Program-made: the position numbers and the translations under genes
Shown here: in pieces, positions 1 through 64,000 of the stretch
How positions within the stretch are numbered: position 1 is the stretch's first letter
Layout: each line of letters starts with the position of its first letter
Notes under the pieces: generated by a model
Database searches by the model: none
Told to the model about the DNA's origin: nothing
The model's input: only the letters and a program-made list of their open reading frames with translations
NCBI GenBank assembly: GCA_016291375.1
Contig: JAEEXE010000009.1
Coordinates: 1-64,000, forward strand
DNA length: 64,000 nt
Source of the DNA: Butyrivibrio sp.
Lineage (GTDB): Bacteria; Bacillota; Clostridia; Lachnospirales; Lachnospiraceae
Reading direction: 5' to 3'

Positions 1-2221
1 GCTCCTTAGTAAGGTTGATGAACTTAACAGCATATCCTGATACACGGATAGTGAAGTTAGCATACTCAGGCTTCTCAGGATGCTCCATAGCATCGATGAG
101 CTTCTCCTTACCAAATACGTTAACGTTGAGGTGATGAGCACCCTGGTTGAAGTAACCATCAAGAACGTTAACAAGCTTGTTTGATCTCTCCTCGTCGTCA
201 TGACCAAGAGCGTTGGGGTTCATTGTCTGTGTGTTAGAAATTCCGTCAAGAGCGTACTCATAAGGAATCTTAGCAACAGAGTTAAGTGAAGCAAGAAGTC
301 CGGCCTTCTCTGCACCGTATGAAGGTGATGCTCCGGGTGCGAATGAAGCGAATGCAGGTCTTCCGTCAGGTGTAGCACCTGTAGCCTTACCGTAAACAAC
401 GTTAGATGTGATAGTAAGGATAGATGTTGTAGGCTCAGAATCACGATATGTGTGGTGCTTCTCGATCTTCTTCATGAATGTCTTAAGGAGCCATACAGCG
501 ATCTCGTCTGCTCTCTCATCGTCGTTACCGTATCTGGGGAAGTCACCCTCAATCTTGTAATCGATAACAAGACCTGACTCGTCACGAACAGTTGAAACCT
601 TAGCGTACTTGATAGCTGAAAGTGAATCAACAACGTGTGAGAATCCTGCGATACCTGTAGCGAATGTACGTCTTACGTTTGTATCGATAAGAGCCATCTC
701 AGCTGCTTCGTAGTAGTACTTGTCGTGCATGTACTGGATAAGGTTGAGGATGTTTACATAGAGTCCTGCAAGCCAATCCATCATTACGTCATACTTACGC
801 ATAACTTCATCGTAGTCAAGAACGTCAGCTGTGATAGGAGCCATTTCAGGTCCGATCTGCATGTGCTTACCGTCTTTTGTAAGGAACTTCTCATCCTTAC
901 CGCCGTTGATAGCGTAAAGAAGGCACTTAGCAAGGTTAGCTCTTGCTCCGAAGAACTGCATCTCTTTACCTGTCTGTGTAGCTGATACGCAGCAGCAGAT
1001 GCTGTAATCATCGCCCCAGATAGGACGCATAACATCGTCGTTCTCGTACTGGATTGAAGATGTTGTAACTGAAATCTTAGCAGCGTACTTCTTGAATGTC
1101 TCAGGAAGCTTAGCTGTGTAAAGTACTGTAAGGTTGGGCTCGGGTGAAGGTCCCATGTTCTCAAGTGTGTGGAGGAAACGGAAGTCGTTCTTTGTAACCA
1201 TGTGACGTCCGTCCATACCAAGTCCACCAACCTCAAGTGTTGCCCAAACGGGATCGCCTGAGAAAAGGTTGTTGTATGAAGGGATACGAGCGAACTTAAC
1301 CATTCTGAACTTCATTGTCATGTGGTCGATAAGCTCCTGAGCCTCGCTCTCTGTAAGTGTTCCCTCTTTAATATCTCTCTCGATGTAGATGTCAAGGAAT
1401 GTAGATACACGTCCAACTGACATAGCAGCACCGTTTTGAGTCTTGATAGCTGCAAGGTAACCAAAGTAGAGCCACTGAACAGCCTCTTTAGCGTTCTTAG
1501 CGGGAGCAGAAATATCATAGCCGTAAACCTTAGCCATCTCTTTCATTCCCTTAAGAGCTCTAACCTGCTCTGAGATCTCTTCTCTCTGACGGATGATGTG
1601 ATCGAGCATTGTTCCGTCACCGCAGTTGTTGTAATCTTCCATCTTCTTGTTGATGAGGTAGTCGATACCGTAAAGAGCTACTCTTCTGTAGTCGCCTACG
1701 ATACGTCCACGGCCGTATGTATCAGGAAGACCTGTTACGATGTGGCTGTGTCTTGCTGCTCTCATCTCAGGTGTGTATGCATCAAATACTGCCTGGTTGT
1801 GAGTCTTATGATACTCAGTGAAGATCTTGTGGAACTTCTCGTTAACCTTGTAGCCGTATGTCTCAGCAGCTTCCTCAGCCATCTTGATTCCACCGAAAGG
1901 CATGAATGCTCTCTTAAGAGGCTTGTCTGTCTGGAGACCAACTACCTTCTCAAGATCCTTCATAGACTCGTCAATGTATCCGGGGCCGTATGCTGTAAGG
2001 CTTGAAACAACCTCTGTCTCGCACTCAAGAACGCCGCCCTTTTCACGCTCCTGCTTCTGAAGCTCCTGAAGCTTGCCCCAAAGCTTATCTGTTGCGTCTG
2101 TAGGGCCTGCTAAAAAGCTCTCGTCTCCATCATAAGGTGTATAGTTGTTCTGGATGAAATCTCTAACGTTAACATCATCCAGCCAGTGGGTTCCTTTAAA
2201 ACCTCTCCATGCTTCGTTCAT
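1..2221 (-). CDS. pflB: Pyruvate formate-lyase (formate C-acetyltransferase), 3' end beyond window
   Basis: Converts pyruvate and CoA to acetyl-CoA and formate in the anaerobic cytoplasm. The ORF track omits it because the frame runs off the left edge; I translated it directly. It starts [13 protein letters not shown] after a good AAAGGAG box and about 740 codons lie inside the window. Catalytic cysteines sit in [10 protein letters not shown] near residue 410. The glycyl-radical motif RVSGYAVKF lies near residue 729, only about 11 codons from the cut, so only the last ten or so residues should be missing (family length about 750). pflA lies just upstream but behind a terminator, so pflB has its own promoter, with an exact FNR-type palindrome. 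All ORF-track entries in 220-2005 are shadows of this gene. Confidence 0.97.
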
Positions 2222-2278
2222 ATCAAAACTCCTTTCAAAGCAGTATTGTTAAATTATTATCACTTATACTGACCGAGA

Positions 2279-2284
2279 ATTATA
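2279..2284 (-). promoter_or_regulatory. Putative -10 element of the pflB promoter
   Basis: The minus strand reads TATAAT here, 57 bases upstream of the pflB start. The position 17 bp further upstream reads TTTGGC, a poor -35. That combination fits an activator-dependent promoter, with the FNR box centred 35 bp upstream of the -10. Confidence 0.6.
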
Positions 2285-2309
2285 TTACCATTTAGCATTT
2301 GGCCAAACA

Positions 2310-2323
2310 TTGATTAGAATCAA
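2310..2323. promoter_or_regulatory. FNR/CRP-family binding site upstream of pflB
   Basis: TTGATTAGAATCAA is an exact match to the FNR consensus TTGAT-N4-ATCAA. Its centre (2316.5) lies 35 bp upstream of the centre of the pflB -10 hexamer. With a start site about 7-10 bases past the -10, the box sits near -41 to -44, the class II activation position. A gene for an FNR-like protein with the matching recognition residues lies about 0.9 kb upstream. Confidence 0.8.
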
Positions 2324-2341
2324 GTTTTAAAAAATATTGTT

Positions 2342-2374
2342 AAAAAAAAGACAGCGTTTTTTTGCTGTCTTTTT
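2342..2374 (-). terminator. Intrinsic terminator after pflA
   Basis: On the minus strand GACAGC, an A-rich loop and GCTGTC are followed by a run of eight T. It lies just after the pflA stop and before the pflB promoter, so it separates the two units. The flanking A and T runs make it partly bidirectional. Confidence 0.75.
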
Positions 2375-2385
2375 CGATATATCGA

Positions 2386-3117
2386 TTACTTTAACCCGCG
2401 TAAAATCTGGGTTGCGTTCTCCACACGCTCTTTAGACGGCGATTTTACGCCTTCTAACTGGTACGGTATTCCGAGAGCCTCGAATTTATGCTGTCCCAGA
2501 GAATGGTAGGGAAGAACTTCTATCTTTTTAACGTTAGAAAGATTCTCAATAAATGCTCTGGTCTTTATGAGGTATTCGTCGATGTCCGTGATATCGGGAA
2601 CAAGTACGTGTCTTATCCAAATCGGCTGTCCGATCTCCGACAAATACCGCATTCCGTCGAGAATATTCTCATTGGGAAGTCCCGTGAGCTTCTTGTGTTC
2701 CTCATTATCTATGTGCTTGATATCAACAAGCATAAGATCCGTTACTTCCACTAGCTTATTAAACTTGGAAAAGAAAGGTTCTTCTCTTGTAAAAGGCTGA
2801 AGCGCCGTATCTATGCATGTATTTATTCCGCGCTCTTTGGCTTTTGTAAAAAGCTCGATAAGGAAATCTATCTGAAGAAGCGGTTCTCCTCCGCTTACTG
2901 TGATTCCGCCTTCTTCGCCCCAGTAGCTGCGATATCTCTCGGCAAAATCAAGCAGCTCGTCGGGTGTTCTCATATCCTCTGACTTGGGATCCCATGTATC
3001 TGCGTTGTGACAGTACTTACATCTGAGTTTGCACCCTTTCAAAAAAACTATAAATCTGATTCCGGGTCCGTCTACGGAACCGAAGGTCTCTATTGAATGA
3101 ATTGCACCTTTAACCAT
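2386..3117 (-). CDS. pflA: Pyruvate formate-lyase-activating enzyme (radical SAM)
   Basis: Uses a 4Fe-4S cluster and S-adenosylmethionine to generate the glycyl radical on PflB. The radical-SAM triad CKLRCKYC (CxxxCxxC) lies near residues 29-36, preceded by a typical activase start (GSVDGPGIRFIVF). The GGEPLL motif follows near residue 96. At 243 aa it is normal length. The start follows CGGAG at 5-nt spacing. It lies between the FNR-like gene and pflB, each junction carrying a hairpin, so it may be expressed separately from both; no convincing promoter was seen in the 80-bp gap upstream. Confidence 0.95.
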   Translation of the reverse strand: MVKGAIHSIETFGSVDGPGIRFIVFLKGCKLRCKYCHNADTWDPKSEDMRTPDELLDFAERYRSYWGEEGGITVSGGEPLLQIDFLIELFTKAKERGINTCIDTALQPFTREEPFFSKFNKLVEVTDLMLVDIKHIDNEEHKKLTGLPNENILDGMRYLSEIGQPIWIRHVLVPDITDIDEYLIKTRAFIENLSNVKKIEVLPYHSLGQHKFEALGIPYQLEGVKSPSKERVENATQILRGLK

Positions 3118-3170
3118 AATTACTCCGTTTCTGATAATAAATAAAAAGAAAATCCTGCGAAAAATAATAA

Positions 3171-3197
3171 GTCTGAAATCGGAAATCTCTTTCAGAC
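3171..3197 (-). terminator. Terminator-like hairpin after the FNR-like gene
   Basis: Perfect 8-bp stem GTCTGAAA/TTTCAGAC with an 11-nt loop, starting at the stop codon of the regulator. On the minus strand it is followed by TTATTATTTTT. It would partly insulate pflA from the regulator gene. Confidence 0.65.
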
Positions 3198-3989
3198 TTA
3201 CTGGTAAATATATATATCCCTAAGGGCATCTCTGTCAAGAACTTTGATCCTGGCATGACCAAGTCGTTCTATAAGCCCCTCTTTTTCCATCTCGCGAAGC
3301 TTCCTGCTGACGGTTTCAGTCCTTAGGTTAACGCTGGCTGCGATATCATCGAGCTTAAGCACTATGTCATCTTCCACGCTTCTGTCTACTCTGTACATCA
3401 AAAATCCCGCAAGCCTTGCCATAGGATCCTTGGTGGAAAGGAGCATGTTACGCTCGTTGGCATCGTGTAGCTTCTTACTGAGAAGTATAATGATGTTCAT
3501 GGCTGCAGTAGGGTTGTCCACTACCTTTATGAAATCATCTCTGTGTATCTGACAGATCGAAGCGTTGGTCAGACATACTGCGGAATAGGGATAGATACTT
3601 CCATCCAGGAACATACCCTCCCAGATAATATCGTGATCTGCAAGGATGGTTATGATCTGCTCTCTTCCAAGGGAATCATATCTGCAGAGCTTAACTCTTC
3701 CTTTCCTGATGATACATATAGAGTCAACGGGCTCGCCTTCTCTAAAGAGATAGCTGTTTTTCCTTAAGGTCTCATGAACGGAATGCTCCATAAGACTTAC
3801 CTGGGCATTTACAGGAAGTCCTTCCATAATAGGAACGCTTTCTGTGCAAAGACCACCACAGTCCTCACATATCTTGAGTCCTATGATGCCCTTTTTTAGC
3901 TCCTCTTCGTGCTTCTGAGCCTGATATATTCCTTTGTTTTTCTGATCTTTCTTATCACCCATATACAATACCGAATTATGTATCCCCAT
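3198..3989 (-). CDS. FNR-like transcriptional regulator with four candidate Fe-S cysteines
   Basis: Crp/Fnr family, 263 aa. An N-terminal CEDCGGLC gives Cys41, Cys44 and Cys48. A fourth, Cys146 in ASICQI, aligns with Cys122 of E. coli FNR (SMVCEI). The cNMP-type beta-roll covers about 65-160, a dimer helix about 160-200, and a winged helix-turn-helix about 205-255. The recognition helix TETVSRKL carries Glu225, Ser228 and Arg229, the E-x-x-S-R set that reads TTGAT in FNR. The spacing of the N-terminal cysteines (x2, x3) differs from E. coli (x2, x5). Inferred role: oxygen-sensing activator of pflB. The listed start has no obvious Shine-Dalgarno; Met10 is an alternative. Confidence 0.85.
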   Translation of the reverse strand: MGIHNSVLYMGDKKDQKNKGIYQAQKHEEELKKGIIGLKICEDCGGLCTESVPIMEGLPVNAQVSLMEHSVHETLRKNSYLFREGEPVDSICIIRKGRVKLCRYDSLGREQIITILADHDIIWEGMFLDGSIYPYSAVCLTNASICQIHRDDFIKVVDNPTAAMNIIILLSKKLHDANERNMLLSTKDPMARLAGFLMYRVDRSVEDDIVLKLDDIAASVNLRTETVSRKLREMEKEGLIERLGHARIKVLDRDALRDIYIYQ

Positions 3990-4054
3990 GAAAACTATGT
4001 GGTAACGATCGGCTCATTACCAAGTACTCTCTGTATATTTTGTCGTCAAAAAAA

Positions 4055-4615
4055 TCAGCTGCGTGACCATGCGTAGCAATATGCCTGCGTCCTTGCAGCG
4101 AAGGGTTCTTTTTGGAGAAGCTCTCTTACTTCTTCCTTGGTATACCACCCGGGAATGATCTCCTCAAGGGTTGAACTGCTCTTTGCAAATGTTCCGGTTG
4201 CCCTTCCGACACAGCATACGTTCTTTTCATTGGAAAAGCCAACAGCACTGTAGCTCTCGCCAATCCAGTCGTCTATGGCTATAATATCGAGTCCTGTCTC
4301 TTCCTTGAGTTCTCTTCTGGCGCTCTGCTCCGGTTCCTCGCCGGGGTCTATCAGCCCCGCAGGGAAATTGTAAACCCAGACGCCTGCTGCCATCCTGAAC
4401 TCTTTGTTGATAAGTACTTTCTCCCCGGTCTCGTCGTGCATGATGAGAACTACCGCATCAGCTTTTTTGTTGCGAATATCATCAAACTCTTTGATATTGG
4501 GATTTCTGCTTATCATCTCGTAGGTCTTGTCCTGATTGTCTACGGTCTTATAATGCAGATTATAACGTGTTATAAACTCGCCTTGTTCTCTTTTTTCCAG
4601 ATACTGAAAGTCCAT
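4055..4615 (-). CDS. Nudix hydrolase, ADP-ribose pyrophosphatase-like
   Basis: 186 aa with a complete Nudix box: GLIDPGEEP...RRELKEETGLD fits GX5EX7REUXEEXGU (about residues 91-113). The upstream region (VLINKEFRMAAGVWVYNFPAG) resembles the NudF/ADP-ribose pyrophosphatase subgroup, which cleaves nucleoside-diphosphate sugars to nucleoside monophosphate and sugar phosphate. Substrate is not decidable here. It sits just after the Na/phosphate transporter gene (15-bp gap), and the two may be co-transcribed. Confidence 0.9.
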   Translation of the reverse strand: MDFQYLEKREQGEFITRYNLHYKTVDNQDKTYEMISRNPNIKEFDDIRNKKADAVVLIMHDETGEKVLINKEFRMAAGVWVYNFPAGLIDPGEEPEQSARRELKEETGLDIIAIDDWIGESYSAVGFSNEKNVCCVGRATGTFAKSSSTLEEIIPGWYTKEEVRELLQKEPFAARTQAYCYAWSRS

Positions 4616-4630
4616 ATATTAATCCTGTTC

Positions 4631-6424
4631 TTAGAACTTAACGGAAGGAAGCTCGTACTTGCGCTCATAGAAATCAACTGCCTGCTCAAAGCCGTCTCTC
4701 TTATCAGCCTTAAGCGCCTCAAGATATCCGTGTGCATCGTAGGCATCCTCATTAACTTCAATAATTCCGACAGCTATATTACTGCAGTGATCAGCAATAC
4801 GCTCGTAATCCGTTCCGATATCGCTAAGGTCAAAGCCCTGCTCGATGGTACATTTACCCTTACGAAGTCTTCTTACATGACGACGCTTAACCTCTTTCTG
4901 GATTCCATCGATTGCTTCTTCCAAAGGTTCAATTCCCTTGGCAATCTCGGGATCCTGAGTGGTAAATGCGTTAATAGACATATCCACAATCTCTTTTACC
5001 GCAGAAGAGAATATATCCATCTCGCTCTGTGCCTTGGGTGAAAAGCTTCTCTTGCCCTCGGACATGCCCCTTGCCTTCTGCATGATGTTAAGGGCATGAT
5101 CGCTTATTCTCTCATAGTCGGTGATGCAATGTAAAAGTACTGACAACGTATGGCTATCTTCGGGAGAAAGATGATGGTTGTTGATCTTCATAAGATATGT
5201 TCCCAGATTATCCTCGTACTGGTCAACTCTTCTTTCGAGATAATCAACTTCTTCCGCTACATCTTCTTTGAAATCGGTTATAAGGTCAACTGCCTTGTAA
5301 AGTGCATCTTTGGACATATTTGCCATCTCGATGGCTGCCTGTCTTGCCTGCTCAAGAGCAAAAGGAGGGTTTGAAAGGAAACGAGGATCCAATGTACGGA
5401 TTCCCTGCTGTTCCTCCTGCTCTTTTTTCTCCTTGTCATCTATAGGAATAGTCTTAAGTGCAAGGCTTACAAGAACACCTGCAAAGGGAAGCATAAGAGG
5501 TGTTGCAACAAGGTTGATAAGGGTATGGATTCCCGCTATTCCCGCCATACCTATTCTGTTGTCCATAAATGAGAAATGCACGATTCCGTTTACGACATAG
5601 AATATGATCATAAAGGAAAAGGCCTTGATAACATTGAAGTACAGGTGCATAAGAGCAGTTCTCTTACCGTTCTTGTTAGCACCAAAGGATGAAAGGATCG
5701 CTGTGATACAGGTACCAACCTCAGCGCCTACTACTACAGGGATAGCTACCGCATACAAAACAGGTACGTCCTTGGCAATAGCCTGGAGCACACCGATAGT
5801 TCCTGCAGAGCTCTGAATAACCATTGTGAAAATGATACCTACCATGAATCCGATCAAGGGATTCTTGAAGGTAGTCAGAAACTGTGTAAATCCTGCGTCA
5901 TCCTTAAGAGGAGACATTGCATCTGACATGCTGCTCATTCCAAACATAAGAACCGAAAATCCAAGAAGGATCGTTCCGATGTTTTTCTTTTTGTCGCTCT
6001 TGGCGAACATATATAAACCGATACCTACCATAGCAAGGAACGGTGTAAATGACTTGGGTTTAAGGAGACTTATAAAGAAATTCTCGCTGCTGATACCATT
6101 AAGTGAAAGAAGCCATGCTGTAAATGTTGTACCGAGATTGGCTCCCAGAATAACATTGACCGCCTGCTTAAGAGTCATAATTCCTGAGTTAACAAGTCCG
6201 ACTACCATTACAGTAGATGCAGATGAAGATTGAACCAGTGCGGTGACACCCACACCGAACAGATAAGCAATTATAGGATGCTTGGTAACCTTGGCAAGCA
6301 CGCTTTCAAGCTTGCCTCCTGCGGCCTTTGTAAGACCTCCGCTCATAACGTTCATTCCATAAAGGAACATCGCCAATCCGCCTACAAGTCCCGCCACAAG
6401 TTTAAACATTTCTTCTGAATTCAT
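4631..6424 (-). CDS. Na+/phosphate cotransporter family protein with C-terminal PhoU-like domain
   Basis: Integral membrane Na/Pi-cotransporter II family (NptA/YjbB type). The two inverted-repeat signature motifs are present: VQSSSASTVMVVG near residue 65 and IQSSAGTIGV near residue 205. At least eight hydrophobic segments precede residue 345. The C-terminal third (about 370-590) is helical and charged, like the PhoU domains found in bacterial members. The ORF track begins at 6478, but GGAGG with 4-nt spacing precedes the ATG at 6424 (MNSEEMFKLVAG), giving 597 aa. Likely moves phosphate; direction is not decidable. Confidence 0.9.
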   Translation of the reverse strand: MNSEEMFKLVAGLVGGLAMFLYGMNVMSGGLTKAAGGKLESVLAKVTKHPIIAYLFGVGVTALVQSSSASTVMVVGLVNSGIMTLKQAVNVILGANLGTTFTAWLLSLNGISSENFFISLLKPKSFTPFLAMVGIGLYMFAKSDKKKNIGTILLGFSVLMFGMSSMSDAMSPLKDDAGFTQFLTTFKNPLIGFMVGIIFTMVIQSSAGTIGVLQAIAKDVPVLYAVAIPVVVGAEVGTCITAILSSFGANKNGKRTALMHLYFNVIKAFSFMIIFYVVNGIVHFSFMDNRIGMAGIAGIHTLINLVATPLMLPFAGVLVSLALKTIPIDDKEKKEQEEQQGIRTLDPRFLSNPPFALEQARQAAIEMANMSKDALYKAVDLITDFKEDVAEEVDYLERRVDQYEDNLGTYLMKINNHHLSPEDSHTLSVLLHCITDYERISDHALNIMQKARGMSEGKRSFSPKAQSEMDIFSSAVKEIVDMSINAFTTQDPEIAKGIEPLEEAIDGIQKEVKRRHVRRLRKGKCTIEQGFDLSDIGTDYERIADHCSNIAVGIIEVNEDAYDAHGYLEALKADKRDGFEQAVDFYERKYELPSVKF

Positions 6425-6551
6425 TTTTCCTCCATAGGCACTCACCTTTAAGAACCGTCGGTCCTTCGTACCTATCAATCTAAAAACCTTCTGTTACAAA
6501 TATATATTATAGGAACTCTTCCGAAAATGCCACCGTCAATTGTACCAAATC

Positions 6552-7496
6552 TTATAATTGTCTGATCATCCTTTTGTATCTGCCTTTTCCGGGCGCCTTA
6601 CCCGTACCTGTCTTAATTGTGTTATATTCATCTCCGTATATGTTCTCTTCGACTTCAACAGTATCAAGTTCGGCAAAGCCCAGTTTCTTGCAAAGGCCGA
6701 TGGATACTGTGTTTTCTTCTTTTACCAATGTCTGTACCTTATCAAATAAAAGAATTTCCTTGCCGTATTTAAGGATCGCATCGCAGGCTTCGAAAGCATA
6801 GCCCTGTCCCTGATAATCCTTTCCTATAAGAAAGCCAAGCTCGATATCATCAAATCCGTTTCTCACGGAATATCCCGCTCTTCCTATAACAGTGTTGTCA
6901 TCTCTTTTTACAACAGTCCATATTCCAAAGCCCAAGAGTCCGTATACTTTATCTATATAATCCTTTTGATAACGTTTCTCATCTTCAGGATTTTCAAACA
7001 GTCCCTCCATGTACCTGGTCATCTCCGGATCGCTGTACAGTTCGTAGAATCTGTCCACGTCTTCAAGCGTCGTCTCTCTTATAAGAAGCCTTGGCGTTAT
7101 TATGACTTCCCAGGGAAGATGTGCATATCTCTGATACGCCTTAATATATGAGTCTATATCAACTTCCTGAATATCGGTAAAAATATATTTGAGGCCGCCA
7201 AAATCCTCTCCCTCATTGAGCCTGTGAGAGATCCCAACAACATATGCTCCGGTTTCCGTAAGCAGTCTTGCCGCAAGACCTGAATCGGTTAAAAAAAGTG
7301 ATTCATCAAGAGCCGATTCACCGCTCGATCCGCTGTCATCGTGAGATTTTTTATCATCACTTACACCGCCTGCGATCTTAACTACAGCTTCAAACCCGCA
7401 GCTCTTTACGTACATTGCCGCTTCATTTACGTTTGCTACAATTTCAGAATCTTCTTTATTCTTTTTATCTATATAAAATAAAACCTTTTTAAGCAC
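6552..7496 (-). CDS. GNAT-family N-acetyltransferase with an N-terminal HAD-like extension
   Basis: 314 aa. The C-terminal part (about 138-300) is a RimJ/RimL-type GNAT domain: TPRLLIRETTLEDVDRF, then the acetyl-CoA loop GKDYQGQGYAFEA and the ENTVSIGLCKKLGF segment. The N-terminal 135 residues include ARLLTETGAYVVGISH, which suggests a degenerate HAD/phosphatase-like fold; that is weak inference. The start is GTG at 7494-7496 behind AGGAG (6-nt spacing). Substrate unknown. Confidence 0.8.
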   Translation of the reverse strand: MLKKVLFYIDKKNKEDSEIVANVNEAAMYVKSCGFEAVVKIAGGVSDDKKSHDDSGSSGESALDESLFLTDSGLAARLLTETGAYVVGISHRLNEGEDFGGLKYIFTDIQEVDIDSYIKAYQRYAHLPWEVIITPRLLIRETTLEDVDRFYELYSDPEMTRYMEGLFENPEDEKRYQKDYIDKVYGLLGFGIWTVVKRDDNTVIGRAGYSVRNGFDDIELGFLIGKDYQGQGYAFEACDAILKYGKEILLFDKVQTLVKEENTVSIGLCKKLGFAELDTVEVEENIYGDEYNTIKTGTGKAPGKGRYKRMIRQL

Positions 7497-7573
7497 TTCT
7501 CACTCCTGTTATCTTATGCTCTGATAATCCCGTCTCTTCTATTATACACGCTATTTACGTGTCTTATATATAA

Positions 7574-7600
7574 GAAAAAAGGACTCCTTTTCGGAATCCT
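7574..7600 (-). terminator. Intrinsic terminator
   Basis: On the minus strand AGGATTCC-GAAAA-GGAGTCCT (one mismatch) is followed by TTTTTTC. It lies about 175 bp beyond the Crh-like gene and upstream of the GNAT gene. Confidence 0.55.
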
Positions 7601-7729
7601 GACGTTCATAATTTGTTTACAATTAATTAAAAGAATGGTTACCTCAAATCATCTTTTGTACATACTCACCTGTTAATATAATATTGTCAGATGAGTTAAG
7701 ACAATACCAAATAAAAACTTTTTCATAAT

Positions 7730-7757
7730 ATGCCAGGTAAGCGTGCTTACCTGGCAT
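7730..7757 (-). terminator. Strong hairpin directly after the Crh-like gene
   Basis: Near-perfect palindrome ATGCCAGGTAAGC-GT-GCTTACCTGGCAT (13-bp arms) 20 bp past the stop codon. The tail on the minus strand is ATTATGAAAAAGTTTTT, not a clean T run, so it may act as an mRNA 3' stabiliser or a weak terminator. A second terminator lies at 7574-7600. Confidence 0.6.
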
Positions 7758-7777
7758 CCTCCCTTTTTAGGGGTATT

Positions 7778-8041
7778 TTATTTCTGTCCGTTTCCAAGAA
7801 GGAAGCTCTCCATATCTGCTACCGCAGAAGCCTCATCTGCTCCCTCAGCAATAACTGTAACTTCTTCTCCGGAATTGAGATTGAGTGTCATCATTCCCAT
7901 AATGCTCTTAGCATTAACTCTCTTGGACTGTGCCTCGATATGTACTGTACTGTCATACTTGCTGGCAAGCTGTACAAGTTCAGCAACAGGTCTAGCCTCA
8001 AGCCCTCTGGGCAACTTGATCTCAACAGATTTTGTTAACAT
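7778..8041 (-). CDS. HPr-family protein, Crh-like (Glu at position 15, Ser46 kept)
   Basis: 87 aa HPr fold. In PTS HPr the active-site His15 lies in G-x-H-A-R-P; here the motif is GLEARPVAEL with Glu at exactly position 15, so it cannot relay phosphate in the PTS. Ser46 is retained in AKSIMGMMTL. This is the residue pattern of Bacillus Crh (Gln15, Ser46), a CcpA corepressor phosphorylated by HPr kinase. The locus also matches: Bacillus carries crh beside whiA and rapZ, and hprK lies 3.9 kb upstream here. Start supported by GAGGAGG at 8-nt spacing. A catalytic HPr should be encoded elsewhere if a PTS exists. Confidence 0.88.
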   Translation of the reverse strand: MLTKSVEIKLPRGLEARPVAELVQLASKYDSTVHIEAQSKRVNAKSIMGMMTLNLNSGEEVTVIAEGADEASAVADMESFLLGNGQK

Positions 8042-8054
8042 AAATTTTTCCTCC

Positions 8055-8996
8055 TCATCTCAGCTTTTCAGCGAGCTCACTTAACTTCCTAAGACGATGA
8101 TTAACACCGGATTTACCAACAGGGGGTTCCAGAAAACTTCCAAGTTCAAGAAGTGTCGCATCCGGATGCTCCAGTCTTACCTCGGCCATCTGCCTAAGAC
8201 TCTCCTGCAGGTTATCGAAACCGTAATGGTCTCGTATATAGGTTATGTCCTCTATCTGCTTGGTGGCTGCATTAACCGTCTTGGTGATATTGGCAACCTC
8301 ACAGTTGACTCTCCTGTTAATGGAATTCCTCATCTCCTTGACTATCCTGAGATTCTCAAGATTCATCAGGCTTACGTGAGCTTCCATGATATTGAGAAGA
8401 TCAACTATACCCGAGCCCTCCTTCATATAGAGCACATAATACTTTTTGCGCTTAACAATGCGAGCCTCGATATCAAAACTTTCTATCATCTCTTGCAGCT
8501 GAACCGCCTGAATCTCACGGTCACAGACAAACTCCAGATGATATCCCTTGTTGGGATCGCTTATGGAACCAAGACACAGAAAAGAGTCTCTAATAAAAGC
8601 TCTCTTGCAACATGAATTCCTGGTGACCATAGGGCTGATGCCTTCGGAAATATCCTTGAGCTCTCCCTCGGGAGTAACGAGCTTAACTGCCTTAAGACAA
8701 GCTTCAAGAACCGAGTCCGTAACGGACACAGGCCTGTAAACACGCCCATTCGCCTTGATATCAGCATCTTTCTCCAAAATGCTAGTTCCTATATTAAATG
8801 CTTTTCTTAATAATGTAAAGAACTTTCTGACTATCTGTTCATTGTCGGCCTGAAGGAATAGTTTCCTGCTGCCGTCACTTTCTGTTCTTACAAGGCCAAT
8901 GCCGGATATTATGGCCGCTATTTCTGCCAGCTGGCAATGCCTCGATGTTCCAATATGCCCAACAAGTTCTTCTTTTACTTCTGATGAAAAAGACAT
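8055..8996 (-). CDS. whiA: WhiA-family DNA-binding protein
   Basis: 313 aa, usual length. WhiA combines a LAGLIDADG homing-endonuclease-like N-terminal fold with a C-terminal helix-turn-helix. The motifs RNSCCKRAFIRDSFLCLGSI (about 127-146) and the C-terminal LELGSFLEPPVGKSGVNHRL (about 281-300) are typical. In Firmicutes it influences division and chromosome segregation rather than sporulation control as in Streptomyces. It is 28 bp from rapZ and 13 bp from the Crh-like gene, so it belongs to a murB-rapZ-whiA-crh operon. The yvcK gene often found between rapZ and whiA is absent. Confidence 0.95.
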   Translation of the reverse strand: MSFSSEVKEELVGHIGTSRHCQLAEIAAIISGIGLVRTESDGSRKLFLQADNEQIVRKFFTLLRKAFNIGTSILEKDADIKANGRVYRPVSVTDSVLEACLKAVKLVTPEGELKDISEGISPMVTRNSCCKRAFIRDSFLCLGSISDPNKGYHLEFVCDREIQAVQLQEMIESFDIEARIVKRKKYYVLYMKEGSGIVDLLNIMEAHVSLMNLENLRIVKEMRNSINRRVNCEVANITKTVNAATKQIEDITYIRDHYGFDNLQESLRQMAEVRLEHPDATLLELGSFLEPPVGKSGVNHRLRKLSELAEKLR

Positions 8997-9024
8997 ATCT
9001 TAATTCCCCATACAACAGCCTTTA

Positions 9025-9903
9025 TCATTTCGCTGCATGTTTAACATCCCTGTGAGCCAGCTTAAGTCCGAAGTTACCGCCTGAGTTCTTAAGTCTATCG
9101 TAAAGCTCATTGGCTATAGTAACACTTCTGTGCTGACCTCCGGTACAACCAATGCCAACCACAAGCTGATATTTACCTTCCTGAACATATCCGGGAATAA
9201 GGAATGTCAGCATGTCCGTAAGTTTATCAAGGAACTCTCCGCAAGCGGGGAAGCTCTTAACATAATCCTGAACCGGTTTATCGTTACCTGTCTGAGGCTT
9301 AAGTTCATCAATATAGAAGGGATTGGGAAGAAATCTCACATCAAAAACAAGATCCGCATCCGAAGGGATACCATACTTAAATCCAAAGGATAGGATGGTA
9401 ACCATAAGAGAATTGTACCCTTCATTCTTTACAAAGATCCTATCAAGCTCTTCTCTTAGCTCCCTTGTAAGAAGCTGGGAAGAATCAATGACATAATCCG
9501 CACGCTTCTTGACCTCTGCAAGAACCTCTCTCTCCTTGGCGATGCCATCTTCGATACGATTGCCTGCAGCGTTTACGTTCATGGGATGAACTCGCCTTGT
9601 CTCTTTGTATCTCTTAATGAGCACCTGATCGCTTGCATCCATGAAAAGAACTTCCACAGGGATCCCTCTCTCCTTGAGAGAATCGATCATCCCCGCAACT
9701 TCATCAAATCGCTCACCTGCTCTTGCATCTATTCCAAGGACTGCCTTGTCGATCTCATTTTCCGGAAGCGTTATCAGTTCTGCAAATTTCTCTATAAGTG
9801 AGACCGGCAGATTATCAACGCAGTAAAAACCTGCATCTTCCAACATATGTATTGCAGTGGCTTTACCGCCGCCGCTCATTCCCGTTACTATCACGAACCT
9901 CAT
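9025..9903 (-). CDS. rapZ: RapZ/YvcJ-family nucleotide-binding protein
   Basis: Start moved from the track's 9957 to the ATG at 9903 (MRFVIVTGMSGGGK), which has a GAAGGA box and gives 292 aa, the family length. The P-loop reads GMSGGGKATA: the Ser/Thr after the lysine is Ala. The C-terminal signature GCTGGQHRSVTIANEL, essential in E. coli RapZ, is intact near residues 247-262, and the central DVRFLPNPFYIDELKP is typical. In Bacillus YvcJ hydrolyses nucleotides and affects competence; in E. coli RapZ controls GlcN-6-P synthase through small RNAs. Which role applies here is unknown. Confidence 0.93.
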   Translation of the reverse strand: MRFVIVTGMSGGGKATAIHMLEDAGFYCVDNLPVSLIEKFAELITLPENEIDKAVLGIDARAGERFDEVAGMIDSLKERGIPVEVLFMDASDQVLIKRYKETRRVHPMNVNAAGNRIEDGIAKEREVLAEVKKRADYVIDSSQLLTRELREELDRIFVKNEGYNSLMVTILSFGFKYGIPSDADLVFDVRFLPNPFYIDELKPQTGNDKPVQDYVKSFPACGEFLDKLTDMLTFLIPGYVQEGKYQLVVGIGCTGGQHRSVTIANELYDRLKNSGGNFGLKLAHRDVKHAAK

Positions 9904-9943
9904 AACTAAAGTCCTTCTTTCCTCATGTCGCTGTACAAACTTC

Positions 9944-10855
9944 TCAGAACTTACCAAGCATTATTACTTCCGGCTCAAGCTCTACACCTGATGCCTCCAA
10001 CACTTTTTCTTTTACATCCTGAATAAGTCTGTATATATCAGAGGACGTTGCTCCGCCCTTGTTGATCACAAATCCGCAGTGTTTATCGGATACTGCCGCA
10101 CCGCCCACGGAATAACCGCGAAGCCCCGCATCCTCAATAAGCTTACCTGCAAAGTATCCTTCCGGTCTTTTGAATGTGGATCCCGCACTTGGGAATTCAA
10201 GCGGCTGCTTGTCTCTGCGCCTTGCAGCAAGCTCCGCCATCTTATCGGAAATAGCCTGCTTGTCACCCTTTTCAAAAGAAAGTTCCACTGAAAGAACTAT
10301 ATATCCACGGCCCTTTATAGCACTGGTCCTGTATCCAAACTCCATGGTGCTGTTATCAAGGACCATCACCTCTCCCTTGGGAGAAAGAACCGTAACTGCT
10401 CCGGTCACCTGCTTCATCTCGCCGTCATAAGCTCCGGCGTTCATGATCATGGCTCCTCCTATTGTTCCGGGAATTCCCGCCGCGAACTCGAAGCCTGTAA
10501 GTGAATTATCCCTGGCAAAAGAAGCTATGGCAGAATTAAGTGCACCGGATCCTGCTATAACAGTGTTCTCGCCCTTAAGCTCAATATCGGAAAATCTCTT
10601 AAGCGAGATCACAGCTCCGTCAAAGCCTTTGTCAGACACTAGAATATTGCTGCCGTTTCCAAGGATAAAAAAGTCTTCTGAAATGCGCCTTAGCACTTCA
10701 ACAACCTTTTCAAGCTGACTTATATCAGCCGGACTTATAAATAAGCTCGCAGGCCCACCCGTTTTAAACGTTGTGTGCCTGCTCATATCTTCGTTCTCTA
10801 TAACATTTTCCGGTGAGACAATCTGTCCCAAATACTCAATTACTTCTTTATTCAA
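9944..10855 (-). CDS. murB: UDP-N-acetylmuramate dehydrogenase (UDP-N-acetylenolpyruvoylglucosamine reductase)
   Basis: Second committed step of peptidoglycan synthesis: NADPH-dependent reduction of UDP-GlcNAc-enolpyruvate, FAD-bound, cytoplasmic. 303 aa. FAD-binding motifs are HTTFKTGGPA (about 27-36), ILGNGSNILVSDKGF and FAAGIPGTIGGA. The proton-donating Ser lies in SAGSTFKRP and the C-terminal Glu region is LEPEVIMLG. The start is TTG (MNKEVIEYLG), behind GAGG; it gives the normal family N-terminus and no better start is visible. First gene of the murB-rapZ-whiA-crh group. Confidence 0.96.
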   Translation of the reverse strand: MNKEVIEYLGQIVSPENVIENEDMSRHTTFKTGGPASLFISPADISQLEKVVEVLRRISEDFFILGNGSNILVSDKGFDGAVISLKRFSDIELKGENTVIAGSGALNSAIASFARDNSLTGFEFAAGIPGTIGGAMIMNAGAYDGEMKQVTGAVTVLSPKGEVMVLDNSTMEFGYRTSAIKGRGYIVLSVELSFEKGDKQAISDKMAELAARRRDKQPLEFPSAGSTFKRPEGYFAGKLIEDAGLRGYSVGGAAVSDKHCGFVINKGGATSSDIYRLIQDVKEKVLEASGVELEPEVIMLGKF

Positions 10856-10914
10856 AAAAACTTTACCTCAAAAAACTATACTGCAAAGCTGCTCCGGTAC
10901 TACGCCGCGCCTTA

Positions 10915-11850
10915 TCAATACAAAAGCATCTTGGCTGCGCCGAATACTCCCGCATCGTTTCCAAGCTTGGCAAGAGCAAACTTAGCCTCGCCGCAGCCTG
11001 AGAATACGTACTTCTTGAAGCTTGGCATCAAAAGATCAAAGAGCATGTCTCCAGCTTTGGAAACACCGCCGCCGATAACGATGATCTCAGGGTTAACAAC
11101 TGTAGCAACAGCTGCGATACCTTTGCCAAGGTAGTATCCATATCTCTCAGCGCAGATAGTAGCAAGCTTATCGCCCTTCTTTGCTGCATCGAAAATATCC
11201 TTACAAGCAAACTCGCCTCCGCGAAGAACGCTGTCATCGTCAAATTCCGCAAGGACTCTTTTGGCGATCCTGACTGCACCTGTTGCACTTGCAAACTGTT
11301 CAAAGCAGCCGTGGTTACCACATCCGCAAGCATCGGGCTCATCGTCCACAAGATGAATATGTCCGATCTCTCCGCCTGATCCTCTGGAACCAGTAAGAAT
11401 CTTGCCTTCGTTGATGATACCGCCGCCAACGCCGGTTCCAAGTGTTACAAGGAGCATGTTGGGATATCCCTGTCCGCCGCCTTTCCACTGCTCTCCAAGA
11501 GCTGCTACGTTAGCATCGTTTCCTGCCTTAACGGGAAGCTTAAGTCTTGAATGAAGTTCATTTACAACATTCACTTTTTCCCAGCCCAGGTTAACTGCCT
11601 GATGGCAAACACCGTCAACATTAACGGCTCCGGGAACACCTACGCCTGCACCGATAACATCTGAATCATCTATGCCTTTTTCTTTCATCTTCTCTCTGAT
11701 AGATGCTGCTACATCAGGAAGAATATTCTCGCCGTTATTCTCGGTTCTTGTGGGAATCTCCCACACTTCAATCTTCTCGCCTGCCTCAGTGAGAAGTCCG
11801 ATCTTAACCGTTGTTCCTCCGATATCTACGCCAAATACATATCTACTCAT
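10915..11850 (-). CDS. ROK-family glucokinase
   Basis: 311 aa, cytoplasmic; phosphorylates glucose with ATP. The N-terminal phosphate motif is DIGGTTVKIGLL, the sugar-binding site GNDANVAALGE, and the ROK signature and zinc site are LGTGVGGGIINEG and CGCGNHGCFEQFAS. Start MSRYVFGVDIGG behind GGAGAATT. It lies between murB and hprK, consistent with carbon-flux control next to HPr kinase. Substrate specificity (glucose versus other hexoses) rests on family resemblance only. Confidence 0.9.
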   Translation of the reverse strand: MSRYVFGVDIGGTTVKIGLLTEAGEKIEVWEIPTRTENNGENILPDVAASIREKMKEKGIDDSDVIGAGVGVPGAVNVDGVCHQAVNLGWEKVNVVNELHSRLKLPVKAGNDANVAALGEQWKGGGQGYPNMLLVTLGTGVGGGIINEGKILTGSRGSGGEIGHIHLVDDEPDACGCGNHGCFEQFASATGAVRIAKRVLAEFDDDSVLRGGEFACKDIFDAAKKGDKLATICAERYGYYLGKGIAAVATVVNPEIIVIGGGVSKAGDMLFDLLMPSFKKYVFSGCGEAKFALAKLGNDAGVFGAAKMLLY

Positions 11851-11922
11851 TCTTTATAATTCTCCTCTATAAATGTAATATCAGATTCAAAAGATTTTTT
11901 GTCTCTGATCATTTCTCAAAAA

Positions 11923-12867
11923 TCAGTCGTCATCTTCCTCTGATCTTCTCTTTGCCAGTGAGTTCTGAACTCTGTTATAGAGCTCCTGGGCTGCATTGTA
12001 ACCCATTGCCTTCTGTCTGTGGTTAACCGCAGCCGACTCGCAGATGACTGCAAGATTTCGTCCGGGACGGATGGGAATGCGATGGCAAACAATCTTGTTG
12101 CCAAGGTACTCTGTATACTCTTCCTCAAGTCCGAGTCTGTCGTACTCTTTATCTTTGTCCCAGTCCTCAAGCTTGATAACAAGGTCAATTGTCTGTGTCT
12201 CTCTTACGCTTGATACACCGTAGAGTGTCTTAACGTCTATGATACCAACACCTCTCATCTCAATGAAGTGCTTGGTTATGTCAGGAGCTGAACCAATAAG
12301 GGTCTCCTCGCTGACTCTTCTAAGCTCAACAACATCATCGGACACAAGACGATGTCCTCTCTTGATAAGCTCGATGGCTGTCTCTGATTTACCGATTCCG
12401 CTCTCGCCGGTGATCAGAACGCCGACACCGTATACGTCCACAAGAACGCCGTGTATGGAGATGCAAGGAGCAAGCTTAACGTTGAGCCATCTGATAATCT
12501 CCGCCATAAATGCGGATGTTGATTTCTTGGTCATAAGTACAGGAACTTTTTCCTGCAATGCGATCTTTATGAATATAGGGTCCGGAATGAGTTCTCTACA
12601 AAAGACAACTCCCGGGATGTCAAAGGAAAGAAATTCCTTGTACATCTTCTCTTTTTCCTCATCAGAAAAAGATTCCATGTAAGTGTATTCTACAAAGCCG
12701 ATTACCTGAAGTCTTGTCGCTTCAAAGTGCTCAAAGTAGCCTGCCAGCTGAAGTGCCGGTCTGTTAATATCAGGCTGACTGATGCGGATCTTCTTGATAT
12801 CCAGCTCAGGTGTCAGGTTATCAAGCTTCATTTTCTCAATGATGGTTTTAAGACTAACGCTTGCCAT
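11923..12867 (-). CDS. hprK: HPr kinase/phosphorylase
   Basis: 314 aa. Phosphorylates HPr and Crh on Ser46 and reverses it by phosphorolysis, setting carbon-catabolite repression. The N-terminal domain covers about 1-130. The P-loop GESGIGKSETAIELI lies near residues 153-167, followed by RLVSDDVVELR and the HPrK signature EMRGVGIIDVKTLYG. The C-terminal acidic tail (SEEDDD) is unremarkable. Start behind GGGAGG at 5-nt spacing. Its expected substrate, the Ser46-bearing Crh-like protein, is in the same cluster. Confidence 0.96.
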   Translation of the reverse strand: MASVSLKTIIEKMKLDNLTPELDIKKIRISQPDINRPALQLAGYFEHFEATRLQVIGFVEYTYMESFSDEEKEKMYKEFLSFDIPGVVFCRELIPDPIFIKIALQEKVPVLMTKKSTSAFMAEIIRWLNVKLAPCISIHGVLVDVYGVGVLITGESGIGKSETAIELIKRGHRLVSDDVVELRRVSEETLIGSAPDITKHFIEMRGVGIIDVKTLYGVSSVRETQTIDLVIKLEDWDKDKEYDRLGLEEEYTEYLGNKIVCHRIPIRPGRNLAVICESAAVNHRQKAMGYNAAQELYNRVQNSLAKRRSEEDDD

Positions 12868-12929
12868 AAAGACCTCCCAATAAGCATTAACTATATACGG
12901 CTAAATGATACCATAGTTAGTTTACTTCT

Positions 12930-14804
12930 TCAATTTGCTTCCCCGTGGAAAAAGTCATAAATCTGCTTTGCGACATTCTCCGGAATCTCGGGTATCTTCG
13001 CAAGTTCTTCTATTTCCGCGTTCTTGATATCTTCTATAGATCTAAAGTTCCTCATGAGAGCTTTTCTCCTTGAGGGACCTATGCCGGGTATATCATCAAG
13101 AGAGCTCTTGACCTGAGCTTTGCTTCGAAGTGATCTGTGATATTCTATGGCAAATCTGTGAGCTTCATCCTGAATCCTTGTTATGAGCTTAAAGCCCTCG
13201 GATCTGGTATCTATAGGAAGTTCCACGTTGTTAAAATATAGTCCTCTGGTCCTGTGGTTATCGTCTTTTACCATACCGCAGACAGGAATGTTTATGCCAA
13301 GCTCTTTTAGAACCTGCAAACAGATGTTGACCTGTCCTCGTCCGCCGTCCATGAGTATTAGATCGGGGAACTTGGTAAAGCTTCCGTACCTGGCATCGAT
13401 ATCCCTTACTTCCAGTTCCTGTCTTTCTTCTATACCGTGAAGCAGACGCCTTGTGAGAACTTCATGCATGCAGGCGTAATCGTCCGGTCCCGCCACTGAT
13501 TTTATTCTGAATTTTCTGTAATCGCTCTTTTTGGGTTTTCCTTTTTCATAAACGACCATAGAGCCTACATTGGCAAAGCCGCTTATGTTCGAGATATCAT
13601 AGGCTTCCATTCGGTTAAGCCCCTTTATACCAAGGAGCTTCTCTATTTCTTTTACCGCACCTATGGTCCTTCCCTCTTCGCGCTTGATCCTCTCTTTATC
13701 TTTGCTAAGGACAAGCTCTGCATTCTGTGCGGCGAGTTCCATGAGTTTCTCTTTCTGTCCTCTCTCAGGAACAGTAATGTAAACTCTGCTGCCTTTCCTG
13801 CTTGAAAGCCACTTCTCTATAATCTCCATATCCTCTATGGCTTCAGGTAGCATAAGAGTTCTTGGAATAAAAGGAGTGCCCGCATAGAACTGTTTTACAA
13901 AGTCCTGCAAAATCTCATTCTGGGGATTTTCAGACACGTGTGTCATATAGAAATGTTCTCTGCCGATAAGTCTTCCGTCGCGCACAAAGAACACCTGAAC
14001 AACCGCGTCCTTGTCATCGGATGCAATTGCGATTATATCTTTATCTTCCATAGAAGAGTCCGTCATCTTCTGCTTCTGGGCGACGACCTTGACGCTGGCA
14101 AGAAGGTCTCTGTAGCGAGCTGCAGCTTCGAAATCAAGTTCTTCAGAAGCAGCCTGCATTTTCTGCTCAAGCTCTTTTATAATGACGCCGTAGTTACCGC
14201 CGAGAAATTCCAAGGCTTTATCAACTCTTTCCCTGTATTCTTCCTTGGTAACATTACCTGTACAGGGACCGCAGCACTGCTTCATATGGTAGTTTAAGCA
14301 AGGTCTCTCAAGTCCGATATCTCTTGGGAGATTTCTGTTGCAGGTTCTAAGACCATATAGTTTATTGATCAGATCGATGGTATCCTTAACTGCTGCCGCG
14401 CTGGTAAAAGGTCCAAAATATCTCGATCTGTCTTTTTTCATAAGTCTGGAAAAAAGGACTCTGGGATAATCTTCAGATACTGTGACTTTAATATAAGGAT
14501 AGGTCTTGTCGTCCTTAAGCAGTGTGTTATATCTGGGACAATGCTCCTTGATGAGATTGTTCTCCAAAACGAGGGCTTCCAATTCCGAGTCGGTGACGAT
14601 GTACTCAAATCTTGCAATCTGGGAAACCATCCTGTCTATCTGCGGACCACGACCTATGTTTGAACGAAAATAAGACCTGACACGATTGTGCAGGTTTATC
14701 GCCTTTCCTACATACATGATGGTGTCGCTTTCATCATGCATAATGTAGACCCCGGGCTTGTTGGGGAGTTTTTTCAGTTCTTCTTTGACATCAAAGTTCG
14801 CCAT
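12930..14804 (-). CDS. uvrC: Excinuclease ABC subunit C
   Basis: 624 aa nucleotide-excision-repair nuclease making both incisions with UvrAB. The GIY-YIG domain is at the N-terminus ([18 protein letters not shown], about 19-36), the UVR coiled-coil near 203-240 ([14 protein letters not shown]), the RNase H-like second nuclease near 390-540 ([19 protein letters not shown]), and tandem helix-hairpin-helix near 570-620 ([12 protein letters not shown]). The start codon overlaps the end of the upstream membrane-protein gene by 14 bp, so translation is probably coupled. Confidence 0.97.
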
Positions 14805-15261
14805 TATAATACTTGCTTATGATCTCGCGCTCTATGATGAAATCTGATTTGTTGTCCGGCTCCGGCTCGGGATCCTTGATCTCCTCGAGAACTCTGGTAG
14901 CATACTCCTCCGCACTCTCAAGGGGCATAGTCTGCTCAAGGTATCTTAAGTCTCTACTATAAAGAAGGTAATTCTCATTCTTACCTTCAAAGAATGCTCC
15001 GGCTTTTTTCCATAAGCTCTCTGATGTATTCCAGGAAACTACAGCCTTATTGCCGCCAAGCATTCCACTCTGGCCGCCCTGCTCCTGAGCGGCTCTTCTT
15101 ATTTTCTCCGCGCCTTTTCTGGCTCCGGTTCCACTAAGAACCATGATGTAGTGGAACATATCAAGCTTGAACCACATAAGTATGGCAAGCAACAGCATAA
15201 CCACAGCTATTATTGTTGATACAGTTCCAACCATCTTGAAATATTCTATATTATCGGTCAT
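14791..15261 (-). CDS. Small membrane protein co-transcribed with the Ser/Thr kinase, function unknown
   Basis: 156 aa; I do not recognise a family. One transmembrane segment (about 12-32, [16 protein letters not shown]) is followed by a charged cytoplasmic-type region with many Arg/Lys ([13 protein letters not shown]) and an acidic, proline-rich stretch ([10 protein letters not shown]). Its start lies one base past the kinase stop (TGATATG), strong evidence of translational coupling, and its 3' end overlaps uvrC. It could be a substrate or accessory of the kinase; that is inference from position. Confidence 0.75.
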
Positions 15262-15262
15262 A

Positions 15263-16948
15263 TCATTTACCCAACTTGTCCAGAACTTCTATTGCTGATG
15301 CGATGGTCATTCTGGTCTCTGTCAAAAGATCCTTGTTCTCCTGCGTAAGCTCGTAGGTCTTAACAATATCTTCGTCTATGTGTTTCTCAATGTAATAAAG
15401 CTCATCCGCCATCTCCTGGCGGTCAACTCCGTCTGCCTGGAATCTGTGCGCGTTGTCATATACCTGGCTTGCCACCTCTTTGTAGATAACAAGAGCTGTT
15501 ACCAGATTGTCTGCCTTGGCAACATTGCCGTCAGCTATGGCAACCAGGTCGTTCCAATAATCCAGGTAGCTAACTGTCTTATCGCCACTCTTGGACTCTT
15601 TTCCGATGGTCGCATAGTACTGAGAGATCTTGCCAAGTCTTGTAGCTCTTTCCTGCCTCGCCTTGGTAAGTCTTCTCTGGCTTGTAGCTATCTCAAACCA
15701 TTTAGCGGCAAGCTGCTTATTGCCGGTTTCTTCATAACAATAGAAGTAAGCAATTCCAAGTCTGTAAGCAACTTCAGCATAAGCATCCTTGTCCTGAGCA
15801 AGGCTCTTCTCAATGGTGCTGCTGCCAACAGGTGTGATCATAATCTCGCGAAGGAGTTCATCTTCTTCCTTGGAAAGGATATCGTCCTGAAGGAATACCT
15901 TATCCAAAAGATCTATGTAAGCATCCTTGTTGGTAGGCTGAACCATAATGGCCTTGGTGTACATCTGCGCCGACGTCAGTTCATCATCGGCACTCATAGC
16001 CTCTGCCTTATATTTGGTATAGTTCTCCTCCACAATGCTCTTAGCTCTTGAAAAAGAATCAACAGCTGTAATAGAAGCAAGGAAGCAGATTATAAGTACT
16101 ACTACAAAAAGAGATACGCTAAGCTTAGCTTCTTTTCTATATCCCTTATCAAGCTCAAGGTAATTCTGAAGATCGTACATAACCTCTGCGCAAGATGCAT
16201 ATCTGTCTGCAGGATCATTTTGTACGCACTTCTCGATGATGTGCTCAAGTCCGGGTGAAAGAGCGGGGTTCCACTCTCTGATAGGCTTGAACTCATAGGG
16301 TGGTTCATTGGGGCTATGTCCGGTAACCAGATGATACAAAGTCGCTCCAAGACAGTAGATATCTGTTCTTGCATCAGTCTGTCCCATTCCTCCAAACTGC
16401 TCGGGAGCCGCATAGTCTCTGGTTCCCAGGTATGAAGTGTCTCCGGTATTCTCTTCCTTGTACTCACGGGCTGTACCGAAATCGATAAGGGTGATGGTAC
16501 CGTTGGGACGAAGCATGATGTTAGCGGGCTTAAGATCTCTGTAGATGATGGCGGGTTCTCTGGTGTGGAGATACTCAAGAACATCACAGAGCTGAATGCC
16601 CCATTCTATAACGTACTCCTGAGGCTGAGGTCCGATATAATCGAGGGCTCTTTCAAGAGTGTTACCTTCAATGTAGTCCATTACAATAAGGAAACGGCCG
16701 TCTTCCTCAATAACGTCAACAATGCTGGGAAGATATGGATGAGACAATGTCTTAAGGAGCTCAGTCTCCGTAATAAGACTCTGCTTGACAAGCTGGAAAT
16801 TGGTCACGGAATCCTCCCTGACCTCTTTAATCGCCCACTGCTTGTTGGCGCGCTCATTCATGGCAAGATAGACTGTACTCATTCCGCCCTGACCTATTAT
16901 GTTAAGTACTTTGTACTTGCCCCCTACAATGCTTCCTATCTCTAACAT
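15263..16948 (-). CDS. Membrane Ser/Thr protein kinase (PrkC-like, without PASTA domains)
   Basis: 561 aa. Hanks-type kinase domain about 1-270: Gly-rich loop GQGGMSTVY, Lys in AIKEVR, catalytic loop YRDLKPANIM, Mg-binding DFG in LIDFGTAREY, and APEQ. A single transmembrane segment (about 278-300) follows. The outside part is helical and TPR-like (ALAQDKDAYAEVAYRLGIAYFY), with no PASTA repeats, so it is unlike the standard cell-wall kinase PrkC/Stk1. A PP2C gene lies immediately upstream and several FHA proteins lie in the same island, so a T7SS-linked role is possible. Confidence 0.92.
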   Translation of the reverse strand: MLEIGSIVGGKYKVLNIIGQGGMSTVYLAMNERANKQWAIKEVREDSVTNFQLVKQSLITETELLKTLSHPYLPSIVDVIEEDGRFLIVMDYIEGNTLERALDYIGPQPQEYVIEWGIQLCDVLEYLHTREPAIIYRDLKPANIMLRPNGTITLIDFGTAREYKEENTGDTSYLGTRDYAAPEQFGGMGQTDARTDIYCLGATLYHLVTGHSPNEPPYEFKPIREWNPALSPGLEHIIEKCVQNDPADRYASCAEVMYDLQNYLELDKGYRKEAKLSVSLFVVVLIICFLASITAVDSFSRAKSIVEENYTKYKAEAMSADDELTSAQMYTKAIMVQPTNKDAYIDLLDKVFLQDDILSKEEDELLREIMITPVGSSTIEKSLAQDKDAYAEVAYRLGIAYFYCYEETGNKQLAAKWFEIATSQRRLTKARQERATRLGKISQYYATIGKESKSGDKTVSYLDYWNDLVAIADGNVAKADNLVTALVIYKEVASQVYDNAHRFQADGVDRQEMADELYYIEKHIDEDIVKTYELTQENKDLLTETRMTIASAIEVLDKLGK

Positions 16949-16982
16949 AACTGTTCCTTACTATCTTGTAGTCTTGTATTTA

Positions 16983-17013
16983 TACATTAATAAAACATCT
17001 ATTTATTAATGTA
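16983..17013. repeat. AT-rich 12-bp inverted repeat between phosphatase and kinase genes
   Basis: Perfect arms TACATTAATAAA and TTTATTAATGTA with a 7-nt loop, in the 76-bp gap between the PP2C stop and the kinase start. No T tract follows on the minus strand, so it is more likely an operator or an RNA element than a terminator. Confidence 0.5.
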
Positions 17014-17024
17014 AATAAGTATTT

Positions 17025-17849
17025 CTAGCATGCAAAAATCTGAATGGCAGAAATGTTATCTTTCTCACCTTTTGATTTTATTAGTTCCAAAATTACGTCA
17101 AGTCTCTTTTGCATATCATCTTCTATTACATCGGCCGAAATGTCAAGCCCGTCTGTAAATTCTTCTTCGGTCAGCTTCCTCCAGAATCCGTCGGAACACA
17201 GTATTACTGAAGTGTTCTTCTCAATCTGTCCATATATGAACTGCGGCTTCACCACCTCAGAAGCACCAACGCACTGCAAAAGGACGCTTCTCTGAGGGCT
17301 TTCCTCCGCTTCTTCACGAGTCATGACCCCCTTGTCTATGAGGCTCTGCACAACACTCTGATCGTGGGTAAGCTGCTCTTTCTTTTTGTCCTTAAGTGTA
17401 TATATACGGGAGTCGCCGACGTTCACAGCGATGAACTGGTCTCCCACAAGCAGGATTCCAACTACTGTGGTTCCAAGCTTGGAATCATGAGCTCTTCCGA
17501 AATCACCAAGTCTTTTGTTGACATCATTTATGAGTTCTGTCCACTGGTACTGTATCTCAGTCCTGACATCATTGGAGCCCTCTTCCTGGTCTGTTACGCC
17601 GTCAAGCTTCTCTGTCTTGTTTTTGCCGGAGAGAGCTGTCGGAAGCCCTTCTTTAAACCACTTGGCAAAGGCCGCGATCAGATCGGCGCTTGCAACCTCT
17701 CCCTGAGATAAGCCACCCATTCCGTCGCACAACACTGCCATCAGTACCTTGCCGTATTGAGTTGTTCCTGCCACTTTAACCATTATGGCGTCTTGATTGA
17801 CTGCTTTTACCAGACCTTTGTCTGTGCAATAGCATACTTTGTATTCCAT
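17025..17849 (-). CDS. PP2C-family Ser/Thr protein phosphatase
   Basis: 274 aa, cytoplasmic, metal-dependent (PPM). Motifs in order: NQDAIMV, CDGMGGLSQGEVAS (metal-binding Asp, about 40-53), GTTVVGIL, NVGDSRIYTL, LTHDQSVVQSLIDKG, and CSDGFWRKLTEEE near 218-230. It carries all expected metal-coordinating aspartates, so it is probably active. It would reverse phosphorylation by the kinase encoded next to it. Start behind TTAGGGGAC. The order phosphatase then kinase resembles prpC-prkC in Bacillus, but the gene neighbourhood is T7SS-related instead. Confidence 0.94.
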   Translation of the reverse strand: MEYKVCYCTDKGLVKAVNQDAIMVKVAGTTQYGKVLMAVLCDGMGGLSQGEVASADLIAAFAKWFKEGLPTALSGKNKTEKLDGVTDQEEGSNDVRTEIQYQWTELINDVNKRLGDFGRAHDSKLGTTVVGILLVGDQFIAVNVGDSRIYTLKDKKKEQLTHDQSVVQSLIDKGVMTREEAEESPQRSVLLQCVGASEVVKPQFIYGQIEKNTSVILCSDGFWRKLTEEEFTDGLDISADVIEDDMQKRLDVILELIKSKGEKDNISAIQIFAC

Positions 17850-17935
17850 TTTGTCCCCTAAATTATTTCTTTATATACTGCCAAGAATAGCATATTTTGA
17901 CCAAAATTGCATTGATATAATATAGCTTTCTTGCA

Positions 17936-19666
17936 TTAAACAGAAGTTTCTGCTGCAGCCTTTATGTTGTCCTGTGTGTACCCTATGCGTGTAACCGGAT
18001 TCTTGCTCTTTATGATCTCAAATACCCTTCCGATTATCTGCTTGCTTTCCGCACCACTCTTTAATGAAGGTAAGCTATACGCACCATTTTCTTTATCCAA
18101 TATTACTATCTCGTTGTTGTTCTCTACTCCGTTCTGATAGTTTATCTTGTGATACGTCCAGAGGATATCCGAATAGGGTATGATCATTCTCCTTCCGCCA
18201 AGTGCAACAATATACCTCTCTGCGCAGTATATTTCTTCGGAAACCTTATATGTCTGGGGTGAAGCAAGAGCTGATTCAAGTCCCATGTATTCTGTATCTG
18301 ACATGTATGTCAGATCTTTTTTAAATTTCCTTAAAGCGGCAATCTGTATCAGAAGTCCCAAAAGAGTAAACGCTACTATAAAGATAGCTATTATTGCAAC
18401 TGTTTCAACTGTGCTCTTGGTAACTCCGCCGCCCTTGTAGCTGTCCTCGATCACAAGTGAGTATGCTCCAAAAAGATTTCCGGCATCACTCTCTGAATAG
18501 TCTTCTTCGTAGTAGCTGTTGAGGTAATCTATTGCATACTCAGCTGTCTCATCGGAAATCTCGCCGCAGTATCCGTGGAGGATTACCTTACCTTTCTCCT
18601 GTATCGCTTTGATTGCCTTGGAGTATTCGGCGTCATCAAACTCCGCGATAACGAGTGCATTCTGTCCGAATACTATATAGTCTGCAGAGGAGCTGCCGGT
18701 TGAACGCACAACCACCGGATAGTATTCCGTGGTGATCTCTGCAACAGATTTTTTTCTCAGATATTGATAATCCTCATTGGAATCCATATCGTAAACCCTG
18801 GAAGCACCTCCCGAAGGCTTGTAAAATTCTGTATATGCATAAAGATCGGCAGGAACAGCAATTCCAAGTATCACGATTATCAGACTGATCAAGACGCCTC
18901 TCTTTGCCTTTTTATAATAATTGGAAATTACGGGAAAAGTGATTCTGGAAACAGCCTGCTTAACTGAAACCACCGGCTCCCTTTTTACCTTATCAGCAGG
19001 ATTGTAGTCCTGTACCGATGATTCAAAAGAGACAAGCGCTTTGCGCTCTCTTCTAAGTTTGCCTCCCACATTTAACATAACTATGAGAGAAACAATGGCC
19101 GCTATTATGTGAAACAGGAACTTATCTACGATCACAGTCAACACATCCGGATCTGCTTTGATAAGGTCCTGATATCTTACAACATACTTGCTCTCGTCAA
19201 TTCCGCACTCCATTACATATGAGCGATAGAATCTTGCAACTTCATTATCTATATCGCTAATGCGGGCAACAAAGGTGTAAGGCTCACTGTTGTATTGATC
19301 CGGTGTGATCTCACCGTCTACGTATTTCCAGGTTTCATCAGCCATAGCGTCAAGTTGTTTGCTCGCTTCTTCTCCAACTTTAAACGCGATAAAAGAGCTG
19401 TCATCAAGCCAAGCTATGTAGTAGTACTCTGCTTTATTGTCTTCATCTCCGTCGCGGCTCGCAAAGCACCCCAGGTTTTGGTCAATCGTGACCTTTACAT
19501 ATTTATTTGGAAGGGACGCTTCGCCGTATTCTTCCAAATACTGATTTAAGGTCGGGTAGCTGCCCGTAGCAACTTCTCTTACATCTCCCCATCCGGGCAC
19601 TGTGAGAGCGATTGCTCCCAAGAATATTATCAGCGCCAGGAAAAACAATACTTTTCTTTTGAACAT
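17936..19666 (-). CDS. Four-helix membrane protein of unknown function upstream of the PP2C gene
   Basis: 576 aa; no family recognised with confidence. Transmembrane segments near 5-22, 185-205, 265-287 and 420-445 split it into two extracytoplasmic loops and a cytosolic C-terminus. The C-terminal domain (RYIVALGGRRMIIPYSDILWTY) has the look of a PH-like/YcxB-type beta fold, seen in membrane proteins that read a cytosolic signal; this is a guess. Start behind GGAGGAG at 3-nt spacing. It is 86 bp from the PP2C gene and may be part of the kinase/phosphatase unit. Confidence 0.7.
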   Translation of the reverse strand: MFKRKVLFFLALIIFLGAIALTVPGWGDVREVATGSYPTLNQYLEEYGEASLPNKYVKVTIDQNLGCFASRDGDEDNKAEYYYIAWLDDSSFIAFKVGEEASKQLDAMADETWKYVDGEITPDQYNSEPYTFVARISDIDNEVARFYRSYVMECGIDESKYVVRYQDLIKADPDVLTVIVDKFLFHIIAAIVSLIVMLNVGGKLRRERKALVSFESSVQDYNPADKVKREPVVSVKQAVSRITFPVISNYYKKAKRGVLISLIIVILGIAVPADLYAYTEFYKPSGGASRVYDMDSNEDYQYLRKKSVAEITTEYYPVVVRSTGSSSADYIVFGQNALVIAEFDDAEYSKAIKAIQEKGKVILHGYCGEISDETAEYAIDYLNSYYEEDYSESDAGNLFGAYSLVIEDSYKGGGVTKSTVETVAIIAIFIVAFTLLGLLIQIAALRKFKKDLTYMSDTEYMGLESALASPQTYKVSEEIYCAERYIVALGGRRMIIPYSDILWTYHKINYQNGVENNNEIVILDKENGAYSLPSLKSGAESKQIIGRVFEIIKSKNPVTRIGYTQDNIKAAAETSV

Positions 19667-19752
19667 AGCTCCTCCGATAAAATAGCTTTTCTGTTCTATA
19701 TATTTATACAGTTTAGATACCTGTTTTGTTGCATGTGGTATTTCCTCAGGCT

Positions 19753-22700
19753 TTATCCTATTCCGTAGGCGTCCTTCTGCTCCTGTGGCATTTCGTGATC
19801 CTTTAAGATGTCTTTGGCTTTTTTGATAAGGTCGTCTAGTGTGTAGTGGCGGAAGTAGCCGAGGTGATATTTATATTCTTTATCCTTGGATATACATGGG
19901 AATGTATCTGTTGGTGAGTGGTAACCCATGGAGGATCTTACGCATCCAAGTTCTATAAAGCTATCCGTATCTATTATGCTTGTCATCGAGTTCCCTGGCA
20001 TATACAAATACATGCAAGATTGATCAATATCAAAAGTAAATTCACAATCATTTCCGGTTACATCTCGTCCCGCGTAATCTGATTGTCCTACAGTCTCCCC
20101 CGTTAATGCATTATATCTACAGAGTTTTCCGTCAAAAAATGGTACTAGTAAAAGCTCTGTACCGCTTTTTTTATCACTAAAAAAAGCGGGTTTAAACATT
20201 CCTACATCAAGCGATGGAATATCTGCCTGTTCTTTTCCTTTAATATCACTTATAACGATATCTTTTTTGTCATATGCCGCAAGTAATGTTCCGTCCTCAT
20301 TCATGGAAACATATTGAGTTTCATCCCATCCGTCATGATATTCGAAATGATATATCTCGTTTTCATCTATATCGATAATATAATCATTAGTTCCGGATAC
20401 GTAGATATATCCTTGCTTCTCGAAATAAAACAGATCCTTGATCGAAGCTAATTTTTCTAACGGAACGTGGTATCTGTCTCTTTTTCCTGAAGAAACATCA
20501 TATACTACTGCAAAATAATCGGAATTATCACGATCCATAAATACAATCTTTCCGTTATCATATTTTGGCTCAACTAAATCATGAAATGTGTGGTCATTTA
20601 GCTTTTGTTCCGTGTATTCTCCGGTATTACAGTCAATACTGTATAGGATCAGATCGGAATACAATTCTGATGCGTGATTGGTTACCAGTAATTTTCCTTC
20701 ATAGCTTCCCAATATCGAAAGATGACCAGCGTTGTTTTTACTAATCGGAAGTATTCCACTTGTCTTATAAGCCATAGTATTTGGATCAAATATATCCAAA
20801 ACAGTCTCATCTTCCTTTTTAAAAACCGTAACCGCTACATTATCATCAAGAAATGATCTGAAAAGACTCTCTACCTCAGGCGAATTTTCATAAGAAGTCC
20901 ACTCCTTATCACTTGTAAGTGAAGTATAATAAATAATTCGACTGCTGTTACGTTGCGAAACATATATACCGGCACCTGTAGCAACTTTGGTGATATTATC
21001 TGCAAAATACTTCATAACAGCGATAGAATCACTTTTACTTGGCATTGGAGGATCGATCGTCGCATCTCCGCCGTTTGAAGTTATCAATCCGGGAAACTGA
21101 TCATCTTTATTTGCATACCCATATATTATTGGACAATCTATAGCATAGTGATGCAGCTTTTCTCCGGACTCCATGTCATAAATATCGCAGACATTGCTCG
21201 AATAATAAGATACCGAATTGCTAGCCGGAGTATATATAAAGTCTGCACTGTATGAAATACCATCGTACAAAAATTCATTTTCCCACTTTACGGACAGATC
21301 GTTCGTATCAAAGCATTGAATCATCTCTCGATCGGTAGAAAATATTTTCATATTATAAAAACCTGTATTTGAAGAATTCATCTCTTCTGTAGTGTAAGCC
21401 AAAAGAAAATCACTATCTGTCGGCAAAAGAGCTGATTTAATATTTAAAGACGATATCCCCGTATCTTTTATTATTGCCTTGTCCGCTATTATGTCATATA
21501 TTCCAATCGCACAATTTTCTTCATGCGTTATACAGGTAAATGCAATCTTGCTATTGTCGGGCGATAAAGAAACATTTCCTAAACCGCGCGAACTATTCAT
21601 AGAATCTGTTATTTCCGCAGGAAGCTTATACTCCGCAATTTCTGATCCGTCAGTTTGAGAAAGAATACAAAATTCGCCGTCACTTAACGCTATTAAAAGG
21701 TTTCCATCCGGTCTTATATTAACTCTTCCCGATACTGATTCATCCGAATATTCTTTTTCCCATACAATGCTGCCATCATCGGGATTAATACACTTTAAAA
21801 AATGAGCTCCAATTATCAATACTTTTCTGCCCGAAAGAATCTTATAATTCTTGGGAACAGAATTACTGTCATCAGGAACAAAGCTATACAATTCGTCATG
21901 AGTCTTTGCATCCCATATCTTGATAATGCCTTTGGTATCCATAGCTACAAAGAGTTTTTCCTCAGCACTTGTATCCATCGTGTTTATAGCATTAGGCATT
22001 TCATAATTCCAAACAGGCGCAATATTTGCAGAAGATATCGGAATATATGCCATTGTGGCGTCTGTTATCGCTTTAACAGCCTCATCGGTAACAGGTCTGT
22101 CGGGCATCTCTTCATTCGGAAGGGAATAAATAGCCAGATGAAGCGCATCCATTCTGTCATCTTGGTCCATCAGTTTCTGCGCCTCATTTGCAAGGTATTT
22201 GGACTGGCTTATGAGCGAAGCGCGGTAGCTATCGTTAACCTTCTTATTGCTGTAGATCATGTATCCTGCAAAAGCAAGCGTCACAACCATTACCGCAGCA
22301 AAAACAGCAGTCAGTCGTTTCATCTTGTACTGACGCTGTCTATCCATAAGTTCATTATATTCACAACCTATAAGAGCAGCTACAAGGCGCGGCAACTCTA
22401 CGTTCTTGGCTTCTCTTGCAGGAAGTCTAAAGTCACAGGAAAGAGGTTCTACAGGGATTGTCTCAGTTTCTTCGATCCCCTGCTCATTGACTCTTGTGAC
22501 TTGTTTATTTTTTAAAATCTCAGGCACAACATCTACAGGCTCGCCATCAGCCAGAACCGTAAGGATCTGATCCTGAGTATGGTTCTGTAAAAAGAGCTTT
22601 ATCTCTCTTTCAACCCACATTGATTTGCATGTGTTGGTTGAACAAATAACAATAAGATAGTCGGCATTCTCAAGAGCCTCAGCGATAGTCCCGCTGAGGT

Positions 22701-22881
22701 CGCTTGTAATCGGAAGTTCATCAGTATCCCTGAATATCCTCTCTATCCTTTTAACGCCGGTCTTTTTTTGTATCTTGCGCGGAATGTGATAGTGCTCAAG
22801 ACTGCGCTCGATCGTAGCTGCGATCTTGTTATCAAGCTCAGCGTGTTTGTATGAAATAAATGCATTGTAGTGTGTACTCAT
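19753..22881 (-). CDS. TIR domain-TM-beta-propeller protein (copy 1)
   Basis: 1042 aa; start corrected to ATG 22881 behind AAGGAG (the track used an upstream TTG). TIR domain about 1-140: NAFISYKHAELD, RIFRDTDELPITSDLSG, ADYLIVICS, and SMWVEREIKLF, which supplies the S-x-W-x-x-x-E-type Glu that is catalytic in NADase TIRs. A transmembrane segment near 190-212 is followed by about 800 residues of WD40/quinoprotein-like blades. The tail LGYFRHYTLDDLIKKAKDIL is shared with copy 2. The N-terminal 140 residues are nearly identical to copy 2 while the propeller differs. Inferred: TIR inside, propeller outside. Confidence 0.88.
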   Translation of the reverse strand: MSTHYNAFISYKHAELDNKIAATIERSLEHYHIPRKIQKKTGVKRIERIFRDTDELPITSDLSGTIAEALENADYLIVICSTNTCKSMWVEREIKLFLQNHTQDQILTVLADGEPVDVVPEILKNKQVTRVNEQGIEETETIPVEPLSCDFRLPAREAKNVELPRLVAALIGCEYNELMDRQRQYKMKRLTAVFAAVMVVTLAFAGYMIYSNKKVNDSYRASLISQSKYLANEAQKLMDQDDRMDALHLAIYSLPNEEMPDRPVTDEAVKAITDATMAYIPISSANIAPVWNYEMPNAINTMDTSAEEKLFVAMDTKGIIKIWDAKTHDELYSFVPDDSNSVPKNYKILSGRKVLIIGAHFLKCINPDDGSIVWEKEYSDESVSGRVNIRPDGNLLIALSDGEFCILSQTDGSEIAEYKLPAEITDSMNSSRGLGNVSLSPDNSKIAFTCITHEENCAIGIYDIIADKAIIKDTGISSLNIKSALLPTDSDFLLAYTTEEMNSSNTGFYNMKIFSTDREMIQCFDTNDLSVKWENEFLYDGISYSADFIYTPASNSVSYYSSNVCDIYDMESGEKLHHYAIDCPIIYGYANKDDQFPGLITSNGGDATIDPPMPSKSDSIAVMKYFADNITKVATGAGIYVSQRNSSRIIYYTSLTSDKEWTSYENSPEVESLFRSFLDDNVAVTVFKKEDETVLDIFDPNTMAYKTSGILPISKNNAGHLSILGSYEGKLLVTNHASELYSDLILYSIDCNTGEYTEQKLNDHTFHDLVEPKYDNGKIVFMDRDNSDYFAVVYDVSSGKRDRYHVPLEKLASIKDLFYFEKQGYIYVSGTNDYIIDIDENEIYHFEYHDGWDETQYVSMNEDGTLLAAYDKKDIVISDIKGKEQADIPSLDVGMFKPAFFSDKKSGTELLLVPFFDGKLCRYNALTGETVGQSDYAGRDVTGNDCEFTFDIDQSCMYLYMPGNSMTSIIDTDSFIELGCVRSSMGYHSPTDTFPCISKDKEYKYHLGYFRHYTLDDLIKKAKDILKDHEMPQEQKDAYGIG

Positions 22882-22888
22882 TTTCAAA

Positions 22889-22942
22889 CTCCTTAATTCT
22901 TAAGAAAACTTAAGAATTATCTACAACGGTTCTTAAGAATTG
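22889..22942. repeat. Repeated CTTAAGAATT elements abutting the RBS of TIR copy 1
   Basis: AATTCTTAAG-AAAA-CTTAAGAATT (22895-22918) is a perfect 10-bp inverted repeat. A third copy of TTCTTAAGAATT lies at 22931-22942. The stem ends exactly at the Shine-Dalgarno AAGGAG (22889-22894) of the TIR gene. It could be an operator or an RNA hairpin affecting translation. Confidence 0.55.
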
Positions 22943-22953
22943 TCTGCTATCAT

Positions 22954-23465
22954 AGATAAAGTCGACGGTCTATACTATTGTTTTCCTTGAAAGCAGTCCC
23001 AAACCATTTAAGGATTACAATGATACCTTTGTTCATAAATTCTCAACTGCATCTGACAGCGGTCTCAAGCTAAACATGTTGCAAAATTATATATTTGTCC
23101 CGGTTGATATTTTCCTTGAGAAACTTCATAATAGTGGTATACAAAGCGAATTAGATGCATGGCTTGCATTCCTTGGATGCGATGAACCGGATTATATAAT
23201 TTCTCTTATCGAGCAGTATCCTTCATTTGAAGCAATGTATCAGGATCTATATAACATGTGTCTGAACACAGAAAGGATGATGGATATGTTCTCTGAAGAG
23301 CTTAAAATACTTGATCGAAACACAGTTAAATATATGATTGATGAGCTTCAGGACGAACTTGATGATACTAAGGCACAACTTACTGATGCACACAAACAGC
23401 TTGCTGATAAAGATGCTACCATTGCCAAGCTGCAACAGGAATTACAAAAACACCAAAGCAAATAA
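22954..23465 (+). pseudogene. 5'-truncated Rpn/PD-(D/E)XK nuclease-family transposase relic
   Basis: The track lists only 23076-23465, but the same frame is open from about 22954 (after a TAG) and reads VYTIVFLESSPKPFKDYND upstream of the first Met. Residues DTGLKL-like SDSGLKLNMLQNYIFVPVDIF, CDEPDYIISLIEQYP and the helical LDRNTVKYMIDELQDE tail match the C-terminal half of the Rpn recombination-promoting nuclease family common in Lachnospiraceae. The catalytic N-terminal nuclease half is missing. It is the only plus-strand gene-like sequence in the island, wedged between two minus-strand genes, and marks past recombination. Confidence 0.75.
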
Positions 23466-23525
23466 CGTCCACATGAGCCGGATCACACAATCCGGCTTTT
23501 TTCATATCAATTTACCGTAATAACA

Positions 23526-24065
23526 TCATTTTTTAGGTGCCAAAATCCCTGTAGTGATATTCATGAATCCAGCAATAAGTATTAAGGGATATTGCAGAAA
23601 ATAGATAATCACGGAAAGTCCTGTATTATCCTCAAACAATTCCTCTCCCCCTGCTGAAAAAGATATAGTGCCATGAATATATTGATTCACAAAATAATCT
23701 ATAAAATTTTTACATCCTAATTCGATTATTTTACTTATATGCTGTCCTTTACAAAGTCTACTGATACTACCATTATTTATGTAACAAGTCTTATAATCGA
23801 GATATGTAAAGAATACAATTAAACCGATCATCACTACTGTAAGGATTACTTTTTTGTATATGTCAAAAGATGATCCATCTCTATACATGCCAACTTTAGC
23901 ACTTATTCCGATAATGCTTCCAAATATCAAACCACCAAAAGGAATAAAAAATAAGAACGCAGCCAATAGCATATTAATATCAAGTAATAATGCTAAGTAG
24001 TAAACTACAGTACATATTATTAGCCCAATAAAAGTGTTTTTTATAAAATACAGATTCTTTTTCAT
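23526..24065 (-). CDS. Hypothetical membrane protein
   Basis: 179 aa, four or five hydrophobic segments (about 9-28, 30-55, 70-95 and 145-172), with a cysteine-containing loop (YKTCYINNGSISRLCKGQH) between the third and fourth. No family recognised. Start behind AGGAAAATTGT. Base composition is AT-rich like its neighbours. It lies between the paralogous membrane-protein pair and the Rpn relic; no function can be given. Confidence 0.6.
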   Translation of the reverse strand: MKKNLYFIKNTFIGLIICTVVYYLALLLDINMLLAAFLFFIPFGGLIFGSIIGISAKVGMYRDGSSFDIYKKVILTVVMIGLIVFFTYLDYKTCYINNGSISRLCKGQHISKIIELGCKNFIDYFVNQYIHGTISFSAGGEELFEDNTGLSVIIYFLQYPLILIAGFMNITTGILAPKK

Positions 24066-24136
24066 ACAATTTTCCTCTTCCTAAATCTTTTTTACCAATC
24101 CACTATCTCATCTCAGCGTTTTCAAACTCCATGTAT

Positions 24137-24208
24137 TCATCTACAGGACGCATCATAGTAATCCATTGACAGTTTGGCATCGTAAAATTTTCCGTCGTTG
24201 TATCCCAT
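24137..24208 (-). CDS. Possible 23-codon ORF or gene remnant
   Basis: Too short for the track. AGGAGGAG, 6 nt, then ATG opens MGYNDGKFYDAKLS..., ending at TGA. Shifting frame near the end reads on to RPVDEYMEFENAEMR and a stop about 50 bases later, so it may be a frameshifted remnant. The good ribosome site is the only support. Confidence 0.25.
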   Translation of the reverse strand: MGYNDGKFYDAKLSMDYYDASCR

Positions 24209-24257
24209 TTTCTTCTCTCCTCCTACGCGTTTAAAAACACCAACAATGCCTTACTCT

Positions 24258-25238
24258 CTATATAGCGTTCGGTAACTTAAAGCCAAAGAACTTTTCTATA
24301 TACTTATTAATTCCTTCACTTCCAAAGAAAAGTCTGGGGTTTGATAAATAATAAGATATTAAAGTGGCTACTATGATTCCCAAGAGTATGGATATGATCC
24401 AAAATAATACTCTTGCAACAATTGACCCTCCGGCATTATTTAGTAACCACGTCTTACGAACAGCAAAAACAAACAGTGCACAAAATACAAATGTTATCAG
24501 CCAATATATTATTATTCTATTATCAATAGTTAACTTGCATTTTATACCAAGGAGTTTCTTTACATCGTCTAGACTGCAATCATATCCCTCTGGATGTCTC
24601 GCACTAGGTCTTATTACGGTACATAATAATTCCTCGGAATTATCAAGCTCGTATGTCCAAAAATATGTTTCTTTATCTTTATAATTAAGAGGCAAATAAT
24701 TAAAAGTCCCCTTTTTAAAGCTCATATTCTTTATTTCATCACCGATCCATATTCCATAGTATATATCTCCATGATCCTGTGTTCCGGGAATATACCAATA
24801 ATGCGTAAAGCAATCAAATATAATTCCCATCATAAAGTCATACTCATGCACAAAGCCATCGCAATATTCATATTCTACGCTTACACGATTACGTTCCTCA
24901 TTTTTTTGATATAATTCCCCAGATTTTCTATCAAATTTATAAGTCACTATTCCTAAATCAGATTTATCTGATCTAGAAACACCCCATAGAACAGCATCTT
25001 CCCAATCATATCTCTGCACAACTTCTATATTCAGGTCTTCAATAGCATCTTCTACCGAAGCGTACCTTCCCAAAGCCTCCCCCGCGGCATTCTTTGCCTC
25101 ATCATCTTTCGGATCAAAATATATAGAGTTATATTTGGGATTCTTTACGTTCGTTGCATAATTTCCATATCCTCCAGTGAACGAGCAAATCATTATTAGC
25201 ACTAAAACTGTCATGAATACTTTATTAGTTGTCTTCAT
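24258..25238 (-). CDS. Membrane-anchored protein, paralogue of the next gene upstream
   Basis: About 326 aa from ATG 25238 (MKTTNKVFMTVLVL), which has GGAG 9 nt upstream; the track's start at 25268 is less likely. Layout: N-terminal signal anchor (about 6-24), an extracytoplasmic domain of about 200 residues, then two transmembrane helices (about 230-250 and 262-285) and a short tail. Shared with its paralogue: DIYYGIWIGDEIKNMSF, KKLLGIKCKLTID-RIIIY, and FWIIS. No known family recognised. It lies between the two TIR-propeller genes. Confidence 0.7.
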   Translation of the reverse strand: MKTTNKVFMTVLVLIMICSFTGGYGNYATNVKNPKYNSIYFDPKDDEAKNAAGEALGRYASVEDAIEDLNIEVVQRYDWEDAVLWGVSRSDKSDLGIVTYKFDRKSGELYQKNEERNRVSVEYEYCDGFVHEYDFMMGIIFDCFTHYWYIPGTQDHGDIYYGIWIGDEIKNMSFKKGTFNYLPLNYKDKETYFWTYELDNSEELLCTVIRPSARHPEGYDCSLDDVKKLLGIKCKLTIDNRIIIYWLITFVFCALFVFAVRKTWLLNNAGGSIVARVLFWIISILLGIIVATLISYYLSNPRLFFGSEGINKYIEKFFGFKLPNAI

Positions 25239-25291
25239 TACCAATTTCTCCATCCTTCTAAAATTCATTGCATCTTTTACAGGCGGTTTAA

Positions 25292-26308
25292 TTACAGCGC
25301 CGCTGGATTGTTGGGTATAGTTATTCCAAATATTTTTTCCACTAATCTGACCGTTTGCAAACCATAAACAAGCCTTGGATTATATATAAAATTGATGATC
25401 AGCAATGCCACAACAGCACACAACACTATTGATATCAGCCAAAACAGTATCTTCTGTATTGATATCCCGGATACTGTTTGATTAAGCATGACAGATTTGA
25501 TGATTGATAAAATTGTCAGCAATGTCAATATAACTGTTATTATCAAATATATGATGATGCGCTTGTCGAAGGTGTATTTACACTTCATGCCTAAAAGTTC
25601 TTTTACATCTTTCGTATTATAGCTGAATCCTTCATCATCATCTTCCATGATGGCTTGACCAAGTATCTCCATAGAATCTTCTAGTTCATATGTGCATAAA
25701 TAAGCGTTTTTTCCCTCATACTTATCTATAGGACTGTATTCTAGTTTTCCTTTTTCGAATGATATATCTTTTACTTCTTCTCCAAACCATAATCCATAAT
25801 AAATATCTCCGATTTTTCCAGCTTCACTTTTACCTTGAGGGATAAAATGTCCACCACCTGCGCTCGAACACATAAGATCAAATATAGCCAAATCATCACA
25901 CCAGTCGGCATCCCCTATGTTCTTATAGTATAACGTCACCGATATGCTGTTCTCTGCCACTACTTTGTATAATTCTTTTGTATCGGTTTTATAGCGGTAG
26001 CACACCAACACATCTTCAGACTTCCAACCTTCAAGAACCAGCAAATATATTTCGTCGTTGGATCTATATTCTTTTAATGTATCAAGTCCTATATATTCCT
26101 TTACATCATCTATCGATTCATATTTGTCTATATACTCAAAATCTTCCGGAGCATCATTTGTTTCTGTCGCTAGTACAGGCAAGTAGGCATCTTTTCTGCC
26201 AAATACCTTGTAACGCGGGGAAGATATATACTTAGTGATAAAAACGTTAATAGGTATTATTATTGCAACTATAAGTAAAACAAAAAGGATAATATTAATT
26301 TTCTTCAT
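25292..26308 (-). CDS. Membrane-anchored protein, paralogue of the gene downstream
   Basis: 338 aa from ATG 26308 (MKKINIILFVLLIVAI), supported by GGAGG at 9-nt spacing; the track's 26332 start lacks this. Same plan as its neighbour: N-terminal anchor, extracytoplasmic domain, two C-terminal transmembrane helices. Matching segments include GDIYYGLWFGEEVKDISF, VKELLGMKCKYTFDKRIIIY and ILFWLISIV. The two clearly arose by tandem duplication and have since diverged widely. Function unknown. Confidence 0.7.
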   Translation of the reverse strand: MKKINIILFVLLIVAIIIPINVFITKYISSPRYKVFGRKDAYLPVLATETNDAPEDFEYIDKYESIDDVKEYIGLDTLKEYRSNDEIYLLVLEGWKSEDVLVCYRYKTDTKELYKVVAENSISVTLYYKNIGDADWCDDLAIFDLMCSSAGGGHFIPQGKSEAGKIGDIYYGLWFGEEVKDISFEKGKLEYSPIDKYEGKNAYLCTYELEDSMEILGQAIMEDDDEGFSYNTKDVKELLGMKCKYTFDKRIIIYLIITVILTLLTILSIIKSVMLNQTVSGISIQKILFWLISIVLCAVVALLIINFIYNPRLVYGLQTVRLVEKIFGITIPNNPAAL

Positions 26309-26405
26309 TAATTTGATCCTCCAATCCAGCAATTATATTAACACCTACTTCCTCATTATTACTTACCCCTTCCTCACTATTTATCTCTACCTCTTTTTCA
26401 TTTCT

Positions 26406-29400
26406 TTATCCTATTCCGTAGGCGTCCTTCTGCTCTTGAGGCATCTCGTGATCCTGTAAAATGTCTTTGGCTTTTTTTATAAGATCGTCTAATGTATAGT
26501 GACGGAAGTAGCCAAGACGATTTACGCCTTCTTCATCTTCACAAGTACAGACGAATGTGTCTGTGGGAGCGTGATAGCCTAAAGATCCGTAAACGAATCC
26601 AATATCCATATAATTATCAATATCAATTATGTTAATCATCGTCGAGTAATGTAAGTATATGCAAGAATGCTCAGAGTCAACAGTGAAAGTACTATTGTAA
26701 TCAGGACCACCTGCTGTAAAATAATCCGTCTTCCCTATCAGCTCGCCTGTTGATGCATTATATCGACATAGGTTTCCATCTGTAAACGGAACAATAAGGA
26801 TCTCTGTGTTAGTTCTTTTTTCTTTATGGAATACAGGTCTATGTGTCTCTACACCCAATATCGAAATTGTAGCTTTTACATCTTCTTTATCTACCGTGCT
26901 TATATCTTTTATCACGATATCTCTTCCGTCAGAAGCCGCGATAAGTGTACCGTCTTCATTCATTGATACGCATACCGTTCCGTCCCATTTATTGTCATAT
27001 GATACAGACCTTATATCATTTTTATTGATATCAACTATATAATCCTGCTCCCAAGCAAGGTAAACAAGGCCTTGTTTTTCAAAGAAATATAATCCGCCAT
27101 CATTGCATTTTTCTTTTTCCGAAGTACAATACTCATCTGTTTCCCCTGTGGAAACATCGTAAATCATCACTATAATGCCCTTAGACTCGTCTTCCTCCAC
27201 AAATGCTATTTTACCGTTTTCATATTTCACATAATCTGTATAATCAATGTGATCAAAATAGTATTTATTTATTCTATCGGCTGTAACTTCTCCGGTCGAA
27301 TAGTCTACTGTTATTAGTCCAAGAGTGCCACCGGTTAAACGTGAATATGATAAAAGCAGTTTCCCTTCATAAGTACCAAGGAAGTCCATATGATAATATT
27401 CATCACTGTCGTCCGATAGCTCGACACTTTGAGTATGTTTTTTCAAACTGGGATCATAAAGATCAAGTATTACACTTTCTCCTTCTTTTTCAGTAAGAAC
27501 TGCCGCAATATTTTCATCAAGATACGATTTATAAATATCCACTGTCTCCGGCGCATCTTCATATGAAGTCCAATCTCTGTCGTAAACATCCGCGGAATAC
27601 CTGATAATACTGTTACTGTTTCTCTGATTAACAAATACGCCTGCCCCCATAAATACATTATTAATATCACCGATAAAATATGAAACAGTATTAATTGTAT
27701 CTTTATTTTCAGAATTAAAAATATCGCTGAAAGCCATACCTCCGCTTTCAGTCACGTAATATATCCTATCGTCTTCCTCATCAAACAATGCGTATACAAC
27801 CGGATCTGCGAAAACATATTCCTGAAGAACTTCACCTGTGGACAAGTCCCAAACTTCCGATCTATCACCCGAAAAATAAGCGAGTGAATTATTCTTATTT
27901 AGATTGATTAGATCTGAATTTAATTCGACATCAGTGACCAAAAACTCTTTTTCCCATTTTTCGGATAGATCCGTCGGATCAAAGCAAATCACCTTATCAT
28001 AATCCTTTTGGGTTGTTGTTGTATTAAGGAAAGTATGATTCGAACCCCAAGTATCCATATTATACGTAACCACCAGATTATCTGCAGTAGGAAATGAAAT
28101 ATCCGTTATATAATCCGCATTTAAATCTTCTAAAACTGCTTTTCCCGATTTAATGTCATATACACAAATCCCACCTTTTTCTTCACTGTTATAAACACTA
28201 AAAGCAATCTTACTGTTGTCAGATGATAAGACAGTATTCCCGATGGAAACTGATGATAAAGTAAAATCGCTAAATGATTTATACCAATCATCCGTCATCT
28301 CTTCAGGAAGCGTATACTCACTTACTATCTTCCCGTCTGCCGGAGAATAGACACGAAACTTACCTCCACTCAAAGCCAGAAGAATATTACCGTCTGATGT
28401 GAAATTAATACTTTCGTCAACAAGATTTTCATTTATAAAATAATCTTCCCAAATGACTTCTACGGTTCGAGAATCCAGGCATCCGATAAAATTAGTTCCA
28501 ACAACAATCATCTTATTATCCGGTAAAAACTCAAAATTTGAAGCAACCAGAAAACTGTTGGGTGGAATATATTCCGCGAGTTTTTTATTGTTTTTTAAAT
28601 CCCATATATTGAAATTTCCCGCCTTATCCAAGGCCGCAAAAAGTTTATAATCAGGCGATGCCGCCATTTTTACGACTGTGCTCGGAACTTCGTAATTCCA
28701 TATGGCTTGCATATTAGAAATATCTTTAGGATCATAAGCCAGTGTTGCCTTTGTTATCGCACTGACCGCCTCTGTAGTTACCGGTCTGTTCGGCATTTCT
28801 TCGCTCGGAAGAGCGTGAAGTGCAAGGTGAAGAGCGTCAATTCTGTCTCCACTATCAAGCAGTTTCTCGGCCTCATTCGCAAGATACTTGGACTGGCTTA
28901 TAAGAGAAGCTCGGTAACTTTCATTTATCTGATTCTTGCTGTAGAACATATATCCGGCGAAACCTAGAGCGATAGCCAAAATTCCCGCAAAAACAGCAGT
29001 CAGTCTTTTCATCTTGTACTGACGCTGCCTGTCCATAAGTTCATTGTATTCACATCCAATAAGTGATGCAGCCAGACGCGGAAGCTCAGTATTCTTGGCT
29101 TCTCTTGCAGGTATTCTAAAATCACAGGAAAGAGGCTCAACAGGCACAAGCACTGTCTCTTCGATTCCCTGTTCGTTAATTCTTGTGACTTCTTTATTCT
29201 TAAGTATCTCAGGCACAACGTCGACGGGCTCGCCATCAGCCAGCACTGTAAGGATCTGATCCTGCGTGTGATTCTGTAAAAAGAGCTTTATCTCTCTTTC
29301 TACCCACATGGATTTGCAGGTATTGGTCGAGCATATAACTATAAGATAATCGGCGTTTTCAAGAGCTTCTGCGATAGTTCCGCTAAGATCGCTTGTAATC

Positions 29401-29570
29401 GGAAGTTCATCAGTATCTCTGAATATCCTCTCTATCCTTTTAACTCCGGTCTTCTTTTGTATCTTACGCGGAATATGATAGTGCTCAAGACTTCGCTCGA
29501 TCGTAGCTGCGATCTTGTTATCAAGCTCAGCGTGTTTGTATGAAATAAATGCATTGTAGTGTGTACTCAT
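26406..29570 (-). CDS. TIR domain-TM-beta-propeller protein (copy 2)
   Basis: 1054 aa, start at ATG 29570 (MSTHYNAF), 12 bases after the zinc-ribbon gene's stop; the track's TTG at 29585 is not needed. The first 130 residues match copy 1 apart from a few changes after about residue 135, including SMWVEREIKLF with the candidate catalytic Glu. TM about 190-212. The propeller region has diverged strongly, but the C-terminal LGYFRHYTLDDLIKKAKDIL and MPQEQKDAYGIG tail is again shared. The middle is probably a ligand-sensing domain under diversification while both ends are under constraint or converted. Confidence 0.88.
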   Translation of the reverse strand: MSTHYNAFISYKHAELDNKIAATIERSLEHYHIPRKIQKKTGVKRIERIFRDTDELPITSDLSGTIAEALENADYLIVICSTNTCKSMWVEREIKLFLQNHTQDQILTVLADGEPVDVVPEILKNKEVTRINEQGIEETVLVPVEPLSCDFRIPAREAKNTELPRLAASLIGCEYNELMDRQRQYKMKRLTAVFAGILAIALGFAGYMFYSKNQINESYRASLISQSKYLANEAEKLLDSGDRIDALHLALHALPSEEMPNRPVTTEAVSAITKATLAYDPKDISNMQAIWNYEVPSTVVKMAASPDYKLFAALDKAGNFNIWDLKNNKKLAEYIPPNSFLVASNFEFLPDNKMIVVGTNFIGCLDSRTVEVIWEDYFINENLVDESINFTSDGNILLALSGGKFRVYSPADGKIVSEYTLPEEMTDDWYKSFSDFTLSSVSIGNTVLSSDNSKIAFSVYNSEEKGGICVYDIKSGKAVLEDLNADYITDISFPTADNLVVTYNMDTWGSNHTFLNTTTTQKDYDKVICFDPTDLSEKWEKEFLVTDVELNSDLINLNKNNSLAYFSGDRSEVWDLSTGEVLQEYVFADPVVYALFDEEDDRIYYVTESGGMAFSDIFNSENKDTINTVSYFIGDINNVFMGAGVFVNQRNSNSIIRYSADVYDRDWTSYEDAPETVDIYKSYLDENIAAVLTEKEGESVILDLYDPSLKKHTQSVELSDDSDEYYHMDFLGTYEGKLLLSYSRLTGGTLGLITVDYSTGEVTADRINKYYFDHIDYTDYVKYENGKIAFVEEDESKGIIVMIYDVSTGETDEYCTSEKEKCNDGGLYFFEKQGLVYLAWEQDYIVDINKNDIRSVSYDNKWDGTVCVSMNEDGTLIAASDGRDIVIKDISTVDKEDVKATISILGVETHRPVFHKEKRTNTEILIVPFTDGNLCRYNASTGELIGKTDYFTAGGPDYNSTFTVDSEHSCIYLHYSTMINIIDIDNYMDIGFVYGSLGYHAPTDTFVCTCEDEEGVNRLGYFRHYTLDDLIKKAKDILQDHEMPQEQKDAYGIG

Positions 29571-29581
29571 AAGGCGTCTTC

Positions 29582-31219
29582 TCAATATTCTTTCTTCACA
29601 TAGTTATCAAAAATAATACTATAATCCGAGATATCAAAATCAGTGTATGTGACATATTTATAAAAGTCATCAATAGGTTTAACTTCAGTACATTCATCAG
29701 TAATAGTTTTAATATTCTCATCGGAATCAATCGAAAAAAGCGTTTTTCGACCTTTGACAAAATATAACTTATCAGTATACAGATCATAAGCCGCAGACAG
29801 ATCCAAGCCGGAATCTTGCTGATATATCAAATCTGCTTTTTCATCCGTCACATGATATATCTCATTGGCCTCATTAACTGTCCATATATTTGATAAGTCA
29901 CTGTCAGCGTAGATATTTTTTATTCTATTCATTCCGTAAAGAATCTTCTTATCCGAAGCTACGCCATTTTCAAAAGTAGCCAAGTGAACATTCTCTCCGT
30001 CATGAAATACAAATTTGTACCTGCCGTCTCTTCCGCTTATCGGAACGCACTTAGTTACTCCATCATATGCAAGCGGAACTTTATTTAAATCCTTATCAAG
30101 CCAATAACGCTTGCCATCCTCAGCTACTACGCAACCCTCAAAAGTGTTGTCGTCGAACACATAAGCTTTGTCATATATATGATAGCTTTTCAGGTAGATG
30201 CCGCCTTCATCCCCATATGTTAAAAAAGAACTGTTTTTTGATTCGGGAGAATAATAACTTACTGCTCCCGATGCTCCCAGCGTCAAGAGTTTATCCATAT
30301 CACTGTTGAGGAACAGCGCCGGTTTAAGATCTGAAAATAAAGACTGCATTTCCCCCTTGTATATGCAAGATACATCACCTATTGAGTTCAACAAAAAAAC
30401 TGTTGTTCCGTCATTACTTACACTTAAGATATCAAATTGATCCGAATATAATTCTTCATATTGACAGCATGATACTTCTTTGCCATCTACCGTACTGACA
30501 ATCACCTCTGCACATATATCATCTTTGTTCAGACCTCTTTTCCTATAACAAATGTACTTTCCGTTTGGTGAAAGAACGGCTTCTTTTACAGTTTCTTCGC
30601 AACTAAATTTGCACTCTTCCTTAGTGCTTAAATCTATAACTTTAAGTTCGTATTTTCCATTTATATAATATGCGTACCCGCCATTAAAACTCATGCCAAG
30701 ATCAACCGCATGTCCTATCTTCTCAACCGACAGGTCGTTTTTTATATAATAAAGATCTTCTTCTCGATCAGTGAAAACTCCTTCGGAAGAAAACTTGTCA
30801 AAAGAAATCTTCTTTATCTTGTCCTTATACTCATCATTTACAACCCCTGCGCTGTTATAAAAAACACCGCCCTCTTCAATGATGATATCTCCGGTATATT
30901 CCACATCATCATGATCACTTGATGAAAAAAAGCTCGGAAAATTCCTATGACCATCAAATAAAGGTACGGTAAACTTAACCCCGATAATTAATACAAAAAA
31001 TGCCAATAACGATAGTCCAAGAAAAACTGCTCTTTTCTTATCTATCCTTATCTTGGGCAGCTTAAAACCGGGAATATCCTTATCGACATTTTTATTTTGT
31101 TCACTGGTTACGGATTCATTTTTTACAGGCACTTTCTCCTGTAAATAGATAGGATTGCCACACATGGGACAATGACGTGTATTCTCATTTACTTCATATC
31201 CGCAACTGCTACATTTCAT
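29582..31219 (-). CDS. Zinc-ribbon/TM/beta-propeller-like membrane protein
   Basis: 545 aa. The N-terminus is a zinc ribbon (CSSCGYEV...HCPMCGNP, two CxxC knuckles, residues 3-22). A linker and one transmembrane segment (about 66-88) follow. The remainder is a beta-rich repeat region (GGAYYINGKYELKVIDLS, PNGKYICYRKRG) of the WD40/TolB-like propeller type, probably extracytoplasmic. The plan mirrors the TIR proteins, with a zinc ribbon in place of TIR. It ends 12 bases before TIR copy 2, so the pair is probably co-translated. Confidence 0.75.
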   Translation of the reverse strand: MKCSSCGYEVNENTRHCPMCGNPIYLQEKVPVKNESVTSEQNKNVDKDIPGFKLPKIRIDKKRAVFLGLSLLAFFVLIIGVKFTVPLFDGHRNFPSFFSSSDHDDVEYTGDIIIEEGGVFYNSAGVVNDEYKDKIKKISFDKFSSEGVFTDREEDLYYIKNDLSVEKIGHAVDLGMSFNGGYAYYINGKYELKVIDLSTKEECKFSCEETVKEAVLSPNGKYICYRKRGLNKDDICAEVIVSTVDGKEVSCCQYEELYSDQFDILSVSNDGTTVFLLNSIGDVSCIYKGEMQSLFSDLKPALFLNSDMDKLLTLGASGAVSYYSPESKNSSFLTYGDEGGIYLKSYHIYDKAYVFDDNTFEGCVVAEDGKRYWLDKDLNKVPLAYDGVTKCVPISGRDGRYKFVFHDGENVHLATFENGVASDKKILYGMNRIKNIYADSDLSNIWTVNEANEIYHVTDEKADLIYQQDSGLDLSAAYDLYTDKLYFVKGRKTLFSIDSDENIKTITDECTEVKPIDDFYKYVTYTDFDISDYSIIFDNYVKKEY

Positions 31220-31262
31220 ATTTATATCCTATATTGTTTCTGCATGCTTTAAATTATTGGCT

Positions 31263-32639
31263 TTATCCTTGCGATCCCCATAGATACTCAATCTCATTAC
31301 CCTTATTAGCGAGTATTTCAGGAACATGGTTTCCGTCTTTCATCTCATTAAGCTGAATTGCATGCGAATATGCTTTTTGTATTTTTTTTAATAAATCATC
31401 CAAAGCCAAAATATTATCTTCACTCAGCTTTATAACATATCCGCCACTAATTATCAGCTTACACTCAGTAGGATAACCCTCTTCATCTATAATCTCTTCC
31501 ATCTTTTGAACAAATTCGTCATCCCATTTTCCTATTGCTGAAAGCCCGCGCTTCTCCTCTCCCTTAGACGGAATCTCTAAATTTGCAAATGAAAGAGCGT
31601 AATCAGGTGCAATGAACCCTTCATGTCGATTACTGATCTTTACATCCCAACTTTCTTCATCCTCAAGATTATAATCAAATCTACATTCTCCAATCGATCC
31701 TGTAAGTCTAAGCGCATATTCATCTACCCTAGCCTTTAATGCTTCTTCCTCATTTTTGTACTTTGGTCTTTTTTCATAAAAAGAAGATTCCACTATAGTT
31801 TCAACCACATTGGTGTACCCACACTCATATGAGATATCCATGATAAAAGCTTTATCATATTTTTCTCTCTTACCGTATTCCAATTCAAAGCATAAATCTC
31901 GATCACGGTAGCCGATACTATCGGTCATTCTATACTTATAGTGGCCACCAGTTATAAAGTCATACCATTTTGTGTCTGCTTCAACCTGCTTAGCTAAAAA
32001 GAAATACACATCACTGAGCATAGTTACTTCATGAAACAAATCTAAAGCATCATCTCTTTCCTCACTTAAATATCGTTCTTTGTCTCTATCTTTTGTATAA
32101 AGCACCTCGCCGTTTGCTCCCAAATACAAAGCTCTCAAGATATCGGAAGAATCCTTACATCCCAAAACAGCATTTAACTCAGAAATATAGTCAAGATAAT
32201 ACTCGTCAGTCAAAATCAGCTGGTTATTATCATTCCTCATTATATGAACTAGACCCATCTGATATTTCGCAATATAATGCCAGCAATTTTCTGCCTTGTT
32301 AGCTAATCTTTTCCCGTATTTTTTATACCCACTCTGAGAATCATCTGAAAGTGCACTCTTAAACAGCTCAAGTTCCTTGCCTCTGTTCTTCTGTGTATTA
32401 TCTTCTTCCATTATCTTTTCTACGGCTTCCAAAAGACTCTCAGGGGTATACGAACTTTTAGTTATGGCGTTATTGATTTCTTCATCGGAAAGACCATACT
32501 CGGTAATACTTCTCTTTATTTCATCATCCGAAATCTGTGTATTTGAGCTTTCGGTTGCTGCCCTTGCCGGTATTCTTATTATCGAAAAAAGTGTCAAATA
32601 TAGTATTACTGTCGTTAGTATTCTTCCTGTTTTTTTCAT
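31263..32639 (-). CDS. Sec-exported short paralogue of the 816/820-residue T7SS module proteins
   Basis: 458 aa. N-terminal signal peptide (MKKTGRILTTVILYLTLFSII, cleavage near ARA-A) replaces the 280-residue N-terminal domain of its paralogues. It then shares GLSDEEINNAITKSSYTPE, FKSALSDDSQSGYKKYGKRL, GSIGECRFDYNLED, EGFIAPDYALSFA and RGLSAIGKWDDEF. It ends in EIEYLWGSQG, matching the terminal LWGxQ motif. The glycine-rich hydrophobic segment of the large proteins is missing. It is 26 bp downstream of the 820-aa gene. Family unrecognised; role inferred only from homology within this locus. Confidence 0.75.
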   Translation of the reverse strand: MKKTGRILTTVILYLTLFSIIRIPARAATESSNTQISDDEIKRSITEYGLSDEEINNAITKSSYTPESLLEAVEKIMEEDNTQKNRGKELELFKSALSDDSQSGYKKYGKRLANKAENCWHYIAKYQMGLVHIMRNDNNQLILTDEYYLDYISELNAVLGCKDSSDILRALYLGANGEVLYTKDRDKERYLSEERDDALDLFHEVTMLSDVYFFLAKQVEADTKWYDFITGGHYKYRMTDSIGYRDRDLCFELEYGKREKYDKAFIMDISYECGYTNVVETIVESSFYEKRPKYKNEEEALKARVDEYALRLTGSIGECRFDYNLEDEESWDVKISNRHEGFIAPDYALSFANLEIPSKGEEKRGLSAIGKWDDEFVQKMEEIIDEEGYPTECKLIISGGYVIKLSEDNILALDDLLKKIQKAYSHAIQLNEMKDGNHVPEILANKGNEIEYLWGSQG

Positions 32640-32665
32640 TTTGGGTCTACTCCGAAAAATAATCT

Positions 32666-35128
32666 TTAATTACAACATTGCGCTCCCCATAATGTATCAA
32701 TCTCTGAATTCTCCGCAGCCGTTATGTCTGGTACATGTCCTCCGGTTTCCATGCTATTTAAGTTACTTACATAAGTGTATACTTTTTGTAACTCATCCAT
32801 AGAACCGCTCAGGCTTTTGTAATCTTCAGATTCAAGCGACGTTATATCAAGCCCGCCATTGACTAGTTGCTTACACAACTCAGGATTGCTCATGGCAGTA
32901 GCGTTGTTATCATCGCTCGCCCATGCATCAATAGTTGCATTGACCTCTTTAGTAAATTCAGGATCCCAATTACCAATAGCCGATAAACCATGCTGTTCAT
33001 CCGGGGTTGATGGAGTTGCCATATCTGCAAATGATCCAAGATATTCAGGTGCAACAAATCCATTATGCGGAGAACAATAAGCAATATCTCCTGCCGTTGT
33101 ATCTGTAAGATCATAGTCTATTACACACCTTCCGGCGGATCCAGATAGTCTTACCTGATAGTAATCTGCCTGTGCGTTTTGAGCATCCTCAACTCCTGTA
33201 TAAGACAAATACTTGTATGTGTCATATACTAACTGAGAAGACTGTGTGTAGTACTCCTTCGCGTCAGAAGCTGTCACGCTTTCCGTTCCATCGGAAGCAT
33301 ATTTGTAATCCAGATCGATCAGATTCTTTACATATTTGTCCATATATTTTTTATATACGTCTCCGCTAACACTTCCTTCATGATAGGAGTATGCTGCATC
33401 GTAGGCAAATGACACTGTTCCTGCTCCGGCAGCTGCATTCCCAAGCATTCCACCAGCTGCGGCTCCGCCAAGTACGAGTCCATCCTTCACGACCTTTTCT
33501 GCAAGATTTCTCTGCTCTTTCTCTGCAGCCGCGACATTTTCAGAAAAATCGGATGCGCTTAATGCTTCATCAAAGTTGCTGGCTCCGCATATATATTCTG
33601 ACGTCATAGTAAATGTCCTGCTTCCGTTATCCATCCAATAGCCATAATGGTTGATCTGATCTGTGGAGTTAATGGTAAGTACCAATCCGTCATTATAACC
33701 CACATCAGTGATTTCATACGTATGTCTTCTGTTTGATTGAAAAAAACCGTACTCTTCGTTATCTATCTGACATGATAAATAAGTAAACATGTCATTTAGA
33801 ATCATATTTTTCTTGTAGTCTCTATAAACGACCGAGTACCCCGCACAATCTTCCGCTGTTATTGCCGCTAAATAGTTACTATCCATAGCGACCATACATG
33901 ATCCCATATTTAATGCATTTATTACCTTTTCGGGATTCTCTGCTGCCAATGCGGCATTAAGCTGAGCCATGTACTCATCAGTATTTCCATATAAAGCCTC
34001 AGGTCCCTCTGCCGACTCGCCTAACATTACGGTTCCCATTATATATTTCGATACTCCATACCAGCACATAGTTTCCCCATCATCAAGTTTGTTGGTGTAT
34101 TTATTATATGCATCTGTAGCATCGCCGCTAAGCACCGCTTTAAATAATGTCATTTCTACACCATTGTTTTGATATACTATATCTTCAGCAACAATGGCTT
34201 CAGATAAGCAAGCAAGCTCCTCTAAAGTAAGAGAACTCTTACTTAAAGCATTGTTTATCTCCTCATCCGTTAATCCCATCTCATGAAGCTCACTTCTAAT
34301 AGCTCTCTGTAATACTATATTTTGCTGATCACCTTCAATTTCGGGATATTCATACGTTCTTGAAAAATCAAATGCTAGGCTAGTATCTATTACTCCCGCA
34401 AGTTTATCGCATATCGTTGTATTAAAAGCATCTACCCCGGTGACATATGTTTCAAATGAACCTAGAAGCGTATCTAATCTTGGATTCTTGTCACAATCAG
34501 TTTGAATAGCGGTACACTCCTCTGAAACATCCAATTCTTTTGCTTCTTCAGTTTCTAATTGGCTTAATATATCTAGAAGCTCGCCTTTTTTTTCTGCTAT
34601 GTTTGTAAATCTTAAAATTGCATCTTCTGTATCGGAGCTTATAACGCCACTGCTATAATATGTTTTATCCAAATATAATTCGGGGCACATTGACTGCTGT
34701 GCCCCTCCGTGTAGAGTTGCGGCCACACCTGCTGATGGGAGAACATAACCTACATATTGAGAAGATCCTTGAAGTATTTCGCAAAAATTCTCGCAACGCA
34801 ATAATAGATTCTGCGCTAAAAGTGAAGCACTACAAAGAGTTCTCCAGACAATTGTCGTCCTCTCATATAATAATTCAAATTTTGTATCCAAAAAACACTC
34901 TCCGTTACCCGTAAATTCAAAGCTTGCTTCTCCACTTGAATTATCCCTGGTTTCAGTTATATTGGTCTGAGTCTGTGTAGCCCATCCGTCAAGTGTATTT
35001 TTTAGAGAATTATACTCGTCTATCGCTTTATCAATTACATTTTTATTCAAATAAATCGTCACTTCCGAATTGGCCAGTGATATATCTCCAGTTCTTGTTA
35101 TTTTATCTTGTTCGTTATTATTCCCCAT
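32666..35128 (-). CDS. Large T7SS-module protein (LXG-like layout), copy B
   Basis: 820 aa. The N-terminal 280 residues are helical (NKNVIDKAIDEYNSLKNTLDGW onward), as in LXG-type T7SS substrates, though no clear LxG is present. About 290-325 holds GLTDEEINNALSKSSLTLEEL. A glycine-rich hydrophobic stretch (GGAAAGGMLGNAAAGAG) lies near 560-580. The C-terminal domain has RLSGSAGRCVIDYDLTD and HGLSAIGNWDPEFTKEV and ends DTLWGAQCCN. It is preceded by its own coiled-coil and WxG genes, the partner layout of T7SSb effectors. Unlike polymorphic toxins, the C-terminus is conserved between paralogues. Confidence 0.75.
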   Translation of the reverse strand: MGNNNEQDKITRTGDISLANSEVTIYLNKNVIDKAIDEYNSLKNTLDGWATQTQTNITETRDNSSGEASFEFTGNGECFLDTKFELLYERTTIVWRTLCSASLLAQNLLLRCENFCEILQGSSQYVGYVLPSAGVAATLHGGAQQSMCPELYLDKTYYSSGVISSDTEDAILRFTNIAEKKGELLDILSQLETEEAKELDVSEECTAIQTDCDKNPRLDTLLGSFETYVTGVDAFNTTICDKLAGVIDTSLAFDFSRTYEYPEIEGDQQNIVLQRAIRSELHEMGLTDEEINNALSKSSLTLEELACLSEAIVAEDIVYQNNGVEMTLFKAVLSGDATDAYNKYTNKLDDGETMCWYGVSKYIMGTVMLGESAEGPEALYGNTDEYMAQLNAALAAENPEKVINALNMGSCMVAMDSNYLAAITAEDCAGYSVVYRDYKKNMILNDMFTYLSCQIDNEEYGFFQSNRRHTYEITDVGYNDGLVLTINSTDQINHYGYWMDNGSRTFTMTSEYICGASNFDEALSASDFSENVAAAEKEQRNLAEKVVKDGLVLGGAAAGGMLGNAAAGAGTVSFAYDAAYSYHEGSVSGDVYKKYMDKYVKNLIDLDYKYASDGTESVTASDAKEYYTQSSQLVYDTYKYLSYTGVEDAQNAQADYYQVRLSGSAGRCVIDYDLTDTTAGDIAYCSPHNGFVAPEYLGSFADMATPSTPDEQHGLSAIGNWDPEFTKEVNATIDAWASDDNNATAMSNPELCKQLVNGGLDITSLESEDYKSLSGSMDELQKVYTYVSNLNSMETGGHVPDITAAENSEIDTLWGAQCCN

Positions 35129-35148
35129 TTTTATTCCTCTTAACTCTT

Positions 35149-35469
35149 TTAATGTTCTTCAACACTCACATCGTCACTTAATTCTGCATCAATATCATTA
35201 AATGTAATCTGATAGTTCCCAAGTAGATCTGCATATGTATCATAATACTTTAATGTAAAAGCTAAATATGTTGCTATTGTGTTAGCCGCAAACAAAAAAT
35301 AATCCCCTGAACTTCCAAGCCAGTGATTAGCTACTGTTATAGTATTCTCTACATATTGCTCATGCTGTGTTACTCCTTCTGCAGAAAGCCCTTCATAACT
35401 AAATTGCAAATCTATTATTTTAGAAGTATGAAGATATTTATCTCCATTCTCTACAGTAGATCTGTCCAT
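35149..35469 (-). CDS. Small WxG-motif helical protein, module B
   Basis: 106 aa. Central NHWLGSSGDYFLFAANTIATYL carries a W-x-G turn between two predicted helices, as in WXG100 and LXG-partner (Lap-type) proteins. It is clearly related to the 104-aa protein of module A (NHWIGISGDNYLGAANTIAAYL). The start follows AAAGGAGG. Encoded 20 bp upstream of the 820-aa gene; likely a targeting partner of that protein (inference from T7SSb LXG systems). Confidence 0.75.
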   Translation of the reverse strand: MDRSTVENGDKYLHTSKIIDLQFSYEGLSAEGVTQHEQYVENTITVANHWLGSSGDYFLFAANTIATYLAFTLKYYDTYADLLGNYQITFNDIDAELSDDVSVEEH

Positions 35470-35487
35470 CGTAAAAACCTCCTTTCA

Positions 35488-35847
35488 TTATCCATCCTGC
35501 TGCGCGGCAGCGGCTTCCTCCGCTGCTTTCCTCTGCTCTTCTTCCCACTCTCTTTGCTCTGCCTCAAGCCTTTCCAACAAAGCTTGAAGTTTTACCACAA
35601 GCATCGCTATTTTTCCACTTATGGATTGTGATTTAGTTCCAATTTGTCCATTCAGATCCATCATAACTGTTCTGAAATTGTACTGTGGAATCTTGACAGA
35701 ACTTCTATATGCCACATCCAAATCATTTAAATCTTCTGTAAGAGTTACATTCTCTCGAAGCATTTCTCCAACCTTATCTTGAGCATTATCTAGTCTTTCT
35801 AAATCTCGCTTCACTCTTGCAATGTCTCCACTTCTATCGCTTGCCAT
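35488..35847 (-). CDS. Coiled-coil T7SS partner protein (DUF5082-like), module B
   Basis: 119 aa, almost entirely helical. Begins MASDRSGDIARVKRDLERL; the middle motif IPQYNFRTVMMDLNGQIG matches IPQEDFKTVMLSLNEQIG in the module A protein. The C-terminal third is a charged coiled coil (EAEQREWEEEQRKAAEEAAAA). Resembles the DUF5082-type partners that accompany LXG effectors. Its AAGGAG overlaps the region just after the repaired end of the upstream broken gene. Confidence 0.72.
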   Translation of the reverse strand: MASDRSGDIARVKRDLERLDNAQDKVGEMLRENVTLTEDLNDLDVAYRSSVKIPQYNFRTVMMDLNGQIGTKSQSISGKIAMLVVKLQALLERLEAEQREWEEEQRKAAEEAAAAQQDG

Positions 35848-35862
35848 ACTTGCTCCTTTCTC

Positions 35863-36743
35863 TTAAGTATCTATAACTTTTATCACTTTACATCGATCAT
35901 TATCGAATATGATCATTTTTCTACCTACCCAACGAATTTTTATATCATCTTCTTCAGGAGTCTCAAGCTCATAGAGTAACTCCTTTTTTGAGTGGATAAT
36001 TCATTTTTGTATACTTTATTATTCTCAAAAATATACACTTCGCCTTCGTCGTATCCAATTATCCTGGATGCTCCGCCTTTTTTATTGCATAAAACTTCGG
36101 CGTCTTGCGTTTCTATGTTAAATGAAAAAAGGACTTCCCCTTGAATATCATCATTTTCAATATTTCTTAAATCAACCAAATGTCCTTTCTTATATTTATC
36201 GCCCTTAACAGAAGTAGTAATTCCATATAATCTCCCGTCACTTAAATAAAAGGAATTGGCAAAAACTGCTGCATGCTTCAAATTAAGTTCACTTAGCTCT
36301 GAAATTTCAGAACGGCGATTAGAATCATCTATGAAATAAAGCTCGTTATCCTCTGATTCCTTATCAATACCAACTTTCCTTCCATCATCTAATTCAAAGG
36401 TCGGTGGTCCAAAATACGTGTATTTATCGTATACTTCCTCTTCATCCTCCACTTCTTCCAAAGCTTGATGTTCGATATCATATCTGAATCTAGTCTTCTC
36501 TTTTCCGTTTTCAACATCAAATATCACGCTATCTTCGCTCAGTACACAATTCGAGATGAAATCATTCTCCAAATCCACTACATCATATATGGAATAAGCA
36601 GTCTCTTTATCAATGTCATAGAGAACAACTCCGCTACACTTTCTCCCTTCATACTCTGATGTGTAGCAAAAATAATTCCCTGTATCGTCATTCGGTCCGA
36701 ATCGCTCCAAGAAAACCACTCTATTATTCGATTCGTTTATACT
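35863..36743 (-). pseudogene. Broken beta-rich gene: in-frame UAG at its head and a frameshift in an A6 run
   Basis: The track gives 35940-36719 (259 aa from a GTG with no ribosome site). Two defects are visible. Upstream, the frame is continuous with the preceding lipoprotein gene except for its TAG stop; the next codons read SINESNNRVVFLER. Near the 3' end, an A6 run (35984-35989) appears slipped: the listed frame ends RLLKKMI, while the other frame reads KKELLYELETPEEDDIKIR and continues to a stop at 35863, 16 bp before the next gene with normal spacing. Beta-rich, propeller-like sequence. Could also be assembly error or phase variation. Confidence 0.65.
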
Positions 36744-37532
36744 CTATTCATTAACCGTCTCAGCATTTCTTATGACTTCATCAAATGTGTCTGCATCACG
36801 TCCCATCACAGAATAGAGCGAAACAAATTGTGGTTTGAATCGGCAAACATACCTCTTGTAAATATCCTCACCATCCACGTTAGCCTTTATGTATAGAGAC
36901 GGATGTTCTTCACCTAAAAAAGTTATGGTATCAATCTCTGCTGTTGCATTTGGCAAAGAGGGCAATACTGATGATTTACATTCCTCAAGAAATGCCTCTT
37001 CATTTGCAAATAATCCAACTTCAAGTTCAACCGCTTGAACCATTACGTCAAAAATATTATTTGCCGGAGCTGCATCTGTTTTATCTGAAGCATGAGCTAC
37101 CACCACCATGTCTCCTTTATCAATGGCCTGTCTCACCTCTATATCATTATTAAAATCGATGTCAATCCCGTTTATTTCCTTAAGTTCATCTGCGGTACTA
37201 AATGTATAACTGTCATCTAAATCAAATTTGATATTGAAAAAAGCATTTTCGTATGAATTTCCGTCCACCTCTCCCGTAACATCAGACATAGCGTGCATCT
37301 TTTTACGATCTTCATCCGTAAGTGTTTTGCGCTCCTCAGTGGATGCTTCAACTGAAGAGTCTTCATTACCAGGTTCAGTTGCTTCTTCCATTGATACCTC
37401 TGAGGAGGCAGTCTCAACTGAATTGTTTTCTTCAACGCTGTTATCTTTCGGTTCGGTTTTCGTATTTGCACACGCTACAGATGCTGCCATCACTGCTACC
37501 GTTATCATTGCAACAATTAGTTTCTTTTTCAT
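36744..37532 (-). CDS. Lipoprotein of unknown function
   Basis: 262 aa. Signal peptide with lipobox SVAC (Cys21), then an acidic Ser/Glu-rich linker (about 25-75) and a folded domain (about 90-262) with alternating strands (YENAFFNIKFDLDDSYTF, HPSLYIKANVDGEDIYKRYVCRF). No family recognised with confidence. Likely anchored outside the membrane. Lying behind module A, it could serve as an immunity or accessory protein for the large module protein; this is only positional inference. Confidence 0.7.
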   Translation of the reverse strand: MKKKLIVAMITVAVMAASVACANTKTEPKDNSVEENNSVETASSEVSMEEATEPGNEDSSVEASTEERKTLTDEDRKKMHAMSDVTGEVDGNSYENAFFNIKFDLDDSYTFSTADELKEINGIDIDFNNDIEVRQAIDKGDMVVVAHASDKTDAAPANNIFDVMVQAVELEVGLFANEEAFLEECKSSVLPSLPNATAEIDTITFLGEEHPSLYIKANVDGEDIYKRYVCRFKPQFVSLYSVMGRDADTFDEVIRNAETVNE

Positions 37533-37588
37533 AATTGATACCTTTCCTTTTTACCTGCGCTTCTAATGTCATAAAGCTCTTATACTGT

Positions 37589-38743
37589 TTACTCTTCACT
37601 CGGAACATCCTCAACCCAAGCAAGGCCACTGTTAAACGGGGATGCATCCTTATACTTTGGTTCTATAATCCATCCGTTCTCCACTGAATAATATCCATAT
37701 AAGCCATCTTTTTTTACAGGGACGATGCCTTCCTCGGATATATTTAGTATATCTTCATACTGACATGGCACTACCTCTTCACCTTTTGTATTGATCACGC
37801 CATCTAAGCCATCTTTATTCTTAACAGTCGCAAACCCATTAGTAAATTCTTGTGCGTTTTTATATATCGGATCTATGACATATTCCCCTTCGGTATCGAT
37901 GTATCCATACAATCCGGTTGTTTTATCTTCTACTCTTGCAAGTCCATCACTGTACAATTTTTCGTAAACAGTATATCCCGGCAGGCCGAATTTATCGTCA
38001 GATAAAGCTTGATTTTCAAGATTAATTAGTCTTGCTCCTTCTTTTTCATTTAACTGAGCAAAAGCTCTTCCTTCACGAAAATCTGTCAACCCTCTATATT
38101 GGGGTTCAATAATGTACTCACCCTTTTCGTTGATTACTCCTCTAAGCATATCCTTTGAGCATACAGTAGCTACGCCATCATCAGTGAAGGCTCTCGCTAA
38201 TATATAATCGGCTTTGATTACCATTTCTCCATCAATAGTCATGTATCCCCATAATTCTGTTTGCTTGTCCTTTATAGGAAATAGCCCATTTGCTCCCGGC
38301 GGACCAATAATATCAATAATATCAGTGACTCCATCCATGTCATACGGAATCTTTGATATTAGTTTCATCTTTTCATCCAAAATCTCAATTCCGTCATCGG
38401 TCCCACTAATGAATATAGCCTTATTGTCATATGTTCCCACTTCAACCATAGTTATCTTAAAAGAAACATCTCCAATAGCTTTACAGTTTTTATCGATAAA
38501 ATACACTTCCTTATTACCATAATTATAAGTTGGTGTTTTATCAACCCTTGCTATTCCATACCGTTTAAACACCTCCGGGTCTTCAGACTCAAAAACTTTG
38601 CTTACTTTTTCCCCTGAAATATCTATGTAATACTTACCGGATATCATATCCTTGTTGCATCCAACCAGAGTTCCTACAGCCAATATCCCTATGAATACTA
38701 TCGCTGTAACGCTTATTATAGTTTTCCTTAATTGCTTACTCAC
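37589..38743 (-). CDS. WG-repeat lipoprotein
   Basis: 384 aa. Signal peptide with lipobox LVGC (Cys29). At least four WG-type repeats, such as LWGYMTIDGEMVIKADY, GLYGYIDTEGEYVIDPIY, GLDGVINTKGEEVVPCQY and GLYGYYSVENGWIIEPKY. WG repeats form beta-rich binding surfaces of unknown ligand. The GTG start overlaps the stop of the 816-aa gene by 8 bp (CAATGTGAGTAAG), so it is translationally coupled to it and probably works with that protein. Confidence 0.85.
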   Translation of the reverse strand: MSKQLRKTIISVTAIVFIGILAVGTLVGCNKDMISGKYYIDISGEKVSKVFESEDPEVFKRYGIARVDKTPTYNYGNKEVYFIDKNCKAIGDVSFKITMVEVGTYDNKAIFISGTDDGIEILDEKMKLISKIPYDMDGVTDIIDIIGPPGANGLFPIKDKQTELWGYMTIDGEMVIKADYILARAFTDDGVATVCSKDMLRGVINEKGEYIIEPQYRGLTDFREGRAFAQLNEKEGARLINLENQALSDDKFGLPGYTVYEKLYSDGLARVEDKTTGLYGYIDTEGEYVIDPIYKNAQEFTNGFATVKNKDGLDGVINTKGEEVVPCQYEDILNISEEGIVPVKKDGLYGYYSVENGWIIEPKYKDASPFNSGLAWVEDVPSEE

Positions 38744-41186
38744 ATTGATTACCCCACAGTTCTAATATGGTACCATCAGCCTTTGCAGCCGGTTCAGGAC
38801 TTATATCAGGATCTGTTGCACAAACAGTTTTATATACCTCTTGCACTTTATTTAATGCACCGTATGTCTCTTCCAAGCAGTTATCATTTACTTTAATGAC
38901 TTCCTTTTCAACTCCGTTTACTTTTATCGTTTCCGTTTCCTTGAATGATGAAATATTATATTCTCCGCTGATGATAGCCTTGCATAAATCCGGATTCTGT
39001 ATTTGTTTACTATCTGCCCAAGCATCTATTGTATCATTCATCTTTGTTGTGAATTCTTCATTCCATTCTCCCAGCGTAGCTATACCTTTAGGATTATCTA
39101 TTGCGGCCATATATTCCGGAGCCACCATCCCATTATGAAGCGCACAAAAACGCACTTTCGCATCTTGTCCGTCAGAAAGGTCATAATCAACATAACATGC
39201 ACCAACGGAACCTACCATCTTCGTCAAAAGATGATCATGTTGATCTGCTAGAGCATCCTCCACACCTGTATACGTAAAATATTTATATGCATCAAAGGCT
39301 TCCTGTGAAATGGCAACATATTTTTCTGTATCACCTGTAGTATCTAGACTTCCCAGCTCTATGTATTTTTTTGCAAGCCTATCACCATGCGGCTTAAAAG
39401 TATCCACGCTAATATTCTCTTCATTAACACTAAAAAGCGTATCATAAGTGAGCGCACCTACTTCCGCTCCAACAGCCGGATGTCCACACTTTCCACCTAT
39501 ATATGCTCCTGAAATTACCATTCCTCCTCTAATCATTTTATTGCCAAGTTGTTTCTGTTCTAACTCTGCAGCTTCAACCAATTCTTCCATATTTCCATCA
39601 TCCAAAATATTACCCGCTGCCAATGGACCAACAATATATTGTGCGCTCATCTCGAATGGTTTATGTTCACCTTTTTTGTCTATTGAATCAATAGTTAGAG
39701 TCAATCCGCGTCCTTCAAAATATGAAGCTTCTGTGATTTTATAGTTAGGTTTATCTAAGTAGACTTCATAAATTCCTTCCTTTCCAAGTCTCGTACATCC
39801 AATATAATATTGTTTTTTCAAATAACCAAACATATCCGTCATGACACAATTCTTATGATAGTCATTAAGTAATACACCATGCAACGGAGTCCCGTTTTCA
39901 TTCATTGCTACAGCCATATTACTACTCCATGTGACTTCAACTGCTCCGTCATGGATATTATCAAGAATATCCATGGGGTTATCACATGCCAATATTGCAT
40001 TCATTTGATTTATATATTCTTCTGTATTTCCTTTTAATGCCGATTCCTCAGCACTACTATTCTCTATATATGATGTCCCCATTATGTAAGCGGCGACACC
40101 TATCCAGCATGCTTTTCCTTCACCGTTAAGCTTATCGGCATATTTATTATAGCCCTGCTTTGCATTTCCGCTAAGCACTGACTTAAACAACAGTATTTCT
40201 GTTCCACCATTATGATACAATTTATCCTCAGCATGTATAGCTTCAGCTCTCGCTGCAAGCTCTTCCAATGTTAACGAACTCTTATTTATAGCATTTTTTA
40301 TTTCTTCATCTGTTAGTCCCATCTCATGAAGTTCAGCCATAAGTACAGCATTCAAGATCATGTTCTCTTCTTCCGGATCGATCTCCGGATATTCATATGT
40401 TCTTGTGTTATCAAAAGCATTCGCGGTTACTATTATCTTTGAAAAGTCATCACTTATTGTTGTATTAAAATTATTAATGCCTAAAACATAATCACAAAAA
40501 GCCTTATAGAGTTTTGTTAATCTTACCCGCTTTTTGCAGTCATCTTCTATTGCCTCACATTCTGCCGAAATATCAAGTTTTCTTACCTTTAGATGACTAA
40601 GCAGCTCTACAAGTTCATCTTTTTGTGTTGATATATTTTTATAATTTGAGACCGCATCCTCAGTATCTGTTGATAAAGAGCCGCCTCCTTCACCATAATA
40701 TGCCTTGTTTAAATAAAGTTCAGAACACATCGGAGTCTTCTGGGTCGCCACATTTGGCGAAAAATAAACCGACACCCCAGCTGTAGGTAAAATCTGTCCT
40801 GAATATTCTTCATTTCCTTGCAGTATTTCGTAGAAACTCTCACAAAGAAGTAATAATTCTTTCGCCATATCTGAAGCCAGTCTCATTGTTTGTGTCGCAC
40901 TTACTGTTTTATGCTTCAGTTCAGCATACTCGGTACAATTATGCAAATCCTCTGCAAAAGTGAGTGCCTGACTCGCATCTCCATCCGAGCTATCTTCTAA
41001 ATCTTTTTTTCCAGATTGTGCAAGCTCTTGCCATCCATCAAGCACTCCCTTTATTGTCACATAATCATCTATTGTTGCATCGAGATAATCCTTATGAAGC
41101 CAAAGTTCGACTGTAGAATTATCAAGAGAATTTTCTTCTGTTCTATTTACCTTATCAATTGTATCTGTTGTATTCTTCTTCCCCAT
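38736..41186 (-). CDS. Large T7SS-module protein (LXG-like layout), copy A
   Basis: 816 aa paralogue of the 820-aa protein. Helical N-terminus (HKDYLDATIDDYVTIKGVLDGW), EMGLTDEEIKNAINKSSLTLEEL near 290-320, a glycine-rich segment (GGMVISGAYIGGKCG) near 550, then KMVGSVGACYVDYDLSDG and GIATLGEWNEEFTTKM, ending TILELWGNQCE. Homology extends along the whole length, so this is not a toxin with a swapped C-terminus. Preceded by its coiled-coil and WxG partners and coupled to the WG-repeat lipoprotein. Probable T7SS substrate or surface component; activity unknown. Confidence 0.75.
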   Translation of the reverse strand: MGKKNTTDTIDKVNRTEENSLDNSTVELWLHKDYLDATIDDYVTIKGVLDGWQELAQSGKKDLEDSSDGDASQALTFAEDLHNCTEYAELKHKTVSATQTMRLASDMAKELLLLCESFYEILQGNEEYSGQILPTAGVSVYFSPNVATQKTPMCSELYLNKAYYGEGGGSLSTDTEDAVSNYKNISTQKDELVELLSHLKVRKLDISAECEAIEDDCKKRVRLTKLYKAFCDYVLGINNFNTTISDDFSKIIVTANAFDNTRTYEYPEIDPEEENMILNAVLMAELHEMGLTDEEIKNAINKSSLTLEELAARAEAIHAEDKLYHNGGTEILLFKSVLSGNAKQGYNKYADKLNGEGKACWIGVAAYIMGTSYIENSSAEESALKGNTEEYINQMNAILACDNPMDILDNIHDGAVEVTWSSNMAVAMNENGTPLHGVLLNDYHKNCVMTDMFGYLKKQYYIGCTRLGKEGIYEVYLDKPNYKITEASYFEGRGLTLTIDSIDKKGEHKPFEMSAQYIVGPLAAGNILDDGNMEELVEAAELEQKQLGNKMIRGGMVISGAYIGGKCGHPAVGAEVGALTYDTLFSVNEENISVDTFKPHGDRLAKKYIELGSLDTTGDTEKYVAISQEAFDAYKYFTYTGVEDALADQHDHLLTKMVGSVGACYVDYDLSDGQDAKVRFCALHNGMVAPEYMAAIDNPKGIATLGEWNEEFTTKMNDTIDAWADSKQIQNPDLCKAIISGEYNISSFKETETIKVNGVEKEVIKVNDNCLEETYGALNKVQEVYKTVCATDPDISPEPAAKADGTILELWGNQCE

Positions 41187-41218
41187 TATTCTTCCTCTAG
41201 TTATAATCGTTATAATAA

Positions 41219-41533
41219 TTATTTTTCTTCAACACCTAGATTTTTCGATAATACTTCGTCTACCGATTTAAAATCAAATTGATAATCGCCTAACAGCTCC
41301 GAGTATTTAGCAAAAAAATACATAGTACGCGCCAAGTAAGCCGCTATTGTATTGGCCGCGCCCAAATAGTTATCTCCGGATATACCTATCCAGTGATTTG
41401 CCATAGTTATTGTATTATCTACATAAGTTTCATGTTCAGCCTCTACATTGGATGATAATCCCTCGAAACTATATTCGACCCTACCTGTTATAAGCGGATC
41501 TTGATATATTGTTTCAGCAACTTTTTTGTCCAT
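41219..41533 (-). CDS. Small WxG-motif helical protein, module A
   Basis: 104 aa. NHWIGISGDNYLGAANTIAAYL carries the W-x-G turn between two helices, and the N-terminus (RVEYSFEGLSSNVEAEHETYVDNTI) matches the module B protein. Start behind GGAAGAGG. It lies 32 bp upstream of the 816-aa gene. Probable helical partner for secretion. Confidence 0.75.
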   Translation of the reverse strand: MDKKVAETIYQDPLITGRVEYSFEGLSSNVEAEHETYVDNTITMANHWIGISGDNYLGAANTIAAYLARTMYFFAKYSELLGDYQFDFKSVDEVLSKNLGVEEK

Positions 41534-41552
41534 TATTAATTACCTCTTCCTT

Positions 41553-41921
41553 TTATCCGGATTGTTGTCCTTCTCGCTGTTCCTCAGCTCTTTGCTGAGC
41601 CTGGCGTTGTTCTTCTTCCCACTGTGCTTGCTCTGCCAATAATTCTTGTAAATAATCATTGAGCCACGATACCAGTTCTGTTATCTTACTATTTATAGTA
41701 GTTATAGATGGTCCAATCTGTTCATTCAAAGAAAGCATAACTGTCTTGAAATCTTCCTGTGGTATCTTGGCTGAAGCTTCATAATTACTTCCAAGTTCGG
41801 TAAGATCAGTAGTTATCAAAATATTCTCCGCAGACATGGGACCTAGCCTCATCGCTGCTCTTCCTAACAGATTTAAATCATGATATACATCCTCTATATC
41901 TCCACTTCTATCTCGTGCCAT
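41553..41921 (-). CDS. Coiled-coil T7SS partner protein (DUF5082-like), module A
   Basis: 122 aa. MARDRSGDIEDVYHDLNLL and IPQEDFKTVMLSLNEQIG align with the module B partner; the C-terminal coiled coil is QAQWEEEQRQAQQRAEEQ. Start behind AGGAG with only 4-nt spacing. A GC-rich hairpin separates it from the esx-like genes upstream, so its expression may be set lower than theirs. Confidence 0.72.
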   Translation of the reverse strand: MARDRSGDIEDVYHDLNLLGRAAMRLGPMSAENILITTDLTELGSNYEASAKIPQEDFKTVMLSLNEQIGPSITTINSKITELVSWLNDYLQELLAEQAQWEEEQRQAQQRAEEQREGQQSG

Positions 41922-41939
41922 ATCTCTCCTTTTTTAATT

Positions 41940-41962
41940 TGGCGGCGGCAACGCCGCCGCCA
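41940..41962 (-). promoter_or_regulatory. GC-only hairpin between the WXG genes and module A
   Basis: GGCGGCGGC-AAC-GCCGCCGCC, a perfect 9-bp GC stem in an AT-rich island, placed 5 bp after the stop of the WXG-like gene. On the minus strand the tail is AAATTAAAAAAGG, without a T tract, so it is not a standard terminator. It fits an RNA 3'-end stabiliser or attenuating structure that would let the WXG genes be made in excess. Confidence 0.65.
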
Positions 41963-41966
41963 TAAA

Positions 41967-42293
41967 TTATGCTTCTACGTAAAAATTAAGATCAATTCCA
42001 TCTTCGATAAGTGAATTATCAACTGCTTTTCCGGTTCTAGCCGCTTCATCGAGCGCCAGTCCAACTTGATTAATTTTTTCCGGATATTTCCCAACAAGTT
42101 CCCTTGATTGATTATATTTAGTCAAAAAATCTCCACGAGCTTGACCTGCAATCGAGTTTAAAACTTGAGTGTTCATTATTTCGTCAAGTGTTCCTAAAAG
42201 TGTTGAAAGATTTCCGGCCAACGATTGATATGCTCCCGCCTGAGACTCCAAATTACCCGGGGTATAACTAATAGGTGTTAAACTTATTTCCAT
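41967..42293 (-). CDS. WXG100-like protein lacking the Trp
   Basis: 108 aa, two-helix WXG100 size and pattern. The central turn reads LNSIAGQARGDFLTKYNQS where WXG100 proteins have W-x-G, so the Trp is replaced by Ile-Ala-Gly. Second gene after EssC, 12 bp past the true WXG100 gene; may form a heterodimer with it, as EsxA/EsxB pairs do. Start behind AAAGGAG. Confidence 0.75.
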   Translation of the reverse strand: MEISLTPISYTPGNLESQAGAYQSLAGNLSTLLGTLDEIMNTQVLNSIAGQARGDFLTKYNQSRELVGKYPEKINQVGLALDEAARTGKAVDNSLIEDGIDLNFYVEA

Positions 42294-42305
42294 TTTTTTC
42301 TCCTT

Positions 42306-42656
42306 TCAACTAGGCATTCCCATACCGTTTAAACTAAGTACTCTCGCAACATTTTCTCGAGTAGCAGCATCTGCAACTGAATATGCGTCAATTGAATCCT
42401 GAGAATGATCACGTAAACATTCTGCATAATGAATCATATTATACATGGCATCTGCCAATTGCTGATATGAAGTTGTAAACTGATCCGCTGCACCACCAAG
42501 CCAATCATTAATCACCTGATCTCTCACGTCGATTAACTGGTTATTCCAACCAGTGAATTCAGACTTCATGTCTTCAAGATTGCCTACAGCAACCTTCATT
42601 GTTCCTCCATCTACTCCGACTGTATCTTCTCTTGTTGCATCAAATTGTCCAGCCAT
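42306..42656 (-). CDS. WXG100-family secreted protein (EsxA-like)
   Basis: 116 aa. Helix-turn-helix with the canonical motif NDWLGGAADQFTTSYQQL (about 49-66) and no signal peptide. Downstream Y-x-x-x-D/E-like positions are uncertain. Directly after essC (62 bp), which is typical for T7SS substrates. Start behind AAAGGAG. Likely exported by the EssC machine. Confidence 0.9.
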   Translation of the reverse strand: MAGQFDATREDTVGVDGGTMKVAVGNLEDMKSEFTGWNNQLIDVRDQVINDWLGGAADQFTTSYQQLADAMYNMIHYAECLRDHSQDSIDAYSVADAATRENVARVLSLNGMGMPS

Positions 42657-42718
42657 TTCTTTTTTCTCCTTTCCTTTACATTATAGTTGTATTATTGAAA
42701 AGCCTTTATCGGCACATT

Positions 42719-45700
42719 TCAACCTGTTTTATTAAATACGGTTTTAAGTTTATAAAAATTGTTATTTTCTAACAGATATGCTTCTCCCGGTTCTATCTTT
42801 TTGTGATATTTCTTTCTCAAAGCCGTCATCTGATCAATGACATGTTGCTCACTATAATTCTCAAACGCCATCGCGCTTTTCTCCTCTCGAACAAGCCTTA
42901 AGAATTCACATATACCCGGCACTCCCACAAGCACCTCACAATCAAGAATAGTCATAAATATTTTTTCATTCTTGAATTTGTTAAACAACCGCTTGTATAT
43001 TTCCAACATATCTCTTCTGATCGACAGCCCCTGATAATAGTCTGCGGAATTAAGAAGCAAGAAAGCTAATCTATCATTCCGTGTTCTATTCTTTAGATTC
43101 TCCTCCATCCTACTGTGTATTTCCTTGATCGCATCATCAAACACTTCTTCTTCCGACGTGTATACCTTGACGACTTCAAGCTTCTCAAGATTCCTAAACG
43201 TTCCTTTATAATCATCAAGAATATATATATCTACAGGTGCATTTTCTCTATTGTCGTTCATATAATTCATCCAATAATTTATAAACGACCTTCTTCCCGA
43301 ATGTTGCTTTCCGGCTATAGCCAGCGATATATTGTCAATCATATTAAAAGTTACCGGCTTTATTGTATTGAAGCTTACTCCAAACGGTATCTGGTATCTT
43401 CCGGGTTTCTCTTCATACATGGATGCTATTATCTCCGGAGAAACAATTTCCGGAACTTCAGGAATAGCAGCGCTGGTTGAAGATGCATAACGTGTATTTA
43501 CCTCCTCTATAAACTTTGTTATAAGCTCTTTGCGCTCTATCTCCTTTTCTGCATCGAATGTAAGATATGTTTGCGCCTCATAATACAATCTGTCTTTCTG
43601 ATATACCATTCTTCCCGGTACATTATCAGGCATTAATTTACAATGCTCAAATACCATTCCCATCTCAGTCTTATCATTAACAGCAAAAGAATATCTGTTA
43701 TTAAAGCATGCCAAAAGCCTAAATCCAAATACCGAAGACAGCGAACTTGTAAGAACAAACACTACTCCCATCGCTGCTCCTTCTCTTACAAGAACAGTAA
43801 GTTGATCAACATATTCTGGGCATTCTCCTCGGAACGCACTATAGTTATCGATCAATATGATTTCTTGAGGGAGCTCTCGATATCCGGCTTCTCTGTATGA
43901 ACTAAATGAACTAAGACCGAGCTTAGATAATATTTCTTTTCTTTCCTCTATATCTTTCTTGATAAGCTTAAACAAATTTGCAAGCTTCTCATCATCAGCC
44001 GGTTTTACTACGCCGCCTACATGTTTTAGCTCTGAGTAGTTAGCAAGGAATCCTGTTCCAAAATCAAGAATATATATCCTTGCATCTTCCGGAGTATATC
44101 TTTCTGCAATACCTCTTATTATCAGCTGCAACATATTTGTCTTACCGGTCTGTGATGAACCTATAATCAAGGCATTACCGCTTGATAAATTAAGCGAGAG
44201 CGTTCCTTGCTTCTGACTTGCCGGATCATCATATATTCCAAGCGGAACCAAAATATCACTTCCGTCTTCATCAAGTATTTCTGCGTTATACGGTATTACT
44301 TCCTCAAGCGCCGGCATACATATGGGACTAAGCTTTGCAATATTCTCTTTTTTACAATAATCACCTATATACTGTATAAGAGCTTCGAGCTGTGTTTCTC
44401 CTCCTTCTACTTTTTCAGGTTTCTGTTCGTATACAACTTCCCTTTTGCCTGAAAGATCAACTTTGCAAATATCAAATGCTCTTGCCTCATCAACGTTCTT
44501 AATAGTTGATGACTCGCCACTATAGCCTGACTGGAACAATTCAAATATCTCATTGTTTCCTACCTGGAGATATGCTCTTCCGGGTTCTCTTATCTCTGCA
44601 GCAAGCGGGGATTTAAGAACCTCGTTACTGTCTGTCTTCTCCTGCACCTTCAAACAAATCCTAAATCTCGAGTTACTCCAAATCTGATCGTTTACAACAC
44701 CTGCAGGCTTCTGAGTAGCTAATATTAGATGTACCCCCAAGCTTCGTCCGATTCGCGCTGTACTGATAAGTTCTTTCATGAACTCAGGCTGATCGGTCTT
44801 GAGCTCGGCAAACTCGTCGACTATCAGGATGAGGTGCGGTAAAGGTGTCTTTGCCACTCCGTCTCGAAACAGTTTTATGTAATCATCTATTCTGTTGACG
44901 TCATACTGTGCAAACAGCATCTGACGTTTAACAAGCTCTGCATGAATTGATGTAAGCGAACGGTCTATCTGCTTTCCGTCAATGTTTGTTATTGCTCCGT
45001 TTAGATGTGGAAGGTTCCTGAACTGATTCGCCATGCCACCACCCTTAAAGTCAATAAGAACAAACCCAAGCTCATAAGGATGGAACAATGTTGCAAGTGT
45101 TATTATGTATGTCTGTAACAGTTCACTCTTACCGGAACCGGTAGTACCTGCCACTAATCCGTGAGGTCCGTGATATTTCTCATGGATATCAAGCGTCATT
45201 GTCTTTCCGCTTGCAAGTACTCCTATGGGTGCTGCGATACTATCCCAGATTCTGCTCTCACGCCATCTCTTTCCAAGATCAAGCTCATATGCACTCATGA
45301 TATGCATGATCTCATACAGTGAAATATGCTTGGTCAATGAACTTTCCAAACTCACTTCATCTATATAAACAGGAGCCAGCTTAAGTGCCGCTTCCGCAAC
45401 CCTGCTCTGCGGTTCATGTATATATGCAAAACGCTGTTCTTTCATGCCATCCTGCACGCTCTGTATCACGCCCGCATTCTCTCTGGTATCAAGATACACC
45501 TTCTGCTCTACCGAATAATGCAGCATCTCTTCTTGTTCTTCGAAGAAGATAAATGAAAATCCCAATGAATTGGCTCTTTCCGCATACTTCAAAACAGGAT
45601 GTCCGCTGATCATCTCAGAGCGATACACGAACACAACGAAATTCGGTCTTCCCGCTGCATCATCCATAAGCTCTCTTGATGATAACTCGGAATACAAGAA

Positions 45701-47230
45701 TTGCAGCGCAACTTTTTTGGACTCTTCATCATAAATAAAATACCTAAGACCCTCATCGCTTTCCATATTGGGAATCCATCTAGCCCAAGAAAAAAGCGGA
45801 ACATCATCTTCGCTCATGATGAAAAACATCTTTGTTTCCTGTTCAAAATGTTGTCCGGCTATGCCTATCATCATATTTTTGGCAAACTGATAAAGTTTAT
45901 TTCTGGTACCAATCACTCCTACAGCATTCGTAGTCGCCAAAGGGAGCTGTATTGGCATATCATCAAGATACTTGTATTTTTTACTCATTTCCTCAGGATA
46001 TTCTTGGAGATTATCCCCAGTGTCTATTGTATCCTGATCCTTAAAAGCTATCTGGTTATAAGCCGGTCTTCTTCCGGTTCCAACCCATATGCTAAGATAA
46101 TCCGCATGTCCTCTTTTCCTTTCAAACAGACGTGCATCAAATCTTTCTATGAACTGAATAACATTATCAAGAGAAGGCATCATCTTTTCACATATGTTTT
46201 GCTCTTCCTCCTGAAGCTTTTGTATCTCTACTTCTTTTCTATCAATGTATTCATTGTATTTTTCAATTCGTTCTATCTTCTGTTTTCTAACGTTTTTCTT
46301 TCCTGTAAAATATGTAACGATCGACATTATGACGCTCATTCCCATACTCGCGCCAAAATAGATCATGTACATTCCGTTAGATCCCATCATGCTTCTTACA
46401 CTTATCATGACTACAAGCATGATCACCATAGGTAGAATACTAGCTATAAGATTGGTATTCCCGTCTGACGGAATTGGCTGTGGTGGCAAAACCTCAACCT
46501 GTGTATCGGGAATGACATATAATTGTCTTGGATTTTTAATAAATAGAGGGTATTTAAAATGATTGCTATGCTGCTTTTTTATGACCCTTTTAAGCGTTGT
46601 CTCAATCTCTGCATCAGTGCATGTGTAAATGCAATCTGATTCAATGTAGAATATTATTCCACATATCCCCACAAAATCCCCTTGAAAAACTTCTACACAT
46701 CCTTCCCTTATAACATATCCATTTACTTCAACTCCATATCTGTAATTTCTCAGATCTAGTTTGTAACATTCTCCTATTCTGTTCAGTAAGATTGTTCCGC
46801 CCTTAAAGTTGTCTTTTTTTATTCGAATGTCGTTATCACTCAAGCTTCCGATTGTAACTTGCTTTCCTTCCGGAATTGCAAGCCCCAGATCATAATTCTC
46901 CTGAGCAAGTTCATAGTCTATTGTGAAATCGATTGAGAGAAATTCTATTCCTGTTTTTTCAAAGGAAATAACTATTCGTTCTCCCAGTTGTAAATTACAT
47001 AACTTATCACCTGAAGATTTACTTGATGATATGCTTGCGTTGTTGCTACAATACGCAACATACCTATCGTCCATCTTTTCTATGTCCACTCTGAATTCTT
47101 CATTAAAGGATTTCTTTGAAAATCTGACATGACAATTCTTCTCAGTTCCGATACTGATCAGCCCCATGCTCTCATCAAAGCGAACTTCTTTATATAAATT
47201 GTCCCCATATATCGTAATTTTGTAATTCAT
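42719..47230 (-). CDS. essC: T7SS ATPase EssC (FtsK/SpoIIIE family)
   Basis: 1503 aa motor of the type VII system. The N-terminal 215 residues hold two FHA-like folds (ISIGTEKNCHVRFS; VTIGSLSDNDIRIK). Two membrane segments lie near 263-310. Three P-loop domains follow: D1 GTTGSGKSELLQTYI near 697 with Walker B LILIVDEFAEL; D2 GSSQTGKTNMLQLII near 1027; D3 GKQHSGRRSF near 1308 with Arg in place of the Walker Lys. Start 2 bp past the YukD-like stop. C-terminal sequences of EssC usually specify substrates, consistent with the module genes downstream. Confidence 0.95.
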   Translation of the reverse strand: MNYKITIYGDNLYKEVRFDESMGLISIGTEKNCHVRFSKKSFNEEFRVDIEKMDDRYVAYCSNNASISSSKSSGDKLCNLQLGERIVISFEKTGIEFLSIDFTIDYELAQENYDLGLAIPEGKQVTIGSLSDNDIRIKKDNFKGGTILLNRIGECYKLDLRNYRYGVEVNGYVIREGCVEVFQGDFVGICGIIFYIESDCIYTCTDAEIETTLKRVIKKQHSNHFKYPLFIKNPRQLYVIPDTQVEVLPPQPIPSDGNTNLIASILPMVIMLVVMISVRSMMGSNGMYMIYFGASMGMSVIMSIVTYFTGKKNVRKQKIERIEKYNEYIDRKEVEIQKLQEEEQNICEKMMPSLDNVIQFIERFDARLFERKRGHADYLSIWVGTGRRPAYNQIAFKDQDTIDTGDNLQEYPEEMSKKYKYLDDMPIQLPLATTNAVGVIGTRNKLYQFAKNMMIGIAGQHFEQETKMFFIMSEDDVPLFSWARWIPNMESDEGLRYFIYDEESKKVALQFLYSELSSRELMDDAAGRPNFVVFVYRSEMISGHPVLKYAERANSLGFSFIFFEEQEEMLHYSVEQKVYLDTRENAGVIQSVQDGMKEQRFAYIHEPQSRVAEAALKLAPVYIDEVSLESSLTKHISLYEIMHIMSAYELDLGKRWRESRIWDSIAAPIGVLASGKTMTLDIHEKYHGPHGLVAGTTGSGKSELLQTYIITLATLFHPYELGFVLIDFKGGGMANQFRNLPHLNGAITNIDGKQIDRSLTSIHAELVKRQMLFAQYDVNRIDDYIKLFRDGVAKTPLPHLILIVDEFAELKTDQPEFMKELISTARIGRSLGVHLILATQKPAGVVNDQIWSNSRFRICLKVQEKTDSNEVLKSPLAAEIREPGRAYLQVGNNEIFELFQSGYSGESSTIKNVDEARAFDICKVDLSGKREVVYEQKPEKVEGGETQLEALIQYIGDYCKKENIAKLSPICMPALEEVIPYNAEILDEDGSDILVPLGIYDDPASQKQGTLSLNLSSGNALIIGSSQTGKTNMLQLIIRGIAERYTPEDARIYILDFGTGFLANYSELKHVGGVVKPADDEKLANLFKLIKKDIEERKEILSKLGLSSFSSYREAGYRELPQEIILIDNYSAFRGECPEYVDQLTVLVREGAAMGVVFVLTSSLSSVFGFRLLACFNNRYSFAVNDKTEMGMVFEHCKLMPDNVPGRMVYQKDRLYYEAQTYLTFDAEKEIERKELITKFIEEVNTRYASSTSAAIPEVPEIVSPEIIASMYEEKPGRYQIPFGVSFNTIKPVTFNMIDNISLAIAGKQHSGRRSFINYWMNYMNDNRENAPVDIYILDDYKGTFRNLEKLEVVKVYTSEEEVFDDAIKEIHSRMEENLKNRTRNDRLAFLLLNSADYYQGLSIRRDMLEIYKRLFNKFKNEKIFMTILDCEVLVGVPGICEFLRLVREEKSAMAFENYSEQHVIDQMTALRKKYHKKIEPGEAYLLENNNFYKLKTVFNKTG

Positions 47231-47232
47231 AA

Positions 47233-47493
47233 TCAGCCATTCCTTCGAGAATAGATAATCTTTGTCCCCTGATACAAACGATATTCTTCTATTGTAGTAT
47301 CGCCTCTTAATAGTGCCGTGGGATTTTCACTTCTTAAATAACAATCCTCAGGATCATTCATTTTAATACCCAAATTAAATCCCTTATTCAGTCCATAGAT
47401 AAGTTCGTTTGCTGATATGTTCACCGGAATCTCTATATCATATTCACTGTTTCTTTCAGGTATGGAAAAAATAACAACAATCTTGTCTTTCAT
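47233..47493 (-). CDS. YukD/EsaB-like ubiquitin-fold protein
   Basis: 86 aa. Pattern IVVIFSIPERNSEYDIEIPVNISANELI, then NPTALLRGDTTIEEYRLYQGTKIIY, matches the beta-grasp T7SS accessory family YukD. It sits immediately upstream of essC with a 2-bp gap. Family members are needed for T7SS function in Bacillus and staphylococci; no conjugation activity is expected. Confidence 0.85.
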   Translation of the reverse strand: MKDKIVVIFSIPERNSEYDIEIPVNISANELIYGLNKGFNLGIKMNDPEDCYLRSENPTALLRGDTTIEEYRLYQGTKIIYSRRNG

Positions 47494-47501
47494 ATTGTTC
47501 C

Positions 47502-48479
47502 TCAGCTTACAGCGGTCGCTGTTCTAACAAAACAGTCTTTGTATTGTCCGGTCGTATCGTATGCTACCTTTTCACATACAGTACAGTTCTCAACCGTTTC
47601 TCCGAGTGCATCTTCTTCATCCGCTCTGTATTTACCGCAAACAAGGAAGCAGCTTTCCGGAGTATATCCCATTGCCTCAATAAAACGTTCTGTCTTTTTA
47701 ACAGAATACTTATCCTGTAGCAAAGTAACTATCGCATTTTCTCCCGGATGTATTCTGAATGCATCTTTGGTTGTTACTTCATCCGGCATTTCGAAAATTA
47801 CATAATCATATATTTTTCTTTTGCAGATCTCACTTGCGATATCCAGCATTATATCCACTGTTATCTGCCAGGATGACAACACTCCTCTCATTTCGGGAAC
47901 ATAATCAAATCCGTTTTTCTCTACCGCCCGAAGTATATAATCTGCGGAAACGGATGCCGGTTTCGTCAATACTCTGATAACCTCATCCGGAAGTGTCTTT
48001 TCTTCATCTATTAAGTATGAAAAGTTTTGTATGTTCTCAGAATTGATATACAATACTTTTCTTCCCATCTCATATAGCACTTTGGCTACACCGATCGCTG
48101 TTGTTGTCTTTCCGCTTCCTCCGGTAATACCGGTTACTTTTATAAGCTTAGAATCATTGAGTCCGTCTGACCTGATGTATTCAATCGGTATGCTTCTAAG
48201 TACCGCTTGTCCGCCACCGTATTTATAGATAAAGCCTTCTGTGTTGTCGTTTCTTTCCGTGATTATCAATCTGGTATCGGCTTTTATCTTTCCGGTATAC
48301 TCGATACATTTTTCATCTACTATAAGAAGATTTACTTTATAATCATAGTTTGCAAACTCAGAGAGAAACTTCATATCCGATATTATGGATATATCTACTT
48401 TCCCGGATAATCCTCCGGCCATTGCGCCCTCGATTATATTCACATATTCTTCATCAAGTGATATCAACAACAACTTCAT
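47502..48479 (-). CDS. TadZ/CpaE-like P-loop ATPase with atypical receiver domain
   Basis: 325 aa. The first 105 residues look like a degenerate response-regulator receiver (MKLLLISLDEEYVNIIEGAM; LLIVDEKC). The ATPase part starts with TGGSGKTTTAIGVAKVLYEMG; the first P-loop Lys of the MinD/ParA deviant motif (KGG) is Thr, as in many TadZ proteins. In pilus systems TadZ/CpaE places the machine at a cell site. Here it is placed between an FHA protein and YukD, so it may position the T7SS (inference). Confidence 0.82.
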   Translation of the reverse strand: MKLLLISLDEEYVNIIEGAMAGGLSGKVDISIISDMKFLSEFANYDYKVNLLIVDEKCIEYTGKIKADTRLIITERNDNTEGFIYKYGGGQAVLRSIPIEYIRSDGLNDSKLIKVTGITGGSGKTTTAIGVAKVLYEMGRKVLYINSENIQNFSYLIDEEKTLPDEVIRVLTKPASVSADYILRAVEKNGFDYVPEMRGVLSSWQITVDIMLDIASEICKRKIYDYVIFEMPDEVTTKDAFRIHPGENAIVTLLQDKYSVKKTERFIEAMGYTPESCFLVCGKYRADEEDALGETVENCTVCEKVAYDTTGQYKDCFVRTATAVS

Positions 48480-48519
48480 ACTTCTCTATCCTTATTAAAT
48501 CGCTTTACTACCGGCGAAA

Positions 48520-49422
48520 TCAATATTCAAAATGAACCGTGAAAGCTATGTCTGCTATTTTCAAAGTATCGTTATCATTTACATCTTGGTAATCATCTGT
48601 CGATACTCTTTCCCCGTTAAGCCAAGTTCCGTTTGTACTTCCAAGGTCTTTTAACTTAATCTGTCCATCGCGTTTTTCTAATATGCAATGTCTACGACTT
48701 ATTGCCTGACTGATATTTACTATTCCGTCACAGCTATTGTCTTTTCCTATTACAAAATCATCAATCGTATCTACAAAGGTAAAATGTCCGCCATTCGATG
48801 AATATTCAAGTACGACATTCTGGACGTTTTTGTTTGTTGTTCGCTTATCTCTTGTATAGGTATAGCTGTCTGCCAGTCTTTCGATAAGCTTCTGGGTCTC
48901 TCTATATCTGTCAAGAACCTCCGACATCTCTGATATTCTCACGCATTCAGTCATTATTCTGCTTACATCGGGATCATCAATTATTCCTTTGCTCACATCA
49001 AAAAACAAAGCTAAAAGTAATTCGGTCCACTCTATTTTTGCTGTGTTAACGTCATTAAAAACTCTGGGGACAACAGCAAACTTTACTGTATCTGTGTTCT
49101 GATCCAAATAAATATGTTCTTTACTTAAATCTATATACTCTAGATCCCAGAATGGACTTCTTTTAACAATACTTATTACATGAATTAGTGATTCAAATAC
49201 TTCTTTTCTCATGTAATTAGAAATGTCCTTTTTTAATGCAAGGTAACTCCCCATTCCATCTACAATATAGACAATTCTATCTTTTCCATTTCTTGTGATC
49301 ATTCTTGCTTTTAGCAAAACATCTTCGTTGGCCTCAATGAGTGTTTTTACTGCAAGCAATGAGTATTTTTCATCACTATCTGGCGTATATGCTATATGCG
49401 ACTGAAATTGTTCTGTTACCAT
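48520..49422 (-). CDS. DUF6382-like protein with C-terminal FHA domain
   Basis: 300 aa, no membrane segment visible. The N-terminal 170 residues (ARMITRNGKDRIVYIVDG, EYIDLSKEHIYLDQNTDTVKFAVVP) resemble DUF6382 and loosely the cytosolic pseudokinase part of EssB/YukC. The FHA domain (about 205-300) has the core phosphothreonine site: FVIGKDNSCDGIV, ISRRHCILEK and LGSTNGTWLNG. It would bind a phospho-Thr partner, perhaps phosphorylated by the kinase in this island. EssB equivalence is inference. Confidence 0.82.
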   Translation of the reverse strand: MVTEQFQSHIAYTPDSDEKYSLLAVKTLIEANEDVLLKARMITRNGKDRIVYIVDGMGSYLALKKDISNYMRKEVFESLIHVISIVKRSPFWDLEYIDLSKEHIYLDQNTDTVKFAVVPRVFNDVNTAKIEWTELLLALFFDVSKGIIDDPDVSRIMTECVRISEMSEVLDRYRETQKLIERLADSYTYTRDKRTTNKNVQNVVLEYSSNGGHFTFVDTIDDFVIGKDNSCDGIVNISQAISRRHCILEKRDGQIKLKDLGSTNGTWLNGERVSTDDYQDVNDNDTLKIADIAFTVHFEY

Positions 49423-49437
49423 TCTTGTTCCCCATTA

Positions 49438-51063
49438 TCACTTCCTGAATTCAAATTCCTCATCAGCAAGTTTTACTATGTCTCCATCATTTAACTGCTG
49501 TGGTGTTCCATTATTTAACTTAGTTCCATTAAGGAATGTTCCATTTGTTGATCCAAGATCCTCAACATAAACTGTGCCGCCGGATGTCTTTATAGCGGCA
49601 TGCTGCCTGCTTATCGCTCCGTTATTTTTTACACAGTAATCAACGTGAGCCGAATCTTTTCCTATTACAAATCTATTCTTGTTGATTATTATGTTTTCAC
49701 CATATGATTTCCGGACCATCGTACCGTATATTCCTTGCGATACAGAACTTGTTCCGCCGGACAGCACAGATGTTTCACCAGATCCCGAAGTACTTAATAC
49801 ACTTGTTCCTTCCGCCGCATCTGATGTCTTTTTCTCAATTTTCTCAGATTTAGCATTGGTTCTCCTATTATCAAATTCTTCTGGAGTTATCTGTTTCTCT
49901 TTTTCCTCTTTTTTGATTCTTCTGCGTTCTTTGAATGACGGCTTGTTTGAGTTCTTTTTAAACAACAGCATCACTGCAACCAGTACAAATGCCACAAGTA
50001 TAAACAGAATAACTATAATTCCCACAAGCCATCCGGGAACTGTTGCCGGCACATATTCAGGTTCAACAGGAATATTCGACATAGCCTTTGACGCCGCGTC
50101 TTTTTCCTTCTCTTCTTCAATTCTTTTCTTCTCTTCAACTGAGATCTTATCGTATTCTAAGCCTAACCCATCTAGAATCTTAACTATAGAATTGGAGCTG
50201 ACAGCGTAGTAATATGTACCTTCTGTCTTATGGCTATTAATGCCTATCATCTCTCCGTTTTCTGTTATAAGTGGTCCGCCGTTATTGTTGGCTGAAATAG
50301 CAGCATTGTGCTCTATCCACTCAACATCACCTTCATTAACTATGTTAGATATTTTTCCTGATGTTCTGTTAACTCTATCATTTGGATAGTATGTTTCATT
50401 TTTTCCAAATTCTATTGCATCAGGAAATCCATAAGCATATACTTCTCCAACCCCCGGAAGATCCCTTCCGTTTTCAGAAAAGAGAATTTTCATGGGTTTT
50501 CTCTGGTTTAACACCTGGGACAATTTGAATACCGCCAGATCAAGTTCTTCACTGCTATTAAGAATCTCGGCTCCGAATACCATATCATTCTGTACAACTA
50601 CTTCATAGCTAAGCTTTTGATTATCCCATTCATCCTTTTTTATCTTTAGTGATTTAAATGTCGAATTTTTTAATTCCTTCGACGGAGTAACTGCATTAAG
50701 TCCTGTAATTACATATTCTGTTCCATCAGCTTTTCCTATAAGAGTTCCCGGTGTACCCTTTATTATGTGTTTTTTATCATCTTTATCTGTTAACACACAA
50801 TTTATCTGTACTACGCTACTCTTCGCTACTTCGAGCCTCTCTTCAAGACTTAGTTCTTTCTCTTCTTCTGACGCCGCTTCGGAAGATTCATCGGAAGCCT
50901 CGCTGGAAGTACTTGATTCCTCAGAACTTACCATACTTCCCGCATCCATGGTTTCTTCAATTTTTTCATTTTCAAGTTCTGAAGCATATGCCGCATTACA
51001 TGGCGAACTAGCTACAAAAATTGAAAGCAATAAACCTGTAAGAAATAGCTTCCTCTTTTTCAT
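49438..51063 (-). CDS. Membrane pseudo-protease (trypsin fold, catalytic residues lost) with FHA domain
   Basis: 541 aa. Signal peptide 1-28, then an acidic Ser/Glu-rich linker, a trypsin/HtrA-like domain (about 73-320), one transmembrane segment (about 341-367) and a cytosolic FHA domain (about 455-541; FVIGKDSAHVDY, SRQHAAIK, LGSTNGTFLNG). The catalytic Asp survives in ELDLAVFKL, but His is replaced by Asn in ITGLNAVTP and Ser by Asn in SANNNGGPL. It should not cleave peptides and may instead act as a structural outside module. It links an outer domain to a phospho-Thr reader inside. Confidence 0.85.
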   Translation of the reverse strand: MKKRKLFLTGLLLSIFVASSPCNAAYASELENEKIEETMDAGSMVSSEESSTSSEASDESSEAASEEEKELSLEERLEVAKSSVVQINCVLTDKDDKKHIIKGTPGTLIGKADGTEYVITGLNAVTPSKELKNSTFKSLKIKKDEWDNQKLSYEVVVQNDMVFGAEILNSSEELDLAVFKLSQVLNQRKPMKILFSENGRDLPGVGEVYAYGFPDAIEFGKNETYYPNDRVNRTSGKISNIVNEGDVEWIEHNAAISANNNGGPLITENGEMIGINSHKTEGTYYYAVSSNSIVKILDGLGLEYDKISVEEKKRIEEEKEKDAASKAMSNIPVEPEYVPATVPGWLVGIIVILFILVAFVLVAVMLLFKKNSNKPSFKERRRIKKEEKEKQITPEEFDNRRTNAKSEKIEKKTSDAAEGTSVLSTSGSGETSVLSGGTSSVSQGIYGTMVRKSYGENIIINKNRFVIGKDSAHVDYCVKNNGAISRQHAAIKTSGGTVYVEDLGSTNGTFLNGTKLNNGTPQQLNDGDIVKLADEEFEFRK

Positions 51064-51236
51064 GTTTTTTACTCCGTCAATTTTTTCTTCTATCTTTGCT
51101 GCGCGCCTGCTTATCCTGCAGTTATTAAGGATTCACCGACATGCGCTTTTCTTACTGCCTTATACTATTAACACAATTTGTTTTTCTATTATGTTGCGCT
51201 TTGTTTCAAAAAATTTGAATTTCTTTTAATTGCTAT

Positions 51237-54200
51237 TTATTTAATCTTTCTTCTGTAAAGCAATACGCCTGCTCCACCAACTGAAACTACAGATGCACCT
51301 GCAAGGATAATGAACAATACTCTCTGCATTACGAAAGGTGAATTGCCCTGTGTATTTTGTCCAAGTCCATCGTTGGGATCAGGACTCTTGACATCTGTCT
51401 TTGTAGATACCAGAACACCTGAGATTACAGAGATTTCTCTGTTACCTGCAAGGTCCTCGGCAATCATTGTGATGGTGTATGCATCGTCTGACTCAGGAAG
51501 AGTGAGGCTCATATCTTCGCCTTTCTCAATAGCGTCCTGATCGTATGTCTTTACCGCCTTGCCGTCTACGTATACTACAAACTTGTCGATTGCCATGTTG
51601 TCGCTGACATCGTAGTTAAAGCTGTGTGATGTCTCTTTGTATACTTCGTTTTCTTTAATTCCGGCTGTAACGATACTTGGAGCAGTCATGTCAACTGCAA
51701 ATGTTACTTCTGCATCTCTTGACTTATTATCCTGTATGTTAGTCGCTTTATCTTCGGTATAAATTGACACTGAGTAACGGCCATCCCTCTTAAAGTTTTT
51801 GTTATATACCGTATACTCGTATGTCTTCCAGGAAGTATCATCTCCCTGCTGGTTTACTCCGTAGCCATCACCATTTTTAAGCTTAGTTAAGTCACCATCG
51901 CGAGTGTAGGAAACGTCCTTTTTGGTGATAGTATCAATGTTGATTTCTGTGACTTTGACGTCTTTAGGCTCGTTTGTATAGTATTTATCATTAAGCGCCT
52001 TTGTAAGGTCTCCAACTACAAAAACCGATCCGTGTCGATTAACAGAGAATATGAGCTGTTCATTTGACTCGTTTCCCGCCTTATCACGGACTTTGGCTTC
52101 CATGATGTATAAGTCGTCCATAGACTTATCATGTGCGAAGTCACTATAACTTACCACGAAACCATCCTCAGTCTGAGAAATGCTGTTTCCAACTGTTACG
52201 ATTCCGTTGTTTGAGCCTCTTAAAGTTACGCTGGAAGCATCAATGTCAATGTACTTATCTCCGTATTTTACGGTAGGTGCAACTTCTGCGTTGTTTGCCG
52301 AGTAGTTTTCTACACCTGAGAAAGTAACTTCAGGCGCGGTCTTGTCTATGATGAATACATCCGAAATGTAGTTCTCTGCTTTGTTACCTGCAAGGTCGGT
52401 ACAGTTAACCACGTAGCCGTATGTTCCGTCCTCATCAAAGGTAATGCGTGCAATGTTCTGATCGTCTGATGAGCTAAAGCCGCCTACTGCAGGAAGTGCT
52501 CCGCCTTCATTAAGAGGCTGTGCAGTAATCTCAACGAGTTTGTCGTCAAAAGAGATCTCTTTAATATTTACAGAAGCTATTCTGGTATCTTTGTAGAAGT
52601 TTCCGTTGGATGCCTCTGCTGCATTATAATTTACCTGTATTTCAGGCGCTGTCTTGTCTATGACAAATTCAGGTTCAGATTGTTTCTCTGACTGGTTGTG
52701 AGCCTTATCCTCACTCTGACAAGAGATTTCATACTGTCCGTCTTTTTCAAAAGTAACGGTACATTTATAAGTAAATGCGCCCTCCTGTGTCCATCCGCTT
52801 ATATCAGCTGTTCCGTATTTCTCCTGTACCTGAAGTCCTGCTGTCTCTTCGTTGAACGTGTAGTCAACTACTGTTACGGTTGCCGTCCTAGTTGCGTTGT
52901 AATACTTTTCGTTCATAGGATCATTATTATCAAAAGAAATGGTTACTTCAGGCTTTGTCGAGTCTACTGTAAACTTAGCGCCTTCTTTCTCTGAATGGTT
53001 TCCTGACATATCGATAGCTTCTACGATTACCTTGTACTCACCGTCACCATCTGTAGTAAATGAATATGTGTGCTCGCTATCTCCGAGGTCACCACTAAAA
53101 TCTGTAAATGGTCCGTATGTGGTCTGAGCTCCACTCTGGTCAGTTTTCTGAATAGTTACCTTAGACGCACTTCTATCAAGCCATTTATCTGTTACCTTAA
53201 CTGTTGCAGTAATATTGTTGTTGTAGAAAGAATCACCGCCTTCCGAAGGAGCATCCTTATCATAAGAGATCTCAACCTCCGGGTCTTTGTTATCAAGAAT
53301 CAAATACTTATAGTATTCTGTTTTTTCATGAGGTTCAGGTGCTTTATCTTTTGCATAAGTCTTTATGATATATTCACCGTCATCACTTGTTCTGAACTTA
53401 TATGTTGCATTGCCCTCGTCTTCCTCTTGAAGCTCTGGTGTAAGGTATGTATATCCGGCTTCTTTTCCCTCAATCGGTTCGAAATTGATTGATTCCTTAT
53501 CAAGGTCTATATCATTTATAGAAACCGTGCCGCTTATCTCTCCGGAGTAGAATTTATAATCTCCCTCTTCCCTCTTTATACCTTCTGTTGAGTAATGGAT
53601 TGATGGAGCCGCTTTGTCTAAAAAGTGAATATTTTCCTTTGACCCTTCACATTCCGCCACATTACCCGCCGCGTCAGAAATGCTTACAACTTTAATAACA
53701 TACTTGTTTTCTTCTCCCTCTTCTACTTCAACAGGATGTCTGAAAATAATGTATTCATCGTTACTATCAGATTTATCTATATCATGAATGTTTAACTCGT
53801 ATTCTTTAGGTTCTTCGTCATTTTTTTTCACGGTATAAGTAATAGAATAGAAACCACTTACCTCTTTTCCATCCTCTTCGTGATCACATTTCGCTGGAAC
53901 CTTAATTAATATGTCGATATTATCATTATGGATGCTGTGCCCATGTTTCTTGCCTTTTTCTTCATACGCATCGCTTGGCTCGGTTTTTATTTCTCCAGCG
54001 GGCGCTGTGTTGTCAATCCAAGCTTCCTTAGTGTCAATCTCTTTGGCCTCTGTGTCTCCCCAGAACAGAATGCTGACTTTATATTCTGTCTTACCTTCAA
54101 CATTGGGAACTGTTATATTCTGGTCAATTTCAAACTTTGCGTTTGTCAGTCGTGACTCAGCAGCCTTTTCACCTTCAATGCCGGTTACTATAATCTTTTG

Positions 54201-55535
54201 AATCTTTCTGGAAGTTCTTCCATCAATATTAATCAAAAGCTCTCCATCTTCTGCTGTTGAATGCCACTCTTCTTCCTTGGATCTGCCATTTCCTGTCTGG
54301 AGAGAAACTTCCAATTCGCGCTCTTCTCCTTGTTCATAATAGCAAAGTGCTTTTGTAGAAAAAGCAGAGTACTCTACCTTGTTTCCGCCGCGATCTTCAG
54401 CGACAACCTTCTCTATCTTATAGTTTCCATGATGCTCGGGAGTCCAAGTATAAGTATCTTCTGTTCCGAGGTTCATCTCGAATTCCTTTTCGCCCTCATC
54501 ATACTCTGCAACTACATATACTGAATCTATTCCTTTATCATCGGTTACTTTTGCTGTTACACTAAGATTAGAACTTTCGGTTGAAAAAGCTGTAATACCG
54601 GTTTCAGCGCACTCATAAGTTGGTGTGCCTTCCGCTACAGTAACGCTCTCAATTACCGGATCGACTTCATCTATTTTCTTTACTGTTACCTTAATGGTGT
54701 AGTTGTTCTCTCCCTTTTGGAGGTCTTCAAATTCGCATACTATTTTTTCATATTCTGCGTTCGGATTATGCTCTACATTTGCGGCACCCTCACATGATAC
54801 TGAGGAAACCTCATAGTCCTCGTCTATATCGTAATAGAAAGAAACTCCTGCAGAAACTTTATCGTCCTCTTTTTTTACATCAGTGGTAGAATATGTTTTT
54901 CCTCCCGGATAATACCTTTCATTATCCTTAGGCTCATATCTTCCCTCAAAGATTTTAAAACGAGAATCATCATTATTGGGGTCTGTGACATCAAAAGAGA
55001 TGATGAGTTCTTCACTTTCCTCTTCTTCGCCTTCCTCGTCACCCTCTTCTCCTTCTTCACCGGTTCCGTTAAGTGTTGCTGTCACTCCCTTTGCATTTCT
55101 CATCTGAGGCATAAGCAGACCTTTAAAATCCTCAGGATTTATAGATGCTTCACCCTCAGGTAGTTCTCCTTCAGCGGGAGTTCCTTCAACAGGCGTTCCG
55201 TCATTTGAGGTTCCGATTTTGTCCTCTTCACCCGTCACTTGTTCGTTTGTATTCTGACCATCACCGGGGTTATTCTCAGACTTATCGTCATTATTATTTT
55301 CATTAACATTGGTATTATTATCGCCGACGTTCTGCTCATCTGTGTCGTCTTCATCATCCACCTCTTCTTCATGAGCATCTTCATTTTCATTCGGCTGTTC
55401 GGCAGGTTCTTCAACGCCAGGCTCGGCTTCACCGGCAACAACCGGCAGAACCTCTATACTACTGAATAATAAGACCGGTATTAGGAGAACCGGAAGAAGC
55501 CTCTTTAAAAGAGACCAAGATAAAATTCTTTTCAT
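51237..55535 (-). CDS. Large Ig-like repeat surface protein, first gene of the T7SS unit
   Basis: About 1432 aa from ATG 55535 (MKRILSWSLLKRLL), which has GGAGG at 8-nt spacing; the track's start adds six codons. Signal peptide to about residue 35, then a long acidic Asn/Asp/Glu linker (about 40-180). Next are several Ig-like repeats with recurrent FVIDKTAPEI, FIIDKTAPEVTF and FTVDSTKPEVTISF units. A C-terminal transmembrane helix and RRK tail anchor it; no LPXTG was found. Likely adhesive or structural; T7SS link is by position only. Confidence 0.85.
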   Translation of the reverse strand: MKRILSWSLLKRLLPVLLIPVLLFSSIEVLPVVAGEAEPGVEEPAEQPNENEDAHEEEVDDEDDTDEQNVGDNNTNVNENNNDDKSENNPGDGQNTNEQVTGEEDKIGTSNDGTPVEGTPAEGELPEGEASINPEDFKGLLMPQMRNAKGVTATLNGTGEEGEEGDEEGEEEESEELIISFDVTDPNNDDSRFKIFEGRYEPKDNERYYPGGKTYSTTDVKKEDDKVSAGVSFYYDIDEDYEVSSVSCEGAANVEHNPNAEYEKIVCEFEDLQKGENNYTIKVTVKKIDEVDPVIESVTVAEGTPTYECAETGITAFSTESSNLSVTAKVTDDKGIDSVYVVAEYDEGEKEFEMNLGTEDTYTWTPEHHGNYKIEKVVAEDRGGNKVEYSAFSTKALCYYEQGEERELEVSLQTGNGRSKEEEWHSTAEDGELLINIDGRTSRKIQKIIVTGIEGEKAAESRLTNAKFEIDQNITVPNVEGKTEYKVSILFWGDTEAKEIDTKEAWIDNTAPAGEIKTEPSDAYEEKGKKHGHSIHNDNIDILIKVPAKCDHEEDGKEVSGFYSITYTVKKNDEEPKEYELNIHDIDKSDSNDEYIIFRHPVEVEEGEENKYVIKVVSISDAAGNVAECEGSKENIHFLDKAAPSIHYSTEGIKREEGDYKFYSGEISGTVSINDIDLDKESINFEPIEGKEAGYTYLTPELQEEDEGNATYKFRTSDDGEYIIKTYAKDKAPEPHEKTEYYKYLILDNKDPEVEISYDKDAPSEGGDSFYNNNITATVKVTDKWLDRSASKVTIQKTDQSGAQTTYGPFTDFSGDLGDSEHTYSFTTDGDGEYKVIVEAIDMSGNHSEKEGAKFTVDSTKPEVTISFDNNDPMNEKYYNATRTATVTVVDYTFNEETAGLQVQEKYGTADISGWTQEGAFTYKCTVTFEKDGQYEISCQSEDKAHNQSEKQSEPEFVIDKTAPEIQVNYNAAEASNGNFYKDTRIASVNIKEISFDDKLVEITAQPLNEGGALPAVGGFSSSDDQNIARITFDEDGTYGYVVNCTDLAGNKAENYISDVFIIDKTAPEVTFSGVENYSANNAEVAPTVKYGDKYIDIDASSVTLRGSNNGIVTVGNSISQTEDGFVVSYSDFAHDKSMDDLYIMEAKVRDKAGNESNEQLIFSVNRHGSVFVVGDLTKALNDKYYTNEPKDVKVTEINIDTITKKDVSYTRDGDLTKLKNGDGYGVNQQGDDTSWKTYEYTVYNKNFKRDGRYSVSIYTEDKATNIQDNKSRDAEVTFAVDMTAPSIVTAGIKENEVYKETSHSFNYDVSDNMAIDKFVVYVDGKAVKTYDQDAIEKGEDMSLTLPESDDAYTITMIAEDLAGNREISVISGVLVSTKTDVKSPDPNDGLGQNTQGNSPFVMQRVLFIILAGASVVSVGGAGVLLYRRKIK

Positions 55536-55626
55536 AGAATTATCCTCCAACAAAACTAACCAAAAACTTACATGTAACCTTATAGAACGCTGACCAGTTC
55601 CCCTCTAAACTTATCAGCTTATACAC

Positions 55627-55655
55627 ATTATAGACACTATTAACAACTATTGCAA
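55627..55655 (-). promoter_or_regulatory. Sigma-A-type promoter of the Ig-like/T7SS unit
   Basis: Minus strand: TTGCAA, 17-bp spacer, TATAAT, 92-120 bp upstream of the start codon. This gives a leader of about 85 nt. It may drive the secretion genes downstream, since no clear promoter was found between 55.5 and 47 kb. Confidence 0.72.
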
Positions 55656-55757
55656 TATCTTTTAACAATTAAATTAAAAAATATCAATCTTTATCATAGG
55701 CTTGTAGCGATATTAATCTATTTTCAGAAAAAAATCTCTTTTTCGTCATTTGTTTTG

Positions 55758-55789
55758 AACTATTCTGATTAATATTGTAACTATTCTGA
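55758..55789. repeat. Two 11-bp direct repeats spaced 21 bp apart
   Basis: AACTATTCTGA occurs at 55758-55768 and 55779-55789, a period of exactly two helical turns. Such spacing is typical of sites bound side by side by regulators such as LytTR proteins. It lies about 100 bp upstream of the promoter of the Ig-like gene. Confidence 0.5.
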
Positions 55790-55883
55790 CCTTTTTTCTT
55801 TTTGTGTCACGTCAAAGGTTCAGCGCCCTAATACAGGCATCTTTATGCGTGCTACGCGTTATGATCTCATTGTTGCAAGATAC

Positions 55884-55920
55884 AAAAAAAGACCACAACT
55901 GTTAAAATACAGCTGTGGTC
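55884..55920 (-). terminator. Intrinsic terminator after ftsH
   Basis: On the minus strand GACCACAGCTGT-ATTTTA-ACAGTTGTGGTC (one mismatch), then TTTTTTT. It ends the ftsH transcript, 24 bp after the stop. Confidence 0.85.
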
Positions 55921-55944
55921 ATGCTTTATGTTACGTCACAAACA

Positions 55945-58146
55945 TTATTTGTCAAAATTATCTGGAACATGTGAGAACAAACCGCCGGATGTCGCGGGCT
56001 GCTTGGCGTTATCATCTTTATTATCGCCGCTCTTATCGCTACTGCTATCGCTTGTATCTTGGTTCTGCCCTTCCTTGGTGGAATCGTCAGAATCTTGACT
56101 ATTAACAGCTTCAGCCGGCTTTTCCTGTTCCTTTTCTTCCTTATTTTTAATAGGAACATCCTCTCCAACAAGTGCTGATTCTGCTCTTGTTGCATAGAGT
56201 CTCTTGCGCTTATTCTCTTCCTGTTCTTCCTCTGTGGGCTCAGGAATGTTTTCTGCCTCGCGGTATATCTTCATAAATTCCTTACCGGTAATTGTCTCTT
56301 TTTCAATAAGGAATTGTGCGATCTTGTCCATTGTATCAAGATGCTCGCTAAGAATGCTCTTAGCTTTCTCATAGCACTGTGCAATGAGTGCCTTTACTTC
56401 TTCATCAATAAAGGTTGCTGTCTCATTACTGCACTGAAGGACTCTGTTGCCGTCTAGGTATCTGTTCTGGATTGATTCAAGCTGCATAAGTCCGAATCTC
56501 TCACTCATACCATAGAGGGTAATCATGCTTCTGGCGGTATTTGTAGCATCTTCTATATCTTGCATCGCGCCTGTTGTGACTGTGTTGAAAATGAGTTCCT
56601 CTGCGGCACGTCCGCCCATTGCTACAGTAATATCGTTCAAGAGCTCTTCCTTGGTCTTGAGGTGATTCTCATCTTCAGGAAGTTGAAGAACATATCCAAG
56701 TGAGCCTTTTGTTCTGGGAACAATGGTGATCTTCTGCACAGGTTCTGTGTTATTGATCACTGCGCTGACAAGTGCGTGTCCCACCTCGTGGTAGCTGACG
56801 CTCTTTCTTTCCTCTTTACTAAGTATTGAGCTCTTCTTTTCTTTACCGGCAATAACCTGCTCAAATGCCTCCATAAGGTCTTTCTGGTTAACTAGTTCTC
56901 TTCCGGCCTTAACAGCATTGATGGCTGCTTCGTTGATCATATTTGCAAGATCGGAACCAACTGCTCCGCCTGTTGCAAGTGCAAGTTCCTTAAGATCTAC
57001 GGTTTCATCCATCTTGACGTCTTTGGAGTGTACCTTAAGTATCTCTTCTCTTCCCTTGAGATCAGGCCTGTCTACGATGATTCTTCTGTCGAATCGTCCG
57101 GGTCTAAGAAGCGCTTTATCAAGGATCTCAGGTCTGTTTGTTGCTCCAAGGATAAGCACACCCTTAGATGAATCGAATCCATCCATCTCAGAAAGGAGCT
57201 GGTTAAGTGTCTGCTCACGCTCCTCGTTACCGCCGCCGTACTTGCTGTCACGGCTACGTCCGATGGCGTCTATCTCATCTATAAATATGATACAAGGTGC
57301 ATTTTTACTTGCTTCATTAAACAAATCTCTTACTCGGCTCGCTCCGACACCGACGTAGAGCTCGATGAAATCAGATCCCGCAAGTGAATAGAACGGAACA
57401 TGTGCTTCTCCGGCAACCGCCTTAGCAAGAAGTGTCTTACCTGTTCCGGGAGGTCCTACAAGGAGTGCTCCTTTGGGGAGCTTAGCTCCGATCTTGACGT
57501 ACTTGGAAGGGTTATGAAGGAAATCAACAACCTCTACCAGGGACTCTTTTGCCTCGTCCTCGCCTGCAACATCCTTAAATGTCACTCCGGTTTCTTTCTG
57601 TACATATACCTTGGCGTTGCTCTTACCCACGCTTAAGGGGCCGCCGCCTCTGCCCATTTTCCTGAATATCAGAGAAAGAAGGAACCACATAAGTAATATG
57701 GGCGCAATGTACTGTAATATAAAGGAAAGAATAAATCCGGAATTGTCAGGAACCTTACTGCTGACTTCTACTCCGGCCTTGAGCATTCTTTCTGTAAGAA
57801 CACTGTCTTCCTCAGCCTTACCGGTGTAGTATGTGACGGTATTGTTGCCTGTCCAATAGGAATATCCCTTGCCCAGCTTATCTTCATCCTTGACTTCCTT
57901 GGGATAGATGTCTATCTTGTCATAGTCGATGACAATCTTCTCTACCTTGCCGGCATCAACCATGCTGATAAATTCGCTATAGGTAATCTCTTTATTGGTA
58001 TTATCGGAGAATGCCCTTAGAAAGAAAGACATGAAAACCATTGTGACAAGTGCTGCCACCAACAGGAGGATGATGTTCTGCTTTCTTGGTGAATTGGATC
58101 CGCCTCCCAGCGGATTATTATTTCTTTGATTTTGATTGTTATCCAT
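55945..58146 (-). CDS. ftsH: ATP-dependent zinc metalloprotease FtsH
   Basis: 733 aa membrane AAA+ protease that degrades misfolded and regulatory membrane proteins. Two transmembrane helices (about 25-43 and 145-163) flank an extracytoplasmic domain. AAA motifs: GPPGTGKTLLAKA, IIFIDEIDAIG, and the second region of homology ILGATNRPEILDKALLRPGRFDRR. The zinc site is HEVGHALVSA near residue 458. The C-terminus is a long charged Ser/Asp/Lys tail (about 650-733) of low complexity. Start follows AAGGAA. Divergent from pyrG. Confidence 0.97.
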   Translation of the reverse strand: MDNNQNQRNNNPLGGGSNSPRKQNIILLLVAALVTMVFMSFFLRAFSDNTNKEITYSEFISMVDAGKVEKIVIDYDKIDIYPKEVKDEDKLGKGYSYWTGNNTVTYYTGKAEEDSVLTERMLKAGVEVSSKVPDNSGFILSFILQYIAPILLMWFLLSLIFRKMGRGGGPLSVGKSNAKVYVQKETGVTFKDVAGEDEAKESLVEVVDFLHNPSKYVKIGAKLPKGALLVGPPGTGKTLLAKAVAGEAHVPFYSLAGSDFIELYVGVGASRVRDLFNEASKNAPCIIFIDEIDAIGRSRDSKYGGGNEEREQTLNQLLSEMDGFDSSKGVLILGATNRPEILDKALLRPGRFDRRIIVDRPDLKGREEILKVHSKDVKMDETVDLKELALATGGAVGSDLANMINEAAINAVKAGRELVNQKDLMEAFEQVIAGKEKKSSILSKEERKSVSYHEVGHALVSAVINNTEPVQKITIVPRTKGSLGYVLQLPEDENHLKTKEELLNDITVAMGGRAAEELIFNTVTTGAMQDIEDATNTARSMITLYGMSERFGLMQLESIQNRYLDGNRVLQCSNETATFIDEEVKALIAQCYEKAKSILSEHLDTMDKIAQFLIEKETITGKEFMKIYREAENIPEPTEEEQEENKRKRLYATRAESALVGEDVPIKNKEEKEQEKPAEAVNSQDSDDSTKEGQNQDTSDSSSDKSGDNKDDNAKQPATSGGLFSHVPDNFDK

Positions 58147-58170
58147 AGTAATTATTCCTTATATTAATAT

Positions 58171-58198
58171 GCTATACTATGTATTGTATAGTGTACAA
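58171..58198 (-). promoter_or_regulatory. Candidate ftsH promoter with an overlapping inverted repeat
   Basis: Minus strand: TTGTAC, 16-bp spacer, TATAGC, 25 bp upstream of the start. The spacer region contains CTATAC-N8-GTATAG (58172-58191), which would be a natural repressor site, perhaps for CtsR/HrcA-like stress control, but it is not their known operator. Confidence 0.4.
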
Positions 58199-58343
58199 TT
58201 TGATATTTCAATTGCAGATGCTAAAAGTTTTATTAAATAATTTGGATAAATATCTAGATTTTCACTCGCTAAAAATATATAATAATAACTTGTTTTTGTA
58301 GTTTAATTATTGTCTCGTCAAGAAATCAGGAGGATGTTTAAAG

Positions 58344-59957
58344 ATGGCTGTAAAGTATATTTTTGTGACAGGTGGTGTCGTATCAGGACTCGGCAAGGGA
58401 ATCACCGCTGCTTCACTGGGAAGACTGTTGAAGGCTCGCGGATACAAGGTTACCATGCAGAAGTTTGATCCCTACATCAATATCGATCCCGGAACGATGA
58501 ACCCTGTTCAGCACGGTGAGGTTTTCGTAACTGAAGACGGCACTGAGACTGACCTTGACCTTGGTCACTATGAGAGATTTATTGACGAGAATCTTGATAA
58601 AAATTCTAACGTTACAACCGGTAAGATTTACTGGTCTGTTCTTCAGAAGGAGCGCCGCGGCGACTATGGCGGACGCACAGTACAGGTTATTCCTCACATC
58701 ACAAATGAGATCAAGAGTAAGTTCTACAGGAACTTTACTGATGATGAGACACATATTGCCATCATAGAGGTGGGCGGAACAGTCGGTGATATCGAGAGTC
58801 AGCCTTTCCTTGAGGCAATCAGACAGTTCCAGCATGAGGTGGGTCGTGATAATGCGATGCTCATCCTTGTTTCACTTATTCCTTACCTCAGAGTTTCTCA
58901 GGAGATCAAGACTAAGCCCACACAGTCTGCAGTTAAGACTATGCAGGGAATGGGTCTTCAGCCCGATGTTATTGTTTGCCGTTCAGAGATTGCTCTTGAC
59001 CAGGATACCAAGGACAAGATCGCTCTTTTCTGTAATGTGCCCAGCAACCACGTTCTTCAGAACCTTGATCTTGAGTACCTCTACGAAGCTCCTCTTGCAA
59101 TGGAAAAAGAGCATTTGGCTCATGTTGCATGTGAGTGCTTAAAGCTCGATTGTCCTGAGCCCGATCTTACAGATTGGAAAGCTATGGTTGACACTCTTTA
59201 TTCTCTCAGCCATGAGGTCAAGATTGCTCTTGTAGGTAAGTACACTCAGCTTCATGATGCATATATCAGTGTTGTTGAAGCTCTTAAGCACGGCGGTATT
59301 TCCAATCAGGCTGCTGTTGATATTAAATGGGTTGATTCAGAAGAAGTTACAGAGGACAATGTTGCATCTATTCTTTCTGATGTTGACGGTATCCTTGTTC
59401 CCGGTGGTTTCGGCGATCGTGGTATTGAGGGTATGATCCACGCGATCAAGTATGCTCGTGAGAACAATGTTCCTTACCTTGGTCTTTGCCTTGGTATGCA
59501 GCTTGCTATTATTGAATTTGCCAGAAATGTTATTGGTTACAAGGATGCTCATTCAATTGAGTTTGATCCCAACACAACACATCCTATGATAGCTCTTTTG
59601 CCTGACCAGAATGGTGTTGAGGATATCGGCGGAACACTTCGTCTTGGATCTTATCCTTGCGTTCTTGATAAGGATTCTAAGGCGTACAAGCTCTTTGGTT
59701 CTACTGATATCACTGAGCGTCATCGTCATAGATATGAGGTTAACAACGATTACAGAAACGTACTTGTTTCCAATGGTATGAAGCTCTGTGGTATGTCACC
59801 TGATGGTAGGATTGTTGAGATGATCGAGCTTCCTTCCAACAGTTTCCACATGGCTACACAGGCTCATCCGGAGCTTAAGTCTCGTCCCAACAGGCCTCAT
59901 CCTCTTTTCTCAGGATTTGTTAAGGCTTCTCTTGAGCACGAGAAGAGCCGCAAATAA
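58344..59957 (+). CDS. pyrG: CTP synthase
   Basis: 537 aa; makes CTP from UTP, ATP and glutamine. Synthase domain about 1-265: [23 protein letters not shown] with P-loop, and [21 protein letters not shown]. The class I glutamine amidotransferase domain (about 290-535) has the nucleophile Cys in [14 protein letters not shown]. The only well-supported plus-strand gene. Start behind AGGAGG. Usual length. Confidence 0.98.
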
Positions 59958-59998
59958 TATTCCATATCGGATAATAATTTCTTATGATATATAAAATC

Positions 59999-60041
59999 AG
60001 AGCAGCCAACGCTTCATTCATGTCGTCAGCTGCTCTTTTTA
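59999..60041 (+). terminator. Intrinsic terminator after pyrG
   Basis: AGAGCAGC, a 22-nt loop, GCTGCTCT, then TTTTT. It lies 42 bp past the pyrG stop and separates it from the convergent permease gene. Confidence 0.8.
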
Positions 60042-60105
60042 TATGGCGCACCAAGTGGTAGGTGCTTTCATATTTCTATTTTTCTTTTTAATGCTATTCT
60101 TGGCG

Positions 60106-60942
60106 TTATCCCTTAACGGATCCCGCTGTAATTCCCGCTACAAAGTATTTCTGTAAGGAGAGGAATACTACGAGGACAGGAATCAATGACAATACCGAAG
60201 CCGCCATAATCAGTCCGTACTCGGCCGAGTATTGTGATATGAACATTTTGAGTCCTATCTGCAGTGTCTTCTTTGATTCAGTCGTAAGGTAAATGAGAGG
60301 TCCCAGGAAATCATTCCAGGTGTTTACGAACGTGAATATTATAAGTGTAGATATGGCAGGCTTAGAGAGGGGAAGCATTATCTTTAGGTAGATTCCGTAC
60401 TCCGTCATTCCGTCTATTCTCGCCGCTTCGCAGAGTGAATCTGATATTCCTTCATAGAACTGTCTCATAAGGAATACTCCGAATGCGGAGAATGCCTGCA
60501 ATATGATTATGGCAAGGTGGGTATCCGCAAGTCCCAGCTTTCTCATGAACATAAACTGGGGAACCATGTACACCTGCCAAGGCACTGCTATTGTTGCGAT
60601 GTATGCAAGGAAGAGTATGTTTCTTCCTTTAAACTGTAATTTTGCAAAAGCATATGCTGCAAAGCTTGAAGTAAATAACTGTAAGCAGGTTACTATGAGT
60701 GTTAGCTTTACCGTGTTGAGCGTAAATTTGGAAAGAGGTATCTTGGTCCAAATATCCACATAATTCTTCCATCTGGGCTCCGTGGGAATCCACTGGAAAG
60801 GAATCACGAATACATCCTTATTGAACTTAAGGGATGCTGATATCATCCACGCAAATGGCACGAGCATCATGAGCGCCAGAAAGATAAGAATCGCATACAC
60901 CAAGCCGTTTTTAATTATTCTGTTTGTCTTTTTGCTTTCCAA
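60106..60942 (-). CDS. Sugar ABC transporter permease, MalG-like
   Basis: 278 aa, six transmembrane segments. EAA loop SLCEAARIDGMTEYGIYLKIMLPLSKP near 170-196, where the ATPase docks. The DUF-type start MESKKTNRIIKNGLVY and ending FVAGITAGSVKG are standard for MalG/CUT1 permeases. It is 15 bp after the MalF-like gene. No ATPase is encoded nearby, so a shared MsmK-type ATPase is likely. Confidence 0.92.
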   Translation of the reverse strand: MESKKTNRIIKNGLVYAILIFLALMMLVPFAWMISASLKFNKDVFVIPFQWIPTEPRWKNYVDIWTKIPLSKFTLNTVKLTLIVTCLQLFTSSFAAYAFAKLQFKGRNILFLAYIATIAVPWQVYMVPQFMFMRKLGLADTHLAIIILQAFSAFGVFLMRQFYEGISDSLCEAARIDGMTEYGIYLKIMLPLSKPAISTLIIFTFVNTWNDFLGPLIYLTTESKKTLQIGLKMFISQYSAEYGLIMAASVLSLIPVLVVFLSLQKYFVAGITAGSVKG

Positions 60943-60957
60943 TCGTCCATCCTCCCG

Positions 60958-61848
60958 TCAATCATTTGCGTAGTTCTTTTCACCCCTAAACTGGATGATA
61001 GTGATAGCAAGAACTATGGCAAAGAGTACAAGTGCAGCCGCGGAGGCTTTACCAAGTTTCCAATTTCGGAAAGCTTCTTCGTAGATGTAGTATACAAGCA
61101 CCATGGCGCTCTTTCCAACCACACCGTTGGAACCGCCGGCAAGCATGTAGACGATGTCGTACACCTTGAAGCAGTTGATAGTCAGCATGATACTGACGAA
61201 AAATGTGGTCGGCTTTAGCTGCGGAATCGTGATGTGAACAAACTGCTTCCACGCCCCTGCTCCGTCAAGTGATGCCGCTTCGTAGAGATCTTCACTGATC
61301 CCCTGTAATCCCGCAAGATATATCACCATGTAATATCCCATGTTTTTCCATACAGAAAACATGATGATGGTGAGCATAACCGTGCCGGATGATGCAGCCC
61401 ACTTTAGTGGCTGAGCATGAAATACATTCATGAGCAGCTGGTTCATGATTCCGCCCTTAGCCGGTGTAAAGAGCATGTTCCACACTGCTGCAACTGCTAC
61501 AAGTGATGCAACATAAGGGAAGAATATAACTGTTCTAAAGAAGTTTCTTCCTTTTATCTTCTGATTGAGCAGAATCGCAAGTCCCAGGGCTATTATCAGG
61601 GTGAAGGGAACAGTAAATAAACTGTACACTATCGTGTTAACCAGGGATGATGTGAATCTGTCTTCTTTGAATAGCTCTATAAAATTGCCAATGCCCACAA
61701 ACTTCATGGGGTTGTTGCCATCCCACTCTGCAAAAGCCATTACAAGTGCAAGTATAATGGGCCCCAGAGTGAATATGGCAAATCCCAAAAAGTTAGGCGC
61801 TATAAATGAATAAGCAACAAGGTTTCTTTTAAACTGCCTTTTTCTCAT
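60958..61848 (-). CDS. Sugar ABC transporter permease, MalF-like
   Basis: 296 aa, six transmembrane segments. N-terminus NLVAYSFIAPNFLGFAIF is typical of CUT1 permeases; the EAA loop is EDLYEAASLDGAGAWKQF near 185-202. Middle gene of the binding protein-MalF-MalG set, 32 bp downstream of the binding-protein gene. Confidence 0.92.
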   Translation of the reverse strand: MRKRQFKRNLVAYSFIAPNFLGFAIFTLGPIILALVMAFAEWDGNNPMKFVGIGNFIELFKEDRFTSSLVNTIVYSLFTVPFTLIIALGLAILLNQKIKGRNFFRTVIFFPYVASLVAVAAVWNMLFTPAKGGIMNQLLMNVFHAQPLKWAASSGTVMLTIIMFSVWKNMGYYMVIYLAGLQGISEDLYEAASLDGAGAWKQFVHITIPQLKPTTFFVSIMLTINCFKVYDIVYMLAGGSNGVVGKSAMVLVYYIYEEAFRNWKLGKASAAALVLFAIVLAITIIQFRGEKNYAND

Positions 61849-61880
61849 AGTTGTAATTCAAGTGCCTTCCTACTGCTTGT

Positions 61881-63239
61881 TTACTGTCCGATGATTGCCT
61901 GAACGCCTTCGTTCATAGCTGCGATGGCATCATCAACACTGATTTCTTCGTTCATGATAAGGTCGTGCTGTTCGTTAAGAACTGCCTCAATCTCAGATGA
62001 CTTGTCATTTGCAGGCATCTCAAGATATGTATGGCTTGTTACAAGTGCTTCCTTTGAAGCCTCGTCTGTAGGGAATCCTTCCATTCCTGCAATAAGGTCT
62101 ACGATCTTGTCGTTGGTCATTGCAGGGATGTTACCTGTTGAAGCCATAACTTCCGCGCCCTTTTCTCCGCTTACGAACTTAACGAAGTCCCAAGCTACGT
62201 CTTTGTTAGGTGCTGTTGTAGGGATTGCAAGTGCTGTAATAGTAGAAAGTGTTGATCCGGGCTCTACGCCTTCTGCATGAGGATACTTAACCATTCCCCA
62301 GTTTGTGCAGTCTGTGTATTCGCCTTCTTTGATCTTACTTATAAGAGTTGCGATGAACCATGATCCCATGTTCATTGTAGCTACATTACCCTGCGCAAAT
62401 GCTGCTGAGTAGTGAAGTCCCTGGGTCTTAAGAGTTGCATAGTCCATGCAAACGCCGTCTTTTTGCTGAGCAAGTACCATCTCATAGTAAGGCTTTGTGA
62501 ACTCATACTTGCCGTCTACGATTGTGTTCTTTCCATCAAGGATACCATCGAGCTGGATGGTTGATCTCCATGTGTGATAGTGTGAGCCATATACTTCTGC
62601 TCCGGGTGTTGTATCTGTAACCTTTCTGCAGAGTTCATCATACTGTTTCCAAGTCATATCGTTTGTAGGGTAGTCAACGCCTGCCTTATCAAAGATATCC
62701 TTGTTGTAATAAACCACCCAGATATCTGAACGGAAAGGAAGCTCGTAGAGCTGTCCGTCAATAGTTACCTGGTCTGTTACTCCGTTATAAAGTGAAAGGT
62801 CAATTCCGTCATTTTTGATAAGATCTCCAAGGGGCTCAAGAACTCCCTTGTTTACAAGTGTCACATAGCCGGGAACATCCTTAACTGTTACAACATCAAA
62901 GTCTGAACCTGAGCCTGAAAGCTGTGTTCCGAGAACTGTGCTGTAATCTGTTGATCCAAGGTCTACCATCTCGATAGTTACATTGGGATGCTCTGCTGTG
63001 TAAGCATCGATAAGCGGCTGGTAGTACACTGTGCTTGACACATCCCAAAGAGCCCACTTAAGTGTAACAGGTGCCTCGTCAGTTGCGCCCTGCGCGTCAT
63101 CTTTCTGCTCCTGTCCTGCATCAGCAGTCTGGGTCTGTGCCTCTGCTTTGTTTGATGTAGAAGCTGCATTTCCGCATCCTGTTATGCCGGCTATTACCAA
63201 TGAAACAGCAAGCAATGAACTTAAAATTCTTTTTCTCAT
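61881..63239 (-). CDS. ABC transporter sugar-binding lipoprotein
   Basis: 452 aa, solute-binding family 1. Signal peptide with lipobox ITGC (Cys22), then a Thr/Glu/Ala linker and LKWALWDVSSTVYYQPLIDAY, the usual family N-lobe; WDFVKFVSGEKGAEVMA near 345-361 is characteristic of the C-lobe. Ligand cannot be read from sequence; the CUT1 type suggests an oligosaccharide. Its gene is preceded by an operator-like repeat and by the AraC-type regulator, which probably controls it. Confidence 0.93.
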   Translation of the reverse strand: MRKRILSSLLAVSLVIAGITGCGNAASTSNKAEAQTQTADAGQEQKDDAQGATDEAPVTLKWALWDVSSTVYYQPLIDAYTAEHPNVTIEMVDLGSTDYSTVLGTQLSGSGSDFDVVTVKDVPGYVTLVNKGVLEPLGDLIKNDGIDLSLYNGVTDQVTIDGQLYELPFRSDIWVVYYNKDIFDKAGVDYPTNDMTWKQYDELCRKVTDTTPGAEVYGSHYHTWRSTIQLDGILDGKNTIVDGKYEFTKPYYEMVLAQQKDGVCMDYATLKTQGLHYSAAFAQGNVATMNMGSWFIATLISKIKEGEYTDCTNWGMVKYPHAEGVEPGSTLSTITALAIPTTAPNKDVAWDFVKFVSGEKGAEVMASTGNIPAMTNDKIVDLIAGMEGFPTDEASKEALVTSHTYLEMPANDKSSEIEAVLNEQHDLIMNEEISVDDAIAAMNEGVQAIIGQ

Positions 63240-63263
63240 GTATTGCCTCCCTTTTTAATATAT

Positions 63264-63282
63264 GTCATACCCCATGTATGAC
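63264..63282. promoter_or_regulatory. Inverted repeat in the leader of the sugar ABC operon
   Basis: GTCATAC-CCCAT-GTATGAC, perfect 7-bp arms, about 25-43 bp upstream of the binding-protein start and downstream of the putative promoter. Operator or leader hairpin. CRE sites have another sequence, so this is not a CcpA site. Confidence 0.5.
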
Positions 63283-63299
63283 ACCTTCTTGTAATTGAT

Positions 63300-63328
63300 A
63301 TTTTATCCGCATGACAGAATGATAAGAA
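63300..63328 (-). promoter_or_regulatory. Candidate promoter of the sugar ABC operon
   Basis: Minus strand: TTCTTA, 17-bp spacer, TAAAAT. The -35 is weak, which would suit activation by the neighbouring AraC-type regulator. Confidence 0.4.
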
Positions 63329-63389
63329 TGCAATATTTTATTTTCTTTTTTGCCAAAAAATATACTATTTTATCTAAAATATGCTTTTT

Positions 63390-64000
63390 TTACATATTAC
63401 TTTTACTCTGTATGTATTCACGCGGACTGTGACCGTCTACTTTTTTGAATACTTTGGAAAAATAGTATGCAGACTCAAATCCAAGTGCATCGGCAACTTC
63501 GTATATTTTCATATCTCCAGAAAGGAGCATTTCTTTGGCTTTTTCAATCTTCTTGGTATAAACATATTCAGAAAAACCGGTCTCCGTCGTCTTCTTAAAA
63601 AGAACTGACAGATAAGCTGCCGAAAGGCCAAAGACTTCCGCAACTTCATTAAGCTGTACTTTGCCGTTAAGATTGTTGTCAATGTATTCCTGAATTGTCT
63701 GGATGAGCTTGTCTTTACCGGATCTTCTGTTACTTCCAACGATATGGCTAAAAAGTCTTATTGGCTTTTCAGCATCTGCTGCCGCCTGCGCAGTTTTGGA
63801 TTCGTCAAAAGATACAGCTATATCCTCAGGGGTTGTAACTGTCGAACCAACTCCAAAAGTCAAAGTTGTCTTGAAATATCCCGATATCATTGTCCTTGCT
63901 GTCTCAAGGGACTCTGTTATCTTGTCCATTGTCCCCGCAACAGGAACATCTTCTGAGAAAAAGAAGACAACAGCAAAGTGTTTAAGATCAATTGAAACCA
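63390..64000 (-). CDS. AraC-type response regulator (YesN-like), 5' part beyond window
   Basis: The track starts at an internal Met (63929), but the frame is open to the window edge (VSIDLKHFAVVFFFSEDVPV upstream), so the listed start is not real. The C-terminal 100 residues hold two AraC helix-turn-helix motifs: VQLNEVAEVFGLSAAYLSVLFKK and YEVADALGFESAYYFSKVFKK, with HSPREY at the end. The upstream part looks like the linker of YesN-type receiver proteins. It would be paired with a histidine kinase further right and regulate the sugar importer to its left. Confidence 0.88.
   Translation of the reverse strand, partial: VSIDLKHFAVVFFFSEDVPVAGTMDKITESLETARTMISGYFKTTLTFGVGSTVTTPEDIAVSFDESKTAQAAADAEKPIRLFSHIVGSNRRSGKDKLIQTIQEYIDNNLNGKVQLNEVAEVFGLSAAYLSVLFKKTTETGFSEYVYTKKIEKAKEMLLSGDMKIYEVADALGFESAYYFSKVFKKVDGHSPREYIQSKSNM

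What the first reader, a model, noticed from the sequence alone, without database searches (positions are those of the whole stretch)
41940..41962. Isolated 9-bp all-GC hairpin between WXG genes and modules
GGCGGCGGC-AAC-GCCGCCGCC stands out in AT-rich surroundings and has no T tract. Located right after the WXG gene pair, it could stabilise the upstream mRNA end and reduce read-through, giving WXG proteins in excess over modules.
Basis: partly seen in the sequence, partly recalled or inferred. Interest (0 to 1): 0.55.

Follow-up and report, generated by a model that had tools for sequence, protein, structure and literature searches.

The report
RNA hairpin splitting a secretion operon
A very stable RNA hairpin sits in the same place in every related gene cluster examined, right after the paired genes for small secreted (WXG) proteins and before the genes for larger effector-like proteins; it most likely lets the cell make more of the small proteins from one shared transcript, a known kind of device that I found no report of for this secretion system.

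Summary
The hairpin is real. On the coding (minus) strand, 41962-41940, it is a perfect 10-bp stem (nine G-C pairs) with a GUU loop, -22 kcal/mol, unique in the 3.0-Mb assembly. It lies in a 45-nt gap inside a type VIIb secretion operon, 4 nt after the stop of the second WXG gene and before an unpaired Shine-Dalgarno. Neither strand has a U-tract.

It is not chance. All nine WXG-pair loci found in the genus (Butyrivibrio) without using the hairpin as bait have a -17 to -23 kcal/mol hairpin in this gap; the neighbouring gaps have none or weak ones. The nearest relative keeps the stem sequence. Six others share a different hairpin with an invariant U-GUCA[A/C]A-G loop and a heavily covarying stem, absent from Rfam, which also occurs between solute-binding-protein and permease genes. 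A duplicate module downstream in the window lacks the hairpin, so it goes with the WXG 3' end.

Best reading: a stabiliser/processing stem-loop, as in clostridial SRPS operons, raising WXG mRNA over the effector module. Leaky termination is not excluded, and no expression data exist here.

The parts
41940..41962 (-). 10-bp stem-loop (nine G-C pairs, GUU loop), -22 kcal/mol
   Evidence: unique in genome
41922..41966 (-). 45-nt gap between WXG2 and the next gene; stem starts 4 nt after the stop; Shine-Dalgarno AGGAG around 41930-41926 is unpaired
41967..42293 (-). WXG2, WXG100-like protein, 108 aa
   Evidence: PF06013 E 1.7e-6; TIGR03930 below cut-off
42306..42656 (-). WXG1, WXG100-like protein, 116 aa
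   Evidence: PF06013 E 2.7e-5, just below cut-off
42719..47230 (-). EssC, type VIIb secretion ATPase, 1503 aa
   Evidence: TIGR03928 1123 bits, above cut-off
47233..47493 (-). YukD/EsaB-like, 86 aa
   Evidence: PF08817 E 1.1e-5, just below cut-off
41553..41921 (-). first gene of effector module 1, 122 aa, small helical-looking (Lap-like by position)
   Evidence: 48% identical orthologue in the nearest relative; layout as in PMC10765036
41219..41533 (-). second gene of module 1, 104 aa
   Evidence: no family match
38736..41186 (-). large protein of module 1, 816 aa (LXG-effector-like by position only)
   Evidence: 39% identical to the large protein of module 2; no family match
35848..35939 (-). 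internal control: gap in front of paralogous module 2, no comparable hairpin
   Evidence: -12.0 kcal/mol, 22 of 200 shuffles as good

Best explanation
The hairpin is an intercistronic 3'-end stabiliser/processing stem-loop of the WXG pair. The operon is transcribed through EssC, WXG1, WXG2 and the effector module. After a cut, or 3'-5' decay, in the downstream part, the upstream message ends at the very stable stem, which blocks 3' exonucleases. WXG mRNA then outlasts and outnumbers module mRNA, so small WXG proteins are made in excess of the large module proteins. Shown here: position, stability, lack of a U-tract, positional conservation, covariation in relatives, recurrence of such hairpins at transporter binding-protein/permease junctions. 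Inferred: co-transcription, the cut, the exonuclease block and the resulting ratio.
For: 9 of 9 WXG-pair loci of the genus found without the hairpin as bait have it; the two neighbouring gaps do not. Stem kept in the nearest relative while loop and flanks differ. Strong covariation in six relatives. Paralogous module 2 lacks it, so it goes with WXG and not with the module leader. No U-tract, few U: 'stabiliser' by the published rules. The strongest gap hairpins of the same genome also sit at SBP-permease and DctP-DctQ junctions, and relatives' loop-conserved hairpin sits at SBP-permease junctions. WXG pair codon adaptation above EssC and next gene in 8 of 8 loci. In S. aureus esxA mRNA is about 100 times essC (PMC4285178).
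Against: No expression, 3'-end or half-life data. Focal WXG2 has low codon adaptation (0.29) and the focal pair barely exceeds EssC. The stem starts only 4 nt after the stop codon, so a terminating ribosome may partly open it. Type IV stem-loops with hardly any U still gave truncated transcripts in R. cellulolyticum (PMC9045158).
Confidence: 0.6

Rival explanations
1. Leaky internal transcription terminator: polymerase releases at the strong hairpin in a fraction of passes, so fewer transcripts reach the modules. The ratio is the same but the step is transcriptional.
For: Stem-loops after SBP genes in cellulolytic clostridia, including types with little U, gave prematurely ended transcripts in a two-reporter operon (PMC9045158). 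Some relatives' hairpins are followed by 3-5 U in 8. S. aureus has a predicted terminator with partial read-through after esxA.
Against: The focal hairpin is followed by AATTAAAA and the nearest relative's by TGAAATAA, no U-tract; the terminator scan does not report it.
Confidence: 0.22
2. 5' element of the downstream module: the hairpin caps a processed module mRNA against 5' decay, or tunes translation of the 122-aa gene.
For: It lies 18 nt upstream of that gene's start and close to its Shine-Dalgarno.
Against: The paralogous module 2 has no such hairpin in its leader; the Shine-Dalgarno is unpaired in the fold; across loci the upstream neighbour is constant while the downstream gene varies, for example in L004.
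Confidence: 0.1
3. Non-functional GC-triplet palindrome, for example from slippage or a mobile-element remnant.
For: The sequence is a (GGC)3/(GCC)3 repeat and this subtype is found in only two species.
Against: Single copy, kept in place and in stem sequence in a relative whose WXG proteins are only about half identical, and some hairpin is present at the site in 9 of 9 loci.
Confidence: 0.05

Closest known systems
[quoted passage not shown] cip-cel of Clostridium (Ruminiclostridium) cellulolyticum (PMC4423207, PMC8219983)
   Same: Strong stem-loop in an intra-operon gap, directly 3' of the gene expected in excess, no poly-U, energy in the reported range (-6.6 to -31.8 kcal/mol)
   Different: Here no processing site or transcript ratio is measured; a secretion operon rather than cellulosome, ATP synthase or ABC operons
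Internal terminators after SBP genes in ABC importer operons of cellulolytic clostridia (PMC9045158)
   Same: Stem-loop between an excess product and downstream genes; long GC-rich stem with low U
   Different: The focal hairpin has no U-rich tract; the first gene is a WXG pair rather than an SBP
esxA-esaA intergenic terminator and esxA excess in Staphylococcus aureus (PMC4285178)
   Same: Structure directly downstream of a WXG100 gene, WXG mRNA in large excess over essC
   Different: Predicted rho-independent terminator plus own promoter, at the start of the locus; here mid-operon, after EssC, without U-tract
REP elements in E. coli operons such as malE-malF (from memory, not checked here)
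   Same: Hairpin between a highly and a weakly expressed cistron
   Different: REPs are dispersed repeats; this is single copy
Loop-conserved U-GUCA[A/C]A-G hairpin of other Butyrivibrio T7SS loci (found here, alignments A4/A5)
   Same: Same site after the WXG pair, similar stem length and energy
   Different: The focal hairpin has a GUU triloop and a GC-triplet stem; the covariance model does not hit the focal genome

Membership tests
SRPS stabiliser stem-loop (SSL) | Stable stem-loop in a same-strand gap, 3' of the upstream gene | tested here: met
   45-nt gap, -22 kcal/mol, z below -3.7; operon inferred from strand and spacing
SRPS stabiliser stem-loop (SSL) | U content at most 5 and no poly-U tail over 3 (rule in PMC8219983) | tested here: met
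   Two U in the hairpin loop and two in the 8 nt after it
SRPS stabiliser stem-loop (SSL) | Post-transcriptional processed 3' end at the stem | not testable with these tools
   Needs 3'-end mapping
SRPS stabiliser stem-loop (SSL) | Upstream transcript more abundant than downstream | not testable with these tools
   Only indirect: codon adaptation of WXG pair above neighbours, weak in the focal locus
Intrinsic (rho-independent) terminator | U-tract directly after the stem | tested here: not met
   AATTAAAA on the coding strand, ATAAATTA on the other
Loop-conserved U-GUCA[A/C]A-G hairpin of Butyrivibrio (models R1, R2) | Invariant loop U-GUCA[A/C]A-G | tested here: not met
   Loop is GUU; no R1 hit in the own genome at E 0.5
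Dispersed repeat (REP/MITE-like) | Many copies in the genome | tested here: not met
   One copy
Any Rfam 15 family | Score above gathering threshold | tested here: not met
   0 matches in the window and eight related loci

The most novel reading that the evidence does not exclude
Butyrivibrio uses a dedicated stoichiometry RNA element: a hairpin with invariant loop U-GUCA[A/C]A-G and freely covarying stem, placed after WXG pairs and solute-binding-protein genes and read by a specific RNA-binding protein or ribonuclease. The focal GC-triplet hairpin is a loop-divergent replacement of it at the same site.
Probability: 0.2. Interest if true: 0.6.

Novelty: new member of a known kind. Interest (0 to 1): 0.4.

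Why it matters
If right, type VII secretion operons of these rumen bacteria set the WXG-to-effector ratio with an RNA stem inside one operon rather than with separate promoters, and the ratio can be tested by editing one stem. The loop-conserved hairpin found in the relatives is a concrete, searchable RNA motif shared by secretion and transport operons of the genus and not held in Rfam.

Tried and rejected
Intrinsic terminator: rejected for lack of a U-tract, kept only as a leaky-terminator rival. Repeat family: single copy. Known RNA family: no Rfam match. Module leader: Shine-Dalgarno free, and module 2 lacks the hairpin. The WXG1 profile in the wider family gave mostly unrelated T7SS clusters. 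The genome-contig scan gave three loci, all from the same genus. Model R2 in 397 family genomes gave one hit, with no clear operon context, but only 18 candidates per genome were scored, so restriction to the genus is suggestive, not proven. No ribosomal L2 gene was found in this assembly, so codon adaptation used ribosomal genes of five relatives. Literature search for an intercistronic hairpin in a T7SS operon gave only a mycobacterial 5'-UTR study, where a double stem-loop upstream of esxB did not confer stability (PMC11728522).

Full report
Observation. The sequence is as described. On the coding strand the gap reads TAA-TTTA-TGGCGGCGGC-GTT-GCCGCCGCCA-AATTAAAAAAGGAGAGAT-ATG: stop codon of WXG2, stem-loop, Shine-Dalgarno, start of the 122-aa gene. 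The stem is 10 bp with a weak A/U extension, -22.3 kcal/mol, and none of 200 shuffles folds as well. It is unique in the assembled genome. In a 228-kb sample of that genome it is the only gap of 25-60 nt, out of 31, with a hairpin below -15 kcal/mol. There is no T-tract after the stem on either strand.

Setting. The operon runs on the minus strand: a large surface protein, a protein with FHA domain and signal peptide, an FHA protein, a MinD-like ATPase, a YukD-like protein, EssC (TIGR03928, above cut-off), two WXG100-like genes, the hairpin, then a module of two small genes and an 816-aa protein. Two small genes before an LXG effector is the layout described for Lap-LXG modules (PMC10765036); no family model hits these three proteins, so 'Lap' and 'LXG' are positional labels only. 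A second, paralogous module (first gene 50% identical, large protein 39% identical) starts at 35847.

Comparative test. The genus is Butyrivibrio, judging from record titles of its relatives. An EssC C-terminal search of all 79 genus genomes gave 19 loci. Eight of them continue EssC-WXG1-WXG2-next gene. All eight have a strong hairpin in the WXG2-next gap (-17.6 to -22.7 kcal/mol for the hairpin alone), while the EssC-WXG1 and WXG1-WXG2 gaps have none or weak ones. A ninth locus, L004, found by WXG2 protein search, has its own 14-pair stem of different sequence (-17.8). Against 5 of 58 other gaps of up to 100 nt in the focal genome sample, 9 of 9 gives a Fisher p of about 5e-8; the loci are related and from different genomes, so the figure is only a guide. 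Two looser relatives with a single WXG gene (L005, L006) also have a strong stem right after it, as do three more distant family loci after their WXG pair (L045, L046, L050).

Covariation. The nearest relative (L003/L011, Butyrivibrio sp. INlla18) keeps GGCGGCGGC...GCCGCCGC with a different loop and flanks. Six loci share a different hairpin: a GUCAAA or GUCACA loop closed by U-G on a 12-13 bp stem in which 10 of 13 pairs show changes on both sides (covariation 0.87, against 0.33 shuffled and at most 0.29 slid). With hits of a covariance model the set grows to 19, with 12 of 13 pairs changing on both sides (0.97 against 0.27); the 13 extra rows were found with the model and lean towards it. 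No Rfam family matches.

Where else the loop-conserved hairpin sits. Beyond the training loci, strong hits (E up to 2.3e-4) fall after WXG genes (L059, L060, L072), between SBP and permease genes (L058, L061, L062, L075), between a surface protein and a module gene (L070), and in three other places (L063, L069, L074). Pfam confirms binding protein and permease for L058 and L061. In the focal genome the list of strongest gap hairpins, made without regard to gene function, includes two amino-acid SBP-permease junctions and a DctP-DctQ junction. These are operons whose first product is needed in excess, and in cellulolytic clostridia stem-loops at SBP junctions lower the downstream genes (PMC9045158).

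Which gene does it serve? Module 2 is homologous to module 1, but its leader gap has no comparable hairpin (-12.0 kcal/mol, 22 of 200 shuffles as good). Across loci the constant neighbour is the WXG pair, not the downstream gene. The element therefore goes with the WXG 3' end. Independent, indirect support for WXG excess: averaged codon adaptation of the WXG pair exceeds that of EssC and of the next gene in 8 of 8 loci (p 0.008), but focal WXG2 alone is low and the focal margin over EssC is tiny.

Mechanism. By published rules the stem is a stabiliser (few U, no poly-U; PMC8219983). In C. cellulolyticum such stems at processed 3' ends go with higher upstream transcript levels, and 28 of 33 lack a U run (PMC4423207). 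I therefore favour 3' stabilisation of a processed or decaying operon transcript (0.6), with leaky termination as the main rival (0.22). Expression, 3' ends and half-lives are not known here.

Verdict. A real, conserved, functional-looking intercistronic hairpin of a known kind, in a setting (a type VII secretion operon) for which I found no report in the papers searched. The more novel part is the loop-conserved hairpin of its relatives; the focal hairpin is its positional analogue, not a member.

Noticed in passing
L037 3187-3218, L039 3133-3164, L042 3131-3162, L044 816-847 (-), L029 3206-3237 and the other rows of alignment A5: Hairpin with invariant loop U-GUCA[A/C]A-G and covarying stem after WXG pairs and between SBP and permease genes in Butyrivibrio; no Rfam match.
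   Followed up: partly
window 32666-35847 and 38736-41921: Two paralogous effector-like modules in tandem (two small genes plus an 816/820-aa protein, 39% identical), each followed by different genes.
   Followed up: partly
window 19753-22887 and 26406-29585: Two near-identical large proteins starting MSTHYNAFISYKHAELDNK (TIR-like look, not tested) at the far end of the module region.
   Followed up: no
window 42657-42718, and the matching gap in L027 and L029: The EssC-WXG1 gap of the three most similar loci holds a short GC hairpin followed by TTCAATA; a possible promoter or conserved element in front of WXG1.
   Followed up: no
window 20001-43000: GC falls from about 44% to 33-38% over the module and WXG region, which may mark horizontally acquired DNA.
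   Followed up: no
L070 1501-1532 (-): The loop-conserved hairpin also follows a surface-protein gene (membrane-anchor-like C-terminus) that precedes a secretion-module-like gene.
   Followed up: partly
L040 (G011:C54:91621-92628): One EssC relative carries an in-frame TAA within the matched region.
   Followed up: no
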